A program made the translations under genes and the position numbers. 64,000 bases of DNA, taken from NCBI GenBank assembly GCA_021234155.1, contig JAJEKV010000040.1, forward strand, positions 4,491,229 to 4,555,228, in the 5' to 3' direction. This DNA is from Isoetes taiwanensis. Taxonomy: Eukaryota > Streptophyta > Lycopodiopsida > Isoetales > Isoetaceae. Below, piece after piece: positions 1 through 64,000 of the stretch; the first letter of the stretch is position 1; every line of letters begins with the position of its first letter. The notes under the pieces are model-generated. The model saw only the letters and a program-made list of their open reading frames with translations, did not search any database and was not told the DNA's origin.

Positions 1-476
1 GTAGGGCCAAATGGTGCAGCTCGATTCTCTCAGGACTTGCAACAGAGTTTCTCACATGCATTTTATCATCACAATGCATTCTAAGATTCTAGAACATACT
101 ATCACCTTCCGCTCAGTTACAAGTTTCTTAAAAAGATATGAAGACCGTGTTGCTTCAAGCCAAAATGCACAAGAACTTTAAAGTCATTTACAGAGAGTTA
201 CTTCTCACATCTTTCTATGCTGCATAAGCTGCAAATAGTTCTCTAATTTTCAGCTTTATTAAATATATCTACAATCATTTAAGTAGATCCCTATCCAAAA
301 AGTTCATCTAATGTGCAATATTATGCAAATTCAATTTATATGATGACTCAAAAGTCGTACAATGTAAAATTCAACTTATATTGCTCTTGCAAACTATAAG
401 CTAATTTAATGTAGCTACTAAGCTGCTGTATATTTGAAAGCAATTGCTTACATTATCAAAATGTCAAAGAATTAAC

Positions 477-651
477 CTGATGTGCGTCCAACTGTGAATT
501 TTGCTCAGCTTTATACTCCATTTGTTTGTTGGAATTTGCATCAGCTTCATGCTCCATTTGCTTGCTGGAATTAGCATTTTCTTCATGTCTGATGTGCTTG
601 TGCACTGATCAAAACTACTGTCATGAACATCTATTTTATGCCTGTCAGGAT
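477..651 (-). pseudogene. Isolated exon candidate with 12-residue repeat
   Basis: Read on the minus strand, this stretch is bounded by a good acceptor (TTCTATTGCAG) and a possible donor (CAG/GTTAAT). One frame encodes two near-identical 12-residue units, NANSSKQMEHEA and DANSNKQMEYKA. At the DNA level this is an imperfect direct repeat of about 36 bp (around 505-580). I do not recognise the family and a TGA lies upstream in the same frame, so it is at best one exon or a decayed piece. It could also be a chance frame in a short tandem repeat. Confidence 0.2.
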
Positions 652-1003
652 CTGCAATAGAATTTGCAGCCACTTTGCGTATGTGTGCAAGGCTTATTAC
701 CAAAGCTTGGAAATAGCAAATCCTAGCTTACAACATTAGAAGAAGAATTTCAGCGTGTACTGGAATGCATATCTGAATGCAGGATGCATATCAGAATGCA
801 GCTCTTGGCTTGCTCGATAGCTCTATGCTTGCTTGGCCTGCTTGTCTTCCATACTTGAGAGCGAAGCTGTTATATTAGGTAAAATTCTTTGCCAGTCCTT
901 ATTACCGTCTGTGCTAGTTTACACAAAGCAAAGACTTGCAGATAGTATCTCTCAAACCCTAACAGAATTGCCATCCATGTGGCCTGTTTATAAGAAAACT
1001 TAC

Positions 1004-1092
1004 CTGCATGGCAAGCCGAGTTGTAGCTTGTCCATAGCAAGGTCATTTGCCTTAACTGTAGTTACGCCCATCCATTTCGTCACAAAGGTTAC
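1004..1092 (-). pseudogene. Isolated exon candidate, unknown family
   Basis: On the minus strand an 89-bp open stretch lies between a pyrimidine-rich acceptor (CATTTTAG) and a consensus donor (CAG/GTAAGT). The open frame reads roughly VTFVTKWMGVTTVKANDLAM and continues to the donor without a stop. I do not recognise the family. It may belong with the exon candidate at 477-651, which lies downstream on the same strand, but nothing in the sequence proves a link. Confidence 0.25.
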
Positions 1093-1567
1093 CTAAAATG
1101 ACATGTTTTTGGAAACCTAACTGAAACCATAGTTATGAGAACTTGTAAAAAACAATTCCAAAGGTCGCAGAAGGGCATATGTAGAGATCCATGTCATTTG
1201 CATATGTACCACTATTTTCCCTTGTATCAACGATAAGAAGCAAGAAGCAAAGAAGTATTTTTCTTACCATATTTGCTATATTGCTCGTCCTATTTCATAA
1301 TAGGGATGGCCGGTGCCCAAATGCCTTAATATTTCAGCTATATTAGACACTACACAAGGCTATAATATAATATAGGATATTTTTTCATGTGTATCCATTT
1401 CCATAGCCGCATTCACCTTTTTAAGTGTATTTCCTGCACAATTGCCAACAACTGCAAATCTATGTCATTTATAAGTTGTCTTAATGTTGGTCCAATGTCA
1501 TACTGCCAATATTTCTCAAAAGGTCAAATAATAATAAAATGTCATCCAGCATTCCATTGTTAGTTAT

Positions 1568-1592
1568 AATTATTATTATTATTATTATTATT
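1568..1592. repeat. (ATT)n microsatellite next to ACTAGT
   Basis: About eight ATT units followed by ATAATAACTAGT. Read on the minus strand the order is ACTAGT then (AAT)n, the same order as at 21.42 kb, where a GC-rich hairpin precedes it. Confidence 0.8.
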
Positions 1593-1659
1593 ATAATAAC
1601 TAGTCAAAAGCACGTTTGATTACTTTTTACAGAAATCGCATCGATCCGAGCCATCGGAT

Positions 1660-1790
1660 CGCCATTCTGGGGAGGGACGAGCCTATATAAGGCTCTTTCC
1701 CCTTCAGCACCGGTTATCGGCGTCTTCTCACAGCAGCTTCCTTCCTTCTCCGAGCGGCCGGTTTTGTGTCTATTGCGAGTCCCTTCCCAG
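1660..1790 (+). promoter_or_regulatory. Promoter-like segment with TATA box
   Basis: A TATATAA box at 1684-1690 lies in a locally GC-rich stretch (GACGAGCC before, GGCTCTTTCC after) inside AT-rich DNA. It is followed by a pyrimidine-rich stretch that would suit a transcription start near 1715-1725. No convincing gene starts downstream within 1 kb. It could be the promoter of a lost gene or the U3/R part of a solo LTR; I could not find matching LTR ends. Confidence 0.35.
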
Positions 1791-2472
1791 AATTACATGT
1801 TTTGATAATGCTCTTTTGCCTTTGTAATTTGCAATATGAAGTTCCCTATATCAATGTCTAGTTTCTATCTTCCAAATGCTTGGCAAAGACATTGGAATCT
1901 CTTGAAACATAGACTCTCTAGTGCAACACGACACCGCTTTGCAGTAGATCATCGAAAATTCCCATCCTTTGAGAAAGCATGATTATGTTGCAATAATACA
2001 TTATCTGTTGCAATATTATAATGAGATTATGTTCAATTGATTATGTTTTTGAATGCCATACTTGATGTCAGAGCGAGTTATAAGTTCCCATACTCATGAC
2101 ATGATTATTTGATAACTTTGTAAAAATGTAAACATTAATTAGAGCTTGAGTCACATTGGTAAAAATAGTTGGGCACATCACAACGATGTGAACATATTTG
2201 TTGGCCATTTGGATCAAAGTTTACCTAGGTATAGAATGTTTCTGAGCCCATAGGCATGTAACATTACAAAACTTTGACATGCCGCATAATAGATATGTCG
2301 TTCCATCCTCTCACATCAAGCACATGCATTGTGCCCTTGCCATTACACATCATATAACCTAGAATATAACTTGGAGGAAGTAGATACATAGAACAATTGA
2401 ACGTAACTCTCAACATGATGCCCTTATATGGCTATGTGCAATCGAAATCCAATCGTTGATCTTCCCGCAACC

Positions 2473-2673
2473 TTACCTCTGATTAATAGTTTTGGATTTC
2501 AATTCTGGAGTGCTAAAGCGTACCCGTTCTCCCTTCGCATTTCTTGTTGGACTCCATAAGTGTGAAGCATATTTTCTTCTACCTTTAAATTTACGGATAG
2601 TTGTAGCCAGCTCTTTTTCTCCATTGTCACTATTTTCATCAACTATAAACGACCTTGACATATTGTGACTCAT
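2473..2673 (-). other. Short unassigned open frame
   Basis: A 66-codon basic frame on the minus strand, rich in K, R and S, including KFKGRRKYASHLWSP. It has no recognised motif and no clear splice sites. It could be a leftover exon or chance. Confidence 0.15.
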
Positions 2674-2900
2674 ATGAACAACTCTATTTCAGTGTTCAAT
2701 GCTGCCCACAAATTTCGCATCATTCTGTTGCAAAAATATTTGGATTTGGATTTATCACGATCAAGCACATGGATTCTGCACAACGTTCATTGAAGGAACC
2801 AAGCAAACAAATAAATGTACGTAGGTGATGAGGTTTTGTTTTGGCGGTAGATTAATGTATCTTCCTTGGATGCATTATGTTACAGGGCAGGATTACTTAG

Positions 2901-3232
2901 ATGGCACTACAACTTGCAACTGGGCCAACATCAATTGATCAGGCACAACAAAAGCTTTCAATTGAGGCTTTGTTGGATATTTTCTCCCAGTATGGCGAGA
3001 TTGAGGAAGGAGTAGTTGCGTCTGAAAAACACAAGCAAATCTCAGTATGTTCTTATACAATAGGCGTGCAGTATGTTCACTCCGTGTCCAAGACGAGTGT
3101 TAATAATTCTTTTGATGTGCCTTCAATTTTTATTGAGGCTTTGCCTTCATTACTTACAAAACTGTAGAATCAGCTAAGAAAGCAATTAGTGATCCCAACA
3201 AGACGATTGAGATAACTGCCTATATAACCATA
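2901..3232 (+). pseudogene. RRM-type RNA-binding protein fragment
   Basis: Two pieces resemble an RNA recognition motif. At 2950-3050 the frame reads LSIEALLDIFSQYGEIEEGV, the helix-1/strand-2 pattern (LRxxFSxYGEIEE) of RRM proteins. At about 3167-3225 another frame gives SAKKAISDPNKTIEITA, similar to the helix-2 and strand-4 part of UBA2-like RRM proteins (ALxxPxKxI). Between them the middle strands are missing or scrambled and the frame changes, so this is a broken fragment. It lies directly upstream of the NRPC1 fragment in the same orientation but belongs to a different family. The call rests on a short motif match, so confidence is modest. Confidence 0.35.
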
Positions 3233-3526
3233 GGTTCGTGTTTGTACATTGTTTTCTTATTAACGTTCTTATTGAGTTATAGGGGAGACACATGATTGTT
3301 AAGCTGGCTACGAAAGGTCAAAAAGACAACGGTATCGCTTAAGAAAACAATGTACATACGTTAATTAATTAATAATGTTAAGCAGATTTTTCTTATTAGG
3401 TAATAACATTAACAAAGGGTTATTAATTAATTAATCAAACAATCAAATTAATAAGCCAGCTTAATTATTGTATTGCATTGGGTGGACGTGAAGGTTTAGT
3501 TGATACAGCAGTAAGTGGTTACCATT

Positions 3527-5920
3527 TATAAACCAAATCTTTTTTTTTTTTTTTTTTTTTTTTTGAAGAAATGGCAGATTTTTGTATTCATTAATACATG
3601 AGATACATACTTATAGCTATAGTACTATAGCTACAAAAAAGCATAATCATCTCCTTTATAAATAGGCAGATGTACAATAAGATACCTATGTTACTCTATT
3701 ATAAGGAGAATAAGAAAAAGTATTCAAAATAACAGTAAAGTTCTGGTAATGTAGATTCTTTTCAGAAGATGTTGTATTCAGCTTGGATGAGATCGCCAAT
3801 GGAGAAATCCTCAATCCTCCTTCTGCCAAAGATTTGAAGCCATTCATCTAATTCACGCACTGTATTCATTGTTTTATTGAGGAGTTCAGGTAGAAACCTC
3901 TCCTTTTGTCTCAGCTCCCTCTCATATAAGTTCTGGAATATTGGCTTCAGAGTGTTGTGTTCCCAAATAGCATTGTCTTTCAGGATCTTCTTTATAGTCT
4001 TGGCTCTAACCATAGCCATCTTCAGTTTGATCAAATTCTCCTCAATTTCCAATCTGCTAAACTGTCCATTCGCATCATATACTCGGCCTGTATGTTGTGC
4101 TATCATCTTGTTGAGCTGAGCTGCAAAAAAGAAAACACTGGAATTAGTATCTAGGTAGAGATCGGCCATGGTTCAGCTCCCTGAATGCTAAAGTTAAGCA
4201 TCCCCTCTTGCTCTTTCAGAATCAGGTCGAAAAAGTTATATAGACCCTTGAAGGATCCTACTTTATCCCACTGCTTATCATATCCCAATCCTTTATCCAT
4301 TTTATGAGCAAGAGCTGTTTCGATTAGTCTCCCCATAAACTGTTCTTTTAACCAGTTTAAAGATGGTCCCTGGTGTTGAAAAGTCACTCTATTTCTGTGT
4401 AGCCAAATGCACCATAGAGCTATGGTTCTAACAGTAGCCACAAATTTGTCTCCCTCCTCAAGGAATTTCAGAAAATCTCTCTCATTGGCTCCTGTTGAGT
4501 CATTAGTGAGTTTCTTAATCCAGTTCCAGAAGGGGCCAAGCCAGGGGCATTGGAAAATATGCAGAGGAGTTTCATTACTACCACATCCTAAGCTGCATGT
4601 CTCATCAATGACATCTTGAAATTTAGCTGCTCTGGTGTTACAGGAAAGGCTTTGGTTCAAAATAAGCCATCTAAAAATAACCATTTTCCTTGGACAGTAG
4701 AGTTTCCATCCAATTTTAGCTAGCTTGATAGCCTTTTTTTCATGACAATTCCATTTAATAGCCATCTTCAATCTCGGCTTTTCCAATAGCAGTGGGTAAA
4801 TCCTTGAGACTTTGTATCCTGGTTTATTCTGAATTGTCCACATTGGAACTTCATCCTTCAAGTTTTCAGCATTCTGAACTTTAGCCATGATGGCATTGTA
4901 TATTTTTCTATCTGTTCCTGTAGCTCTTCCCAAGTTATCCATTCCTGACCTCTTTGAAGATCATAAAGAGTTTTTAATCCTGCTCTACACCAAATTTTAT
5001 ATCTTTGGAAACGTTTAAGAGCCAGACACCCCTCTTCCTGAGAAGCTAAGCCCATATGCCAGAAGAAATGGCAGTTGCCATTTTCCAAATTATCTTCTTT
5101 TTCCCTGAAGAGGAGAGAGACTTCATTCCAGGCTTCTAGAATTCTTTTTACTAAGGGGGAGGTGTGGCTGCCTGTGTTAAATTGAATGAATGCTGATTCA
5201 GGTAGTTGGTGCTCCATATTCAAACTTCCAACAGGCCTAGATTGCAATATCCAGTACCTCAATAATTTCATAGTTGGAGATTTGGATCCATGAATGGCTC
5301 TCCATACTAATTTTGCAGCCAAAGCTTGGGACTGTTTAAACATATCTTTGCAGCCCAAACCTCCCTCCTTTTTTGGTCTCACCAGGTTATGCCAGGCCAC
5401 TTTATGATCCTTGTTCCAAATAAAGTTCCTGATACAGATTCCAGCTGATTGTAGGAGGCTTTGTCTGCTATTATGACTGAAGAAAAATAGACATGCGTGC
5501 TGGTAATAACATTATTGGCTATCTCAATTCTGCCAGCCATAGAAAGGGAAGTAGGATATTGTGCCAGCTTTTTTTTAATCCTATTCACTATTGAAGACCG
5601 TAGCCCATGGATATTCATGTTCAAAGCTAGGGGCAGGCCAAGAAGCTTAGTGGCTGAGTTTTTTGGGAGGACTTTGACATCTTCCATAACTGTATTATCA
5701 GTCTCCATCACCACCAAACTTTTTTCCTTGTTAAGGTGAACACCTGAGGCTTTCCCAAATATGCTTAACATGTTTAAGAAGTTTATTAAGCTATGACCAT
5801 CATCCTGTAAAAAACAAAATGTGTCATCAGCATATTGCATCAATGTTAAGGTTTCTTCTTGTTGAGGTAGCTGCAAACCCTTGAGATGGCCTTCTTGCAC
5901 CATGCTCTATAAACCAAATC
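3527..5920 (-). mobile_element. 5'-truncated LINE with 13-bp target-site duplication
   Basis: The insertion body runs 3540-5907. On the plus strand it begins with a T run of more than 20 bases, which is the poly(A) tail of a minus-strand element. It is flanked by the perfect direct repeat TATAAACCAAATC at 3527-3539 and 5908-5920. This is the hallmark of target-primed reverse transcription. The element entered an intron of the NRPC1 pseudogene. It is 5' truncated within the reverse transcriptase, keeping about the last 2.4 kb. Confidence 0.93.
4151..5903 (-). pseudogene. LINE ORF2 remnant: reverse transcriptase C-part and zf-RVT domain
   Basis: Three overlapping minus-strand frames together give the end of a plant L1-type ORF2 protein. 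The 5903-5379 frame has the catalytic motif LMQYADDTFCF (YADD) followed by the thumb-like LLGLPLALNM region. The 5400-4858 frame continues it (PKKEGGLGCKD). The 4942-4151 frame carries the zinc-binding zf-RVT region (KLYCPRKMVIFRWLILNQSL and later C-x-L-G-C...HIFQCPWLGPFW). Frame changes at about 5390 and 4900 show decay. The N-terminal endonuclease and the first RT motifs are missing because of the 5' truncation. A further frame at 4169-3762 is likely the element's C-terminal or 3' untranslated part. Confidence 0.85.
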
Positions 5921-7330
5921 GATGCATTGTACTGCTCCAATTTATCATTCTTATTACGGAAGCTGCCTTTTGTCAGGTCAAAACTGCGGAAACAGGGTAA
6001 ATGTCTCGTAGGTTAATGAAAGCTTTGGAGGACCACAATACGATGGTACTGTCCGCAACTCTAGCAGTGGAATTGTTCAGCTTGTATATGGGATGGATAC
6101 AGTAAACATGGAAGGCAAGGATAGGGCTCCATTAAATCTGGAGAGGATTATGATTAAAACTAAGGTATTATATTATTCTCGAAGTTCCAAACTAGATTAA
6201 ATAAATAACACTAAAGTTTGCAGGCTTCATCCCCTCCACTGGGTTATACAACATTGACATCACTTGAATTGGAAAAGGCTTTGGAGGAGAAGCTGACTGA
6301 TCCCAAGTTCGGGCCTGAATATGGATATTCTACTGTTTTCTTAGAATTATTGAAATAGTTTTTGAAACAGCTTGCATTCAATATACAGAAGACTAGGTCT
6401 ATTCTTGACTTGCTAGAGTGTAGAAGTGAGGCAAAGAACAATTTGAAGGAAAAAGTTGCAACATATACTTCTGGGCTGACTGCTCGGCAGTTAGAGGTGA
6501 CTGATAGTCTGTTATTTCATATTTAAGTAATCTAATATATGATAGAAGTATATTGCTTGTTTTAGGTCTTTTTAAACACTTGTATTATCCGTTACAATGC
6601 AAAGAATCTAGAAGCTGGAACCAGGTACTGCAGTTGGTGTTGGTGCACAAAGTATTGGCGAGCCTGGCACTCAAATGACCTTAAAGAGATTTCATTTTGC
6701 TGGAGTAGCAAGCATGAGTATGCGTATATTTTATACCCTACTGCTTATACTGGAATGTATGCTATTTTTTACATTTGAATATTATTTTGCTATCCGGATA
6801 TTACACTTGATGTGCCACGAATCAAGGAAATTATTAATGCTTCCAAAAAGATGAGCACACCAATAATTACAGCTAAACTTGTTTCTGAAAATGATATAAA
6901 GGCAGTGTGCATTGTGAAGGGCTGCATTGAGAAGACAACTCTCAGAGAGGTAAGGTAAATCACTGCTAAGCTAAGCGTTACAGAAATTCATATAGTGAGG
7001 TTCATCCTGTAGGTGGCAAAAAGCATAAAAACAGTTTTGAAGCCAGGGCAAGCTTTTGTATTAGTTAAGCTTGATATGAAGCGAATTCGTATGCACATTG
7101 CTGGTTGGCTCTACTATAGCCATGTGTGTAAAGGCTTTCATTTCCAGGACTATCTTCGCATTCGTACAAATTGGCCCACATATGCATCAACCTGCAAGTC
7201 CAACAAAATTCAGGATTCAAAATACCTTCTGCTGCTCATTTTCTCCTCACATTGAGCAAAATGCATATGCATTAAAACTACGGTTTGCAAGTTCAACTAG
7301 GTTTTGGGATGATGGAGGTCCTTAAAGAAC

Positions 7331-8082
7331 ATACCCGTCAACAAGCTCAACAAGCTGAGGAAAGAGTTCTTCATCTCTCAGCTTTTGAATTGTCATAACT
7401 GTGCTTTCTATGGCTTCAACACAAACCAGGACCCTTTCTTTGCTTCAAGTGCAACCCTATCTGGTAGCCTGTTCAGTGCCTGTGTCCATTCTTGAGTTAG
7501 TTCACAGATGCGGGAAAGAACTACTTTGTAGGCTCACCTAACTTCCCTTTCAATTCAAGACCGAGGCATTACACTCAACCGGAGCCAACCATTAAGGTTG
7601 TACAAGTAATCTCTCTGTGTACTGATTACTTTATCAATCCAATGCCTTCACCAGAGCCTTGGTGCGATCAATCAAATCCACATCTTCCTTTGCATCCTTC
7701 TTCATTAAAGATCTACATTTTCTTCCATACTCCAATCTCACAGCCTCCAGAGCCTACAAAAGAAAGGTTTTTCCAAGCATTACTAGAACATACAAAAGGA
7801 TTATAAAGAAGAGATACTAGGGATATGATTCAACCAAGGAAACAATCAAAAGGTTTCTACTTGCCTTCCCTAGTCAATCAAGGAGGCTAAACGTTGGTGT
7901 GGAAGGAAGGAAGACAACCAAAGCATGAATTGACTGACAAGATGATAATTACTGTCGAAGAATACCTTAACCTCTTCATAGAGTTTCTTCTCCCATGCAC
8001 AGAGCCTGTTAAGTGTAGCAGCATGGCTTCTCGTTAATCCACAATCGTCCAAGACCAGCTCATGGCTGCGGCTTGCTGTCAC
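7331..8082 (-). pseudogene. DUF630/DUF632 (NRG2-like) protein fragment
   Basis: Minus-strand exons match the DUF632 region of plant bZIP-like DUF630/DUF632 proteins, the family that includes the nitrate regulator NRG2. Exon 8082-7966, with a good acceptor (CCATAG) and donor (AAG/GTATTC), encodes SHAATLNRLCAWEKKLYEEV. The next block from 7753 (acceptor TTTTGTAG) encodes AVRLEYGRKCRSLMKKDAKE and DLIDRTKALVKALD, then a TGA. A third block at about 7430-7333 encodes IQKLRDEELFPQLVELVDG. A stretch at 7500-7441 reading LTQEWTQALNRLPDRVALEA looks like a more C-terminal part of the family but comes earlier, so the order may be rearranged. The N-terminal DUF630 region is not seen. A decayed or captured fragment. 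Confidence 0.7.
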
Positions 8083-8170
8083 CTATGGATTTCCATTTCC
8101 TTGCCACTTCTTTTTCCCCTGCTTGAAGCCAGTCAAGGATTGGCCTGCTATAGTCTGTGGCTTCTGTACT

Positions 8171-8316
8171 AGGTAATTGCCAGGAGGGCATTGGCTATAA
8201 ATCGGCTGCCCCCGCCAAACGGCGGGCGACGGCGGCGGAGCAGCGAAGTCGCGCCGCCGAAGTTTACGGCGCTGCCGGTGCCCTTTATAGCCGAATGCCC
8301 GACTTCTCGGCAATTA
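8171..8316. repeat. Foldback with GC-rich centre
   Basis: The left arm begins GGTAATTGCC and includes GGGCATTGGCTATAAA; the right arm is its imperfect reverse complement, including TTTATAGCCGAATGCCC and GGCAATTACC. Arms are about 35-45 bp with small bulges. The centre (about 8205-8270) is very GC-rich (CGCCGCC-type). It resembles a foldback MITE or a hairpin-forming insertion. No coding function is assigned. Confidence 0.65.
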
Positions 8317-8321
8317 CCGGA

Positions 8322-9093
8322 CGTAATGACCAGTACCTTTAAATTTCCACTTCTCTGCTTTGATCCGACAGATCGTTTGCATGAATGGAAGCTGGCCAGA
8401 TGAAATTTCATTGTTGAATCTTCAAAAAACAGTTGGTTTATGTGATCTTCCAAGATCAAGAAGCGGCTATAATGAAAAACGTGAATTTTTGAAGAATCGT
8501 TTTTGAAGAACCACTCAACTGCCCAGATAAAATTTCTTTGTTAAATCTTCAAAAACACGGTTGATTTATGTAATCTTCCAAGCTTAAGAAGCAACAGAAG
8601 TGATGAACCGTGGGAGATGGAAACCGGTTATAACCGAAGCCTTCAATAGCTTAGTCCGCCTCGCTCTTGCCCCGCTTTTTAAACCTAATCAAATAAAAAA
8701 TCATGACAAAGTGGCATGTCTGCGCCTCAGATCCGGTAAGCTCATCTGCCTACAAGCTTCTAGAGCCGCCTCAGATCCCGTGAACTCATCTGCAAGGAAA
8801 CACTTGCCACCGAAAAGCTCTGCCCTGTTTTTAACCTACTCAACTTGCCACAGAAAAGCTCTACCTGGCGTGTTCGTCTGCGCCTCTGCAGCTGAGATCC
8901 GGTAAGCTCATCTGCAACGAAAAGTAAGCTTCTCATCCGGTAAGCTTCTCCGCTCTGCCAGCAATCTCCGGCGAAGTCTGCACAAAAAGCTCTGTGGGAG
9001 AGACAAGCGGCGCCGCTCCGCAGAACCCGGACAAAATTACATCATATAATTTTAACATAATAATGGCGTAATTTAAAGGTACTGGTCATTACG
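8322..9093. mobile_element. Candidate 772-bp element with 24-bp perfect inverted ends
   Basis: CGTAATGACCAGTACCTTTA (first 20 of 24 bp) starts at 8322; its exact reverse complement ends at 9093. The interior holds direct repeats (8.39-8.59 kb) and short repeats of GATCCGGTAAGCTCATCTGC (8.73 and 8.89 kb), with no transposase. The right end abuts an SNAPC3-like exon in the middle of its coding sequence. I did not find an obvious target-site duplication, so a non-autonomous DNA transposon is likely but not proven. Confidence 0.5.
8394..8595. repeat. Imperfect direct repeat, ~126-bp period
   Basis: Two copies of about 72 bp (8394-8467 and 8520-8592) share blocks such as AATCTTCAAAAA and ATCTTCCAAG, each ending in AAGAAGC. 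They lie inside the 8322-9093 inverted-repeat element. Confidence 0.7.
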
Positions 9094-10178
9094 GATGTCT
9101 TAGATCGTTGTAGAAAACATTCTGCGGCATCAAAAAGTACATTACGATATTGATAGTAACTACAAAATCCACACAAAATATGAACCTCGATTAAGAAATA
9201 GCCAGAAGGAACTTCCAGCTTTGCATGCCGGGCCAGTTCATCTATTAAGCAATAAAGTCTGTCCTTAAAATCTGTAAGTGGTTGGCTACCCAACACAAAG
9301 AACTCTTGTGCCTGTCGAACCAGTTTACACATGCTAAATATTTATACGTCATGCTATTTGCAGAGATTTTACTAACAAAAGATGCTTTGGTGTGTGTCTG
9401 TGTCTTAAGTACATCCTTCGCAGAACATGCTACTGCATCTATTCAAGTGTACCTTTGAAAGTCTACCACTGGAACTGTAAAATTCTACATAGAGCAGGAC
9501 CTCAGAAGGGTCCGCAGGCTCAAAGGGGTTGTTTGAATTGCTATCACCTGGAGGCTGCAAACACATTTATTTAAAATAAGACAAGTGGAAACTTTATGAT
9601 TTACTTTAAGCACTTAATTGCTTTAGCACATCGCGCATTGGCTTCCCCAACATTGCTATTTTGCAATTCTACATAACTACATGACATATTAATCAAAGGC
9701 TGTGAAGCCATTAACGCCTCCTGTGCAATATGCCAAGGACGTGGCCTTTAGTCCAAAAGGGGCTTTATGGTCCAAAGTGGGCTTTTAGTCCAAAAGGGGC
9801 TCTATGGTCCAAAGAGAGCTTTTGGGACCAAAGAAGGACCAAAGAGGGGCGTGCATGCTATATAGTAGCTCGGGGGAGAGCTCTGGGGCAGCTGTGTCAT
9901 AGCTGAGGGCTCGTGGTTGGGTGGTGAGATAGCGTAAGGACGTGGCCTTTAGTCCAAAATGGGCTTTATGGTCCAAAGTGGGCTTTTAGTCCAAAAGGGG
10001 CTCTATGGTCCAAAGATAGCGTGCCACGTCAAGAGTCCATTTTATCCTGTGTAAGAAAAACTTTCACCTGCATAACTAATTGAAGTAACAAATGCCGTAG
10101 GTTCTGCGCCACCACTAACAGCTTCATTATGCAGACCAATACATTGATTGGTGTCTTCTCCTTCATTAGTTCTTTGCA
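9093..10178 (-). pseudogene. SNAPC3-like fragment (snRNA-activating complex subunit 3), four exons
   Basis: Four minus-strand exons join in phase 0, each with GT/AG borders and no internal stop: 10178-10068 (VQRTNEGEDTNQCIG...), 9554-9453 (FEPADPSEVLLYVEFYSSSG), 9311-9186 (AQEFFVLGSQPLTDFKDRLY, then PSGYFLIE) and 9121-9093 (NVFYNDLRHP). The QEFxVLGSQxLTxxxDxxYC, PSGYFLIE and VFYNDLRHP blocks are the conserved core of SNAPC3/SRD2. That subunit binds the upstream element of snRNA promoters and serves Pol II and Pol III snRNA genes. The gene stops after RHP at the end of the 8322-9093 element, so the C-terminal zinc-binding half is missing. The intron at 10067-9555 holds a minisatellite. Upstream exons may continue beyond 10.2 kb but I cannot place them. 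Confidence 0.75.
9732..10020. repeat. TCCAAA minisatellite in SNAPC3 intron
   Basis: Two ~85-bp blocks (9732-9816 and 9936-10020) are almost identical and each contains tandem variants of GGCTTTATGGTCCAAAGTGG and TTTTAGTCCAAAAGGGGC. The spacer holds further degenerate GGACCAAAG units. Confidence 0.85.
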
Positions 10179-10483
10179 CTGCAAGAAGTATTAGGCAGAG
10201 ACAATATGCTGCTGCCAGTACCAAAACTCTGAATACCTCCATTACACCAGTCGGAATCCAGTTTGGAATAAAAATATATATCAAGTTTGGATAATGCACC
10301 TTTTGCATCTACAAAGTTAGAATGATAGTGCATGCGCGCCTCTAACATGCGAGCAACAGATCTGCCACTGTCAAGGCAACTTGGTCAAGGCTTCTACATG
10401 CGAGGGTAACTGAGATGCATACTGATCAATCACAACATAAATGGTTTGTTACAGAAGGCCAATTGTTGTAAAAGGTTAAGAAT

Positions 10484-10622
10484 AGAATAGAATAGAATAG
10501 TTTTTTTATCGTCCACTGAGACCAATCGGCCTATGGGACCCAGAAGGAGCGCAACAAACTTATTACTGTCCGGGTTAAAAAACCCCCGCCCCGAAGGGTT
10601 TTCGAGGGAAAAACCGTGGCAG
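10484..10622 (-). mobile_element. 3' tail fragment of a LINE with (TATTC)n tail
   Basis: Read on the minus strand, the end is GTGGACGATAAAAAAACTAT followed by TATTC repeats. The same end, including GGGTCCCAT, ATTGGTCTC and a GAAAACC..GGTTTTTTAA foldback, closes the longer LINE at 36.77 kb on the plus strand. This copy is therefore a very short, 5'-truncated insertion of that family. Confidence 0.75.
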
Positions 10623-11760
10623 TAATAAGAATGTTGTCAAGCTGTACAAGTTCTATCAATACTGGATTCCGTAAAGAAACAACATTATGTAAGTGTTTTT
10701 AAGTCACATCAGATCTGTATAATCTATATATTTGTCACAGAGATACCTCAGGATGGAATTGCAGGCAAACAATCGAGCAAGAGAATTCAGCAATATTATC
10801 CAAGGATGGCAAAATACACCTTTATGATAAAATAAAAGTTGTATAGTCTGCATTTACTTATCCAGGTTGCAAACGCAGCGACACTTCTACAACAAATGTA
10901 CCAAACTGCGAAGTTTTGCTTTGCCCCTGTAATACCATTATAAATCCAGCAAGCTTTAGGATTTACAATATAATTTTAGCATTAGCATTATCTGGTAAAC
11001 ATATAAATAAAACAAGATTTAAAATTAAGAGCAGATTCTGGTGTGAAAGAAATCATAAACTGAATACCTTTGAGCTCCTTATCATTATTGTAAAGTAGGA
11101 ATTTCAATTTAAACCATGATCTTTTCTGCTATTTCTTATTGTTTGAATCCTTTTGGAGTGCTAAGAAAGAAACAATGCAGAAGCAAATGGTGAAGCTTTA
11201 TTAAGTTTTATCTGAGGGCAAGACTAGTCTGAACAGATGCGAAGGAGAAGGCACGTAGAAAAAACTTACCTCTTGACAATGCTGTAGGATTTTGCAATAA
11301 AAGCAGGAATCATCCAGCTGAAGGCAAGATCGAGCTCTGCTGCCACAAGTTATTGATTGGAGCAAAGAGTTTGGGAAGTGAGGTAGGATTTACAGCTTCG
11401 ATGTGACCGAAAATGCTCTTTTTGCATGAATTCGGCGCCAACGCCCTAAAACAGATATAAAAGAGGGGAAAACAAAAAAAAACAGCATCCATGAGTTATA
11501 GCCATGCTAGGATTTGCAAATCCGGCAGCTCGTTACTCTGCTGCATAATTGAGTTAAAATGCGAAGAATGAGATGATGAAATTCCCGACGCACCCAGATA
11601 TCCCGACGCACCCATAACTGCCTCTGACTTGGAATTTCCATGAATTTCTGAAGCCGTAGATGAAATCAAACGATCGAAACAGCAGCCACCTGCACAAAAA
11701 TCCCACCTCGCAGCAACGTGGACACTCTAGAATTGCTTCAAAGTGTCCACTTGCGTTTGC
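10623..11760. other. Non-coding stretch, possible exon scraps
   Basis: No recognisable gene. A minus-strand open block ending at a GTAAGTTTTTT donor near 11268 (reading LDLAFSWMIPAFIAKSYSIV) and a short one near 10.88-10.90 kb could be exons of the SNAPC3-like gene or of another fragment; I cannot assign them. Confidence 0.3.
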
Positions 11761-11761
11761 A

Positions 11762-11892
<131 letters not shown>

Positions 11893-12079
11893 CTTCATAT
11901 GTAATTCTTATTGGGAAGAATCAACAAGAATATACCCAATGATTCGTGCGTCATCGGGCAAAAAAATCAGAAAAACCAAGGAAAAAAAAAATCGCCTGGG
12001 AACTACGGGCGCCATAGCTGCCGCTGCATCTTCCAGGCCATGCTTAATTGATCAGATCAAGGCTTAATTCATCCAATCA

Positions 12080-12240
12080 ATTTCCCCATCTGTTTAACCC
12101 GGTGAATTCTGTTCCAATTCAACCTGCCCATTTTCGATCCTTCATAATTCGCTCTTCTCTGTTTAATCCGGTGAATTCTCTTTCAATTCAACCTGCCTAT
12201 CTATTTGATCCTTCAAAATCCGCTCCTCTTCTGTTTAATG
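12080..12240. repeat. Direct repeats, ~76-bp period
   Basis: The block CTGTTTAATCCGGTGAATTC followed by CAATTCAACCTGCC occurs at about 12088 and 12157, with a partial third copy at about 12231. It leads into an unassigned open stretch (12273-12495, plus strand; includes FFLGLFKDPKSSFKNTASAT) for which I recognise no family. Confidence 0.6.
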
Positions 12241-12499
12241 CGGCGAAATTTTGATTTGGCAGCGTCCATGAGGACAAGAGGTAGGCCTAGCTCTCTGTTT
12301 TTTCTTGGTCTGTTCAAAGATCCGAAATCTTCTTTCAAAAATACCGCTTCTGCAACTGTTATCGCACTCTTCCAGGCTTTGGATGCATTTGAAAGAGCTG
12401 ATTCCGGCGATGAAGATAGTTGGCCTGGCTATGGTGGGGTTTTAACCGAAGGCCCGCATGGTAAATGTTACCGCAGGGGACCAGAAGAAAAATGAAGCA

Positions 12500-13540
12500 A
12501 AAGATGAAATAAGGGGTAAGAAGTACTGCCTCTCTTTCTTTTTCTAAGAAGTGTCATTTTTTATTCCCGTCTACCTTCTCAGCTTGCAAATCTGCTAATC
12601 TTAGTTGTTCCAAAGGCAGATCCTCCTGACATCGCCATAGCTGGGAAGGGGCAAAAGTTCGTGTATAAACAGAGGTCATGAGAAATAGCAAGAGTTCTGT
12701 TGTTAATCGACAGAAGCTTGCTGGATGTGTTGCTTCTTAGCTCCATCAAAAAATATGGGGCCGGATCCGGGGAACATGCTCTAATTTTGCCATAGGAAAT
12801 TCCGGCATCCAGAAGCTTCCAGCATCTAGAAGGTCGGATTATTTCTGCCGAAAATAAGCACGATGGATCGACCCTTTGCGAAATCTTCCCCGCTGCTTCA
12901 TTTTGCTCGCAACAGTGCCGCTAGCTTTGAGTCCCACATCTGTATATTTTTTCTTCCTTACACTTGAAACAATCGCCGCTGCTTCATTTTTTTACAGAAG
13001 CAATCATGAAGCAGAAGTGGGACTTATAATTACACTTGAAAGCCCAGTCATGAAGCAGAGATATGAAGAACTGCACAAACGCAATTAGGCTATCAAGATT
13101 CTTGAGTTCCCACCATTGAACTATCTGTCAGCCGCTAAGAGAAAGTCGAAAAGCATTGATATTCTCATATGGTGTCGTTCTCAATCCTGGCAATTGGCAA
13201 CTCATGTTCATGCCGATGAGAATTAAGCAAGGTTCGAAGATTATAAAGCTAAGAGCTACCATTTGGGTCAAGAATAATAGGAAGTATCCATGTGGACGAA
13301 AAAAACAAAAAAATGGTAAAATATATGCAATATAGAGGTCCATTGACATCAAATAGAAAACTACTAACAGTAGTGTGCAATAGTACACATCTACCTTACG
13401 GCATGGAAACTTGAAGTAACAACACGGTTTCAAATCCTATATGTTGAATTAATTCAAAAATGCCTATTGAAACTTGAACTATCATAAATTTACTAAACAA
13501 GGTCTGGAACATACTATAAGTCCAACTCATAGAGTTGGAA
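12500..13540. other. Non-coding stretch
   Basis: No gene recognised. Short open frames on both strands have no family motifs and no splice-site support. Confidence 0.4.
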
Positions 13541-13544
13541 CTAG

Positions 13545-13613
13545 AGAAATGTTCGCGGCGGCCTTGGCCGCTACGATAAATTTCTTGTAATAATAATAAT
13601 AATAATAATAATC
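13545..13613 (+). repeat. Hairpin-(TAA)n module
   Basis: GAAATGTTCGCGGCGGCCTT, then CCGC..GATAAATTTCTTGT, then eight AAT units. The GC-rich arms fold back. The module is almost identical to that at 16.05 kb, differing mainly in the number of AAT units. It looks like the 3' end of a small retroposon whose tail is (TAA)n. Confidence 0.7.
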
Positions 13614-14298
13614 CTTCATATCTAAACATATTGCTATAGGAAAGATTCGCTTAGATATTCTAAAAGATTCTACGTCATCGGGCAAAAAATAGAGAAAAGA
13701 AAAAAGCGGTAAAATTTGCACGGGCGCCAGCAGAGCAATAAGGAAAGACCTGCTGCGCCATAGCTGCTCCTCTGATTCCAAGGGTTTCGCCATAGTTTAC
13801 AAGGTATTGTCTTCTGCTTCTATGGCGCCGGCTTCTGCATCTATGCAGCTTTAGAGCAAGAAGAAGCAAGGTCTCCTGTCATTCTCTGCCGCCACAGTCA
13901 AGCGGAGCTGAGATGTAGGCACAGCCTCAAATTTGTAAGCAGAAGACCATAGTTCAGGCGATTGTGAAAGAAAGATCAGATTCTATTTGCGAAGATAGCG
14001 ATGCAGATTGCGAGGGCGGATGTGTGCGGCGGCTTATTGTCAAGATAACTTAGCAAAATCGAAATGGCTGCGCTGAAGTAATTGCCGACTCTGTTTGTTG
14101 GAAATAAGACAATATTCCTGGCTTCATACCTGCATTTAGTAGATAAGACAATAAGATACTGCATGTTCAAGCTTTTCAGGAGCTATTGCCTGTGGCACTG
14201 GTCTTTCTATGCATCGGTTCGTTTTTCTTTCTTGGAATAATAAGAATTGATTGAAACTTTGCTGTTTCGTCTGATTTATTGGACATATCCAATTCCAG

Positions 14299-14774
14299 AT
14301 GAATGCAGAAGGACGGAATCGAGTATGGGAAGCAATTGGATACGAAAATCCGGAGCAGAACGATAGATTGGGAGATGGAATTAAGGTGAAAAGGCCGCTT
14401 GGAGATGCAGTATTTGATGTTCAATCCGGCAAGGAAGATCTGGTTGCATTTTTGAAATCAAAAGGGGTTGAATTTAAATGGGCAAATTCAGGAGAAATTG
14501 AGATAAATTGCGACGTAATTGTGGTCGGATCTGGATCCGGCGGAGGAGTAGTAGCAGAGGATTCAAAGTTATTGTGTTAGAAAAGGGCAAATATTTTTCC
14601 CGCCAAGACCTTTCCCTTCTTGAAGGCCCTTCCATGGCCAATATGTATGAAGGAGGCGGCCTCTTAAGCACCTACGATGGCTCCGTTTGTTTTCTTGCCG
14701 GATCTACTGTCGGAGGCGGATCTGCTGTAAATTGGTCTGCTTCAATTTGCACCCATAGAGGCAGTCAAATATAA
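14299..14774 (+). pseudogene. Long-chain fatty alcohol oxidase pseudogene (N-terminal half)
   Basis: The protein matches plant FAO enzymes, membrane-bound FAD oxidases that turn long-chain alcohols into aldehydes in omega-oxidation. The first frame has NRVWEAIGYENPEQNDRL, then KRPLGDAVFD and the FAD-binding Rossmann motif [16 protein letters not shown]. The protein then continues in another frame as [37 protein letters not shown] and [20 protein letters not shown]. Compared with the family, about eight residues after GGGVVA (the GVLAKAG region) are deleted and the frame shifts there. The large C-terminal catalytic part is missing: past 14.77 kb the similarity ends. The upstream membrane-associated region is also not visible. 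Confidence 0.85.
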
Positions 14775-14799
14775 AAAACAAAGTGGTAAATGATGGAAG

Positions 14800-16040
14800 G
14801 ATTCATAATCCAAGAAATTGCTAATAATTAGATCGATGCTTACACTCATGAAAACATTGAGAAGAACAAGCCTCAGTTACTTTATTCCTTTGGGATGCAT
14901 CAAGAACATATCCTGTTCTCCATTTCTTGCACGGTGTTGCACAAGAATCTTCCCTTCTTGATCCTTCCCCTTTTGCACAACATGGATCCCAACAGCTGTT
15001 ACTTGAATCATGCAAAAACATAAGATGAAATAAATCTTAATATTAGATGAAGATGTCATTTGTAGATCAGAGAGGAACTCAAATAACAGTTGATGCTAAA
15101 ATGATACCTAGCTAAACAAGTAGGAAACGTAGTAGACACCTTGAAGCTCCGGGTTGCCAAAGTTGCCCCCAAAACATTCACATTGCAGAATTGGCAGCAT
15201 CATATTCATGCCATTTTTATGGGAAATGAGAAAGAACATAATAATACCATGAAGAGGTTGTAAAACCCTTTTTTCTAGCCACAACTCTTCCATCCACGAT
15301 TTGTTCAATGAGATACTTCTTGTTGTCCATTATCAAAACCTTAGCAAATCAGAGGAATTCCTTAATTACATTACGAGTTGGGAGTTGTAAAAACTTACAA
15401 AATCCTACCGTAAAGGGTAAAAGGCTCTACAGGGTCCTTTTCGAGTTCATTTTTTTTTTCTCGAGATGCAAGCAAATTGCAACATATACCGATTTCATTT
15501 CGGTTCAACATAGTTTACATGATTTGAATGTGCAGATGTAGGATTCGTTAGAATACTGTTGATTATTAAGTCTGCAAAGAGTTTAATTTCCATAATTTAT
15601 TCATCATATGCCTGGTTTTCTAATAGCAACAATGTCAAAAGCAAAAGGTAAAAATATTGTCGTCTTAGTAGAAAGAGTTGCACTTTAAGTTGAATATTCG
15701 GTGGCATTGCTCATCTAAAATACTTTTTTATTGTTAGAATGTGGATCATATCGAGAAGTTTGTCTAAGTTTCTAAATCCTTCTATTATGTATTCACTTAA
15801 TGTCTTACAAATATATGGTGCTATGGGCAGTAAGCTACTCTACTTCAGAGCCAATGTAGATTAGGATTGTTTGTCTTCCTTGTTACATTTACAAGTTGAT
15901 TGTTGTATTGTAGCGTTGGTGGCTTTCATAGATCACCCTTTGAACTTTCCGAAGATATAAAAATCCCTCTATGTATTTCAAGAACATCTTTCACACCATT
16001 CCACAGATATACAACTATCCCCCTTTGCAGTAGTAAGTCG
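14800..16040. other. Non-coding stretch downstream of the FAO pseudogene
   Basis: Minus-strand frames at 14.82-15.06 and 15.11-15.31 kb have no recognised family. Nothing else convincing. Confidence 0.35.
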
Positions 16041-16042
16041 GG

Positions 16043-16104
16043 GAAGAGAAATGTTCGCGGCGGCCTTGGACGCCGCGATAAATTTCTTGTAATAATAATA
16101 ATCC
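16043..16104 (+). repeat. Hairpin-(TAA)n module, second copy
   Basis: GAGAAATGTTCGCGGCGGCC, TTGGACGCCGCGATAAATTT, CTTG then (TAA)n. The stem CGCGGCG/CGCCGCG is perfect, with outer pairing GAAAT/ATTTC. Near-identical to 13,545-13,613. Confidence 0.75.
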
Positions 16105-16109
16105 TATTG

Positions 16110-19100
16110 TTTAAATTTGGTTTTTCCGGGGTTCCGAAAACTTTTAAGATTTTTTTTCCAGGCCACTTTTCTAAGGTTGTGGGAATTTTTGAGGCTGAAA
16201 TCTTTTTCCGGTTATCCAAAAATTAAAATGTTTTTCGTTGTACGATTTTGAGAGGGTTTTTCACTGATCTGTTAGCATGTCACCGAATACGCGTGTTGCC
16301 GGATTTCATTTGAATGGAGATGGCAGAGAAATATCCTGCCATGACCGCCGGCTGCATTCGCCGGATGTTCTGAGGTGATTCTATGGATTTGCTTATTGAT
16401 TGCCCTCTGCAATACTGAGTGCACCGCTTTGGTCTCTTTTAAAGTCTAAGTTGATTCGAGCTTCAGGGTTTAGGTATTTGCTCGAACTAATCCATTCTAA
16501 CGGATCCAAATCTAACGGATCCATCATTCGTTTGGCAGGCTGCCGATACCTCGCCTTCCATCATTTTTCCATTTGTTCAGAATGGCAACAACAACATCCA
16601 CAAATCCTTCCGGCATTGCTTTCAAATTTAGGATTTTAGCGCCCAGATAGTAGGCTGGAGCCTCACTCAGGTAAATGTTCTTAGTTCCTTCTTAACCTTG
16701 TGCTTTTTCTTCCGTTAAATGTTTTCATTTCTTGACAGTGTGCTCTTTCTTCAGGATTTGTTCTGCATGTTCTTTCTTATGCATGTACTATGCCAACAAA
16801 GCTCTCCAGTTTTGGAAATAGAGGTACTCATTTTCGCTGCAAATAGAAGTTAGCTTCTCAAGCAAACTTCTGAGGTAAGGTTTCGCCATTTTCGGCAACG
16901 TAGGTCTTCATTTCCGTAGGTTTTTCCCCCATCTCAATCTTAATTTTTAAGTTAGTTGCTAGATCTGGGTTTGCACCAAGGATATGAAGTGCTAGATTTT
17001 GATAAAATGTGGATTATTCATGATTATCCATTAGTTTAATTCAAATGTAACCCGGATCTGTTGTTTTTGAGTTTCCGAGTGAGACAAATGGAGCACTGAA
17101 AGATCTGCGCAGTTACTTTGTTGAAATCATTTGGGCAAGAAGGTAGGCCTGATACATATTCTCTTTATATTTAAGGACCTATTATTCATCCTTTATGATA
17201 ATTGTGGTCAGAAGAGCACTATAATGAGTAGCTGTAACATAAAAAATGTAGTCTCAATCAATTGAAAGTATTAGTTGTAAGATACACATGTGAGATGATG
17301 TAAAGCAATGATACAATTTGGTGTTATGGCATGCCACTGTACCAAATGTAGTTGCAGGGCACTGGATAACGCAGTACTGCAGCCGCAGTTATGCCGGGTT
17401 TTCTCCTCTGCCATGATTTTTTCCCAGGTTTCAAAATGGTGAAGGAGCTTCATCCGACATTCAGGGTTCATAAATTTTCCAGCGTCTTTTTACATTGTGG
17501 TTCGGGCATCTACACATATTAAAATCTCAAAGCCGAGCATATTTCATCCTCCGCTATTGCCTTCCAAGTTGCTTCAGATCTTTTTTTAGTTTTAGCAAGT
17601 CATTTATCTAGACGAAGTATATGGAAAAGCCCATATTATTTTATCCAAGCCGAACAGAGCATTGGATTGGCAGTAAGAGACGATAAATTCTCAAAGATAT
17701 ATTCGTTTTGCTACAAAATACAGCTAAGTTTTCTATCGCCGAATTTTAGCTCTGAGACATGCTTTTATAAATATGTTTACACATGCTTTATGATGTATGA
17801 AGATGCTCATTGGTCACAAGGACTTGCAATCAGGTATGCTTATTTTTCTGCTCATATTACCTTTCACAAGTTGATTCAGGATGCGTGTATGTGTGCACAG
17901 ATGCCAAATGTTGTTTGGTAAGTAGATTGCTGGTGTGTAGACCAAGGGCAGCGATTACAAATGTATAAGGATAACAAGGATTTATTTATCCGTTTTATCT
18001 AAGGTAAGTAATAACAGGATTTTATATGTCGCCGATCCTTTCTACGTTTACATTTACTGATACTTACATTCCGTGATGCAGGTTTGCAAATTTATGGCTC
18101 ACTATCGGCTAGCCTAAACCAGCTCAGGTTGTCATTCTTTCTTCCTCCAATTTAAACCTCATTATCACATGTAAAATACATTTCTATAGTTAGATACATG
18201 TTACAACAGGCTATTGTAGATACATGAATAGGAATGCATCATATGCATTTTTTACTGGTAGCCAACAGAAATTTTCGTTCAGGGTTTATTACACATATTG
18301 CTTATGTTCCACTAAACTCTGAGCCCAAGTTTCTTGCTATGCAGAGCAAATCACTTGGTTTATGCTTTGTCCCAAAGCTTAGCTATGAGTATCTCTGTTA
18401 TGAGTATTGTCCGCCTCTATGAGTATTTTCTGCTATGAGTATTGTCCGCCTTCTAATTGTTAGTGCATTTCCACAAAAGTTCATTCTCTGCTCCTTTATG
18501 TTCATATCCTCTGCTCACAACAGCTCACATCCTCTGCTGCTTTTATATTAGGTTCAAACTTTTATATCAGGTTCAAAGTAAAGTGTAAATCACCACTGCC
18601 AACGGTGGAGTTAGGGTCTTAGTGGAATGTCAGGCCTGGGGAATGGGTGGTTGTTGTTGGCAGTCTCTTGCATCCTTAAAAGTCAGTATACAGATTATGG
18701 CATATATCGTTATTTTATCATGGTGTATATTGTTATTTGTGATTGTGTTATCACGCTTTTTTACTTCATGAATCATCGTAAGCCAGCTTGCAACATCACA
18801 CGTATTTGTATGCCCAACTTGACCTCTTCATATATACTGAACATCATGTTTATTTGCAGTACTTTTGATCGTAAGGGCACTGATTTGAGTCTTCAAGGAG
18901 CATCCACAGATTATATACGGACTGATGCTGCTATTAATCAGGTATATTGTCCTAACAATAACTTTGGAATATCAGTTGTGAAAACCTGCTCTTTCGCCTC
19001 TATCCAGTGAAAGCTTCAGCTAAAATTCAGCCCTCGCAAGGTCTACTGGACCCCTACTTGAGAGCAAACTGGAGCATGATACTTACTCCACAGTGCAAAA

Positions 19101-21390
19101 AGCACCCAGGTTTGAAATGTTGTAGCTTGGGTTAAAACAGCTCAAGAAGCACCAAAGGTTTTCACTCCTCTGCTATAGTTATGCTGCACTTTTGTACAAC
19201 TCTGCTGGAAGGCTACTTCACACCCTTCCTTTGCTAGCTCTTTACACATGAATAAGTTAAACAAGGCTAAATGTATTTCACAAATATTAGTGGTAGTTTT
19301 TGCAGTGATGCACTAGATCTGCTGCTGTTGTAGCTGGTGTGTCAGTGTCTTCATACAAGCTTTATGTAATTGGGTAACTATGCCCTGGAATTATTGTTTG
19401 AAATGTAGAAAACAGAACTCTTTGGACAAATTGTTTTGGTTTATTTTTCTCGACAATTTTGAAGGTAACACTGCTTTACTATAACAGAAATTTTCATTCA
19501 TTGGTCCAGTTATTATATAGATATATGATGTTTTTTATGGTTAAAAGTGCTTTTTTAGCTCCCTAGGTTATGTTGCAAATAACTAATTTTTAATGCTCCT
19601 ATCATGTATTGTCCGAAGATCATAATCCTGAGGTATTTGGTTTTATCCAATTGTTGATCCATATCAAATGTTAGTCCATGTTAAATTCTTATCGTTTGCA
19701 TTGATTTGGCATATTTCGTGCCTGCTATTGCTATAGCAGTATGTTCTATTATTTCGTTTGGCATTATGTTTTTTTTATATGTAGTTACTTTTCGTCAAGT
19801 TCTTGAGAGTGCCCTCCTGTTCAAATGTGGCATTTTATATTTGACATATTTACGATGTGGTCTTTTATCGACTTTGTTTGCATTTGGGATTTAGAGGTGT
19901 ATGTCTTTCTGGTGAAATTATACATGTTTTCAATCTATATTTTCTTCCAAGGACCAAGGCTCCATCTTGATAATCATTTGTATAATCGGGTTTCACCCCT
20001 AGCCAGAAAGAGCCGCTAAAATGTCAGACTGAGATCTTCAAAAAAGCACAAACTTGATCCATATGGGATTCAAATTTTAATTGTCTAAATGTGCCTTGCA
20101 ATATCACTTGCATATCAAATCAAAGTGTCAAATAAACTTTGAACTCATCTTTTCTTCCTGTTTCGATGCTATAGGAGAAAATGCATGAACAAATGTAATA
20201 GTGATTTCCATCGCCACTTTGCACTTGCCACATGAAAATGAGGATTTGCATACCAATCTTGCACAACAGTCAAAGTGGATAATAATCATGTGGCAACTTT
20301 GTAACTTTTGGAGTAATTTCGAATAACTTCTATAATCATCTACCACATAATGCAAGTATATCCCCTTTCCCTCTCTTGGCCCAAAATTCAAATCTCATTG
20401 TCATTTAATGTTGTTTTACAAACACACTTGCATACCAAGAAAGAGCCCACCCATGTTGCTCCATGTGTACAACTACCGAAACAGGCATAAGTAATGTCAC
20501 CATATTAAGTTACATTCGACAATGAAAGAGAATGCTTCCTCTAAACACATCTTTGAGAATACAAACTCCAAGAATAAGGAAAAAAACATGGTCTCAATGT
20601 TGGTTTAACATCTTAGCTAGAAAAAGCATTGTAAGAAATGGTGCGACAAAACTTAGCTATTTAATCAATCTTAGCATAAAATCATTGAAATAGAAGTACC
20701 AATACAATGGAATATCCATAATTGAATGCCTATAACTGAACGTCAGATATGGAACTTGATGTCTATAATTGTTTAGACATGGTAACGCTCGACAATTGAT
20801 AAAACAATAGGCTAGCCCAAATTTACCAAATAAAGACAATGTAGTGTAATATATCTATGCTTCAATCTTAAGTTCAAATTCATAATCCTGGAGATATTGG
20901 CTCCGTATCTGGTGAATTCTTAAGAACCTTGCCGCCCCCCCAAGGTACGTTGTTCATTCTAACCAAAGATAGAACAACAAACTCTTCAACTTGCCGACAG
21001 GGCAAACAACAGACAACAATGTACATTGACAGCTTTAATATTGATGTAAAAAGGAAATGGACATATATATAGTCGCTAATAGACTCACCACTAATATTTC
21101 CGATCACAATGAATAGAACATCATTCTTTATAGTGGCATTGATGGATTTGTGTATGTAATCAAGGCCTCAATCAAGGGATGGAGTATGCTAGGAATATTT
21201 TCTTAACATTTCTATCAATTTCATAATCTCTTTGCCATTTCTATTACACAGCAAATCCACACAAAATAAGCCACTCACACCCACACTCACATTCACACCT
21301 TCCTTCCTTTTTTGCATTTGCCAAATACAAAAATTGTCACATTCTTTATAGTGGCCAACAATCAAACAACCACTGTTTCAAATTGTAGTA
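16110..21390. other. 5 kb without a recognisable gene
   Basis: AT-rich DNA with many stops in all frames. I see no family motif, RNA gene or clear mobile-element end. A few open stretches (about 60-130 codons) are not supported by similarity or splice sites. Possibly old intron or degraded retroelement. Confidence 0.45.
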
Positions 21391-21392
21391 AA

Positions 21393-21419
21393 GCCTGGCA
21401 ACGCCGGGCACCATAACTA

Positions 21420-21481
<62 letters not shown>
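21393..21481 (+). repeat. GC hairpin + CTAGT + (AAT)n: retroposon tail or Helitron 3' end
   Basis: GCCTGGC AAC GCCGGGC (21393-21409) is a 7-bp stem with a 3-nt loop. Twelve bases later comes CTAGT (21417-21421), then about 20 AAT units. Hairpin plus CTRRT is the 3' end signature of Helitrons, but the base after CTAGT is A, not the usual T. The hairpin-(TAA)n layout also matches the modules at 13.5 and 16.0 kb, which favours a microsatellite-tailed retroposon. Confidence 0.5.
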
Positions 21482-21734
21482 CCTTTTGGTCTATTTTTAA
21501 GTCTAAGACAAAAAAACAGACTTAGGCCTATTAGTCCAGTTGGATTTAATAGACCTTAAAACTGCAATCCCAGATATGACAAGGTGTATATCATATCTTA
21601 GGCCTTGATAAGAATTAAAATAAATTTTTTTTTGTTTTTTAAAAGGATGTATTATAACCACATTTACATCATAAGAATAATACCAGAAAAAACTTTTTAC
21701 TAGAAACTAGTAACAGGCTATTATTTCTCAAATG

Positions 21735-21962
21735 TACGTTGAAACAAAAGCATATGTTAATGTTAAAGCCATCTTAGATAAAGAAATACAGAAACGTCGA
21801 CATAATGTGAATCTTATGCACATCTTGTAGAAGATGTAAAGATAAAAACAAAACATCACTCAATTGTATATTGAAACAACAACAAATGTAAATGTTAAAA
21901 CAGCTTTAGATAAAGACATATAGAAATATCGCCACAATCATTGTATCTTATGCAGATCAGCT
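21735..21962. repeat. Diverged direct repeat, ~127-bp period
   Basis: Two ~100-bp copies share TGAAACAA, AATGTTAAA, TTAGATAAAGA, TCTTATGCA and AGATC in the same order. No coding content. Confidence 0.6.
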
Positions 21963-22267
21963 TAGATAGAGTTTTCAGATAACACCAAATAGTAATCTTC
22001 TATTCTGAGCAATAACTTTGCTCAATCTTAACGCAAACATCACCATATGTAGGGATAAGTTCGGTTACCTGCATGTCAACCATTCAAGGATTAGCCTAAG
22101 AAGGGTAATCTTAAAAGAACATACAGGTAAGCAGAGAACCTATCCGGCTTAACGCCTTTCAATATATTTATTTAGCAATGTCAAAAGATGTATACTAGAG
22201 CCAACATCATCAGGCGGTTTTTAGAAGAGCTACATGACTAATAATACACCTTAAATATGATAAACAA

Positions 22268-22615
22268 AACAATCAGGAGTGAATAGAACCAGAACTTAAC
22301 ATGAAATAAGCCATAAGAACACAAGCAATGTGTTCGGGTTCTGAACTGCCAGTAATACATGCCTAACAGGAGAAATAGAGTGAATAAAAACAACAAGAAG
22401 TAAGGACAATAGAACATAGAAACAGAAATACTGGTCTTACAGCCAAAACCTAAACAGATCATATGTTATGTATGGAAGATAAGTAGGCAAGGTTTATCAA
22501 GAGTGAATGCAACTAGAGCTTAACATGAAAAAAGCCATTAGATCATAAGCACTGGGTTCGGGTTCAGAACAGCCAGTAAAACATGATTAACAGGAGAAAG
22601 AAAGTGAATAAAATA
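22268..22615. repeat. Direct repeat, ~228-bp period
   Basis: Copies at about 22274-22400 and 22500-22616 share AGAGTGAAT, CTTAACATGAAA, GTTCGGGTTC and AACAGGAGAAA in the same order, about 85% alike by eye. Confidence 0.65.
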
Positions 22616-22956
22616 CCAACCATATGCAACAAATATCTCTTTGGAACAATATCTACATAAAAAAATCCTTCCTCCTACCTCAGATTAGGAGGCCCCTATA
22701 TTCAGTCATTCAGAAATGACAAACAGAAATTGCAACAGGGAGAATAGGGCCCCTACCCAACCCATAATTGTAATACTACTCTAGAGTTAACAAAAACTGA
22801 ATTTACGTGATAGATTTTAGAATTCTCGTCATGTCTTCTATGTCGAATGGCAGTCCAGGAAAGTTGTTGCGTTTCAACGTTCTGAAAACAATCCTGAGAA
22901 TGTCCTTTCTTAAGAAACCATTATTGCAGAAGGTATTGATCAATCCACTTAAGTCT

Positions 22957-23253
22957 TCAGCGGCTGAGACCACATTTGAATGGGCATATACATATGGAAA
23001 TCGACATGCCTGAGCCGATTTCTTCGGAGATGACCTTGCCGTCCCATTGCTCCATAAACTGTGGGTACTGCTTTATCAGATCTCTTTTAAGTACCCATGT
23101 CGCGTCTTCCACCGGCAAGTGTTTCCACTTGACCAAGTATTGGAGAAACTCCGATCTCCTTGTTTTCTTGAACGCTTTATCAAGAATTAGTTCTGGAACT
23201 ATTTCTATCTGCTCTTCTGTCATTTCCAACATCGTTGGAGTGTCGAGACTTCA
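22957..23253 (-). pseudogene. Chromodomain of the chromovirus integrase
   Basis: The frame contains LQYLVKWKHLPVEDATWV, the classic chromodomain core (YLVKWxxxxxxxxTWE-type), followed by a helix with QYPQFMEQW. It continues in the same frame as the integrase C-terminus, from which two TGA codons separate it at about 23254-23259. Confidence 0.8.
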
Positions 23254-23802
23254 TCACGGATTGGGAGTGTGCTTCTTCAGCAAACTCACGTGGAAGACTT
23301 TGTGGATCTTTAAGTGTGCTGGTAAGTCTAGCTTGTAGGATTGGTTACCTACTCTTTGGATTATTCTGAAGGGTCCAGCCCACCTTGGAGCAAGCTTCTT
23401 ACAATTTTCGATGCGGAGCTTCGCCTGCTTTACCTTGATCTTGAGCCATACATCATCTCCAACTTGGAACTCTCTGACTGTCCGATGTTTGTCGGCGATG
23501 CTCTTTTGTTGACTCCTTGCTGCGAGAAGATACCCTCGAACTTCTTCCACGAGCTGCTGCATGTCGCCCAATATTTGCTGCGAAACTTCCACTTTTGACA
23601 CAGGGTTGTGCCAAGTGTCTGGAGTTAGGCATTGGTAGCCGTAGTTGATCATGAACGGCGATATTTGGGATGATTCCTGCTTGGTGCTATTGTATGCAAA
23701 CTCCACCAAGTGAATAAATTCCTCCCACATACCTTGCTTGTTCCAGACATAGTTTCGTAGTATATCCTCCAATATTCGTTGGTGCGCCCGTTTGCCCATC
23801 AT
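23254..23802 (-). pseudogene. Integrase C-terminal part (GPY/F-like region)
   Basis: This frame carries the end of the integrase catalytic domain ([20 protein letters not shown]) and the C-terminal region with PRWAGPFRIIQRVGNQSYKL and LPAHLKIHKVFHVSLLKKH, typical of Ty3 elements. It overlaps the upstream frame at the integrase core, where a one-base shift separates the two. Confidence 0.85.
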
Positions 23803-25819
23803 GTCGGGGATGATAGGCCGTGCTCATGGATAGCCTCGTCTGAATCGTTGCGAAGAGGTCCTGCCAAAAGGCACTGATGAACTTCGGATCTCGGTCGGAG
23901 ATAATTTCCCTTGGCATGCCATGGAGCCTGAAGATTTCTTTGGTGAAGAGCTTTGCCATATCCATAGCTGTGTCCGTGGTCCTGCAAGGCACAAAATGGG
24001 CCATCTTCGACAACTTGTCGACCACGACCATCAGGGCATCCTTCCCTCTTACTGTTCTTGGAAGCCCCGTTATGAAGTCCATGCTGACGACCTCCCACTT
24101 AGCGTTTGGCACCGCTAATGGTTCCAATGCACCTGGAATTCGAAGTTGTTCTGCCTTCGTTAGCTGACATAGCTGACATTCCTTGATGTGGCAAGCTAGC
24201 TGCTTCTTCATTCCTGGCCAATAGTAGCTGCTACGCACTTTGAAGTATGTCTTCATGAATCCTGCGTGGCCAGCTATTGGGCTGTTGTGGGTGTCGTGGA
24301 GGATCAACTTTCTTACTCCAGATGATTCAGGCACGCACAACTTGTTCTTATGGTACAGAAGGTTACCTTCCTTCTTAAAGTTTTTGAAGGTTTTCCTCTC
24401 CTTATCTGTTCTCGCTTCCTTGCACAAGCTTGCCCATACTTCTTTGAAGTCCACATCCGTTGGCAACGTTTCTTCAATCTTCTTCCCGAAATTGCTGGAG
24501 AGCGTCGAAATTACATTGCAATGCACTCTAGTTGTCAGCGGATGCCTTGAAAGTGCATTTGCTACCACATTAAGCTTCCCGGGCTTGTAGACTATATCAA
24601 AGTCATACTCTTTGAGAAACTCCATCCACCTTCGTTGCCTCAGGTTAAGGTGTGGTTGCGTGAATACATATTGGAGGCTCTGGTGATCCGTGTCCAACTG
24701 GAACTTCCTTCCTAAGAGATAGTGCCTCCAAATTCTTAACGCCCTGACAACTGCAAGCAATTCCTGATCGTGCGTCGGGTAACGCGTTTCGGCGTCGTTC
24801 ATCTTCCTGGAGTCATACGCTATTACCCGCTCTTCTTGCATGAGCATTGCACCTGTGGCTATCTTACATGCGTTTGTCGCCACTAACTTGTCATTCTCTG
24901 GGTCTGGCAGGGTTAAGACGGGGGCGGTTGTTAAAGCTTCCTTCAACAATTCAAAGCCTGCTTGGGCTTTCTTGAGCCAATGGTCTGCCCAATTTTTCAC
25001 CTTTTCCGCCTTCGTCAAGTCTGTTAGTGGGGCTGCTATCTTTGTGAAGTTCTTCACAAACTTCCTGTAATACCCTGCTAGGCCGAGGAAACTTCTGACC
25101 TCGTGGACGTTCTTTGGTGCTGGCCATTGGATCACTGCTTCAATCTTGGCGGGATCCGTCGAGATTCCTTCTGCTGAAATCACATGACCGAGGTATTCCA
25201 CTTTCTCTGTTGCGAAGTGGCACTTCGACAACTTGGCGTACAATTGGTGCCTTCTCAACTTCTCGAGCACCCTTCTTACGTGTTGTGCATGTTTTTCAAT
25301 GGATCTGCTATACACCAGAACGTCGTCAAAGAACACTATCACGAAGGTGTCCAAGAACTCCCTGAAGATGTCGTTCATGAGTCTCATGAACGTTGCTGGG
25401 GCATTTGATAGCTCAAATGGCATTACTGTGAACTCATAATGCCCATATCTGGTCCTGAAGGCCGTTTTGTGGACGTCTTCTTCCTTTATCCTGATCTGGT
25501 GATAACCTGACCTTAGGTCGATCTTGGAGAAGACCTTTGCCCCTTGGAGCTTATCCATCAAGTCGTCCGATCTGGGGAGTGCGTACTTGTTCTTGATGGT
25601 GTGCTTGTTCAATTGTCTGTAATCTATGCACATCCTCAAGCTGTCATCCTTCTTCTTGACAAAGAGGATGGGTGCCCCAAATGGTGAGACGCTAGGTCTA
25701 ATGAAGCCTAGGTCGAGCAATTCTTGCAATTGTTTCTTTAGCTCCGTCAGTTCCTGCGTCGTCATTCTATACGGAGCCTTGCTCGTTGGCTTGGTTCCTG
25801 GTTCGAGTGCTATCTCACA
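23687..25819 (-). pseudogene. Reverse transcriptase, RNase H and integrase N-terminal part
   Basis: RT motifs are clear: [40 protein letters not shown] and the catalytic [10 protein letters not shown], which has FFDD where most Ty3 elements have YxDD. RNase H follows, but the first catalytic Asp is Asn (VATNACK where TDAS is usual), while DTDHQSL is kept. The integrase zinc finger has H-x-H ([13 protein letters not shown]) and CQLCQ, and the core has [10 protein letters not shown] and SDRDPKF. Soon after HPRHDGQT the frame shifts. The frame is open upstream of 25765 to the TAG that separates it from gag-protease. Confidence 0.9.
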
Positions 25820-27613
25820 CTAGACTCCCCTGTAAGGAGGGAGCTGCTCGATCTCATCTGGGAAGAGATCGTGGAACTCCGTGATCAAGTTGGCTATTTG
25901 CTTGGGCAACTTGCTGAGCACTTTGTCTTCCTTGCTTTCCTCCGACTCAGGTTCTTCAATCTCAAGTTTGAAGATATATGCTACTTGCTCGCTCTTGATC
26001 GACTTGAGCAGCTTCTTAATAGACATACACTGCATGATGGGAGCAACTTCTTTACCTGTGATCTCAATGACTTTGCCGTCGGGCATTGTGAGGGTCACCT
26101 TCCGCTTTCCACAATCAATGATAGCCCCTGCTGGTCCAAGGTACTCCATTCCTATTATTAGGTCGTACTTGCCGATGCCCATTACTTCTGCCCCCATCGG
26201 GATATTAATTCCCGGCAAGTCAATGTCGAAATTGATCCTCTTCCCTGCCGTTTGTCTTATTGCTCCGCTCGCCAAGATTATGGGCCTTGGCTTAGACTTT
26301 AAGGGTTTCAACTTCAACATGTCGACCATCCTTGGGGAAGCGAAGTTGTGGCTACTTCCCGAGTCTATTAGGACTATGAAGGACTTGGTTTTGGCCTTCC
26401 CTATTGTAGAAATTACTCTATACTGATTCTCTGCCTGTTCTGTATCTATAGCAGCAAAGATGTGGCACTCACCCTCAATATAATCGCGTGCTGCCTCGCC
26501 GTCGTCGTCAGACGGAGTGTCCCATCCACCCAACTCCGCTAGCGCTGAGCTCATGACAAAGGGGCAATTCGCCGTTCTGTGGCCTGGCTGGAAGCATCTG
26601 AAGCAAAGCTGCTTCTCCATACACTCATGCCTCTTTTCTTTGGGCATTGCTTGTAAGAAGGATCGCACTGCTTTCGAGTAGTTCGACCCTTCCTGCTTGT
26701 CCTTGAAGGACACCTGCTTCCTTTCCTGCTGTCTCTCCTGGCTGCCACTATATGGGGATTTTGCTGGACTTGGGCTGGCTGCCCTAGGGCTATAACTCCC
26801 TGTTGCTTTGCCTCTATCTTGGTAGTACGGCTGTTTCTGCGCGCTATTCTGAGGCCCCGATCCTTGCAAGCTGATTGCTTTGGATTCTGCTTCGGATACC
26901 GTCTTGGGGTCTATTGCCCTTACAAGTTTCTGGATCTCTTCGTTCAGTCCTTCAGTGTAGCTCTCCACTGCGTGCTTTTCACTCAACTTCGGCACATACA
27001 GCCTTAGTCTCATGAACTCCTCAGTATACTTCTTCACTGTTTTGTACCCTTGCTGCAATCTGTAAAATTGCTGCATCATGTTGGACTTGTGTTCCCGTGG
27101 AACGTAATGGCACCCATCTCTGCTTAAGCCATGGGCCTTGGCATAACCCTTCCACCAGATGCGTGCGGCTCCCTTCAAGTTGGCTGTTGCCACCCTGCCT
27201 TTGTCCTTGTCTTTCATTCCGTAGGCGTTGCCGTACTCGCTCATCTCGTCGAGCCATGCCTCTGCTTCCAAGCCTGATCTGTTCTCGCCTGAGAACTGTT
27301 CAAGCTTCCGGGCCTTCCATACATTGCCCAATGCTGAGTCTACCTTTTTCTGGTAGTCTAATGCCTTAGCGTCCTTCTGTCTGCCGTCTCTACAGTCCTG
27401 CACTTGTTCAGCTTCTTTCTCGGACTTAGAGTCCGAGACCGAGCTTGAGTCGGAGGTTTCTGTGCTAGGAGACCTCCTTCTCTTACTCCTCTTCTTATCC
27501 TTCCCCGACTTTCGAGGTGTTGTTTGCGGCCCGGCTGATGCTTGTGCCGCTAGTAGGGCCTTTATCTGGTCGAGTTCGGTTCTCATTTGCGACATTTCCT
27601 CTTCTGGGGTCAT
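25820..27613 (-). pseudogene. Gag and protease of the chromovirus
   Basis: About 597 codons from the first ATG. The capsid-like region is helical and charged, with a K/R/S-rich segment near residues 40-60. A CCHC zinc knuckle CFRCFQPGHRTANC follows, then the aspartic protease with active-site DSG (FIVLIDSGSSHNFAS) and later DLIIGMEYL. The frame ends with TAG just before the RT region. It is open upstream of this ATG for about 40 more codons back to a TAA near 27732, so the true start may be earlier or created by splicing. Confidence 0.85.
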
Positions 27614-27890
27614 GGGACCAAATGCTTCGAACAGGTTCCTTGGGATGGGTTGCCTGTCAGGGGTCTCTTCGTCTCTGTTGGGCCTCCTATTTTGTTCGAC
27701 TGTTCTTTGTTCCCTATCGCCATGGCCTTATGGTTAGATTCATTTACTTTATTGTATTTATGTATTTGCCGAAATATTTGGAACCAAATACAATCAACAA
27801 AGTATTTAAATATTGGCAACAAAATATATTTATTATATACTATTTCAATTACAATGCTACCAGGATTTAAGAATCTAACTATTCTTGAAA

Positions 27891-29402
27891 TCACCGGTAG
27901 GATGGGTTATCCTCAAGAAATTTCTTAACTTGGGCCATTCCTACCGAGTGTCCCAAGTTCCTGAGGACATTGGTTGACGTCCCGCCCTGTAAGGCTTTCA
28001 CCAATTCCTCTACTCTGCGGTCGGAGGTGTAGGCCACGGTTACTGCCAATCTTCCCTGCCGTCTGTAGGGCACGGCGAAGTCGAAGATGTCAAGTGCCAT
28101 CGCTCTCTTGACTAAGACAGCATAGTCGACGTTTGCAGCTATTCGAGCATGCATGCCAAAGCCAGAGAGTGCAATGAGCATAAACACTCCTTCTTCGCCC
28201 CGGGGACTGAATTTGCGGTGTATTACCGCTATTCTACCATCCAGCAGCAGGGGAAGGTAGTACCTCAACGACCTGTCATTGTGTGTTGCTGATGACTTTC
28301 CACCTGCTTGGCCTCCTGCTCTATGCCTTCCGGCGTATTCATCGACCTCTACCTCAGAGATTTCTTGGTAGTCTCTAATTGTCGATGAAACTCGCCTGAC
28401 GTCGATTCCTGCTCCTCTTGTGCGAGGTGGTGTCGAGGAGCTCGGCATCAAGATGCTCGTGGTCTTGTCACGGATCCCCATCCGTTCTTGGATGGCATAG
28501 AACTCCTCCTCAGATGGCAGTTCTCGAGCTTCCATTATTTGCCTTATGTTGTTGTAGGCCTGGATGTCCGAAGTCGACTCCCCCGTATAGGTGTCGGCTT
28601 CTCTCACTTGAAGCGGGAAGTCTGAGACTCCCCAGACGATGAAGTCGTCCAAGTCTGGTTGCTGCCGCAGTTGGTAGCAACTCGTCAAGCCGGAACTCCC
28701 TCTCCCTGCATTCGGGGAGATTCTGGATATTGCTGAGGAGTAGGTACTCCTCACCGTCAATGATGATGGGGGCTAGGCTTGTGATGCCTAGCCCTAGTGG
28801 GGGAGCGACTCTGAGGGTCTGGCGGCTTCGCTCGAAGTTGGTAGCTCCTCTTCTGCTTGCCGTCGTTCTTCTTCTAGGTCGAGCTCCGTGTATTCTTCCT
28901 CATCCGATTCCTCTTCTTCTATTCTTCCTTCCTGCTCTCACTGGTACTGCAAAAGCATCTGGTCTGCTGCTGAGGATGCTATGGGGTCCACCTCCATCGG
29001 AGGAATAGAGGTTTCCCCCATTGGGTTTTTAGCACGGTGGGAGAGGAATATGACCAAGGCGGCGGTGTAGGAAAAATACTTGGTCCTGTCAACTGTCAGG
29101 ACCATGTAGTCTAGAAACCTCTGTGCCTTGTTGGTCAAATACTTGGCAATGTTCGGGACATCACCCAAGGCTGCTTGTAGGGATGGGCGGGGAATAAAAT
29201 AGCCCATGCAAGGGGGAAGCTGCACTAGGGACTGACCTACCCTAGCTTGGAACTCAGCCAAAACTCGCCTATATGCTGGCGTTGCGTGCAAGGTTGCTTG
29301 GACATCAATCTCTTTCTGGAAAAGCTGGAAGATGTTGTTGACGTTGGTCTCGGCTGCATGTGCACTGGCGCTGTACCATCGCCTGAAGTCAGCAGTTGCC
29401 AT
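27891..29402 (-). pseudogene. Unrecognised ~500-codon frame with four in-frame stops
   Basis: One minus-strand frame runs from ATG at 29402 to the stop at 27891. It is interrupted only by a TGA at about 28938 and three clustered TAGs at about 28770-28805. The first ~154 codons (MATADFRRWYSASAHAAETN...) are followed by a very acidic stretch (EEEESDEEEY), then about 300 codons rich in Arg, Ala and Leu ending LEDNPSYR. A TATA box lies 110 bp upstream. No family is recognised. It may be an extra ORF of the adjacent chromovirus, which lies downstream in the same orientation, a virus-derived insertion, or an independent gene. Two of the TAGs sit in a perfect 9-bp hairpin. Confidence 0.55.
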
Positions 29403-29511
29403 TGCTCTGGGGAAGGTGTGACTAGCAAACAGATGCAGGAGCGCCTATGGGAGCCGGGAAATCGCCTAAAGGGTCAAGAGCAGACTTGTAGAGTGTCAAG
29501 TGGGAAATGGG

Positions 29512-29525
29512 GGCCTATTTATAGA
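29512..29525 (-). promoter_or_regulatory. TATA box of the 29402 frame
   Basis: On the minus strand CTATAAATAGGCCCCC is a textbook plant TATA box about 110 bp before the ATG at 29402. That leaves room for a start site about 30 bp downstream of the box and a short leader. Confidence 0.65.
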
Positions 29526-29706
29526 CAAGGGAAAAACCCTAATTTTTGAATGACTTAGAAATTTATTGGGGTTGAGCAATTCTGACCTATTAGGAGGTCC
29601 AAATTTGGGTGATATGAGGGTCTAATTCTGCTGGACTCATCGAGTTAGGCAGAATTGACCTCTTATTTGGTCGGTTTGGAGCTGTTTTGGGCACTTTTGG
29701 GGCATG

Positions 29707-29773
29707 GTCTCACACGTTGCGCCCAGACCAAAAATGAACTTTTCATTTTCGCTCCTGGCGCGACGTGTGAGAC
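29707..29773. promoter_or_regulatory. Near-perfect inverted repeat upstream of the TATA box
   Basis: The arms GTCTCACACGTTGCGCC (29707-29723) and GGCGCGACGTGTGAGAC (29757-29773) match at 16 of 17 positions with a 33-bp spacer. They lie about 190-260 bp upstream of the TATA box and inside the H3-like/ORF spacer. Could bind a dimeric factor or act as an RNA hairpin. Function unknown. Confidence 0.6.
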
Positions 29774-29917
29774 ATCCTCTCAATTTTGTTCAAAATGTCA
29801 GTTTTAACTAAAACAAAAGCTGGAATTCAGTAATTTAATTCAATTAAGCAAGATTACACATGTTACTTTATTAAAAACTCTTTATATTAACAAAATTTTT
29901 CTATTATTTACAAAATT

Positions 29918-30355
29918 TTACTGTCTCTCTCCCTTGATGTAGCTGGCAAGGTGCATGTCCTACTTCATTAGTGTCATCCTCTTTGCATGGACTGTGCAGG
30001 CTGTCGAATCTTCAAAATGCTGCACTAGTTTTTGTTCTGTTGCCTCTTGCAGTGCCAGCAACATCTCATCCGTCACCCTCATCTCCGTGTTGTATTCTTG
30101 AATTACCTCTCGAACTAGTCGGGCGAACGGTGCACGGGGGATCAAGAACCCGAAGCTACGCTAAAAATGCTTGATCTCTCTCAGGGCTTTCCTCTCTCTC
30201 TCCTTTCTGCCAGTTCTCTTTTTGCCTGGTGGTCTAGGAGGCTTGGGCTTCTGTGGTGGCGGCTTCAGCGTCTTTTTCTTAGAGGGCACTCCACCTTCAA
30301 CAAATGTGACTTTATTCTCCTGATAGTAGGAGTTATAGGCCTTCCACTTCGCCAT
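29918..30355 (-). pseudogene. Divergent intronless histone H3-like gene with two in-frame TAG codons
   Basis: The frame of 145 codons begins at ATG 30355 and ends GERQ-TAA at 29918. The last 85 codons follow the H3 histone fold closely: ALREIKHF (alpha-N), LIPRAPFARLVREV (alpha-1), LLALQEATEQKLVQHFEDS (alpha-2), HAKRMTLMK and LASYIKGERQ (alpha-3 end). Loop 1 has the same length as canonical H3, without the insertion usual in CENH3. The N-terminal tail is unlike H3: Tyr/Asn-rich at first, then Lys/Pro-rich (KPPPQKPKPPRPPGKK). TAG stands at 30161-30163, where H3 has the conserved Gln of the alpha-N helix, and at 29960-29962, where H3 has Lys or CENP-A-like proteins Lys/Gln. Without introns it could be a retrocopy or part of a mobile unit. 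As it stands it cannot make a full histone. Confidence 0.8.
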
Positions 30356-30379
30356 GAAAGCGTTGTGCTCCCTTAATTT

Positions 30380-32437
30380 CCTCTGATAGATCTATCACAT
30401 ATGCCTCTCGTGCCTTCATTCATCTGAAAACTGCTCCTAATATCTCTCCTTTAATGAGCAATATGGTAAAAGCTTGGAATTTGATCTCTCAACATTTCCA
30501 GTTCATCTCTTCAGATAAACTTCACTGTGATCTGCCTATATTTTGGAACCCTATTTTAGCTGATCAAAATTCTACATTTCTGGCCATCAAGCACCCAAGG
30601 ATTTGTAAGAAATGGCATGAAGCTGGGCTATATTTCATCAGAAATCTTTTTGTTGGAAGTAGACTAATCTTTTAGACTGCTCTCAAAAATATTGTTAAAG
30701 GTACCTCCTCTGATAGAAAGGTCTATTTTTTTTATCAAGCATTTCCTGTCTAATCTTTCTCCTAACTCTGGAAAAGGAGACTGGTTTTTGAATGGCAAGT
30801 TTGACTATAAAGTGAAAAATGTTTATATTGCCCTAGCTTCTGGTCCACATGACAGTAAAGCCATGATCAAATGGGGTATTAATCATGCTCAACTCAAAGT
30901 TCTCTTCAAGAATGTTTGGAATTCTTACTGCCCTCCTAAAATCTCCTTTTTTTATATGGCTTCTTGCCAATGGCAATTTAAATAATTTACATTCTATGTC
31001 TAAAAGATATCCTAACATTATGCCAGATTGTATGTAATGCTATTGAAGATATGACTCATATATTTTGCTGTGATAAATTGAATTGTTTCTGGAATTGGAT
31101 TGCTGATAAATTTGGTATTCTGTGTGATGGGAATTTTCTTTCTTTTATCCAAAACAATGATAGCTTTAAAAATACAGTTATATTCATTGCTCTTTGGAAT
31201 ATTTGGAAAGCTAGAAACCGTGTTTTGTATGGTAAGAAAAAACCCTCTATCTTCTAGATTAAGATGAATTTCCAATTTGACTTCGAGACTATTGCCACTG
31301 CTCATAAAAATAAATTTGGAGCTAATCATGACAGGAACTGGGAGAATCATGGCGCTTATAGGGGTCATTATAATTTATTTGCTTCCAACTTAAATGTTGT
31401 GGATTCTAATGCTTTTCTCTCTGATGATCCTAGAATATCTTAATTTCCTGCGCGGAGATGGGGCAAGGAAGTTTGATAGCATCTCGCCATTCAGCCAAGC
31501 TCCAAGGATCTGGTCATGAAGAATGACTTGGCAACATCCATGGAATCCTTCCTCATGAAGAAAGGGCACATCAGATATCAGAAAGAGAGTGAAGACCTTT
31601 GGGCATCTATCTTCTGCAGGGAAGTGGTTCAGATTCACTGCCTTTGGGCATTCCTGGCCAATCATAATTTCATCCTCACAGAAAGGCAGTTGACAAGGTA
31701 CAGAACCATGTACTATAATCACAAACTTCTAACTGATCTGTATGGTTCTTTGCTTTTATTACTGGAGGACAAGGACAAATTTCGGCTCTTCTACACTAAT
31801 AACTGGGGCCCAAATCGCTACTATTTCGGATCTACAGACCCTTTCAATGCCTACTTCAACTCTGTTTTCTTCTCTGACCAATGATCCCCACATCCATAGC
31901 CTCTTTCTAAATATGCTTCTGCTCTTATTTAATCTTCATCTAATTTATTTTTCGGGAAAGATTATCCTTTTTGCAGGTGCTTACAGTTCAAACAGAGCTT
32001 CAGTTACATCAACACGAGGCTTCTTCGACCTGTTCATATTTTGGAGCATTTTGTATATTGGCACACTATTACTGACATACTGTTATTGGCTGCTGATCCT
32101 TTGTTATGTTTGTGTTAGAGCTCATACTTCTATAATATGAAGCTCTAAGCTGGTCATCAATTTTCTCATGTGGTGTGGCAGATCTCACAATGCAAGATCT
32201 GGTTGATGCTCAGTAATTTAAGGATACTACTACTTTTTCCAAAACTGTTAATATTAGTTTATGATGCATTTTGATAATATTAACTATACAGGGCTTTAGT
32301 TTCCCTGAATTTTCTACTTACATACTTCATTATATAAGAAGTATGGTGCTGATTTATACTATCTGCATTAAGTATATCTGATGTATTTTGAGATATGAAT
32401 ACTAAGCTTCACCTTGCCTTCAAAAAAAAAAAAAAAT
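30380..32437 (+). mobile_element. Plus-strand LINE remnant with poly(A) tail
   Basis: Broken frames carry the part of ORF2 between RT and the end: VKAWNLISQHFQFIS, FWNPIL, then zf-RVT-like WNSYCPPKISFFYMASCQWQ, MTHIFCCDKLNCFWNWI and FIALWNIWKARNRVLYGKKK. Many stops interrupt it. Downstream a frame at 31516-31884 (MKNDLATSMESFLMKKGHIR...) is unassigned and may be the element's 3' part. A poly(A) run at 32422-32437 follows GCCTTC. A second A run (32517-32543) after GCTTC, about 90 bp downstream, suggests a second tail or insertion. It belongs to the same broad L1-type class as the 3.5-5.9 kb copy. Confidence 0.7.
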
Positions 32438-32696
32438 CTCATGTGCTTCTCTATAAAGCACAAACATGCTATGTTCTTGAGGTTTTATAATTAATGATAA
32501 AACCGTCTCTTGCTTCAAAAAAAAAAAAAAAAAAAAAAAAAAAGGTCTCATGACAGTCCGGAAAGCTATGGCAGCAAGCACATTGGCAATTCAATAATAA
32601 ATCAGTCCTAAAGTGACCTGAATCGAATTTTGAGCTTAAAAACTTTCCAATAATACATACCTTTGATCAGATAAGAACAATGAAGTCTTCTTGGAA

Positions 32697-32780
32697 TTCG
32701 CATTTAATTAAATTGGGTCAAATCTCGAAATTTGGGACTCAGACTGAAATGGGACTCATACAAAAAAAAAAAAATTGAAT
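32697..32780 (+). repeat. Partial second copy of the 12.6-kb element's terminus
   Basis: TTCGCATTTAATTAAATTGG followed by GTCAAATCTCGAAATTTGGG, GACTCAGACTGAAATGGGAC and an A-run plus TTGAATTG matches, base for base with few changes, the inward sequence of the right terminus at 62.92 kb read on the minus strand. It is in the left-end orientation. Confidence 0.7.
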
Positions 32781-32849
32781 TGAATGCTTGAATAGAATTT
32801 TTTCTTAATAAAACAACAATAACATTTACAAAGAACAATCCGAGAAAAG

Positions 32850-33107
32850 AAGGGGAGACGGTGGAGAAAGAATGGTAGGAAGGAAGGGAAGATGGAAGGG
32901 AAGGAGGGACGCAGAGAGGGAGGCAAGGGAGGGGAGGGGGGGGGGAGGCAGGAGGGGAGAGAGGCAGGGAGGGAGGGAGGCACGAGAGAGAGGAGAGGGA
33001 TTTAGGGAAAGGGGCAAAAGTGGGGAGGGAGAGAAGGAGAAGATGGGGGGAGACTGGGCAAAGGGGGGAAGGGTTAGGGGCAAGGAGAGTTTGGAGGGGG
33101 AGATGAT
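32850..33107 (+). repeat. Polypurine (GGGA/GAGA) tract
   Basis: About 250 bp that are over 90% purine on the plus strand, including runs of G (GGGGAGGGGGGGGGGAGG) and GAGGGAGGGAGG. Such tracts can form triplex (H-) DNA or G-quadruplexes. The frames through it are compositional artefacts. Confidence 0.9.
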
Positions 33108-33244
33108 CTCCCATTCAAAAAATAAATAAAAACTAAATATTATAAATCAAAGAAAGAAATTAAATCTCATACTAAAAAATAAAAATTAAATATTATATAA
33201 AAAATGAAATAAATTATTATTAAATTAAATACTAGTATGCTCAA

Positions 33245-33270
33245 CCTTCTCGACTCATTAGTCGAGAAGG
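33245..33270. repeat. Outlying member of the TTCTCGACT palindrome family
   Basis: CCTTCTCGACT-CATT-AGTCGAGAAGG: an 11-bp perfect stem with centre CATT. The arms equal those of the palindromes at 51-58.5 kb. It lies 0.5 kb inside the partial element terminus at 32.7 kb. Confidence 0.85.
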
Positions 33271-33315
33271 CATAAGGCAATTTTCTTAGCAGGGGCATTC
33301 AATGTAGGGGATTTT

Positions 33316-33561
33316 GTGCCCTTTCTCGCTCGGTTTGATCTGCAAGGGTATGAAAAAAGAATGAAGGTGGTGCACAAGGATCTGGACTCTTTTTCGAAGG
33401 TTTTAGAAGGGACCCACGGATCAACAGCTATGGCAAGTGGTGGGGGCGAAGAAAATACACGAGTTTTGGGAGCCGAGATAGCACCCAACAAGAAGGCAAC
33501 CCCAAAGAGGTCCTCCACCAAGGATCGGCACATCCACAGAAACAACGAGCCCCGTTACTAG
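33316..33561 (+). pseudogene. TCP transcription factor-like fragment
   Basis: The frame ends with APNKKATPKRSSTKDRH, which matches the start of the class I (PCF) TCP domain (KRSSTKDRHTKV...). The basic region and helices that should follow (GRGRRIRMP...) are not found; the frame runs into IHRNNEPRY and stops. So this is a 3'-truncated piece of a plant TCP gene at best. The match is short, so other explanations remain. Confidence 0.4.
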
Positions 33562-34539
33562 GGGCAGGATGAGCTCCGGAGGTATGGCGGCCCTTGCCAT
33601 TATGCATTTAAAGATCAAAGCCTGGTGCTCCTGCAGTTGGGATTGGGCCCTCTGCGGCTATAGCATACAAGATAAAGAGATGGTGTTAAAAGAGCATGAT
33701 TGCACAATTCCGTAACCCTGGCTGCAGCAGCAGCTGCATTTGGCTTCTACTAGTGCCTACGGAAGAAGCGGAAGGCTTTGTAACAACTGTCCAGTTTTAT
33801 TTTAAAGATAGGCTGCTAGTGCTACCTAACAAATGTTTGGATTAGGTCAAGGCAATAACTGAAGCGAAGGGATGCCATCGCCGTAAAAGAAGATGCTTTT
33901 CTTTGCTGTTGATGTTGCGGAGCCCTCCTTCTATTACTTCTGCTTTTGCTTCTTCTTCTTCTTTTACCTCTGCGTTGCGGTGCTGTTAGTGCAGATCTGA
34001 ATGATGGGCTCAAATATATGGATCGCAGATAATGCAGCACATACCTATCATATTGCAAGTATAAGCCAGAATCCGAACGCTTTGGACAGAAGAGGCACAG
34101 ATCCAAGGTCCAGACACTTGACCCGACTTTACACTGGCGCGGCAGGTCTGAAGATAGAGAGCAATGTGGACCAAAGATAATCTAACAAGATGAACAAGTT
34201 ATGCAAAAAGCGAGCATTCAAGAGAGCTGTGGGAGGGCGGAACGGAAACGGGGTCAGACTTGCAGACGGGCATCCAACGAGCAGCCACAGAAACAACGCG
34301 CATCCAAAGCCGGATCTTGCACCAAAACATTGTCGGATCTGAGCAATGTTTTCCCTTTCTTGGTCTGCAGGGCTAAGACGATATGATTTGATCAGGCGAC
34401 GATTTTCTGTGGTGAGAAGCCTGTTGAACTGTCTGGGCAGGTCCGACGATTTGGCACCCATTAGTAGCCAGATTGTGCAGATTTAAAACCATTTTCTCTT
34501 AATAATCTTTCCCCTTTTCCGTTTTGATCAGAAAACTTC

Positions 34540-34660
34540 AGATTTCGATGCCATTTCTTCTCCCGATCAATGGATGGCTATGGAAGCTTCTTCGGGATGG
34601 CTATGGGAGCTTCTTCCCAAAACAAATGAGTCCAAGTGGTACAAAGGATCTTCGTCTCAA
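34540..34660 (+). other. Isolated exon candidate
   Basis: Between acceptor-like TTTTGATCAG/AAACTTCAG and a good donor (CAAAG/GTATGT) one frame is open (SSPDQWMAMEASSGWLWELL...). It contains a small internal repeat ATGGCTATGG(A/G)AGCTTCTTC. Family not recognised. Confidence 0.25.
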
Positions 34661-34999
34661 AGGTATGTACCAAATTTTAAATTTCAATCATGGGCGGGGA
34701 AAAATGGCGGGGTATAGAAAAAAGGTGGGGTAAAAAAATACGTTGGAAAAACAAGTATAAAATAAATGTTAATATAGTATTTTAATTTGACAATTATACA
34801 TACACCCCCAATTTCTCTTTTTGTCACATGTGCAAGAAACTACGTCAGGACACTGGGCCTCCACTGCATCTTTTGCCTTGTTTACTGCATCAAATCCATC
34901 TCTCGGAAATGACAGATTAATATCTGCATCCTTTTCTGCTTATTATTTGCCGTTGAAGCCACCAGAACCGACCCATCGCATCCCTGCACGATAAACAAA

Positions 35000-35080
35000 G
35001 TTTAAAATGAAACGCACTAATTTGCTCCAAACGCACTTTAAAAGGAATCTTTGAAAGATTCCCTAAAATTCCCCAAAAAA
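35000..35080 (-). repeat. Repeat shared with 43.38-43.47 kb
   Basis: Read on the minus strand, AGGGAATCTTTC, AGTGCGTTTCATTTTAAAC and nearby blocks recur in the same order at 43.40-43.47 kb on the plus strand, where AAACGCACTT..AAGTGCGTTT forms a hairpin. Probably an old non-autonomous element. Confidence 0.5.
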
Positions 35081-35479
35081 GTTCCATTTTCTCGGTATAG
35101 TTGTGACATGTGTGACAATTTGAATATTTTAGGCACCATTTTTGAGGGGGGATTTGAACTCAGCTTCCATTATAAAAAATTTGATACCCTTTTTTGGCCC
35201 CCTAGTTTGCTTTGAGAAATAGTAACATTTTCAAGGACTAAAAAAAAATAGACATTGAAAAAAAACAACAAGTCTACTAGAGTGCCAAAAAGGTATTATA
35301 TTTAAAGTTTTTAAAATCATTACAGGATTATGAACAAAATTGTAAAAAATTCAACATATTTTGACATTGTCTCACTGAAGCTCACTCTTGCCTTATATAC
35401 ATGCTCTTATTTGCTCTGTCGGCTCGCTATAGACTTCTGTATACCGAGATGGCCATGTAAGTATCCAACCTTGACTTTT

Positions 35480-36775
35480 TCAAAATTTATAATGTATTTA
35501 TTTAATCTGCAAAAGACCAAGCTTTTGGTAGTTCAATCTTCTCGTCACAATGTTCCCCCTATGCACTATGATAGCCGCGAAGTTGAAGTTGTAGATAGCT
35601 ACAAGTATCTTGGTGTAGAATTCTGTAAGAACACACTTTGGGAACACTGTATTACCAAGCGGGTGGCTGCTGGATGGAGAGCACTCTATGCCATGCAAAA
35701 CAATTGTTTTCGCGCAGAAATTCATGATTGGCCACGGAAAGCCCACTTGTTTCGGGCTTTGGTAGAGCCCTGTTTTCTTGTATGGTTCGAAGTGTGGGGC
35801 CTGCCATTAGTGCTAGTGCTTGGGAGAGCTTGGAGCCGGTGCAAAAGTCCTTTCTTACTTACACCTTTGAGTTAAAACAACGGTGCCCTATGCTATTCTT
35901 TTACAAGAGGCGTGGTTTTTGGCCTCTTCAACATTCCGCTATGAAGCGCCATCTCCACTATATCCGCAAGGTGCACCACATGGATGATGTTAGGTATCCC
36001 TGTTCTTGCACTTGCCATGGTGAATCTCCTCATCGTTTGAAACGATGTTGGAAAAGAGCATTGCACTACATGGTTTGCCCCGTTGGGTAAACAACAGCGT
36101 TAATCTTTGCGATGCTTGCCGATTCTGATCCTCGAGCTTTTGCAACAATATCTTAATGGTCGCTTTTTCTCAAAAGATATGGGACGCAGTTACTTTGGCC
36201 CAAGTGAAAACCGGTCATTATCATGCACACATAAATTCCACTTTGGCACCGGGGCCCCAAGCTTATTTGCTTGCTTCATTGTCCAGAACAAGCTTGTAGC
36301 TATTGCATCAATTCGCACGGGTCCCCACAGTACCGGGATTGAGACGGTAGATGGGAGCTGCCGCAATTGCCGCGAGAAGCGAGACTATGTACCTGTTGCC
36401 AGTTACAGGTTATTGAAGATGAAAGCCATACTCTTCTGAGTTGCCCTGCTTTTGAGATAGTCCGGAATCATTTTTCGACCTTAGCATTCCATTCCACGCT
36501 TCCACAACTTCTCAGCACACCATCTGTGCATGACTTGGCATTATATATACTTGAGGTTCTAAACGTCTGCAATTACTGAGCCCTCAGTAGTCATTATCTA
36601 AGCTTGTCTAGTATCATCATTACTGCAAAGGTTTTTCTCTTGAAAACCTTTCGAGGCAAGGGTTTTTTAATCCTAGTAGTAATGATTGTACTAGCCCATT
36701 GTATGGGTCCCATGACCTATTGGTCTCCGTGGACGTTAAAAAAACTATTCTATTCTATTCTATTTTTTGTAGTCC
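35480..36775 (+). mobile_element. LINE remnant (RT C-terminal part) with (TATTC)n tail
   Basis: Broken frames read LQKTKLLVVQ, DSYKYLGVEFCKNTLW, AAGWRALYAMQNNCFRAEIH, LFRALVEPC, then in the next frame WESLEPVQKSFLTYTFELKQ and RCPMLFFYKRRGFWPLQHSA. This is the part after the catalytic YADD box in a LINE reverse transcriptase, with a probable CxxC..H region near 36.36-36.45 kb (CRNCREK, then CTCCQL). The 3' end is GTGGACGTTAAAAAAACTAT plus TATTC repeats, the same as the fragment at 10.48-10.62 kb. Several frameshifts mark it as dead. Confidence 0.75.
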
Positions 36776-36801
36776 ATAGTTTCTTCCAAACAAATTTCTA
36801 G

Positions 36802-37126
36802 GTGGTATACATTCATACCACAATAGATAGTAATGTGTGGACATAGTACGCCAGATAGTTCACACGGTATAAATTTATACCGCAAGAGGACTCAAACGGT
36901 ATATATTTATACCGCTCTCTCGGTATAAATTTATACCGCGAGAGCTCTCTCGGTATAAATTTATACCGCGAGAGTTCTCTCGGTATAAATTTATACCGGA
37001 TTTATATATTTTTTATGTATATATAGTATATATATACTATATATATAGTATATAACAAAAATAAAAAAGTCAACTCTTGCCGTATAAATTTATACGGTAA
37101 GAGTTCTAGCGGTGTAAATTTATACC
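36802..37126. repeat. Array of GGTATAAATTTATACC palindromes
   Basis: At least eight palindromes: 36802-36821 (GTGGTATACATTCATACCAC), 36865-36882, 36897-36914, 36921-36938, 36951-36968, 36981-36998, 37080-37097 and about 37111-37126. The core is CGGTATAAATTTATACCG. The central three repeat at a 30-bp period with CTCTC/GAGAG arms that extend the palindrome to about 28 bp. An AT-palindromic stretch (37015-37055) interrupts the array. Confidence 0.9.
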
Positions 37127-37139
37127 ATTTTTTTTATAG

Positions 37140-37640
37140 GTACGAACGCTAAACCCTCTCTGGCTTCGGTGGGGCAACCAAGTTAGTGAAAAATTTTTGT
37201 CGGATCAGGTCTAAAAACGTTAATATATATATACTATCATTAATATATATAAACGTATATCACATGCTGGGGCATCATGAACAGGTTATATATAGGTGTT
37301 GATCTCGGCCGTTTGTTTGAAAATAGGTGAGGTGGCGAATATGTAGCCACTGGATCTCCATGGGGGCATACATGGGCATGCACGGGGGCATGCACCACAT
37401 GCGTGGTCCGTCGGATAAGGGAAAGTTAAATCTTGACCGTTTATTTAAGGCTAAGGAAAGTGGCTTGAAATTGCGTAACATTTAATAAGGAGGGGTTAAG
37501 TGTCATTTAATTTAAGTCCGTGTCGCCTCTTATATCGACGACATTTAATGTTCGTTGATGAGGTGGCATCAACATTAATAACAGTTTTTTTTTTTTCATT
37601 TCTTCGTGTCCGTGTAATGGTGGAGCTCCCGCCAGACTGT
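37140..37640. other. Non-coding stretch
   Basis: Nothing recognised apart from short GGGGCATGCA-type repeats at 37.36-37.40 kb. Could be a promoter region for the NPH3-like fragment. Confidence 0.4.
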
Positions 37641-37688
37641 ATTGCTTCGGGGCGATGCTCTGCTCTTTATTAAGGTAGAATAGCGCAA

Positions 37689-38080
37689 TTGCTTAAACGA
37701 TCACGGAAGCATGCTCCTGTGCCTTCAAATTCTCTAAGATTAACATTATTCGATTTTCCTGGAGGTCCCAGCGCTTTTGAATTTTCAGTTAGGTTCTGTT
37801 ACTCTGGCGGAGATATTAATATATTACCATCAGATGTTTGTGCCTGGCAAGCAGCGGCTGAGGTTTTGGAAATGACAGAATAACATCTTGAAGGAAATCT
37901 TCTCAAAAAGGTTGAAGATTTCTTGCAAGATCTCAGCTTTTTAAGCTGGATCGATATTTTAGACGGCCTAAAAGGATGCGACATACAGAGCTTACAAATT
38001 ATGCGAAAATTTGCTAATGCATTGGCTTGGAAGCTTCGCACAAGCTCTTCTGATCTTTGCAGTCCTCGAACCAAAATACA
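37689..38080 (+). pseudogene. NPH3/RPT2-like BTB protein fragment
   Basis: The frame gives LRLTLFDFPGGPSAFEFSVR, FCYSGGDINILPSDVCAWQA and AAEVLEMTE, the second half of the BTB domain of plant NPH3-type proteins, which are phototropin-linked substrate adaptors of CUL3 ubiquitin ligases. A TAA then stands where Glu is usual (EMTE-stop-HLEGNLL), and the frame goes on with LLKKVEDFLQDLSFLSWIDI and LKGCDIQSLQIMRKFANALA, the linker into the NPH3 domain. After about 38060 similarity ends. The N-terminal BTB part and the bulk of the NPH3 domain are absent. Confidence 0.8.
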
Positions 38081-38089
38081 TGCCAGAAC

Positions 38090-41000
38090 TCAAGCTTCAA
38101 GATCTCATACCAGAACGCATGCAGCATTGCCGAATTAAAAAACCTCCAAAGTCGCATTCCTGATTTAAAAGTCCCAAGAGGTCACCATAGCCAGAATGCA
38201 TCATTGAATACCAAGGCTACAAAGCCAGAATGCATGGCTGAACTCCAAGCATTGCCAGATTGGATTACGAACAGTTTGCAAATTTTTGGTAAGATTTGAT
38301 CTTCAATATTCCTATCCATCTTGAATGCACGAAAAAAGGAAGGGTTTTTCTATCAGCTTTGAAGCCATGCTCTTTCGATTCTCTTTCAGGCTATCTAGGT
38401 AATACTTGGGCTACGAATCTCTGTGGCTTCACGGCAACACAATCTTATGATAGGATTTTCAGGTTATATTTTCTTGCACAACTATTATGGCGAAGGATAG
38501 GCCGGAGTAATCACACATGGGTACGCAACAGTATGCATTATCTTTGGGTAGCCTTGGATACAGTGGTATTAGGATGGCATTTAGGGATCATAATGTTGTG
38601 AAATGCTAAAACAAGTATTTTGTAGGTCCAACGGGCAAAACAGATAACTTGAAAACCATATATCCAGGTGATTGTCTTTTTTATTATGCTGTTTATGAAA
38701 TAGGCATAAATCTGCTCTCATATCCGGATTCTCTTGCTTCGGCAGTCTATTCTCTCTTGCAATTTTTATCTGAGATGCATGTGAGCATCTACTTCACACA
38801 TTTTGCTTCTGTTTACCACGTCAAAGCATTATAGATGGTCTATAACTTCCTCTGGGGATGAAGTGACAGATGGAGAATGGATTTTCCTTGTGTCAATGTC
38901 ATGCAGCTTCCAGCAAGGTGTAAGGTATATTATGGTGCAATGCTTTCGTTTGAGAACAATGATATGGTTTCAAGTTTTTGCTTCCACACAGCAAATTTAT
39001 ATTCCTAATTTTATTTTACCACTAGTCTTGCAGAATATCAGGCAAGGTTTATGCAAGTTATCTGTGTATTTGGCCTTAACGTAATTTTTTGCATGCCGAT
39101 AAGGGAGTAGTGGAAGATCATTAATAATATGATGCATATAGTTGATGATCCAGCTAGTGTCATGGCTGATGGTCAGCTTTCAGTGCCTTTGTTCCAGCCA
39201 GGTGACTCAATATTTTCAATTGATAATCCGTCATTCAATGGGGATAATGGGTTGAATATGAATTCTAATTTTGAACTTAATCCGTTTGCCTGGGCTGTTA
39301 TTCCAGATAGGTTTAACACTGCCGGGAACTTGAATATCTTTTCCAGTTCGACAGAAACCATAAAATGGAATGTGTTGGATTCTCTATGCCACATATAGAA
39401 CAGCTTATCCTATTGCATTGTGTCCTATGTATGCCAGAAATTGGATGCGAGCATTTGCCAAGCATTCATATCGTTCTTAAGTAGGCTTGGAGGCATCAAG
39501 AAACTGAATTGCAAGCCTAAATTTTACTCTAAATCTTCCTATACATTATCAATCTGTATGAACATGTGAAGGATCATTGCCACATGTGCCCATAAGGATT
39601 GAATGGGCCATATAACTTACCTATTACACTGGCCTTGAAGTTGTGCAAACATGAAATGACAATCTCTTATTGTGTCTATGCAAAGACAATCTCTTATTGT
39701 GTCTATGCAGCTTCTATTTATTTGCAACATCGTCTATTTGCAGGTTATGGACGAAGGACCTGTGCTTATATTTTGGACGCTCTGGTTGTTCAACGGGATG
39801 CTGTACATGTTTATAGGTGTTCACATCAATTTCACTGGTATTCAAGTATCTATAGAAAATTCTCACTGAAGATATTGAGCTTTATGTGATGTCGTTTTCC
39901 AGTTTGCCGAGATGTGGCTGCATTTATTCTCGACTGAAACTGTACTTATTTTGAATTACAAAAAGATTTGCGGTGCTATGATCAGCATACAGTTAGCAGT
40001 TATAAAACTGGAGCAAGATAGAATCAAAACCAATTTTATATGCTACTAGGTTCATATAAATCTAAATGTTCCCAACATTTGAAACCATGTTGTGTTGTTG
40101 ACAATTGGATGGCCTACTTGGAAATGCAAAATGGATTTCTTTTCGTGACGGCCACTAACATGCAGAACACGTGCAAGATATAGTGGGACATAGTTTATTT
40201 TGTCCTCGCTACTTTCTCCTGGTAATAAATTTGAGACCGATGTAAATGAAATTCAACAATGAATAGTTGGGTTGTAGTATATTAGTTGTAGCAGTCAATT
40301 ATGGGCTACATGATCTAGAACTCAATTTGCTTTTGTGATAAATTCTCCACGGTATTATTAATTTGTGAAAAAATCCTATATAGGTCTAAGTTAAAAGGAC
40401 AAATGGTCATCAAGTAACATGATTCAACAAATAGAGAGAGCTTTACGATTGCGACCCCAAATAGGACATTACGACCCATTTCAATGGATATTCTGAAAAT
40501 CTATGCTTCTCTATCAAGTAATCATGTGTATGATCCCTTAAAAACAACATATAACGATCCTTTGGCATTTATGAAGTTGTATCACTTTAAAACAAAAAAC
40601 ATGCTTGCCACTATGAGAGGACGAAATACTTGCCAGCCATCACGAAGGATTAAGCATTGTGATGCAAACATCCATTGAAAGCATGGCAGTTTACTAGCCA
40701 TTAAGGATAATTTAACTCTAATTTATCATAGAGGAACATGCACCAAGTTGATCCCATCTAAGGGCTATTTATACCCAATGGTCTATCCTAAATGTTATAT
40801 CTGAATTAACCACATATCCCAAATCAATGGCTAAACGGTAGAATTCTTTCAATTAATCCTTGAAATCTTATATTCCTTAACCATGCAAATTGTTTTAGCT
40901 AAATACTCTAAAGGCATGTAAAACGTTCATATCTAATTGTCTATCTTAAAATTAATAGTCATTAAGTTCCTGTCGATCTTAATGAAGTTAACTATGTATG

Positions 41001-41420
41001 CCACAGATAATAAGTCAAAGGTTCCATATTCAAAACATAAGGGTCTCTAACTTTAATGCATTTGCTATTGCAAACGAAGCCTCTCCATTTTGTGGCCTAA
41101 ACAAGGCCTATCAATGTGGTTGGATAGGCTCCAAATAATTCCTTGAGTCCTGGTTGGACCAATTTGTGCTTCCGGTCAAAAATAAACTTTTTGTTTATAC
41201 ATTTGATACCACTTTTGATTTGCCTCCGATGGAATTGAATATATCCATCAAGGATAAGAGAACAGATGAAGCAGATAGGCATGGAATAGAATACTTATCA
41301 CGAACTTTGTTTATCAATGAGGTATGGGCCTCACTTTTAGAACTCAATGTCTGCATTTTTAAATTTTTGAAGATTTAAAACTGGAAGTAGATACTATACA
41401 AACTGCACATTTTTCGCATA
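38090..41420. other. 3.3 kb without a recognisable gene
   Basis: Short repeats of GCCAGAA(T/C)GCAT occur at 38.08-38.25 kb. A 79-codon frame at 39132-39398 (MHIVDDPASVMADGQLSVPL...) looks protein-like but no family is recognised. Remaining DNA is AT-rich with many stops. Confidence 0.4.
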
Positions 41421-41429
41421 TAACAAACT

Positions 41430-42270
41430 ACTTGGGTAATCTAATAGAATCTTCAGATAATCTTTGAAAATCTAGGGGAATCTTTGTAAAAACCTTAAGA
41501 AACTAGGTGATCTGTGTGGAATATTAGGGAATCTAGGGGGAATCCAAGGGGATCTAGGGAAATCTTTGGCACTAGGTGTGTTCTACAGGGGAATCTTCAT
41601 AAAATCTAAGGGAATCTAGAAGAATCTACATGGAATCTTGGAGAATCTAGAGGAATCTTAAGATAATCTTTGGAAATCTAGGGGAATCCCAAGAGAATCT
41701 TATGGAATCTAGGGAATCTTCCTAGAATATCTAAGCATCTTAGGGAATCTTGATAGGATCTTAGAGAATCTAGGAGAATCTACATATAATCTTGGGGAAT
41801 CTATGTGAATTGTGAGAGACACTTCAAGAACTAGGGGAATCTTGATAGAATCTTTGAGATTATGGACGAATCTTGATGGAATGTTGGAGAACCTAAGGGG
41901 ATCTTCATATGATGTAAAAGAATCCAAAAGAATCTTCATAAAATCTTTAGGAATCTAGGGGAATCTTGATGAAACCTTAGAGAACCTAAAGGAATTTTCA
42001 TAGAATCTAAGGGATCCCAAGAGAACCTACATATTATCGTGGGGAATCTAGGTGAATCTTGGGACAATCTCTGAGAATCTATGGGAATCTCAAGCGAATC
42101 TTACTAAATCTATAGGAATCTCTAGAAAATCTTTGAGAATCTAGGGGAATCCATGAGAATCTTCATAATCTCTTCGAGAATATAGAGGAATCTTTATAAA
42201 ATATGAATGAGTATTTGAGAATCTAGAGAATTTATAGAATCTAAAAAATCTAGGGGAATCTTCCACATTG
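41430..42270. repeat. GAATCTAGGGGAATCTT minisatellite
   Basis: About 840 bp of degenerate tandem units built from GAATCT with the usual two-unit form GAATCTAGGGGAATCTT. Spacing is mostly 14-17 bp per GAATCT. Interrupted by small indels; no coding content. Confidence 0.9.
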
Positions 42271-44640
42271 GTGTGTTTTGCAGGGTCGACTTCATGCAGT
42301 CCTTCATAGTACAACCACATATATAATATATATCGTGTCCTTGTGGAGTCATTCTTGGCCCCCAAAGGTTTTGCAACTTAATATTGATGAAATAACACAC
42401 TTAAGGGATAATTTTATACATTAATATTAGTTTTTTAGTTCAAAAAGTTCTAAATCGATTCTAAAATTTCTGAGCTTGTAATGCAATATTAGAGCATAAA
42501 TTAGTCAAATCGTGTTGTTATTTTTACTTTTTTTACTCTACGCACATGCTAACTTCAGTTTAACAGCTTAAAAGTTGCTACTAAAAGCAAGAAACCCCAA
42601 AAAGAACCCCAAAATGTTATGGAGACACGAAAGTTCTAAGAAGGAAAGCACATGATTTGTCTAAAGAGGTGCGACGAGTAGCAACCCCTCAGAAGTTTAC
42701 CTATTCATTTGCAAACAGACAGGAAAGGGCAAGACAGATAAACACTTTGCTGGTAAAAAAATGTGCACTGCTACAGATGACAAAATTGCGATGAAGATGC
42801 TCAACATTGACAAGGAGGATGACTATCTTCTGAGCATCACCACGTTGCGGATTGGTTTGTGCAAGCCTACAGACATGTACTAATACATCTTCGAGAACAA
42901 CGACGAAGGGCATGGAAGCATAAACCTTCATTACTTCAACTTTTGCTTCCTCGGTGTAAATTTTATACGGCATCCTCAACTGAAACTTCAGCTAATTGTG
43001 AAATATTGTGGATGTATTGGCGTCTGTAATACTATGTGATGCAAAAACAATGGTTTGTCATTCAAGCAGTTTGTTCAACTGGCTCTGGATGTGTTTTAAG
43101 GTCAACTAAGACGTTTAGCCAAAGCGGTTGTAAAATAAGAATTTTTTTTCTTCTATAACTGCCAACAAAAAAAATTTCAGGGACAAGGTACAAAAGCATT
43201 TAATTTTTTCATATGAATTTGCCCCATAATAAATCTTTGGCTTTCGTAGCAGTTCTTTTCCCCTCCAAAATGTGATATTTTTTTTTTGTTTCCTCCATAA
43301 CGTTAAGCCTTCCTAAAATGTCTGTTTTCATGAGCAGTTTTGTAAATATTTGGACTAAAGATAATAAAAGGATCCTTTTTAGGGGGATTTTAAAATTTTG
43401 TAAAATTTCAGAAGGAATCTTTCAAACGCACTTCTTAAATAAGTGCGTTTCATTTTAAACATTGTTGATATAAACAATCCAACAAGCTCAATTTAAGATA
43501 ACCCATAGCTCAATCCTGAAAAAATGATCAAAAAAATAACGCTGTTCATCAAAATCCGGCAATAAAAACATTGAATCAGACCCAGTTCCATGCAAATAAA
43601 GATCACTTTGCTTCCAAGCAAAGTCATCCTGCATTCTATTGCACCGCCATGGCGGCACTGTGTGAGAACGAAGCTCGCCGGAATGGAGCAGAGGAAGTGG
43701 AGATCAGAGCATTCAACCGAGCGGAGCGGATTCCTTTGAACAGAAACGTGGCATCCCTTGGTTTTTTTTCTTTTTTGAATTTGGAAATGCAAAAGGAGCA
43801 TACGTGTTGGCCCCACGGCTATCCTCAGCCCAGAAATATTAGCTTCCTAATTTTTAAGAACAGAAATTACACTGCCTTATATAAGGAATGATGATTTGCA
43901 ATGGTTAGTGGGGTGTGTTCATATGAAAATACGTCGAAAAAATGACGTGGCATATATGATATATGGGCGAACTTAGGGTGAAATCACACCACGCCTGTCC
44001 GAAAATTTTAAAACTAGAAGGTCAAATAGTTTGATGCCACGTTGGAGGCTAAAATACACAACGAATCACACTACGGCCGCCTAAATCCTAATCATCAATT
44101 TGACAGTGCCGAAGTTGTGGACGGGGGATCTTGCCTGCCGAAGTTGAGGCGATCCTCCATGTAAGCTTCTATCAACCACCGTGTAACACTTCTTGCGGTG
44201 GATGATTTCGCGCCAGAGGGAGAAATTTGGCACCATGAAAGATTATAAACTACAGTGCAATTGCTTCGGTGTCGTATAATCTCCAGGATTGTGAATTCCA
44301 GCATTTACTTCTGCCAGAGGTATGTTCTGATCATTAATTCTTTCGTCCTCTGAATTCTTTCAATGAAGGGCAAGTGAATATCAACAATATGCTTGTCTGA
44401 TATGTTCGTAATTCCGTTCTCTTTAGGTTAGTGGTGGATTCACATGTGAATTTCAACTTTCTGAATATGCTTGTCTGATATGTTCGTAATTCCTCTCTCA
44501 TATGTATGTAGTTTTATATTTACGCTACATCACTCATCTCATAAGGTGACATGATTCCTCCCTCCTTGCATGCTCGTCTACCTTCCTCCAACTTTCATGA
44601 GTAATCCATTCTCACTACCATTTTTTTTATGTTCTATGTG
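42270..44640. other. 2.3 kb without a firm gene
   Basis: A minus-strand frame at 42979-42701 (MRMPYKIYTEEAKVEVMKVY...) has no recognised family. At 43426-43450 a hairpin AAACGCACTT..AAGTGCGTTT marks the repeat shared with 35.0 kb. Overlapping frames on both strands at 43.49-43.89 kb have no support. Confidence 0.4.
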
Positions 44641-44647
44641 CATGTAG

Positions 44648-45646
44648 ATGGAGATGAGCCAACAGGAGTTTGTACCATGCACACAAGAAAGTGATATTCA
44701 AGTGCTTGAGTTCTCACATAACTCAACCCATCTGGTACCTTCAACATGTCCTCCTGCCTTTTCAATTCCGGCAAAGAAACGGGTCGTAGCAACTCGCTCA
44801 CCCATTCCTTATGTATTCCCTAGCCAAATGATTCCACCTTTCATCAATCCAGTACCAAATAACACTACTCCACATTTCATTCATCAAGCCTCAAATACTA
44901 TTCTTCCACCATCCCCATTTCCAGTTGTGCAAACAAGACAACCTGCTTCAACTCAGATCAATGCCAATCAAAAGAAACGGGGACGTCCAAAAGGTGATAA
45001 AGAATGCAGTAAGATAAAAAAGCAAGCAGATCCTACAATTGATTCAGATCAAGATGAAGATGCTGCTCGAAGAACATGGCCAGAGCATCATGTCAATGCT
45101 TTGCTCCATGCACGAGGTGACATGATAGCAGAATTCTCTGCTCCTCCTAAACAGGGTGTGGATTTATGGAAGAAGGTGCGTACAAGAGTAGTATCTGCGT
45201 GTCCTAATTTCAAGAAGGATTCCAAAGCATGTCGAAAAAAATTTCAGTATGTTTTTAAGCAGTATCAGAAAGATATCAGCTGGAATGCTTGTTCAGGCCA
45301 TGATAGAAGGCAAACTTGCCCTCATTACAATTTGCTTGATAGTTATTTTGGAGAGAGATTAAACGTAAATAAGCATGTTCATGCGGGGGCGATCGAAGTG
45401 GACGATAAATGTGACGATGAAGAAGAAGAGTCTATCAAAAAGGAAATAAAGAAAGAAGTACCCGAGCTTGGAACTGCAAAAAAGAAAGCCAAAGCAACTG
45501 CATTGTCCTTGATGGAAAAAGTCTTGGCCACTGGCGAAGAGCTCTCTAAATCACTGCAGCGCCATGAAGAAAACGAAGGTCGAAAGCTACACATCATGGA
45601 GGAAATGCAAAGGAACTTTGCTGCTTTCATTGAAAAGATGGCATGA
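44648..45646 (+). CDS. Trihelix/Myb-SANT-like protein, probable Harbinger accessory gene
   Basis: An uninterrupted 332-codon frame; the ATG at 44648 directly follows an acceptor-like TGCATGTAG. Residues 1-110 are Pro/Ser/Thr-rich with a basic KKRGRPKGDK AT-hook-like motif near residue 110. Residues about 140-225 form the DNA-binding part with RRTWPEHHVNALLHARGDMI, GVDLWKKVRTRV and SKACRKKFQYVFKQYQKDI, a trihelix/Myb-SANT-like pattern. An acidic/lysine-rich segment (DDKCDDEEEES, KKEIKKEV) and a C-terminal coiled coil (LQRHEENEGRKLHIMEEMQR) follow. In Harbinger elements such a protein helps import or bind the transposase and element ends. The transposase remnant lies 3 kb away on the other strand. 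A host trihelix factor is the alternative. Confidence 0.6.
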   Translation: MEMSQQEFVPCTQESDIQVLEFSHNSTHLVPSTCPPAFSIPAKKRVVATRSPIPYVFPSQMIPPFINPVPNNTTPHFIHQASNTILPPSPFPVVQTRQPASTQINANQKKRGRPKGDKECSKIKKQADPTIDSDQDEDAARRTWPEHHVNALLHARGDMIAEFSAPPKQGVDLWKKVRTRVVSACPNFKKDSKACRKKFQYVFKQYQKDISWNACSGHDRRQTCPHYNLLDSYFGERLNVNKHVHAGAIEVDDKCDDEEEESIKKEIKKEVPELGTAKKKAKATALSLMEKVLATGEELSKSLQRHEENEGRKLHIMEEMQRNFAAFIEKMA

Positions 45647-45659
45647 TTTTATTTCTGCT

Positions 45660-47500
45660 GCAAAAAAAATTATTGATGAAAACTGTCCATTTGAACGATG
45701 TAAACTGTTGCTTTAAGGAACTACTTTATCAAATTGTTTCCCAGGTGAATTTTCAGATTTTAAGTGATACTGCTCAAGTAAACCGGGTTTTACCATTCTA
45801 GTACTGTAACTGTTATACAACTTATCACATTGGCCCTGCCCCATGTTTCTATCCCTCTGCTTTATGGGAATACAAGTTATTTGCCTCTCACCTGCCCCAT
45901 CTAAAGTGACAAAACTGTATTTTTTTTTACTCAAAAGTATGTCAGCCATTCTGAAACTCCGTAAACAGTCACACTAGTCTATATCAGCAAGAGATTGCTT
46001 CATAAAGTGAAATATCTGGATAACCATAAGAGAGTGACTGCTGCAATTCAATAGCTTCATCTATTGTCCTTTGATTTTTCAATAAGGTTCCCCATAATCT
46101 CTTTTCTTCTTCATCTAGATCATAAGTTTGTTGGTCTCACGGTATGGCTCTCAGTTGGTCAAGAGCCTGACACGAAGTGAATGAAGTTGTTAGTTCTAAT
46201 AAGTCAGGGGAAACTGGGTAAGTGACACCGTGAAGGAACTAAACAATCTAGTGCTTACCCTGTTATTTTGCACTAGTGAAATAAGAGGAATCAGTTGTAG
46301 AAGCCTATCAATCTCACTTTGGCAGGAATTAAACTGTGAAACAATTCCTGGTACATTGATTAGGTACCAATGACGGTACATTGATTCTGGCATTAAGGAC
46401 CATACAGCAGATCTAAATAAAATGTACCAATATTCAGACATCCAATCACATGTACTGTGAAAAGCATTGCACATCCTTACAATGACATTATGTGATAAGC
46501 CAGATATGTAGAGGTGTACGAGGTTTTCCTTGTCCACTTGTGAACTAGAAGTCACTTTAATCGAGAGAGAAATATGCTGCTCGTATATATTATTCTGCTG
46601 TGATAGCAAAGGATGTGTTTGGGAGTCAATAAACCTTGAGGAGGAAAGATTTTGTGTCAGTACAAGTTTGATCAAGACGTAAATCAAAGGAACTTGCAAA
46701 TGTACAGTAAGTTGTAATATCCTCCAAAGGGCCTTGCTAGGGTGAACATAGACTGAGTTTTTGTTAGTTATTATTGCTGGATTTGATGATAAAGAAATTT
46801 GGAGTTTCAATGTTCACTTATTAGCCAGTAAAGAATCAAGGGATTCCCCATTGTCTCCATCAGCAAGCTGTAAAATGTCATTCCCAATTTAAATGGAATC
46901 ATTTAGAAGCTTTCCTGACAGTTCAACTCATTTCCTGCCTTCTGCTAAAACTCCTACTTTAGTAAAGGGTCATTTATGGCATATTATTGCCCATTATAAA
47001 CTTGCATACGTTTTGGGATAAAACATCCCATTCTTCTTTCCACAGTTTCAAAACAAGTTGAAGTTTGAAATGCAGGGTGGTATTGGACCTGCTGGCTTTT
47101 CAACAGAAGACCTCCATGCGCTGGACTTATCTTCATCACAACCAAGATGGCACAGGTTTGCTTGTTGCTAGTGGTCAAAAGGCTTGTTTTTTTTGCGTAA
47201 ATAAATATTGATATTGAGCACTGACTTCATGGGACATATTTATGGCAGAGTAATCGTTCAAGGATCAGGGCCAGGACCACATTATGGTCATGTCTTATGT
47301 CTTATGTCTTACATTTCAGATAATTAGAAATCAGATGATAAAATAGGTCAAAACATAGAATTGGAATTAACTGCACTACCAAGTGCTACAAAATACAACT
47401 GTAATAAAGCAAATTGCACAAACCAGTGCTACAACTTAAGAAAATTAACTTTCCAAATGAATTATATCCTCAATCCAGCAACAAATAAAATAGAACAAAC
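45660..47500. other. 1.8 kb between the two Harbinger-type genes
   Basis: The longest open frame (46810-46196, minus, 204 codons) is Ser/Leu-rich, without recognised motifs, and may be chance. No RNA gene seen. Confidence 0.35.
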
Positions 47501-47511
47501 AATACTAATTA

Positions 47512-49240
47512 TCATTCTTCTTCTTCTGATGTATCAGGCTCCTGGAATTCAAAGAAGCTATGCTTTTCAATGAGTTCGTCACTTTTGTTTTCAAATAAAG
47601 CTTTTGCTATCGCATTTCTCCTTGTGGCATCACCATCAACGGCAATATGAGACTGTGAGCTATAAGATACATCACTTTCACTGGATCGTTCTCGCGAGAG
47701 CTTCATCTGTAGTCAATGATGTCCCATGCAACTTATAGATTCCATATTGGCAATACCTCATTGCCTCCAAATGTTGATTCATAAACGAGGTGCACCCTGG
47801 ACTACCACAGTCGTCGGATCTGTCAATCCTATGGCCCAGACTGTATGTTAGAGCTTCTTGACACCTCTCGTTTCGATTATGCTCAATTATGATTGGGGAC
47901 GCCTATGATTTTAAGATGTCGAATACGAGTTTGCCTAAGGTTTTGATGGTATATCGAGCCTCTATACGGTTTGGCTTAAGCTTTTAGAATATGAAATACG
48001 GGGATTCGAACCTCTACCAAAATAACTCAATGTCCTAATACGACTACTTTAACCAATCTAACCAGTGAGCTAATGTGACTATTTTTTATCTTAAATCTAT
48101 GTTTTTTTTTATAATAACCCATTGAATTGTTTTAGGGATATGGTCTATGGTTTCAAGAATTCTATCTATATCAAATCCCCCTGGAACCCCCTGTTATTTT
48201 GCTACATATTCTAAACGAGGTGCACCCTGGACTACCACAGTCGTCGGATCTGTCAATCCTATGGCCCAGACTGTATGTTAGAGCTTCTTGACACCTCTCG
48301 TTTCGATTATGCTCAATTATGATTGGGGACGCCTATGATTTTAAGATGTCGAATACGAGTTTGCCTAAGGTTTTGATGGTATATCGAGCCTCTATACGGT
48401 TTGGCTTAAGCTTTTAGAATATGAAATACGGGGATTCGAACCTCTACCAAAATAACTCAATGTCCTAATACGACTACTTTAACCAATCTAACCAGTGAGC
48501 TAATGTGACTATTTTTTATCTTAAATCTATGTTTTTTTTTATAATAACCCATTGAATTGTTTTAGGGATATGGTCTATGGTTTCAAGAATTCTATCTATA
48601 TCAAATCCCCCTGGAACCCCCTGTTATTTTGCTACATATTCATGCCTTGCTTCTTTTGCCCAGTTCTCTTCAAACCCATCACCATGAATAATGCAAATAT
48701 TATGCAACACAAGACACGCGGATACAACATGAACTGTATTTTCTAAGTGCATGTCATTCCTCTTCAATAGCATCCTGAACCTGGCTTTCAAACGTCCAAA
48801 AGCCTGCTCTACTGGCATTCTTGTGCTAGACTGCACATAATTCCAATAATATTCTTCTTTGCTCAATCCGTCCTTATGTCCTTTAAAAGGACTCAACATG
48901 TAATGGCGTGGTGGATATGCTGCATCACCGACAAGGCAGTAAGGTGCTATGCAGCCGTTCATGATACGTTGCCCTACAGATGAACGCTGGAATAACGTCC
49001 AATCATGGATGCTTCCAGGCCACCCAATATCGAAATCCCATATAAGACACTCTCTTGACACTATGAGCTGAAGCAACAGGGAATGAAAACCCTTTCTGTT
49101 ATAATAATCTTGTGGAGATTCCTGTGGTGCTATTATTGGAATGTGACTTCCATCGACTGCTTCAATAACAGAAGGTATACCATGGACACGCTCAAAAGCC
49201 TCTGCTAAAGTTTTCATCCGATTTGGTGGCGGCCATTTAA
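47512..49240 (-). pseudogene. PIF/Harbinger DDE transposase, split by a SINE pair and 5' truncated
   Basis: Minus-strand coding starts at about 49240 with GYIKWPPPNRMKTLAEAFER and includes the DDE nuclease signatures IEAVDGSHIPI (first Asp), DFDIGWPGSIHDWTLFQRS, CLVGDAAYPPRHYML (second Asp) and MPVEQAFGRLKARFRMLLKR (Glu). It proceeds to HNICIIHGDGFEENWAKEAR and is then cut at 48643 by an 855-bp insertion. The likely C-terminus resumes beyond it at 47706-47512 (DGDATRRNAIAKALFENKSD, then an EEEE tail), probably after a short intron. The N-terminal helix-turn-helix part is absent: a stop precedes GYIKW and similarity ends near 49.25 kb. No element ends identified. Confidence 0.85.
47777..48643 (-). 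mobile_element. Tandem pair of identical 430-bp tRNA-SINE-like units with 6-bp target duplication
   Basis: Units at 47782-48211 and 48212-48640 look identical by eye. Read on the minus strand each has an A-box-like TTAGCTCACTGGTTAG and, about 50 bp later, a perfect B box GGTTCGAATCC, the internal Pol III promoter of tRNA-derived SINEs, followed by about 250 bp of body. A ~160-bp stretch precedes the A box. ATTCAT flanks the whole insertion (47777-47782 and 48638-48643) and a partial copy lies at the junction. The insertion breaks the Harbinger transposase. Perfect identity suggests a very recent duplication or an assembly artefact. Confidence 0.8.
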
Positions 49241-49259
49241 TATATCCATATCCATCTTG

Positions 49260-50270
49260 TTAATTTGGAAATATCCGGTGTGGCAGAAAAGTTTTTGGAT
49301 TTTTTTTTAAGTTGATTTTCTAAGATTGTTATTTTTTAGGTGGCCGGAATGTTTTACCGTTGTTCCAAAAATCGGGAGCAATGGTTTTCCAAGATATTCC
49401 AGGGTTTATGGGTGTTCTCTGCATGCAGGATGAATTCCTATCCTTCTATCCTTCCAGATAGGTGTCCAACTTTTGCCATGAGATTGAATCATGTATGTGG
49501 ATTTTTGTGGCGTTCAAATTGACGTTTATTTATGAGGCCCAAAATTTTTACAAGGATATCCATGCAGTGCCAGAATCTTTGCATCAACGGAGCAGTAGAG
49601 GATTGCCGTGTAGAGCAGTAGAGCAAAGGATCAGAGTATAGGTATTATCATTTTCTATCTTGCAATTTCGGCCACACCAGCTCTTAAGGTGCGTTTGAAC
49701 ATTTATAGACAGGTAAATCCGGCTCTCCTGCTCTCGAATCTTAGTTCTATGTTTCAACCATTTGTAGAGGCCCCAATATTCGATTTCTTCTTATCAAATT
49801 TGGTGGTTAAGATGCTTCGAATTAATTTCCTTTTCTGTCTACAAAGATTTTTGGATCCCTGTTCATCTGTATATGTATTCATCTGTCTTCAAAAACTGCA
49901 GGGTTTCCAGGGATACTCATCTTCAAAACTGCAGAGTATGCAAAATCAGCCAAAAACTCCTCAAGGTAGAATTGGAAACCATGTGCTGCTTAATCTAGAG
50001 GCTTAGTTCTATCGCCGATTGTTTGATTAGATGTGAAAGCCCAGTTCCATTATTTTTCTCTATCTTGATAACCTAAAAATTAAATAGTTTTGCTTGGTTA
50101 GATCTTTTTGGCTTGGCTTTTATCCGCAGCATAGGCGGCATGGATTCTATATGTCCCACCATGCTGAACGCGAGGATGGACAACCATTTATTAAGCAATG
50201 TTTGTGGACCAGGCCTGCCATTTCTTAGAGAAGAATTTAATTGTTGAAAGACTGCGGCTGCATCCTTAGC
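49260..50270. other. Non-coding stretch between Harbinger remnant and the large element
   Basis: No recognised gene; AT-rich. It ends at TACA, which flanks the 12.6-kb element. Confidence 0.4.
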
Positions 50271-50274
50271 TACA

Positions 50275-50299
50275 AAGTCGTATTTAATTAAAGTGGGAC
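50275..50299 (+). repeat. Left terminal inverted repeat
   Basis: Begins AAGTCGTATTTAATTAAAG and ends GGGAC; preceded by TACA. Exact reverse complement at 62897-62921. Confidence 0.7.
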
Positions 50300-50390
50300 T
50301 CATTCCATTCCCATTTTTTTTCGGAACCCTGTTAATTTACACGAAAAGGAGCACCCCGACCCGAGAACTATCATTAATTCAAATTTTTGT

Positions 50391-50912
50391 CTAGAACTCT
50401 GCATCGAAGCTTTCCTCCAGTTTTCCCTGGATAGCGAGTTGAGAACAAGAACAATGCAACTGAAACAAAGGAAATTCATTAAAGATTGAAACCAAAGCTC
50501 TAGTTGAAAAAGAATTTTTATTAATAAATTGAATAGGTACAATGTATTTTACATCGGACGCAGAGACCATGGCGGTCTTCTTTGTCACTCTGATTACATC
50601 ATCTTGGTAGGTGGTCCACCTTAGGGGATTAACTTGCGGCGCTTCTTCACGCCGACTGTAAGCCTTGGGGGCAACCTGAAGAGTGTGGAATGCCTCACGT
50701 GGAGGTGCCTCTGGAGCTACCGGCCGACCTGTCCACCCGACTTCTCCGCCGCCCCCCGACTTTTCATCGAATATGCTCCTTCCCCAACCTCCGTGGATGT
50801 TATGCAATGCTTGCAAGATGCTTTGAGCGGTCTCCGTGATGCCTCGAAGGGATCTTGCTGGTGTCGAATCGTGCCTCGAACCACCGGAGCAAGGAGAGTC
50901 TATGATTAACAA
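50391..50912 (-). other. Unassigned open frame next to the left end
   Basis: About 170 codons open on the minus strand without a good ATG at the start. It includes SLRGITETAQSILQALHNIH, a Gly-rich stretch, and TTYQDDVIRVTKKTAMVSAS. Composition is protein-like but no family is recognised. It lies downstream of the FCP1-type exon and its hairpin-rich 3' flank, so it could be an extra 3' exon or a separate gene of the element. Confidence 0.3.
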
Positions 50913-50984
50913 TTATGGTGCCATTAGTCAAAACGAAGAAAAGAATGTTGAAATCAAATTACAATGGAGAACATTCATTCCATA

Positions 50985-51305
50985 CAACCGCATCCAATGT
51001 CGTGGGAGTAGTGTCTTTTCGACTTCATGAAGTCGAGAAAGGCCGAAAAAAAAGTCAAAGTACAACCATTCTCATTAGAATATGGTTGCATCCAATCACA
51101 CACGGAAGCATACAAATGGTTTCATTAACGAGAGATATAAGGTGCCTTTTCGACTCAAAGTCGAGAAAGGCCTGTGAAACCCAATGTACAACCATTATCA
51201 TAATAGATTGTGGCTGCATCCGGTCCACACAAACAAACATACAAATGGTTTCATCAACGGGGACAAGCATGCCTTTTCGACTCTCATGAAGTCGAGAAAA
51301 AGCCA
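50985..51305 (-). repeat. Three ~127-bp tandem units, each with a CGACT hairpin, after the FCP1-type stop
   Basis: Hairpins at about 51018-51044 (CTTTTCGACT-TCATGA-AGTCGAGAAAG), 51149-51172 (centre CAA) and 51271-51301 (centre CTCATGA) repeat with blocks such as ACAACCAT, TGCATCC and ACAAATGGTTTCAT. They lie 100-420 bp downstream of the stop codon of the minus-strand gene, so they would fall in its 3' UTR or just beyond. Confidence 0.8.
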
Positions 51306-51404
51306 AATAAAACTCAATATACAAGTATATTTATTACAAAATGTAGTACATTTGTTCACGTTTGTTTACAATATTCACACAATTTGACTATCTGAAAGCA
51401 AAGG

Positions 51405-52251
51405 TCACTCTTCTTGATCACCATAATATTTGTCGTCCATAGCTTTCATGATCGCCTTGCTCTCTGGATCGGGTTCCGTGAGGCTCGGATAGTTCCTAAT
51501 CACATCGGCGACAAGAATGGCAAAAAGGGATTCCGCCAAGACAGGACAAAGTCCGAAAGACAACCACCTATCTGTCTCATACTCTTCAGGTCGATATGCC
51601 TTAGCAAGGATTGTATTTTGCGAGTTATGATAGCACTTGTAGGCGGAGTCGTCTATGATCAGCGTGTTGTGTTTGCCATAGTCCAGGAACTGCTCATAAA
51701 CCCTGTCCAGCTTTTTCACCATAATAGGCTTCCCCTTTGTGATGGCTGGATCGAGGTCTGACACATGCTCGACCCTTTCGTTTCCCCAAACAAACTTGAA
51801 CTTCAAAACTGGAAGGCCGAGAACACCAAGAACATTGACAATATTTTTCTTTGCCATACAAGACCATATGCCCACTTCGAATCCCCGTTCCAGGCACCAT
51901 TCAACAATTTCCTTTGCTCTATGCCTCGGATACACGATTTTATGCTTCGTTTTCGTCGGGATCTGCGAGGTGTTAAGCTCGGGCACGTCTTTATCGTGGT
52001 ATACTGCAGCTAATACTCCATTGACGTCAAATATTACAAGCTTGGTGGGACCAGCTGGATCCCAGTTGGAGTTTGGCTCTGACCATATTTCCGGTTCGTC
52101 GGGATCCATATGCGGGATCATTAATTTTTCAGGACCTTTCTGGCTGTCCTCAGTGTCTTGCTCTTTATTGTCTTTGGGGTGTACAGTGTCCTCAAGACGT
52201 GAACCGCCACTAGATATTGACAATAATCCGGAGTCGTTGCGTTCGATGTTC
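51405..52251 (-). CDS. FCP1/NLI-type HAD phosphatase domain (last exon of the composite gene)
   Basis: This exon follows a 115-bp intron with a good acceptor (ATTATTTCAG) and reads in phase from the methyltransferase-like exon. Residues of the exon: a charged linker, then the HAD motif I region TKLVIFDVNGVLAAVYHDKD, YPRHRAKEIVEWCLERGFEV, GIWSCMAKKNIVNVLGVLG (motif II region), FVWGNERVEHV, KLDRVYEQF and NTLIIDDSAYKCYHNSQNTI (DD of motif III/IV), ending KAMDDKYYGDQEE. FCP1-type enzymes dephosphorylate proteins such as the Pol II C-terminal tail. Motif I is DVNG rather than DxDGT, as in plant FCP1-like families with D-x-N-G, so activity is uncertain. The exon is intact. Confidence 0.8.
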
Positions 52252-52366
52252 CTGAAATAATGAGAGATGTCAGATAGGAAACGAGTTTTCTCGACTCGCG
52301 AGTCGAGAATGGAAAGGTTTCTCGACTCGCGAGTCGAGAAACATGGACAGAGCAAAGTGAACTCAC
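52252..52366 (-). other. 115-bp intron that is mostly two palindromes
   Basis: Donor GAG/GTGAGT and acceptor TTATTTCAG are consensus. Two perfect palindromes (52288-52309 and 52318-52341) fill the middle of the intron and would fold as adjacent hairpins, or pair with each other, in the pre-mRNA. Confidence 0.75.
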
Positions 52367-53975
52367 CTCAATTTCAGATTCTCAAGAATTTGTTCCGCAG
52401 TATTCTGGTCTAAACCCTCGAGATTCTCGTCTCCGTCATGTTTGTCTCCCTCGCTCTCAGGTTTGTCTTCATCATCATCGTCCTTACTGCTTCCATTTGT
52501 CTTCCTCCCTTTGAAATGCCCATGAAGCAGATCCAGGTATGACCGAATGGTTTCAACCATGTCCTTATTTCCAACCACGGATATAGGTTTCATTCCATAC
52601 AGCATAGCCCCCTGAGAGAACAGGCCATTCATGTACCACTCGCATACAATTTGATCTTCTTCGACCAAGCTGGTTATGAAGTACTTGATAACCCTTGGCC
52701 GGATAGGAATTCTATGTATAGGACTTGTCGCACCATCATTGCTGACTTTGTCCATCGATGGCACATCCTCCATAAATCTGCCGCCCTTCCGAGGTTCCAT
52801 CTGCTCTTGAGAAATCATGAACTTGTCCAGATAATGATGTTCGCTAGACCACCACTTGTCCAGGTCTACAGCCGATCTTGAAACCAAAACCAAAACTATA
52901 TTGGCAAAGCTTGGTGCCTTCGGCAAGCCAAGTCTACACTCATGTTCAAGCTCGTATATGGAGTACAAGATCTTGTTGGTGAAGTTAATATCAGCTGCCC
53001 ATTGGGAGACAGCAGTTGTCTGATTGCCCGGCATGCAAAACACAAGGAAACTGAAAGTATCCAGGTCGGTCATGTCCAGACACGTCTTGTACCACTGCTC
53101 TATGTCAGCTTTCTCATAAAAAAGGGTGGGGTCTTCAATCATATTGATGGCAAATAGTGCCACGGGACCAGGCCAGTTCCAGACCACCAAATCCCTTGTG
53201 TCCCAATGTTACCAGGAATGGGGGGGAGCTATCATCGGCCTTAAATGGGACCACCCCGAATCCAAGCTTCCTCTTCAGAATTGCCATAGCACGTTCAGGG
53301 AAGGGAAGGGTTTTGACGTTACGCTTTAGCTTGGTGTTGATGTAGGGTTGACATAGACGGTTCAATTCCTTCATGTCTTCCTCATCAAGGGCAGCCTTTT
53401 CCTTGTAATAATCAAAGTCATGGTATTCATTGGAAGCAACATTGCAGAACTCCGTGATGCCTTCCTCCAACGCACGCCGTCTCTTTAGGACTGTGGCATA
53501 ATCCTTTGCATCCTGCATTTTTGAGCTTCTACTTTTCCTTAGCAGGATTGTTCCATCCAGGATTCTGCCCTGTAGATCAAGCGTTTCCTTGTCGGTCAGG
53601 CCCTGTATCCTTTTCATAAATTGCCTGTCGAACAACTTTGGGTCCGGCCTGCATGGGAATTCTCCATTGCTGTCCTTCAGCTTGCCTCTTGTCCATTGAG
53701 CCCATATCTCAGTCCATTTCTCCCAGACCGCCTCAGTGCTAAGAATGAGGTCATATTGGTCTGAGAGAGACTCCCTGCCCTTTCTTGGTGTTCTCTTCTT
53801 CTTTTCCTCTTCATCCTCCCCCTCATCATCTTCCTGGCCTTCCAGCAGAACATATATGCAGAGTGACTCAAAGGTCTTCCACTTATCCGAGGGAGCTCTG
53901 TTTCCTTTAGGACGCTGAGGACAACCCAATGCTTTCCACTGTTGCCGAGCGTGTATGATCTGGTCAGGATATGGG
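52367..53975 (-). pseudogene. DNA-methyltransferase-like region of the composite gene, one frameshift
   Basis: The exon starts after an acceptor (CTGAATGCAG) and reads YPDQIIHARQQWKALGCPQR, a Lys/Glu-rich loop, and about 170 further codons; near 53180 a one-base shift moves the frame. It then has LVVWNWPGPVALFAINMIED, placed like the DPPY motif IV of beta-class N4/N6 methyltransferases, and much later RPRVIKYFITSLVEEDQIVC, EWYMNGLFSQGAMLYGMKPI and SVVGNKDMVETIRSYLDLLH. The latter resembles motifs X and I (KPxxLIxxFI..EGDxVLDPFxGSGTT..AxxLGRxxIGIE). DPPY is NWPG and the GxG loop is lost, so it should be catalytically dead. The C-terminal acidic tail leads to the intron before the phosphatase exon. 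The assignment rests on motif order and is inference. Confidence 0.5.
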
Positions 53976-54126
53976 CTGCATTCAGTAAATGTCCCAATGT
54001 TAGAGCATGAAAGTATCTACTAACATCCGAAGTAAACACTAAATAGGAGGATGCAGGGGGTTTCTCGACTCGCGAGTCGAGAATGCCCCCAAGGAGAGGA
54101 GAAAACATAGGAGAGTCGAGGCCAGA

Positions 54127-54256
54127 GCGAAAGCATCGCGCATTCCCAAATCTTTGCTTTCACGCCTCTTCGAACGATGCAACTTAGGATATAAACTAAG
54201 CGACATTGCTCGAAGAGGCGGGGAAAGAAAGATTGGGAAGGCTCGATGCATTTGCT
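54127..54256. repeat. Long imperfect foldback, copy 1
   Basis: Arms include GCATCGCGCATTCCCAAATC and CACGCCTCTTCGA against TCGAAGAGGCGGGG and GATTGGGAAGGCTCGATGC, with loop GATATAAA. The stem is about 55-60 bp with mismatches, the size and shape of a plant pre-miRNA. Confidence 0.75.
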
Positions 54257-54426
54257 TTTCAGCCATTAATCTCCAATGTTCTCTCTATTACACTGGGGTT
54301 TCTCGACTCGCGAGTCGAGAAAGTGAGAGGAGCACAAATAAGAAGATTCAAGGGACTTTCTCGACTCGCGAGTCGAGAGTACCCTCGGGAGAGGAGAGAA
54401 CATAGTACGAGAGTGAAGGCCAGAGT

Positions 54427-54552
54427 GAAAGCAACGCTCATTCCCAAATCCTTCCTTGCCGCGCCTCTTCGAACGATGCAACTTAGAATAGAAGCTAAGC
54501 GACATTGCCCGAAGAGGCGGGGGAAGAAAGGATGGGAAGGCTCGATGCTTTC
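54427..54552. repeat. Long imperfect foldback, copy 2
   Basis: About 85% like copy 1, with arm blocks GCGCCTCTTCGAACGATGCA and GCCCGAAGAGGCGGGGGAAG. Several arm changes keep pairing. Confidence 0.75.
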
Positions 54553-54852
54553 AGTCGTCGACCATTAATCTCGAATGTTCTTTATCAGCCGGGGGTTTCG
54601 ACTTCCTGAAGTGAGAAAGTCCCTTGAATGTTTACTTTTCTTTTTACTTCTATGGGTTTTTCGACTTCGCGAGTCGAGAAAGCTCTACATCCTTTGACTT
54701 CTCAGTGTTTACGGCTTTCGACTTCGCGGTCGAGAAACCCCGATGAAAAACGAAATGATATGATGTTAGGGCTTTCTGGGCGAAGTCGGAAGCCACCGAA
54801 TCGAAGAATTCTTTACATTATGTAGGCGGCACTCATTTTGCTATTGTGTTAC

Positions 54853-55613
54853 AGCGTTGGCTAATGCTGGCCCATTTCGATTCTTTGGCGTCTCATTTGC
54901 AAGAACTCGCACTCGCTTGGCATATCTATCCTTGATCCTTTGCGGCACCTCCTTCTCCGGGTCGCAATACTTGCTTGCCCTCACCGAATGCTGACCGTCT
55001 ACTACGAGAACCGGATGTCTTTTCCCTTGGTCTTCCTCGGTTTCATTTGAACAACTCACGGTCGATCTGGCTGAAAGGTATGACATCCACGGGCATTGGA
55101 TGCGCAGCGGGATGTCGCACCATCGGGTTCGGGAATCTCCGGCATGTGTCTTTGGATTAAATTCCCAATGGTTGAACAAGACGGCATCTCCCGTGCAGAC
55201 CTTCAGGCGTCTGATGTCCAAGAGTAGCTTGTGTGCTATTCCCAATGGATAATACTGAGCCAGCTGCTCCATTTTCTGTGCCCCTCTCTGTAAAATCCTG
55301 ATCTGCTCATCTGGATCCATTAATTGGGAGTCGACCATATCTTCATCTGCTTCATCATCTGATTCCTCCCGTGTGGTGTCATCTTCTCCATCTTTGGTCT
55401 TGTCCGGACTTTTTTCTTTATGAACCACAATCCCCCACAACTTCCCTCCCCACTGCTGAGTGTTGTAGAGTCTTCAGCACAGTGGAGATGAAGCTCCCCG
55501 TGTTGAACAGTTTTTTCCTGACTATGGAAATCTCCATTCCAAGCTCCCTGGATGTTAGGGTTCCGGCCTCCTTCATCCCTTCCAGATCCTTCCACCCAAG
55601 GTTCTGACAATTT
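54853..55613 (-). pseudogene. ParB/DGQHR-like region of the composite gene, one frameshift
   Basis: The frame begins NLGWKDLEGMKEAGTLTSRE and LGMEISIVRKKLFNTGSFIS, then a one-base shift near 55460 leads to QWGGKLWGIVVHKEKSPDK, an acidic linker (DDTTREESDDEADED), QIRILQRGAQKMEQLAQYYP, VCTGDAVLFNHWEF and HPVLVVDGQHSVRASKYCDP. The VVDGQHSVRASKY block resembles the D-G-x-H-R signature of ParB-like/DGQHR domains, which in prokaryotic mobile DNA often precede a DNA methyltransferase. The order ParB-like then methyltransferase-like here fits that. Function in a plant element is unknown; other readings of the short motif are possible. Confidence 0.45.
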
Positions 55614-55659
55614 AAAGGCGCCGGCCTTTTGTCGGTGCCCTTTGCCTTAATTTGAAACT

Positions 55660-56084
55660 GATAATTTTTTCGTGTGGTAGAACTTACTCTTCTGGCAGTC
55701 TTCCACATGAAATGTTATATGCTTCAAATCTGGCGCTGAGACGGAGAGCACAACACCGACCTTCTTGTACTTGTCTCCGGAGCTCTTCTTGTCCCTTTGG
55801 TGGAGAAACAGATCTTTCTCCTTCCCACTTGCTGATACCTCGACATACCACCAAGAATCATTTGGTGTGTCAAAAGCTCTGTCTCCGGTCCCTCGATGGC
55901 GAAGAACGGAGTTCGCCGGTGATCACTAGTGAGTCCGCGGTGAATGCTGCAAGAGCAAAGGATGGATCAGTAAAGGTATTGCGACCAAAGAAAAACCTCA
56001 GAGCTCACCTGGCGCTGTTTTTTCTTCTTCTTTGCCGCTAGAACCGACACGCTTTCGGCCTCGCTTCTTGGACGGAGTCGCCAT
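55660..56084 (-). pseudogene. 5' exons of the composite gene
   Basis: The ATG at 56084 opens MATPSKKRGRKRVGSSGKEE, a basic nuclear-localisation/AT-hook-like start, and the exon ends at 56009 with donor CAG/GTGAGC. A second block at about 55905-55688 reads DTPNDSWWYVEVSASGKEKD, LFLHQRDKKSSGDKYKKVGV and LKHITFHVEDCQK and ends at donor AGA/GTAAGT. The acceptor and phase between the two are unclear: in the frame of the second block TAG and TGA lie near 55930. So the start region is either spliced in a way I did not resolve or decayed. The gene would run leftward to 51405. Confidence 0.5.
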
Positions 56085-56393
56085 GTCTGTATGCCCCCGC
56101 ATCTTCTTCCTGCTCGAACCCTTGTGTAAATTAAGTTTCCTCCGCGCGTTGTAGGTTTTAGGACTGCACGTAAAAAAGATCGGGCGTGTTCTTTAATTTG
56201 AATTTAAGGACATGCAATCATTTAAGAAAAAAAGCGGGCTAAGGGTCCAGCACGGAAGCTTTTAGCCCGCCCAAACACCATTTCGAATTTGAATGACATC
56301 CAGGGACTTAGTGAGCGGAGTGTAGATTATCTTCACTGCGGCATTGGCGACTTTGAGTTGGGAGGCGAGCATCGACTGTAAGCGACTTCCGGA
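56085..56393. promoter_or_regulatory. 310-bp divergent intergenic region
   Basis: Separates the minus-strand ATG (56084) from the plus-strand ATG (56394), so it probably holds both promoters. It contains an inverted repeat GCGGGCTAA...TTAGCCCGC (about 56234-56271). No clear TATA box seen for either side. Confidence 0.45.
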
Positions 56394-56696
56394 ATGGCGC
56401 CGCGACGCGGTAAGCTCCTCACAGCGCCTTGCTCTGTGTATTTTTTCTGACCGCGCGTCTTATTGCAAGCAGTTGATTTGATCGATGAGCACGGAGCTAA
56501 GGTAGGAAGCGGAGAGGAGCTGCCAGACACGGGAACTCTACACTGCTGCGCCATGGAACGGGGATACACGAGAATCGCATTGATACAAGTATTAGATGCG
56601 AATGCACTCTTGATGAGACCGACAGAAGAAGCAAAGACTCTCGGTGAGGCTGCGGGATCTGTGATACAGTGGCCCAAGGAATTACTGCGTGAAGAG
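56394..56696 (+). CDS. Plus-strand gene start with DUF8039-like exon
   Basis: Exon 1, 56394-56409 (ATG-Ala-Pro-Arg-Arg), ends at donor G/GTAAGC. Exon 2, 56473-56696, starts in phase after TTGCAAGCAG and ends at GAAGAG/GTGAGT. It reads VDLIDEHGAKVGSGEELPDT, GTLHCCAMERGYTRIALIQV, LDANALLMRPTEEAKTLGEA and AGSVIQWPKELLREE. The pattern H..., V.V..V.D...LP.PTEE..TLGEA.G..I.WP matches the DUF8039 domain seen in plant transposon proteins. No further exon is clear in the palindrome array downstream, so the gene may splice across 3 kb to the transposase-like exon at 59806 or be truncated. Confidence 0.55.
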
Positions 56697-57006
56697 GTGA
56701 GTTTCAGAGATGCCTGTGTTATTTTGCGTGTAGAACATGCCGTCTGTGTTTAAATCATGGAACTGCTCATAAGCTCGACGGGTTTATCGTTTCCTTGTCC
56801 AGCATTTTTCAGCTTCGAGAGATGATTTACTCTCTGGGTTGAGAGATGCTCGGCAAGGAAACAATGGATCGGGGGTAAACTTGAACAGTTCCGTTTTAGG
56901 TGTATTTTTTCTTGGAATGTTTTCTTGGAATGTTGTATATAGATCAGGCTAGGTCTAAGGCCCAGGAGATGCGGTTCAAATGCATCCTCCTGTGGTTAGT
57001 CGGAGA

Positions 57007-58150
57007 GGCCTCTACCCAGTCGGAACCACTCCTCTTCGCAATATTCGAGGAAGATGGTTCGAAGGAGAGTGGCTCAGACAGGCTAGAGGCACTTGGGACT
57101 AAAAACAGGAGAATACAAAGTGCTTAGTTGTAGAGACCTGTGCTAAGACCCAAAGGCCTGCAGACAGTCAGGGCCACTTCCCTTCGCAATATTCGAGCAA
57201 TATAGTTTGAAGGAGAGTGGCTCAGACTGTCTGCAGGCACCTGGAGAATGCAGGTGGGATCGGGCTAAGGGATTCTCGACTTGCGAGTCGAGAATGCAAG
57301 CCTTGGCTTCCTCTCTGCATTCTCGACTCGCAAGTCGAGAATGCGTTAGCCATCGAGAACTCCAGATGGTACACATGTGGTGCTGGCTGGTTAAGGCATT
57401 CCCGACTCGCGAGTCGAGAATGCAGACAGCAAGCTCTGTGGTTTCCCTGTGGTTAGTTGTAGAGGCCTCCACCCAGTCCGAGCCCCTCCCCTTCGCAATA
57501 TTCGACGAAGATGGTTCGAAGGAGAGTGGCTCTGACTGGGTCGAGGCCACTGCGACCATACACAGGAGAATTGGCTGGCTAAGGGATTCTCGACTTGCGA
57601 GTCGAGAATGCAAGTGTTGGCTTCCTGTCTACATTCTCGACTCGCAAGTCGAGAATGCCTTAGCCATCGAGAACTCCAGATAGTACACATGGAGTGCCGG
57701 CTGGATAAGGCATTCTCGACTCGCGAGCTGAGAATGCAGACAACAAGCTCCGTGGTTTCCCTGTGGTTAGTAGTAGAGGTCTCCACCCAGTCCGAGCCCA
57801 TCCCCTTCGCAATATTCGACGAAGATGGTTCGAAGGAGACGGTCTCTGACTGGGTAGAGGCCACTGCGACCATACACAGGAGAATTGGCTTGCTAAGAGT
57901 TGGCCTGCAGACAGTCAAAACCACTTCCCTTTGCAATATCCGAGCAAGATAGTTTGAAGGAAAGTGGTTAAAACTGTCTGCAGGCACCTGTAGAATGCAC
58001 TAGAGCCTGCGTTTTCTCGACTCACGAGTCGAGAAAGCAGCCAGCACCTCTGTGGTTAGTCGCTGAGGCCTCCACCCAGTCGGAGCCAGTCCTCTTCGCA
58101 ATATTCGATGATGGTTCGAAGGAGAGTGGCTCGGACTGGGTGGAGGCACC
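57007..58150. repeat. Six ~83-bp foldbacks with conserved CAATATTCGA loop
   Basis: Positions: 57007-57090, 57156-57238, 57464-57547, 57779-57861, 57902-57984 and 58067-58147. Arms are of two types: GCCTCCACCCAGTC...GACTGGGTGGAGGC and GGCCTGCAGACAGTC...GACTGTCTGCAGGC. Inner arms CCACTCTCCTTCG/CGAAGGAGAGTGG and loop CAATATTCGA(C)GAAGATGGTT are shared. Paired changes in opposite arms are visible. Confidence 0.85.
57240..57862. repeat. 314-bp tandem duplication of foldback plus three palindromes
   Basis: The palindromes at 57272, 57319 and 57398 recur at 57586, 57633 and 57712 with a 314-bp period, together with the linking DNA (GCCATCGAGAACTCCAGAT, CTGTGGTTTCCCTGTGGTTA) and the following foldback. 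Confidence 0.85.
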
Positions 58151-58455
58151 TGCGACCGCACAAAGGGCCATTGACAGGGTATCACATTCTCGACTCACGA
58201 GTCGAGAAGGCTGTAGCAGGCTGGAAAAGAATGTGAAGGCTGCAGCAGGCTGGAAAAGAATGTGAAGACGTTGGGTAGCTGTGTGCAATCTCGACTCGCG
58301 AGTCAAGAATTCCTCAACCAGCCAACAATCCAGAGTGTACATTCCCTCTTCTCGCCTCGCGAGTCGAGAAATTCTCGACTCGCGAGTCGAGAAGAAGGCC
58401 TGTACTTCCTGGATTGTTGGCAAGCTGAGGTATTCTCAACTCACCAGTCGAGAAA
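57272..58455. repeat. Dense cluster of TTCTCGACT palindromes
   Basis: Members at 57272-57295 (centre TGCG), 57319-57342 (CGCA), 57398-57421 (CGCG, one arm change), 57586-57609, 57633-57656, 57712-57735 (decayed), 58013-58036 (CACG), 58187-58208 (CACG), 58288-58310, 58349-58370, 58372-58393 (CGCG) and 58433-58455 (decayed). The two central ones at 58.35-58.39 kb lie in the middle of a larger ~130-bp inverted repeat (CCAACAATCCAG...CTGGATTGTTGG). Confidence 0.9.
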
Positions 58456-58823
58456 GCCGGGATCCCTTCTGCATCTCTCCTGCAGTGGAGGATATGCTGT
58501 TAGAATTGCAGATTCTGTGAAGCAATTCCTATTCTTAGTTGATAGTTAGGAAAAAAGATTCCTAGTTATGTTCTGTTATGAAACATTCATAGACAGTTTA
58601 GCAATTTCTTTTGTGAATCATTCTTAGTAATGTTCTGTTAATGCTCTGCAATATCTTACTTCCTAACACCTGTCTCTGATGATTTCTATCTCGGTTGCTT
58701 GCTACTACTCTTACCACTATTCTCACTTGTGCCTGTACAATGTATTCAATTCAACAACAACTAAGAAAAAGATAACAAAAACAGAAAACAATACAAAAGG
58801 AAAACAGATAACAGAGAGATTAA

Positions 58824-58906
58824 TGAGATTAATGAGAAAACAGAGAACAGTGGAGACAAATGAGATTAATGAGAAAACAGAGAACAGTAGAGACAAATGA
58901 GATTAA
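58824..58906. repeat. ~37-bp tandem repeat
   Basis: AATGAGAAAACAGAGAACAG followed by T(G/A)GAGACAAATGAGATT occurs twice with a third partial copy. Confidence 0.85.
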
Positions 58907-58941
58907 AAAAGGGTATGATATTACAAAAACATACCTGGAAG

Positions 58942-59015
58942 ATTTGCTGGATGAGGAGGAAGCTCCCGTGTTCGATTCCATGTGGCTACAGGCGTTCGCA
59001 AAGCGTGAATAAGGA
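58942..59015 (-). other. Isolated minus-strand exon candidate
   Basis: Acceptor-like ACAATTTCCAG and donor CCAG/GTATGT bound an open stretch reading PTNPYSRFANACSHMESNTG then a Ser-rich end. No family recognised; it may belong to an uncharacterised gene of the large element. Confidence 0.25.
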
Positions 59016-59534
59016 TTTGTCGGGCTGGAAATTGTATCAGGCAATAATAAGAGCCTCTAACAACAGAATATAAGTAAAAATGCAGTAAAGGACTTACAGA
59101 AAACTAAAAAGAAGCAGTAAAAAAAGCCTAAAACTTACAGAGAAGAACCTCACTTTCTTCTCAGGCAGTAACGCCCGCTCGAACACTCAATCTGCGCGAG
59201 AACTTCGGCGCTGGATGCGTCCTGATCCGTCGACCAAGCTGCTGTCATAAGATGACCTTGGAATGGCTCGGTTCGCTCGATCGCCTTATGGGAAAACCGG
59301 GCGCTTAAGGAAAACACAGAGCGCGAAGAGTGATCAGAGAAAACAGGGGAGGAAGAATGGTCGGGGGGGAGAGGAAGAGGGTGCAGTTAATTCTGGCTGC
59401 ACCCTCGAACCTCGTAAAAGTGCAATAATAAGGATCTGTCACGTGTGGGCCATGCCCTCCATGACGTGGCAGTGCGGGTTGCTGACATGGCCATCCTATC
59501 AGCCTCTGAGGAGGCGCCACGTGGCCATGACAAG

Positions 59535-59795
59535 ATATTAAAGGTTATGTTATATGTTTATATATGTTATGTTATGTTGTATATTTAATATGGTTATATA
59601 GTTTCAATGGTTATATATGGTTTTAATGTTTACATATGGTTTACATTGAATATGGTTGTATGGTTTAATATGGTTATATGATTTTGGTGGTTATATACGG
59701 TTGTATGGTTTATATTTAATATGTTTGTATGGTTTTATATGGTTTATATGGTCATATTTGTGGTGTTTGGGGCTATATGGTTTTAATGTGTGCTT
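59535..59795. repeat. TATATGGTT-type low-complexity repeat
   Basis: Degenerate tandem units of ATATGGTTTATATGG and TATGTTATGTTA; it ends at the acceptor of the transposase-like exon. Confidence 0.8.
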
Positions 59796-59805
59796 TTTCA
59801 TTCAG

Positions 59806-62725
59806 GGAGCATGTGAGATGAGTAAAATGGAGCCAAGGAAGTCCAGCACAGGCCATTGCCCTAGGCTCCAATGGAGGAAGATGGGTTGCTTGTTGTTGCA
59901 CCCTTGCAACGAGACGGTATTTGCAGAGGGCATAATAACTGCAGTTGATCCTTTTGATAGTGTGAATGATGAAAGGCTGGGAGATGATCATCTTGGAGTT
60001 GGCATTGTGAAGCTTCTTATCGAAGTTGATACAATCATGTCGGGGAAGCTCTAGTGATTGCATTGTGTGCTCGGGTTCTTGGAGTCCCAAAGTCGAGTTG
60101 AGATGGCCAATTACATATATTACACACAAGAATGGTGATAGTCTGGAATCCCCTACTCAACTACATACCCCAAGACCCACTCAAGGCCATGTGGAAGATT
60201 TGGTGGTCGATGAGCATCCTTTGATCACTAGGAAGAGGCGTTATGTTTTTTCATAAAAGGCGACCAAAGGGTGCCCAAGAGGCCTAGAAGTGACAAATAT
60301 TTAGAAAGGATGGAAAGTATGGCCCCAATCAAAGAAAACCTAGAGGCAATTAGGGGACAAGAGTGTTGCAACCTAGATCATGCACAGTGCAGTACAGTGT
60401 GGATGATCTCGTGCAGATAAGGCCCCAATACATTGGACTGACTTCAAAAGATAGGATTAATTTCATCTACTCCTTGTGTAAGAATTCCGCTATGATGAAA
60501 ACACGGAAGGCTACTATATCAATTGAGGGGCATGAGGGTATGTATGAGAGCATTGAGATGGATTCTTGGGGTGAGCAAGTCTTCATTCTCTGATCTTTGG
60601 GAGCAGGTTAGAAAAAGGGCACAGTTTGTTCCAACATGGTAATGCACTCACTTTGAAACCTAGAGCAAATACTCTCAAGGCCATTGCGGTCTTGAGAGCT
60701 TTTTGTGAGATACATGTCTCAATCTATGCCCCACAAGTCGAAGGTGAACGAGCACGGTGTGTGAGTGGTGCAAAGGGTGTTGCCACAACACTATATCCAA
60801 AAGGAGTGCCTTAAAGAGGTCAACTCCATCCTAGAAACTACTGGAGGTAGGCCTCTTTCTCAATCACATTTCAGCAAGTTATGGAGCACTCACTTCTCAG
60901 ACGTGAGTGTCTTGCAACACATGCCATTCTCAAAGTGCAACACTTGCATTCAACTCAAGGATACACTTGCATCAACTGCAATAGAGAAAGAAAGAATGGC
61001 AATTAGGGAGCAATTTGCAGATCACCAAAGGGACCAAATATCATGTAGACAATTGTATTGGCAGTGGAGAACATTTTCTGAGATGCAGTCGGACAAATTT
61101 TTGTGTATAATTCATGATAAGATGGACCAACACAAGACTTTCTTGCCAAAGCTAGATCCTTTACCCAAGCGTTGTCAAAACGCTTTTCAGATGAAAGTAA
61201 GTCTGGCGGGTGTCTTAACACATGGTCATGGAACTGGAACATATGGTCATTTTGTGCTTGATCTATGGAGGGATGATCCAAACTTCCATGTGAGCTCTAT
61301 TTTCAAGTGCTTGAGAACACTAGAGAAAGGATCGATAGAAGGGAGGAGGTATTCCCCTTCAGCACCCATTTTTGAGGCTTTGATGGATGATCAACCGCTT
61401 TGTTACCAAAGGTAGATAAAAAAGCTCACATCCAAGGTGTCTAGTGAATCAAGGAGGACTTCGGATGATTTCCCCTTACTCGAGAAACCACTGCCTGAGG
61501 AGCTATGTGTTCAATTGGACAACTGTTGGAAAGAAAACAAGAATAGATGGATGTTTGGGGCAATGTCATACTTGACAGCAGTGGGAGTATTCAAAGTTGT
61601 GAAAGTGGGATTCATGATGGTTGGGCATACGCATGATGATATAGATGGATTCTTTGGAACTTTCTCCACCAAGCTCAAGAGAGAAAACGTGACTAGTCTC
61701 CCTGAACTAATGGATGTGTTTGAGAGCTGCATTGACCCCAACCCAATGGCTTTCTTGATGGATGAGGTTGCAGATTGGAAATCATTTGTAGAGGGATACT
61801 TGCTAGATGGTAAGGACCGGGTTTGAGGACACATAAAGCCACTTCGGTTCAAGTTTTGGGTTAGGGATGGAATACCAATCATGCAATATAAGTGGAGACC
61901 AGGTGACAAGTTGTGGATGCTGTATATAAGGAATCGAGTTGTGGCAAAGGGTGTCTTTCTTTGGTGAAGTTCTCATTCTAAAGGGCAGCCAAAACCACTA
62001 CCTCCCTTCAAGACTTGTCAAAGACTCTAGCCAACTAGTGAAGGGCATCAAGGATTACATAACGACCGAGATGATGTTGAAATGGAAAGCACACCTCCAC
62101 TCTTAAGAAAAATCAAATGGACTCCCTAATCAAGTCTTTGGGAGAAAGTTGTGACATGCTTAGAAACCGAACAACCATGTGGGAGGAAGCTAAGAGACGG
62201 GTTCTTGCCAGAGTCAAGATGGGAGGGTTCTCAAGGAGCAAGCACGTCTAAGAACGTTCACTTGGGTCCTAACAAGGGTTCCAAGTGGTTTGTGGGAAGT
62301 AAGGCCTCAAAGCCGAAGTGGTTTGATCTTCCTGAGTGGGATCCCTTTGAGGACATCAATGAAGGATACTTTGTGCTAGTAAGGCGATGATGAGGACCGG
62401 TCCAATATGGTTAGGGGTGGCACTCTCTGATGTAACCACCACTATGCCTGATGGAGAGGAGTTGCGTCCTCGATTCCAAATTCAATATTGGGAGCCCATT
62501 GGGAGACACAAGAAGGGCAACTTGAAGGAGCAATATACCGACTGCTGGGAGAAGAAGTGGAGGGCAAATTATGCTGATCCTCAAAGGAGGGAATTGGTGG
62601 AGTGTGTGGTATGGTCATATCCAGGTTCTCACACTGCAAAGGACAACACACACAAGATCCCAAAAAGGGAGATGGACAAAGCCATGAGCAACCTCCATGC
62701 TATATCATTGTATGAGGGTAGATAA
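59806..62725 (+). pseudogene. DUF7869-like transposase-type gene with several stops and frameshifts
   Basis: After an acceptor (TTTCATTCAG) the N-terminal part has a DUF8039-like stretch (GCLLLHPCNETVFAEGIITA). Several stops lie between 60.05 and 60.77 kb. The main block (about 60780-61826, one frame with TAG at 61413) reads HMPFSKCNTCIQLKDTLAST, ADHQRDQISCRQLYWQWRTF, CIIHDKMDQHKTFLPKLDPL, AGVLTHGHGTGTYGHFVLDL, VQLDNCWKENKNRWMFGAMS and FMMVGHTHDDIDGFFGTFST. C-x2-C, D-M-D-Q, Q-x-D-N-x5-N-K-N and GHTHxDID are the signature of the DUF7869 family, which has an RNase H-like transposase look. A TGA at 61824 and frameshifts near 61960 and 62390 precede C-terminal blocks (WFDLPEWDPFEDINEGYFVL; RFQIQYWEPIGRHKKGNLKE). 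It is probably the former transposase of the 50.27-62.92 kb element, now dead here. Confidence 0.75.
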
Positions 62726-62896
62726 TATTGAGAAGCTTGAAAACTTTCTCAACTAGTGGTTTGTAAAATTTATGAGGAAAACAAGTAACCCAATTCTTTG
62801 TGTGTGATCTGTAATTCTATTCAATCAATCAATTCAAAAAAATTTTTTATGGGGTGTGAGTCCCATTTTCAGTCCGAGTCCCAAAATTCAAGATTT

Positions 62897-62921
62897 GTCC
62901 CACTTTAATTAAATACGACTT
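62897..62921 (-). repeat. Right terminal inverted repeat
   Basis: Exact reverse complement of 50275-50299, followed by TACA at 62922-62925. Just inside it, GAGTCCCA-type units repeat three times. Confidence 0.7.
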
Positions 62922-63281
62922 TACAACAATGATATTTTCCAGGTCCGGCATTAGTTTATGTTGATTGAAGCATATATAGGTTGGCATCATTGCATTCAAC
63001 TAACTATTGGATAATGAGAGGAAAACATGCTGAGTTACTCAGGGTAAGATTAGGGATTTTCTCCAACACTTTCAGATGATAAAGAACAGATGTATTTGTT
63101 TGGTCTCAGGCCCTAAGGGTGATGTTAATACATTATTGCTTTCTTTCTTTCCCTCTTTGAGTTGTCTTGACTCACTGGAAACGTGTAGTTACTAGAAGTT
63201 TTCTTACTGACCAATCACCCATGGAATTTGCTCTTCTAAAGTATAGTCACATAACAAAGAACTGCTGTTATGTCATTGCAG

Positions 63282-63830
63282 ATTTCTACCTGGAAGGCGC
63301 ATAATAGTAAAGTAAAACTTCTTCTGCTATTCGGCCAGCGTCTCTTAAGTGTTGACACAACATGGCATCTTTGCATATGGCAAATGGGGGATGCAGATTC
63401 TAGGGAGGCTGTGAAGCCTTTAGCTCAGATGCAGCTCCGAAATTCATTTACACCAACATGCATAGTTCATCCAGACACTTACCGTGATAAGGTACATGCT
63501 ATTCTTTTCTTCATCGCAGTATTTATCACTGGACATAAAACAAGTCACTTTTTGAGGCATATGCAAGTGACTGGATTTCTCAGGTGCTTATTTGTAGTGA
63601 TGAAGGACCATTGCAACTATGGAATATAAAATCACAACAGTTGGTTCATGAGTTTAAAGGCTGGGATACTTCAATCCACACGTGTTTCATCTCCTGCATT
63701 GGATGTCATTGCTGTTGGTTGTTTGGATGGGAAAATACGTGTTCATAATATTCTATATGATGAAACGATTGTAACTTTTACTCACACAAACAGAGGGCAC
63801 ATGTGAATCCAGTTTCTTTTAGGACGGGTA
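63282..63830 (+). pseudogene. WDR36/UTP21-like WD-repeat protein fragment
   Basis: Exon 63282-63492 (acceptor TCATTGCAG, donor AAG/GTACAT) reads ISTWKAHNSKVKLLLLFGQR, LLSVDTTWHLCIWQMGDADS and FTPTCIVHPDTYRDK. The next exon from 63583 (acceptor TTTCTCAG) reads SDEGPLQLWNIKSQQLVHEF and KGWDTSI, then a frameshift, then VSSPALDVIAVGCLDGKIRV and HNILYDETIVTFTHTNRG, with a TGA soon after. These blocks are the N-terminal WD40 part of UTP21/WDR36, a U3 snoRNP subunit needed for 18S rRNA processing in the nucleolus. The part after 63.8 kb looks rearranged. A decayed fragment, sitting 350 bp from the large element's right end. Confidence 0.8.
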
Positions 63831-64000
63831 TTACGCTCTTGGGATAACATGGCAATTCTATTATAGCTTGAGGGGAGGAAGACTTTATTTCAAAGACAAT
63901 GATGTAGGATTTGCCAATGCCTTTTATACCTTTTATATGTAATTTGGCGGATGGGCAACCACTTTTAGCGCGCCAGGAGATGCATCCGGAATCATAAGCA

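Follow-up and report, generated by a model that had tools for sequence, protein, structure and literature searches.

A large two-gene DNA transposon family with a DUF7869 transposase-type gene and non-coding palindromes in Isoetes taiwanensis

Introduction

The subterminal repeats of CACTA (En/Spm) transposons are bound by a second element-encoded protein, VANDAL/MULE elements with the anti-silencing protein VANC combine such a second protein with short motifs concentrated in the non-coding DNA of the element, and fungal KDZ transposons are large and carry extra nuclear enzymes beside their transposase. In the available text of a review, Sola elements are described as having 4-bp duplications and a DDD transposase, with terminal inverted repeats (TIRs) of 11-1124 bp and lengths of mostly 2-9 kb and in some cases over 15 kb, and as being reported from moss and not common in flowering plants (PMC10741241); the available part of a second source reports them from Physcomitrella and Capsicum (PMC9033089). 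The same portion of the review gives complete CACTA elements as usually exceeding 10 kb, with CACTA/CACTG termini and a 3-bp duplication, and plant Ginger elements as having an integrase-like core, 4-6 bp duplications, TIRs of 40-270 bp and TG...CA ends, with duplications of 7-12 bp for MULE (Mutator), 8 bp for hAT and TA for Tc1/mariner (PMC10741241); Kolobok and piggyBac duplicate TTAA according to the accessible text of PMC9587614. Analysis of a 64,000-nucleotide stretch of I. taiwanensis DNA (the window) and of related copies indicates that the window very probably harbours a cut-and-paste DNA transposon with two genes, in degenerate form, which would comprise a transposase, an accessory protein and palindromes acting in cis.

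Boundaries and copies of the element

The original prediction of exact 25-bp inverted repeats, each with TACA beside it, was borne out by the sequence, and the element is delimited as follows:

50271..50274, no strand: left target-site duplication TACA, from flank comparison over copies
50275..50299, + strand: left 25-bp TIR, an exact repeat with matching ends of other copies
62897..62921, - strand: right 25-bp TIR, an exact repeat with matching ends of other copies
62922..62925, no strand: right target-site duplication TACA, from flank comparison over copies

A search with these ends established that the element is multicopy. Among the candidates scored (40 of 1806 first-look candidates for the left end and 40 of 1562 for the right), all 39 non-self matches on the left begin at 50268-50275 and all 39 on the right finish at 62921-62932. 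An exact 4-bp duplication was observed in 16 of the 18 copies read at both ends, with 5 bp in one and none in another, as compared to 4 matches in 306 mismatched flank pairings used as a control, and the duplicated flanks were varied 4-mers across the 18 copies. This count started from 20 stretches of 10 kb, to which ten further copies were added; it leaves out L020, where what looks like a right end proved to be a left end in inverted orientation, L009, with no right end within the fetched DNA, L010, L011, L013, L016, L021 and L022, whose right ends were not fetched, L043, L045, L047, L051 and L055, whose fetched part holds no right end, and a second element within L026. In addition, two related unoccupied sites were found to be continuous across the junction, and, along with the other copies and the duplications, these empty sites give strong support to the claim of one large mobile unit that has these ends and duplicates 4 bp of its target.

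Accessory-gene and transposase sequence is found in each of six further large copies for which both ends were read, such that the same pair of ends encloses the same gene set elsewhere in the genome. Full-size copies measure 12.6-13.2 kb and are colinear (n = 6, window counted), and the large copy L019 is 9.6 kb and lacks the region equivalent to 56246-59959. Broken frames, and the many small indels by which copies differ (114, 148 and 242 events in three pairs), would be in keeping with unrelated repeats joined by chance or by misassembly within one contig, but the six other large copies are spread over five other contigs, with a 4-bp duplication in five of the six. As these copies share ends, gene order and duplications, an artefact was rejected and is held to be extremely improbable. 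The region 50275-62921 is a genuine transposon and one member of a multicopy family, with the window element being a degenerate copy whose frames are broken. With the element taken out, a 91-aa frame on the - strand spans the rejoined insertion site; this frame was not relied on, as its Pfam match to cupin is weak and sub-threshold (E 0.013).

The transposase gene

The + strand of the element carries the following features:

56394..56409, + strand: transposase exon 1, proposed by hand, with a GT donor directly after it
56473..56696, + strand: transposase exon 2, DUF8039-like via homologue P0003, from alignment and a hand model
56697..59805, + strand: proposed 3.1-kb intron with twelve palindromes and a tandem/inverted repeat array
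59806..62725, + strand: main coding part, with several frame breaks here and possible further introns
61107..61127, + strand: IIHDKMD, first proposed catalytic Asp
61170..61328, + strand: first part of DUF7869, E 0.00025, alone below the gathering score
61482..61802, + strand: main part of DUF7869, E 8.8e-36
61509..61526, + strand: VQLDNC, second proposed catalytic Asp
61623..61646, + strand: GHTHDDID, third proposed catalytic acidic residue

The presence of a DUF7869 transposase-type gene was confirmed, with the DUF7869 (PF25273) profile scoring 123.7 bits as compared to a gathering score of 26. The DUF8039-like stretch had been taken for the start of a divergent gene of its own; window exon 2 together with the start of exon 3 of copy L017 is, however, colinear with residues 61-216 of the single 847-aa protein P0003, and a separate DUF8039 gene was rejected, since this region forms the beginning of the transposase gene. 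On this alignment the + strand reads as a single transposase gene with a DUF8039-like start plus DUF7869. The DUF8039 label is a weak one: the precomputed annotation of P0003 includes both PF26133 (DUF8039) and PF25273 (DUF7869), a local Pfam scan of P0003 at E ≤ 10 listed DUF7869 and not DUF8039, and two pieces of the DUF8039-like region from the window and other copies gave no Pfam family at E ≤ 10.

A DDD transposase core is proposed from the structure model of a relative, of moderate confidence, in which an integrase-like RNase H core with conserved Asp residues is predicted. A search of solved structures by sequence with the transposase alignment returned nothing credible, four stretches of viral contigs matched the pattern of protein P0005 with none confirmed as a relative, and a full-text literature search found no paper on DUF7869. 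The + gene would encode a DDE/D-type transposase, its DUF8039-like front followed by a DUF7869 core with the conserved Asp-Asp-Asp, which would cut at the 25-bp ends and, by target cuts staggered by 4 bp, give rise to the 4-bp duplications.

The accessory gene

Divergently oriented to the transposase gene is a second gene:

51405..56084, - strand: accessory gene, from open reading frames and colinear in other large copies
51534..52043, - strand: FCP1/NIF (PF03031) domain, E 5.3e-9
52364..54013, - strand: middle part, first described as methyltransferase-like, with no profile support
54841..55473, - strand: part first called ParB-like, with no profile support and partly unusually divergent between copies

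The ATG at 56084 and the exon edges were called by hand, the frames being broken in the window copy. Of the regulatory-looking cargo originally predicted, the second gene itself stands, as all six other large copies have it at the equivalent place and in unchanged orientation, and its FCP1-type phosphatase part holds as a domain (36.4 bits as compared to a gathering score of 21.8), this being the only domain recognised. The methyltransferase-like and ParB-like parts found no backing, as neither type of profile was retrieved at E ≤ 10 from Pfam or NCBIfam, with a read-through of the broken stretch as the ParB query. The canonical catalytic motif of FCP1/NIF phosphatases is DxD, which is absent from this domain, where the acid motif is DVNG, with the first Asp kept and Asn in place of the second acidic residue. 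The predicted fold of 52363-53205 alone was unusable (pLDDT 33), and residues 420-1170 of a long query had no homologue at E ≤ 0.001 among proteins of 0.55-1.75 times the query length, a range from which shorter relatives could escape. Searches of solved structures by sequence gave nothing credible for the middle region and nothing credible at E ≤ 0.01 for the FCP1 part. At 54850-55330, minor-allele counts per site are 0.43-0.66 on few sites, unlike the low counts of most accessory exons.

FCP1/NIF is a cellular phosphatase-type domain, and the short derivatives L018 and L025 hold another cellular-looking fragment, which in L018 is acyltransferase-like (E 0.00017, just under the gathering score) and for which a solved-structure search by sequence with the L018 frame returned nothing credible. 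Together with a codon-position signal that is weak, and absent in the FCP1 exon, and a rate of change no slower than that of the non-coding left end, this could mean that the second gene derives from the host, by capture of one gene or by fusion of pieces of host genes, and travels as a passenger that plays no part in transposition. Such an origin is judged unlikely, albeit not negligibly so, given the constant place and orientation of the gene in the six other large copies and minor alleles per site of 0.08-0.24 in most accessory exons versus 0.20-0.32 in two introns. The favoured interpretation is that the - gene would encode a standing, element-specific accessory protein.

Palindromes

The element contains palindromes that were not part of the original prediction and represent a new observation:

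52290..58452, no strand: span of 18 copies of the 24-bp palindrome CTCGACTNNNNAGTCGAG, at ≤ 2 mismatches
51020..51301, no strand: three left subterminal palindromes, with arms CGACT..AGTCG as in CTCGACTNNNNAGTCGAG and a variable centre

None of the 18 CTCGACTNNNNAGTCGAG copies lies inside the modelled exons; twelve are found at 57275-58452, in the tandem/inverted array of the 3.1-kb transposase intron, and palindromes are present too in two introns of the accessory gene. The six other large copies have 1-3 altered-centre palindromes each, at 909-1182 from the left end, and the rightmost 1.3 kb of large copies is free of palindromes. Six gene-less short derivatives, which would have been moved in trans, contain 1-5 palindromes each, with one located 0.5-0.6 kb from the right end in five of the six, and 39.5 kb of flanking DNA of these derivatives contained none. 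The palindromes are seen in copies of the family and are absent from the neighbouring DNA examined.

Duplication alone could have multiplied the twelve sites of the single intron array, and this, along with the palindrome-free right end of the large copies, would suit a structural by-product, that is, a repeat amplified inside introns and binding nothing element-encoded. We regard this as a real but lesser possibility, as it is at odds with the sites in two accessory-gene introns, with the altered-centre versions in left subterminal DNA and with the retention of palindromes by gene-less derivatives, mostly at a similar distance from the right end. Most likely, the palindromes of introns and subterminal DNA are cis sites for an element-encoded protein, with a role that may lie in end assembly or in the control or protection of element expression.

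Relationship to described superfamilies

The 4-bp duplication, originally thought unusual in plants, has precedents in Sola of moss (4 bp) and in Ginger (4-6 bp) in the available text of PMC10741241. The present element resembles Sola, as there defined, in its duplication, in its proposed DDD core, bearing in mind the moderate confidence of the relative's model, and in a TIR and total length that fall within the published ranges (PMC10741241, available text). It differs in that the Sola descriptions in that text include no 12.6-kb form with two genes and with palindromes specific to the element. On balance we lean slightly towards an ordinary member of the Sola superfamily, in which case DUF7869 would be Pfam's name for the Sola transposase and the news would be the size and the second gene. 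The known occurrence of Sola in moss (PMC10741241), Physcomitrella and Capsicum (PMC9033089), in the accessible portions of both sources, adds to these likenesses; against it, any sequence kinship to Sola1, Sola2 or Sola3 transposases is putative, and no link by name between DUF7869 and Sola was found.

The element is large, like plant CACTA (En/Spm), but is without CACTA/CACTG termini and a 3-bp duplication, and it shares with VANDAL/MULE elements encoding VANC a second gene and short motifs in non-coding DNA, although no exact flank match among the 18 copies exceeds 5 bp. Neither a CACTA transposase nor a MULE profile was listed for four relatives in a Pfam scan at E ≤ 10, and no VANC-type domain was recognised in the element. 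Ginger is approached in the predicted integrase-like core and in duplication length; unlike Ginger, the 25-bp TIR starts with AAGTCG and the ends are not TG...CA. Membership of CACTA, Ginger and Mutator was rejected on ends or duplications. An 8-bp match as in hAT occurs in 0/18 copies, the flanks are not the TA of Tc1/mariner, and no TTAA as in Kolobok/piggyBac is among the duplications of the 18 copies. Fungal KDZ transposons are similar by description alone, in size and in an extra gene beside the transposase.

The interpretations of the family as Sola, of the second gene as a passenger and of the palindromes as a by-product are not mutually exclusive. The most probable reading is that of a DDD transposon moving by cut and paste, with a duplication like that of Sola and an accessory gene that may read the palindromes. 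A more far-reaching and improbable proposal is that DUF7869 represents an undescribed plant DNA-transposon superfamily, in the autonomous members of which a dedicated second protein would recognise the element-specific palindrome of introns and subterminal DNA; this code, serving self-recognition or acting against silencing, would be common to these members and to the gene-less derivatives mobilised in trans.

DUF7869, a domain listed by Pfam as unknown, is now tied to a delimited transposon family with defined ends, a predicted integrase-like core, a duplication and short derivatives. Given the palindromes and the constant presence of the second gene, binding of the second protein to the element's own palindromes is directly testable. 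Should such binding occur, this would be another plant transposon that encodes a sequence-specific regulator of its own, here from an early lineage of vascular plants. Were the family to belong to Sola, this superfamily would be extended to large two-gene forms in a lycophyte.

Ends, copies and insertion sites

Inverted repeats of 25 bp, exact and each flanked by TACA, were found at 50275-50299 and 62897-62921 as the original prediction had described, and the genome search it suggested returned further copies of both ends from the host assembly (1,658,258,908 bases in 1110 contigs). The left-end query, of 181 bases, yielded 1806 candidates, of which 40 were scored, and the 39 non-self matches (95-99% identity) began at window positions 50268-50275; at the right end, the 39 non-self matches (40 scored of 1562 candidates) stopped at 62921-62932, neither candidate total being a copy number. 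Twenty stretches of 10 kb were taken from left ends: nine (L009, L012, L014, L015, L016, L017, L019, L021 and L028) carried long matches that track the window element across the accessory gene and farther on, L013 and L022 shorter matches, and L010, L011 and L020 left-terminal matches only, while six (L018, L023-L027) were short derivatives. Six stretches were extended rightward, the right end being found in five, and L019 already held its own right end within its 10 kb. The both-ended large copies thus number seven including that of the window, six measuring 12,592-13,232 bp and L019, which lacks the window segment 56246-59959, 9,552 bp; their pairwise identity is 90.2-95.2% (K2P distance 0.050-0.106). 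In L026 a second, inverted copy begins at about 8032, some 4.2 kb from the first, and at window 32695-33286 lies the inverted right end of a short element, related and older, whose identity to the right part of L023 and L024 is about 79%.

The proposed 4-bp duplication was borne out by copies and by two related unoccupied sites read across the junction. An exact 4-bp flank match, no longer, was present in 16 of the 18 copies read at both ends, the exceptions being L023 (5 bp) and L015 (none); in a control that paired the left flank of one copy with the right flank of another, 4 of 306 pairings shared 4 bp. The duplicated words (TACA, AAAT, TCTC, TTAT, ATAC, TAAA, GAAA, CTTA, AACA, CAAT, TCTT, AGGT, ACCA and AGAA) differ among copies, and there is therefore no fixed target word. 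The L014 flanks, joined via a single TCTC, aligned with the unoccupied relative L008 at 71%, gap-free at the junction, and those of L027, at 72%, with window 35057-35366, where the junction shows a single 1-base gap; both insertions lie in repeats, their unoccupied counterparts being related repeat copies.

Rejoining the window insertion site (about 50073-50274 and 62926-62999, − strand) gives an open frame of 91 aa across the junction; its cupin match is weak (E 0.013, below cut-off), and the element possibly interrupts a host exon. At 63280-63720 (+ strand) lie what look, by eye, like exons of a WD40 protein (UTP21/WDR36-like). Elsewhere, window 23000-30000 has a GC content of about 0.48-0.50 and, over much of its length, an AT skew that is strongly negative (to −0.28), in contrast to most of the window.

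Coding capacity

A long intact transposase frame was absent from all seven large copies, the longest + strand stop-to-stop frame in the transposase region being 385 aa (L014) as compared to 847 aa for P0003, a homologue to which precomputed annotation assigns DUF7869 and, as a weak label, DUF8039. The Isoetes taiwanensis assembly is described as a Nanopore assembly with Illumina polishing (PMC8566536), and some small indels in repeats may therefore be sequencing errors. A full-text literature search on the name DUF7869 found no paper.

The second gene is divergent from the transposase gene:

56084 (start) to 51405 (end), − strand: accessory gene, its start lying about 0.3 kb away from that proposed for the transposase gene

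The predicted FCP1-type part was recovered as an FCP1/NIF profile match in the last exon, whereas the ParB-like and methyltransferase-like parts drew no profile support (Pfam, NCBIfam, E≤10). In the accessory gene, Asn takes the place of the second of the acidic residues in the canonical FCP1/NIF motif. No homologues were found at E≤0.001 for residues 420-1170 of a long query (targets 0.55-1.75 times the length of the query), and the predicted fold of one part (52363-53205) had a pLDDT of 33, too low to use. Minor-allele counts per site were 0.08-0.24 in most accessory-gene exons as against 0.20-0.32 in two introns, and the exon values were not below the 0.05-0.10 of the non-coding left end (50400-50800). 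An excess at third positions was weak overall (101, 128, 146; p 0.023) and absent from the FCP1 exon (25, 33, 28). The stretch 54600-55300, part of the accessory gene with adjoining intron, diverges between copies far more than most of the element, with a mean difference from the window of 0.12-0.27 per 100-bp bin and, on few sites, minor-allele counts of 0.43-0.66 per site at 54850-55330. L018 contains an internal frame of 233 aa matching PF01553 (acyltransferase-like; E 0.00017, slightly below the gathering score), present in part in L025, which is possibly a captured piece of a host gene.

Palindromes

The window has 19 occurrences of the motif CTCGACTNNNNAGTCGAG at no more than 2 mismatches, as compared to 0.10 expected. 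Eighteen occurrences lie inside the element, twelve in the long transposase-gene intron and six in accessory-gene introns, with none of the 18 in the exon model though exons make up 54% of the element; the nineteenth, at 33249, is inside the diverged right end of the related short element. The six other large copies have 6-17. The six short derivatives have neither gene, and all they have in common with the window element is about 223-236 bases at the left end and 64-131 at the right. Each retains 1-5 palindromes, one of which, in five of the six, lies 0.5-0.6 kb from the right end; none was found in 39.5 kb of their flanks. In large copies, altered-centre versions occur 0.7-1.2 kb from the left end, with none within 1.3 kb of the right end. 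We infer that the palindromes are cis sites for an element protein, a by-product of intron repeats being the possible alternative.

Relationship to known transposons and proposed mechanism

Judged by published definitions, the element departs from hAT, Mutator, CACTA, Tc1/mariner, Kolobok/piggyBac and Ginger, for each of them in one or more of the features of ends or duplication that were tested. Compared by description with Sola, whose duplication length, DDD core, TIR and size ranges are given in a review (PMC10741241), the element agrees in duplication length, TIR, size and proposed DDD core; this being a likeness of description, the element is not filed as Sola. In the mechanism we propose, a DDD transposase would act by cut-and-paste with 4-bp staggered cuts at the target, short gene-less derivatives would be mobilised in trans, and the second protein may read the palindromes. 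Accessory proteins of En/Spm and of VANDAL elements offer parallels for this second protein. Its gene, carried by each of the six other large copies that were completed, may have a role in transposition or silencing.
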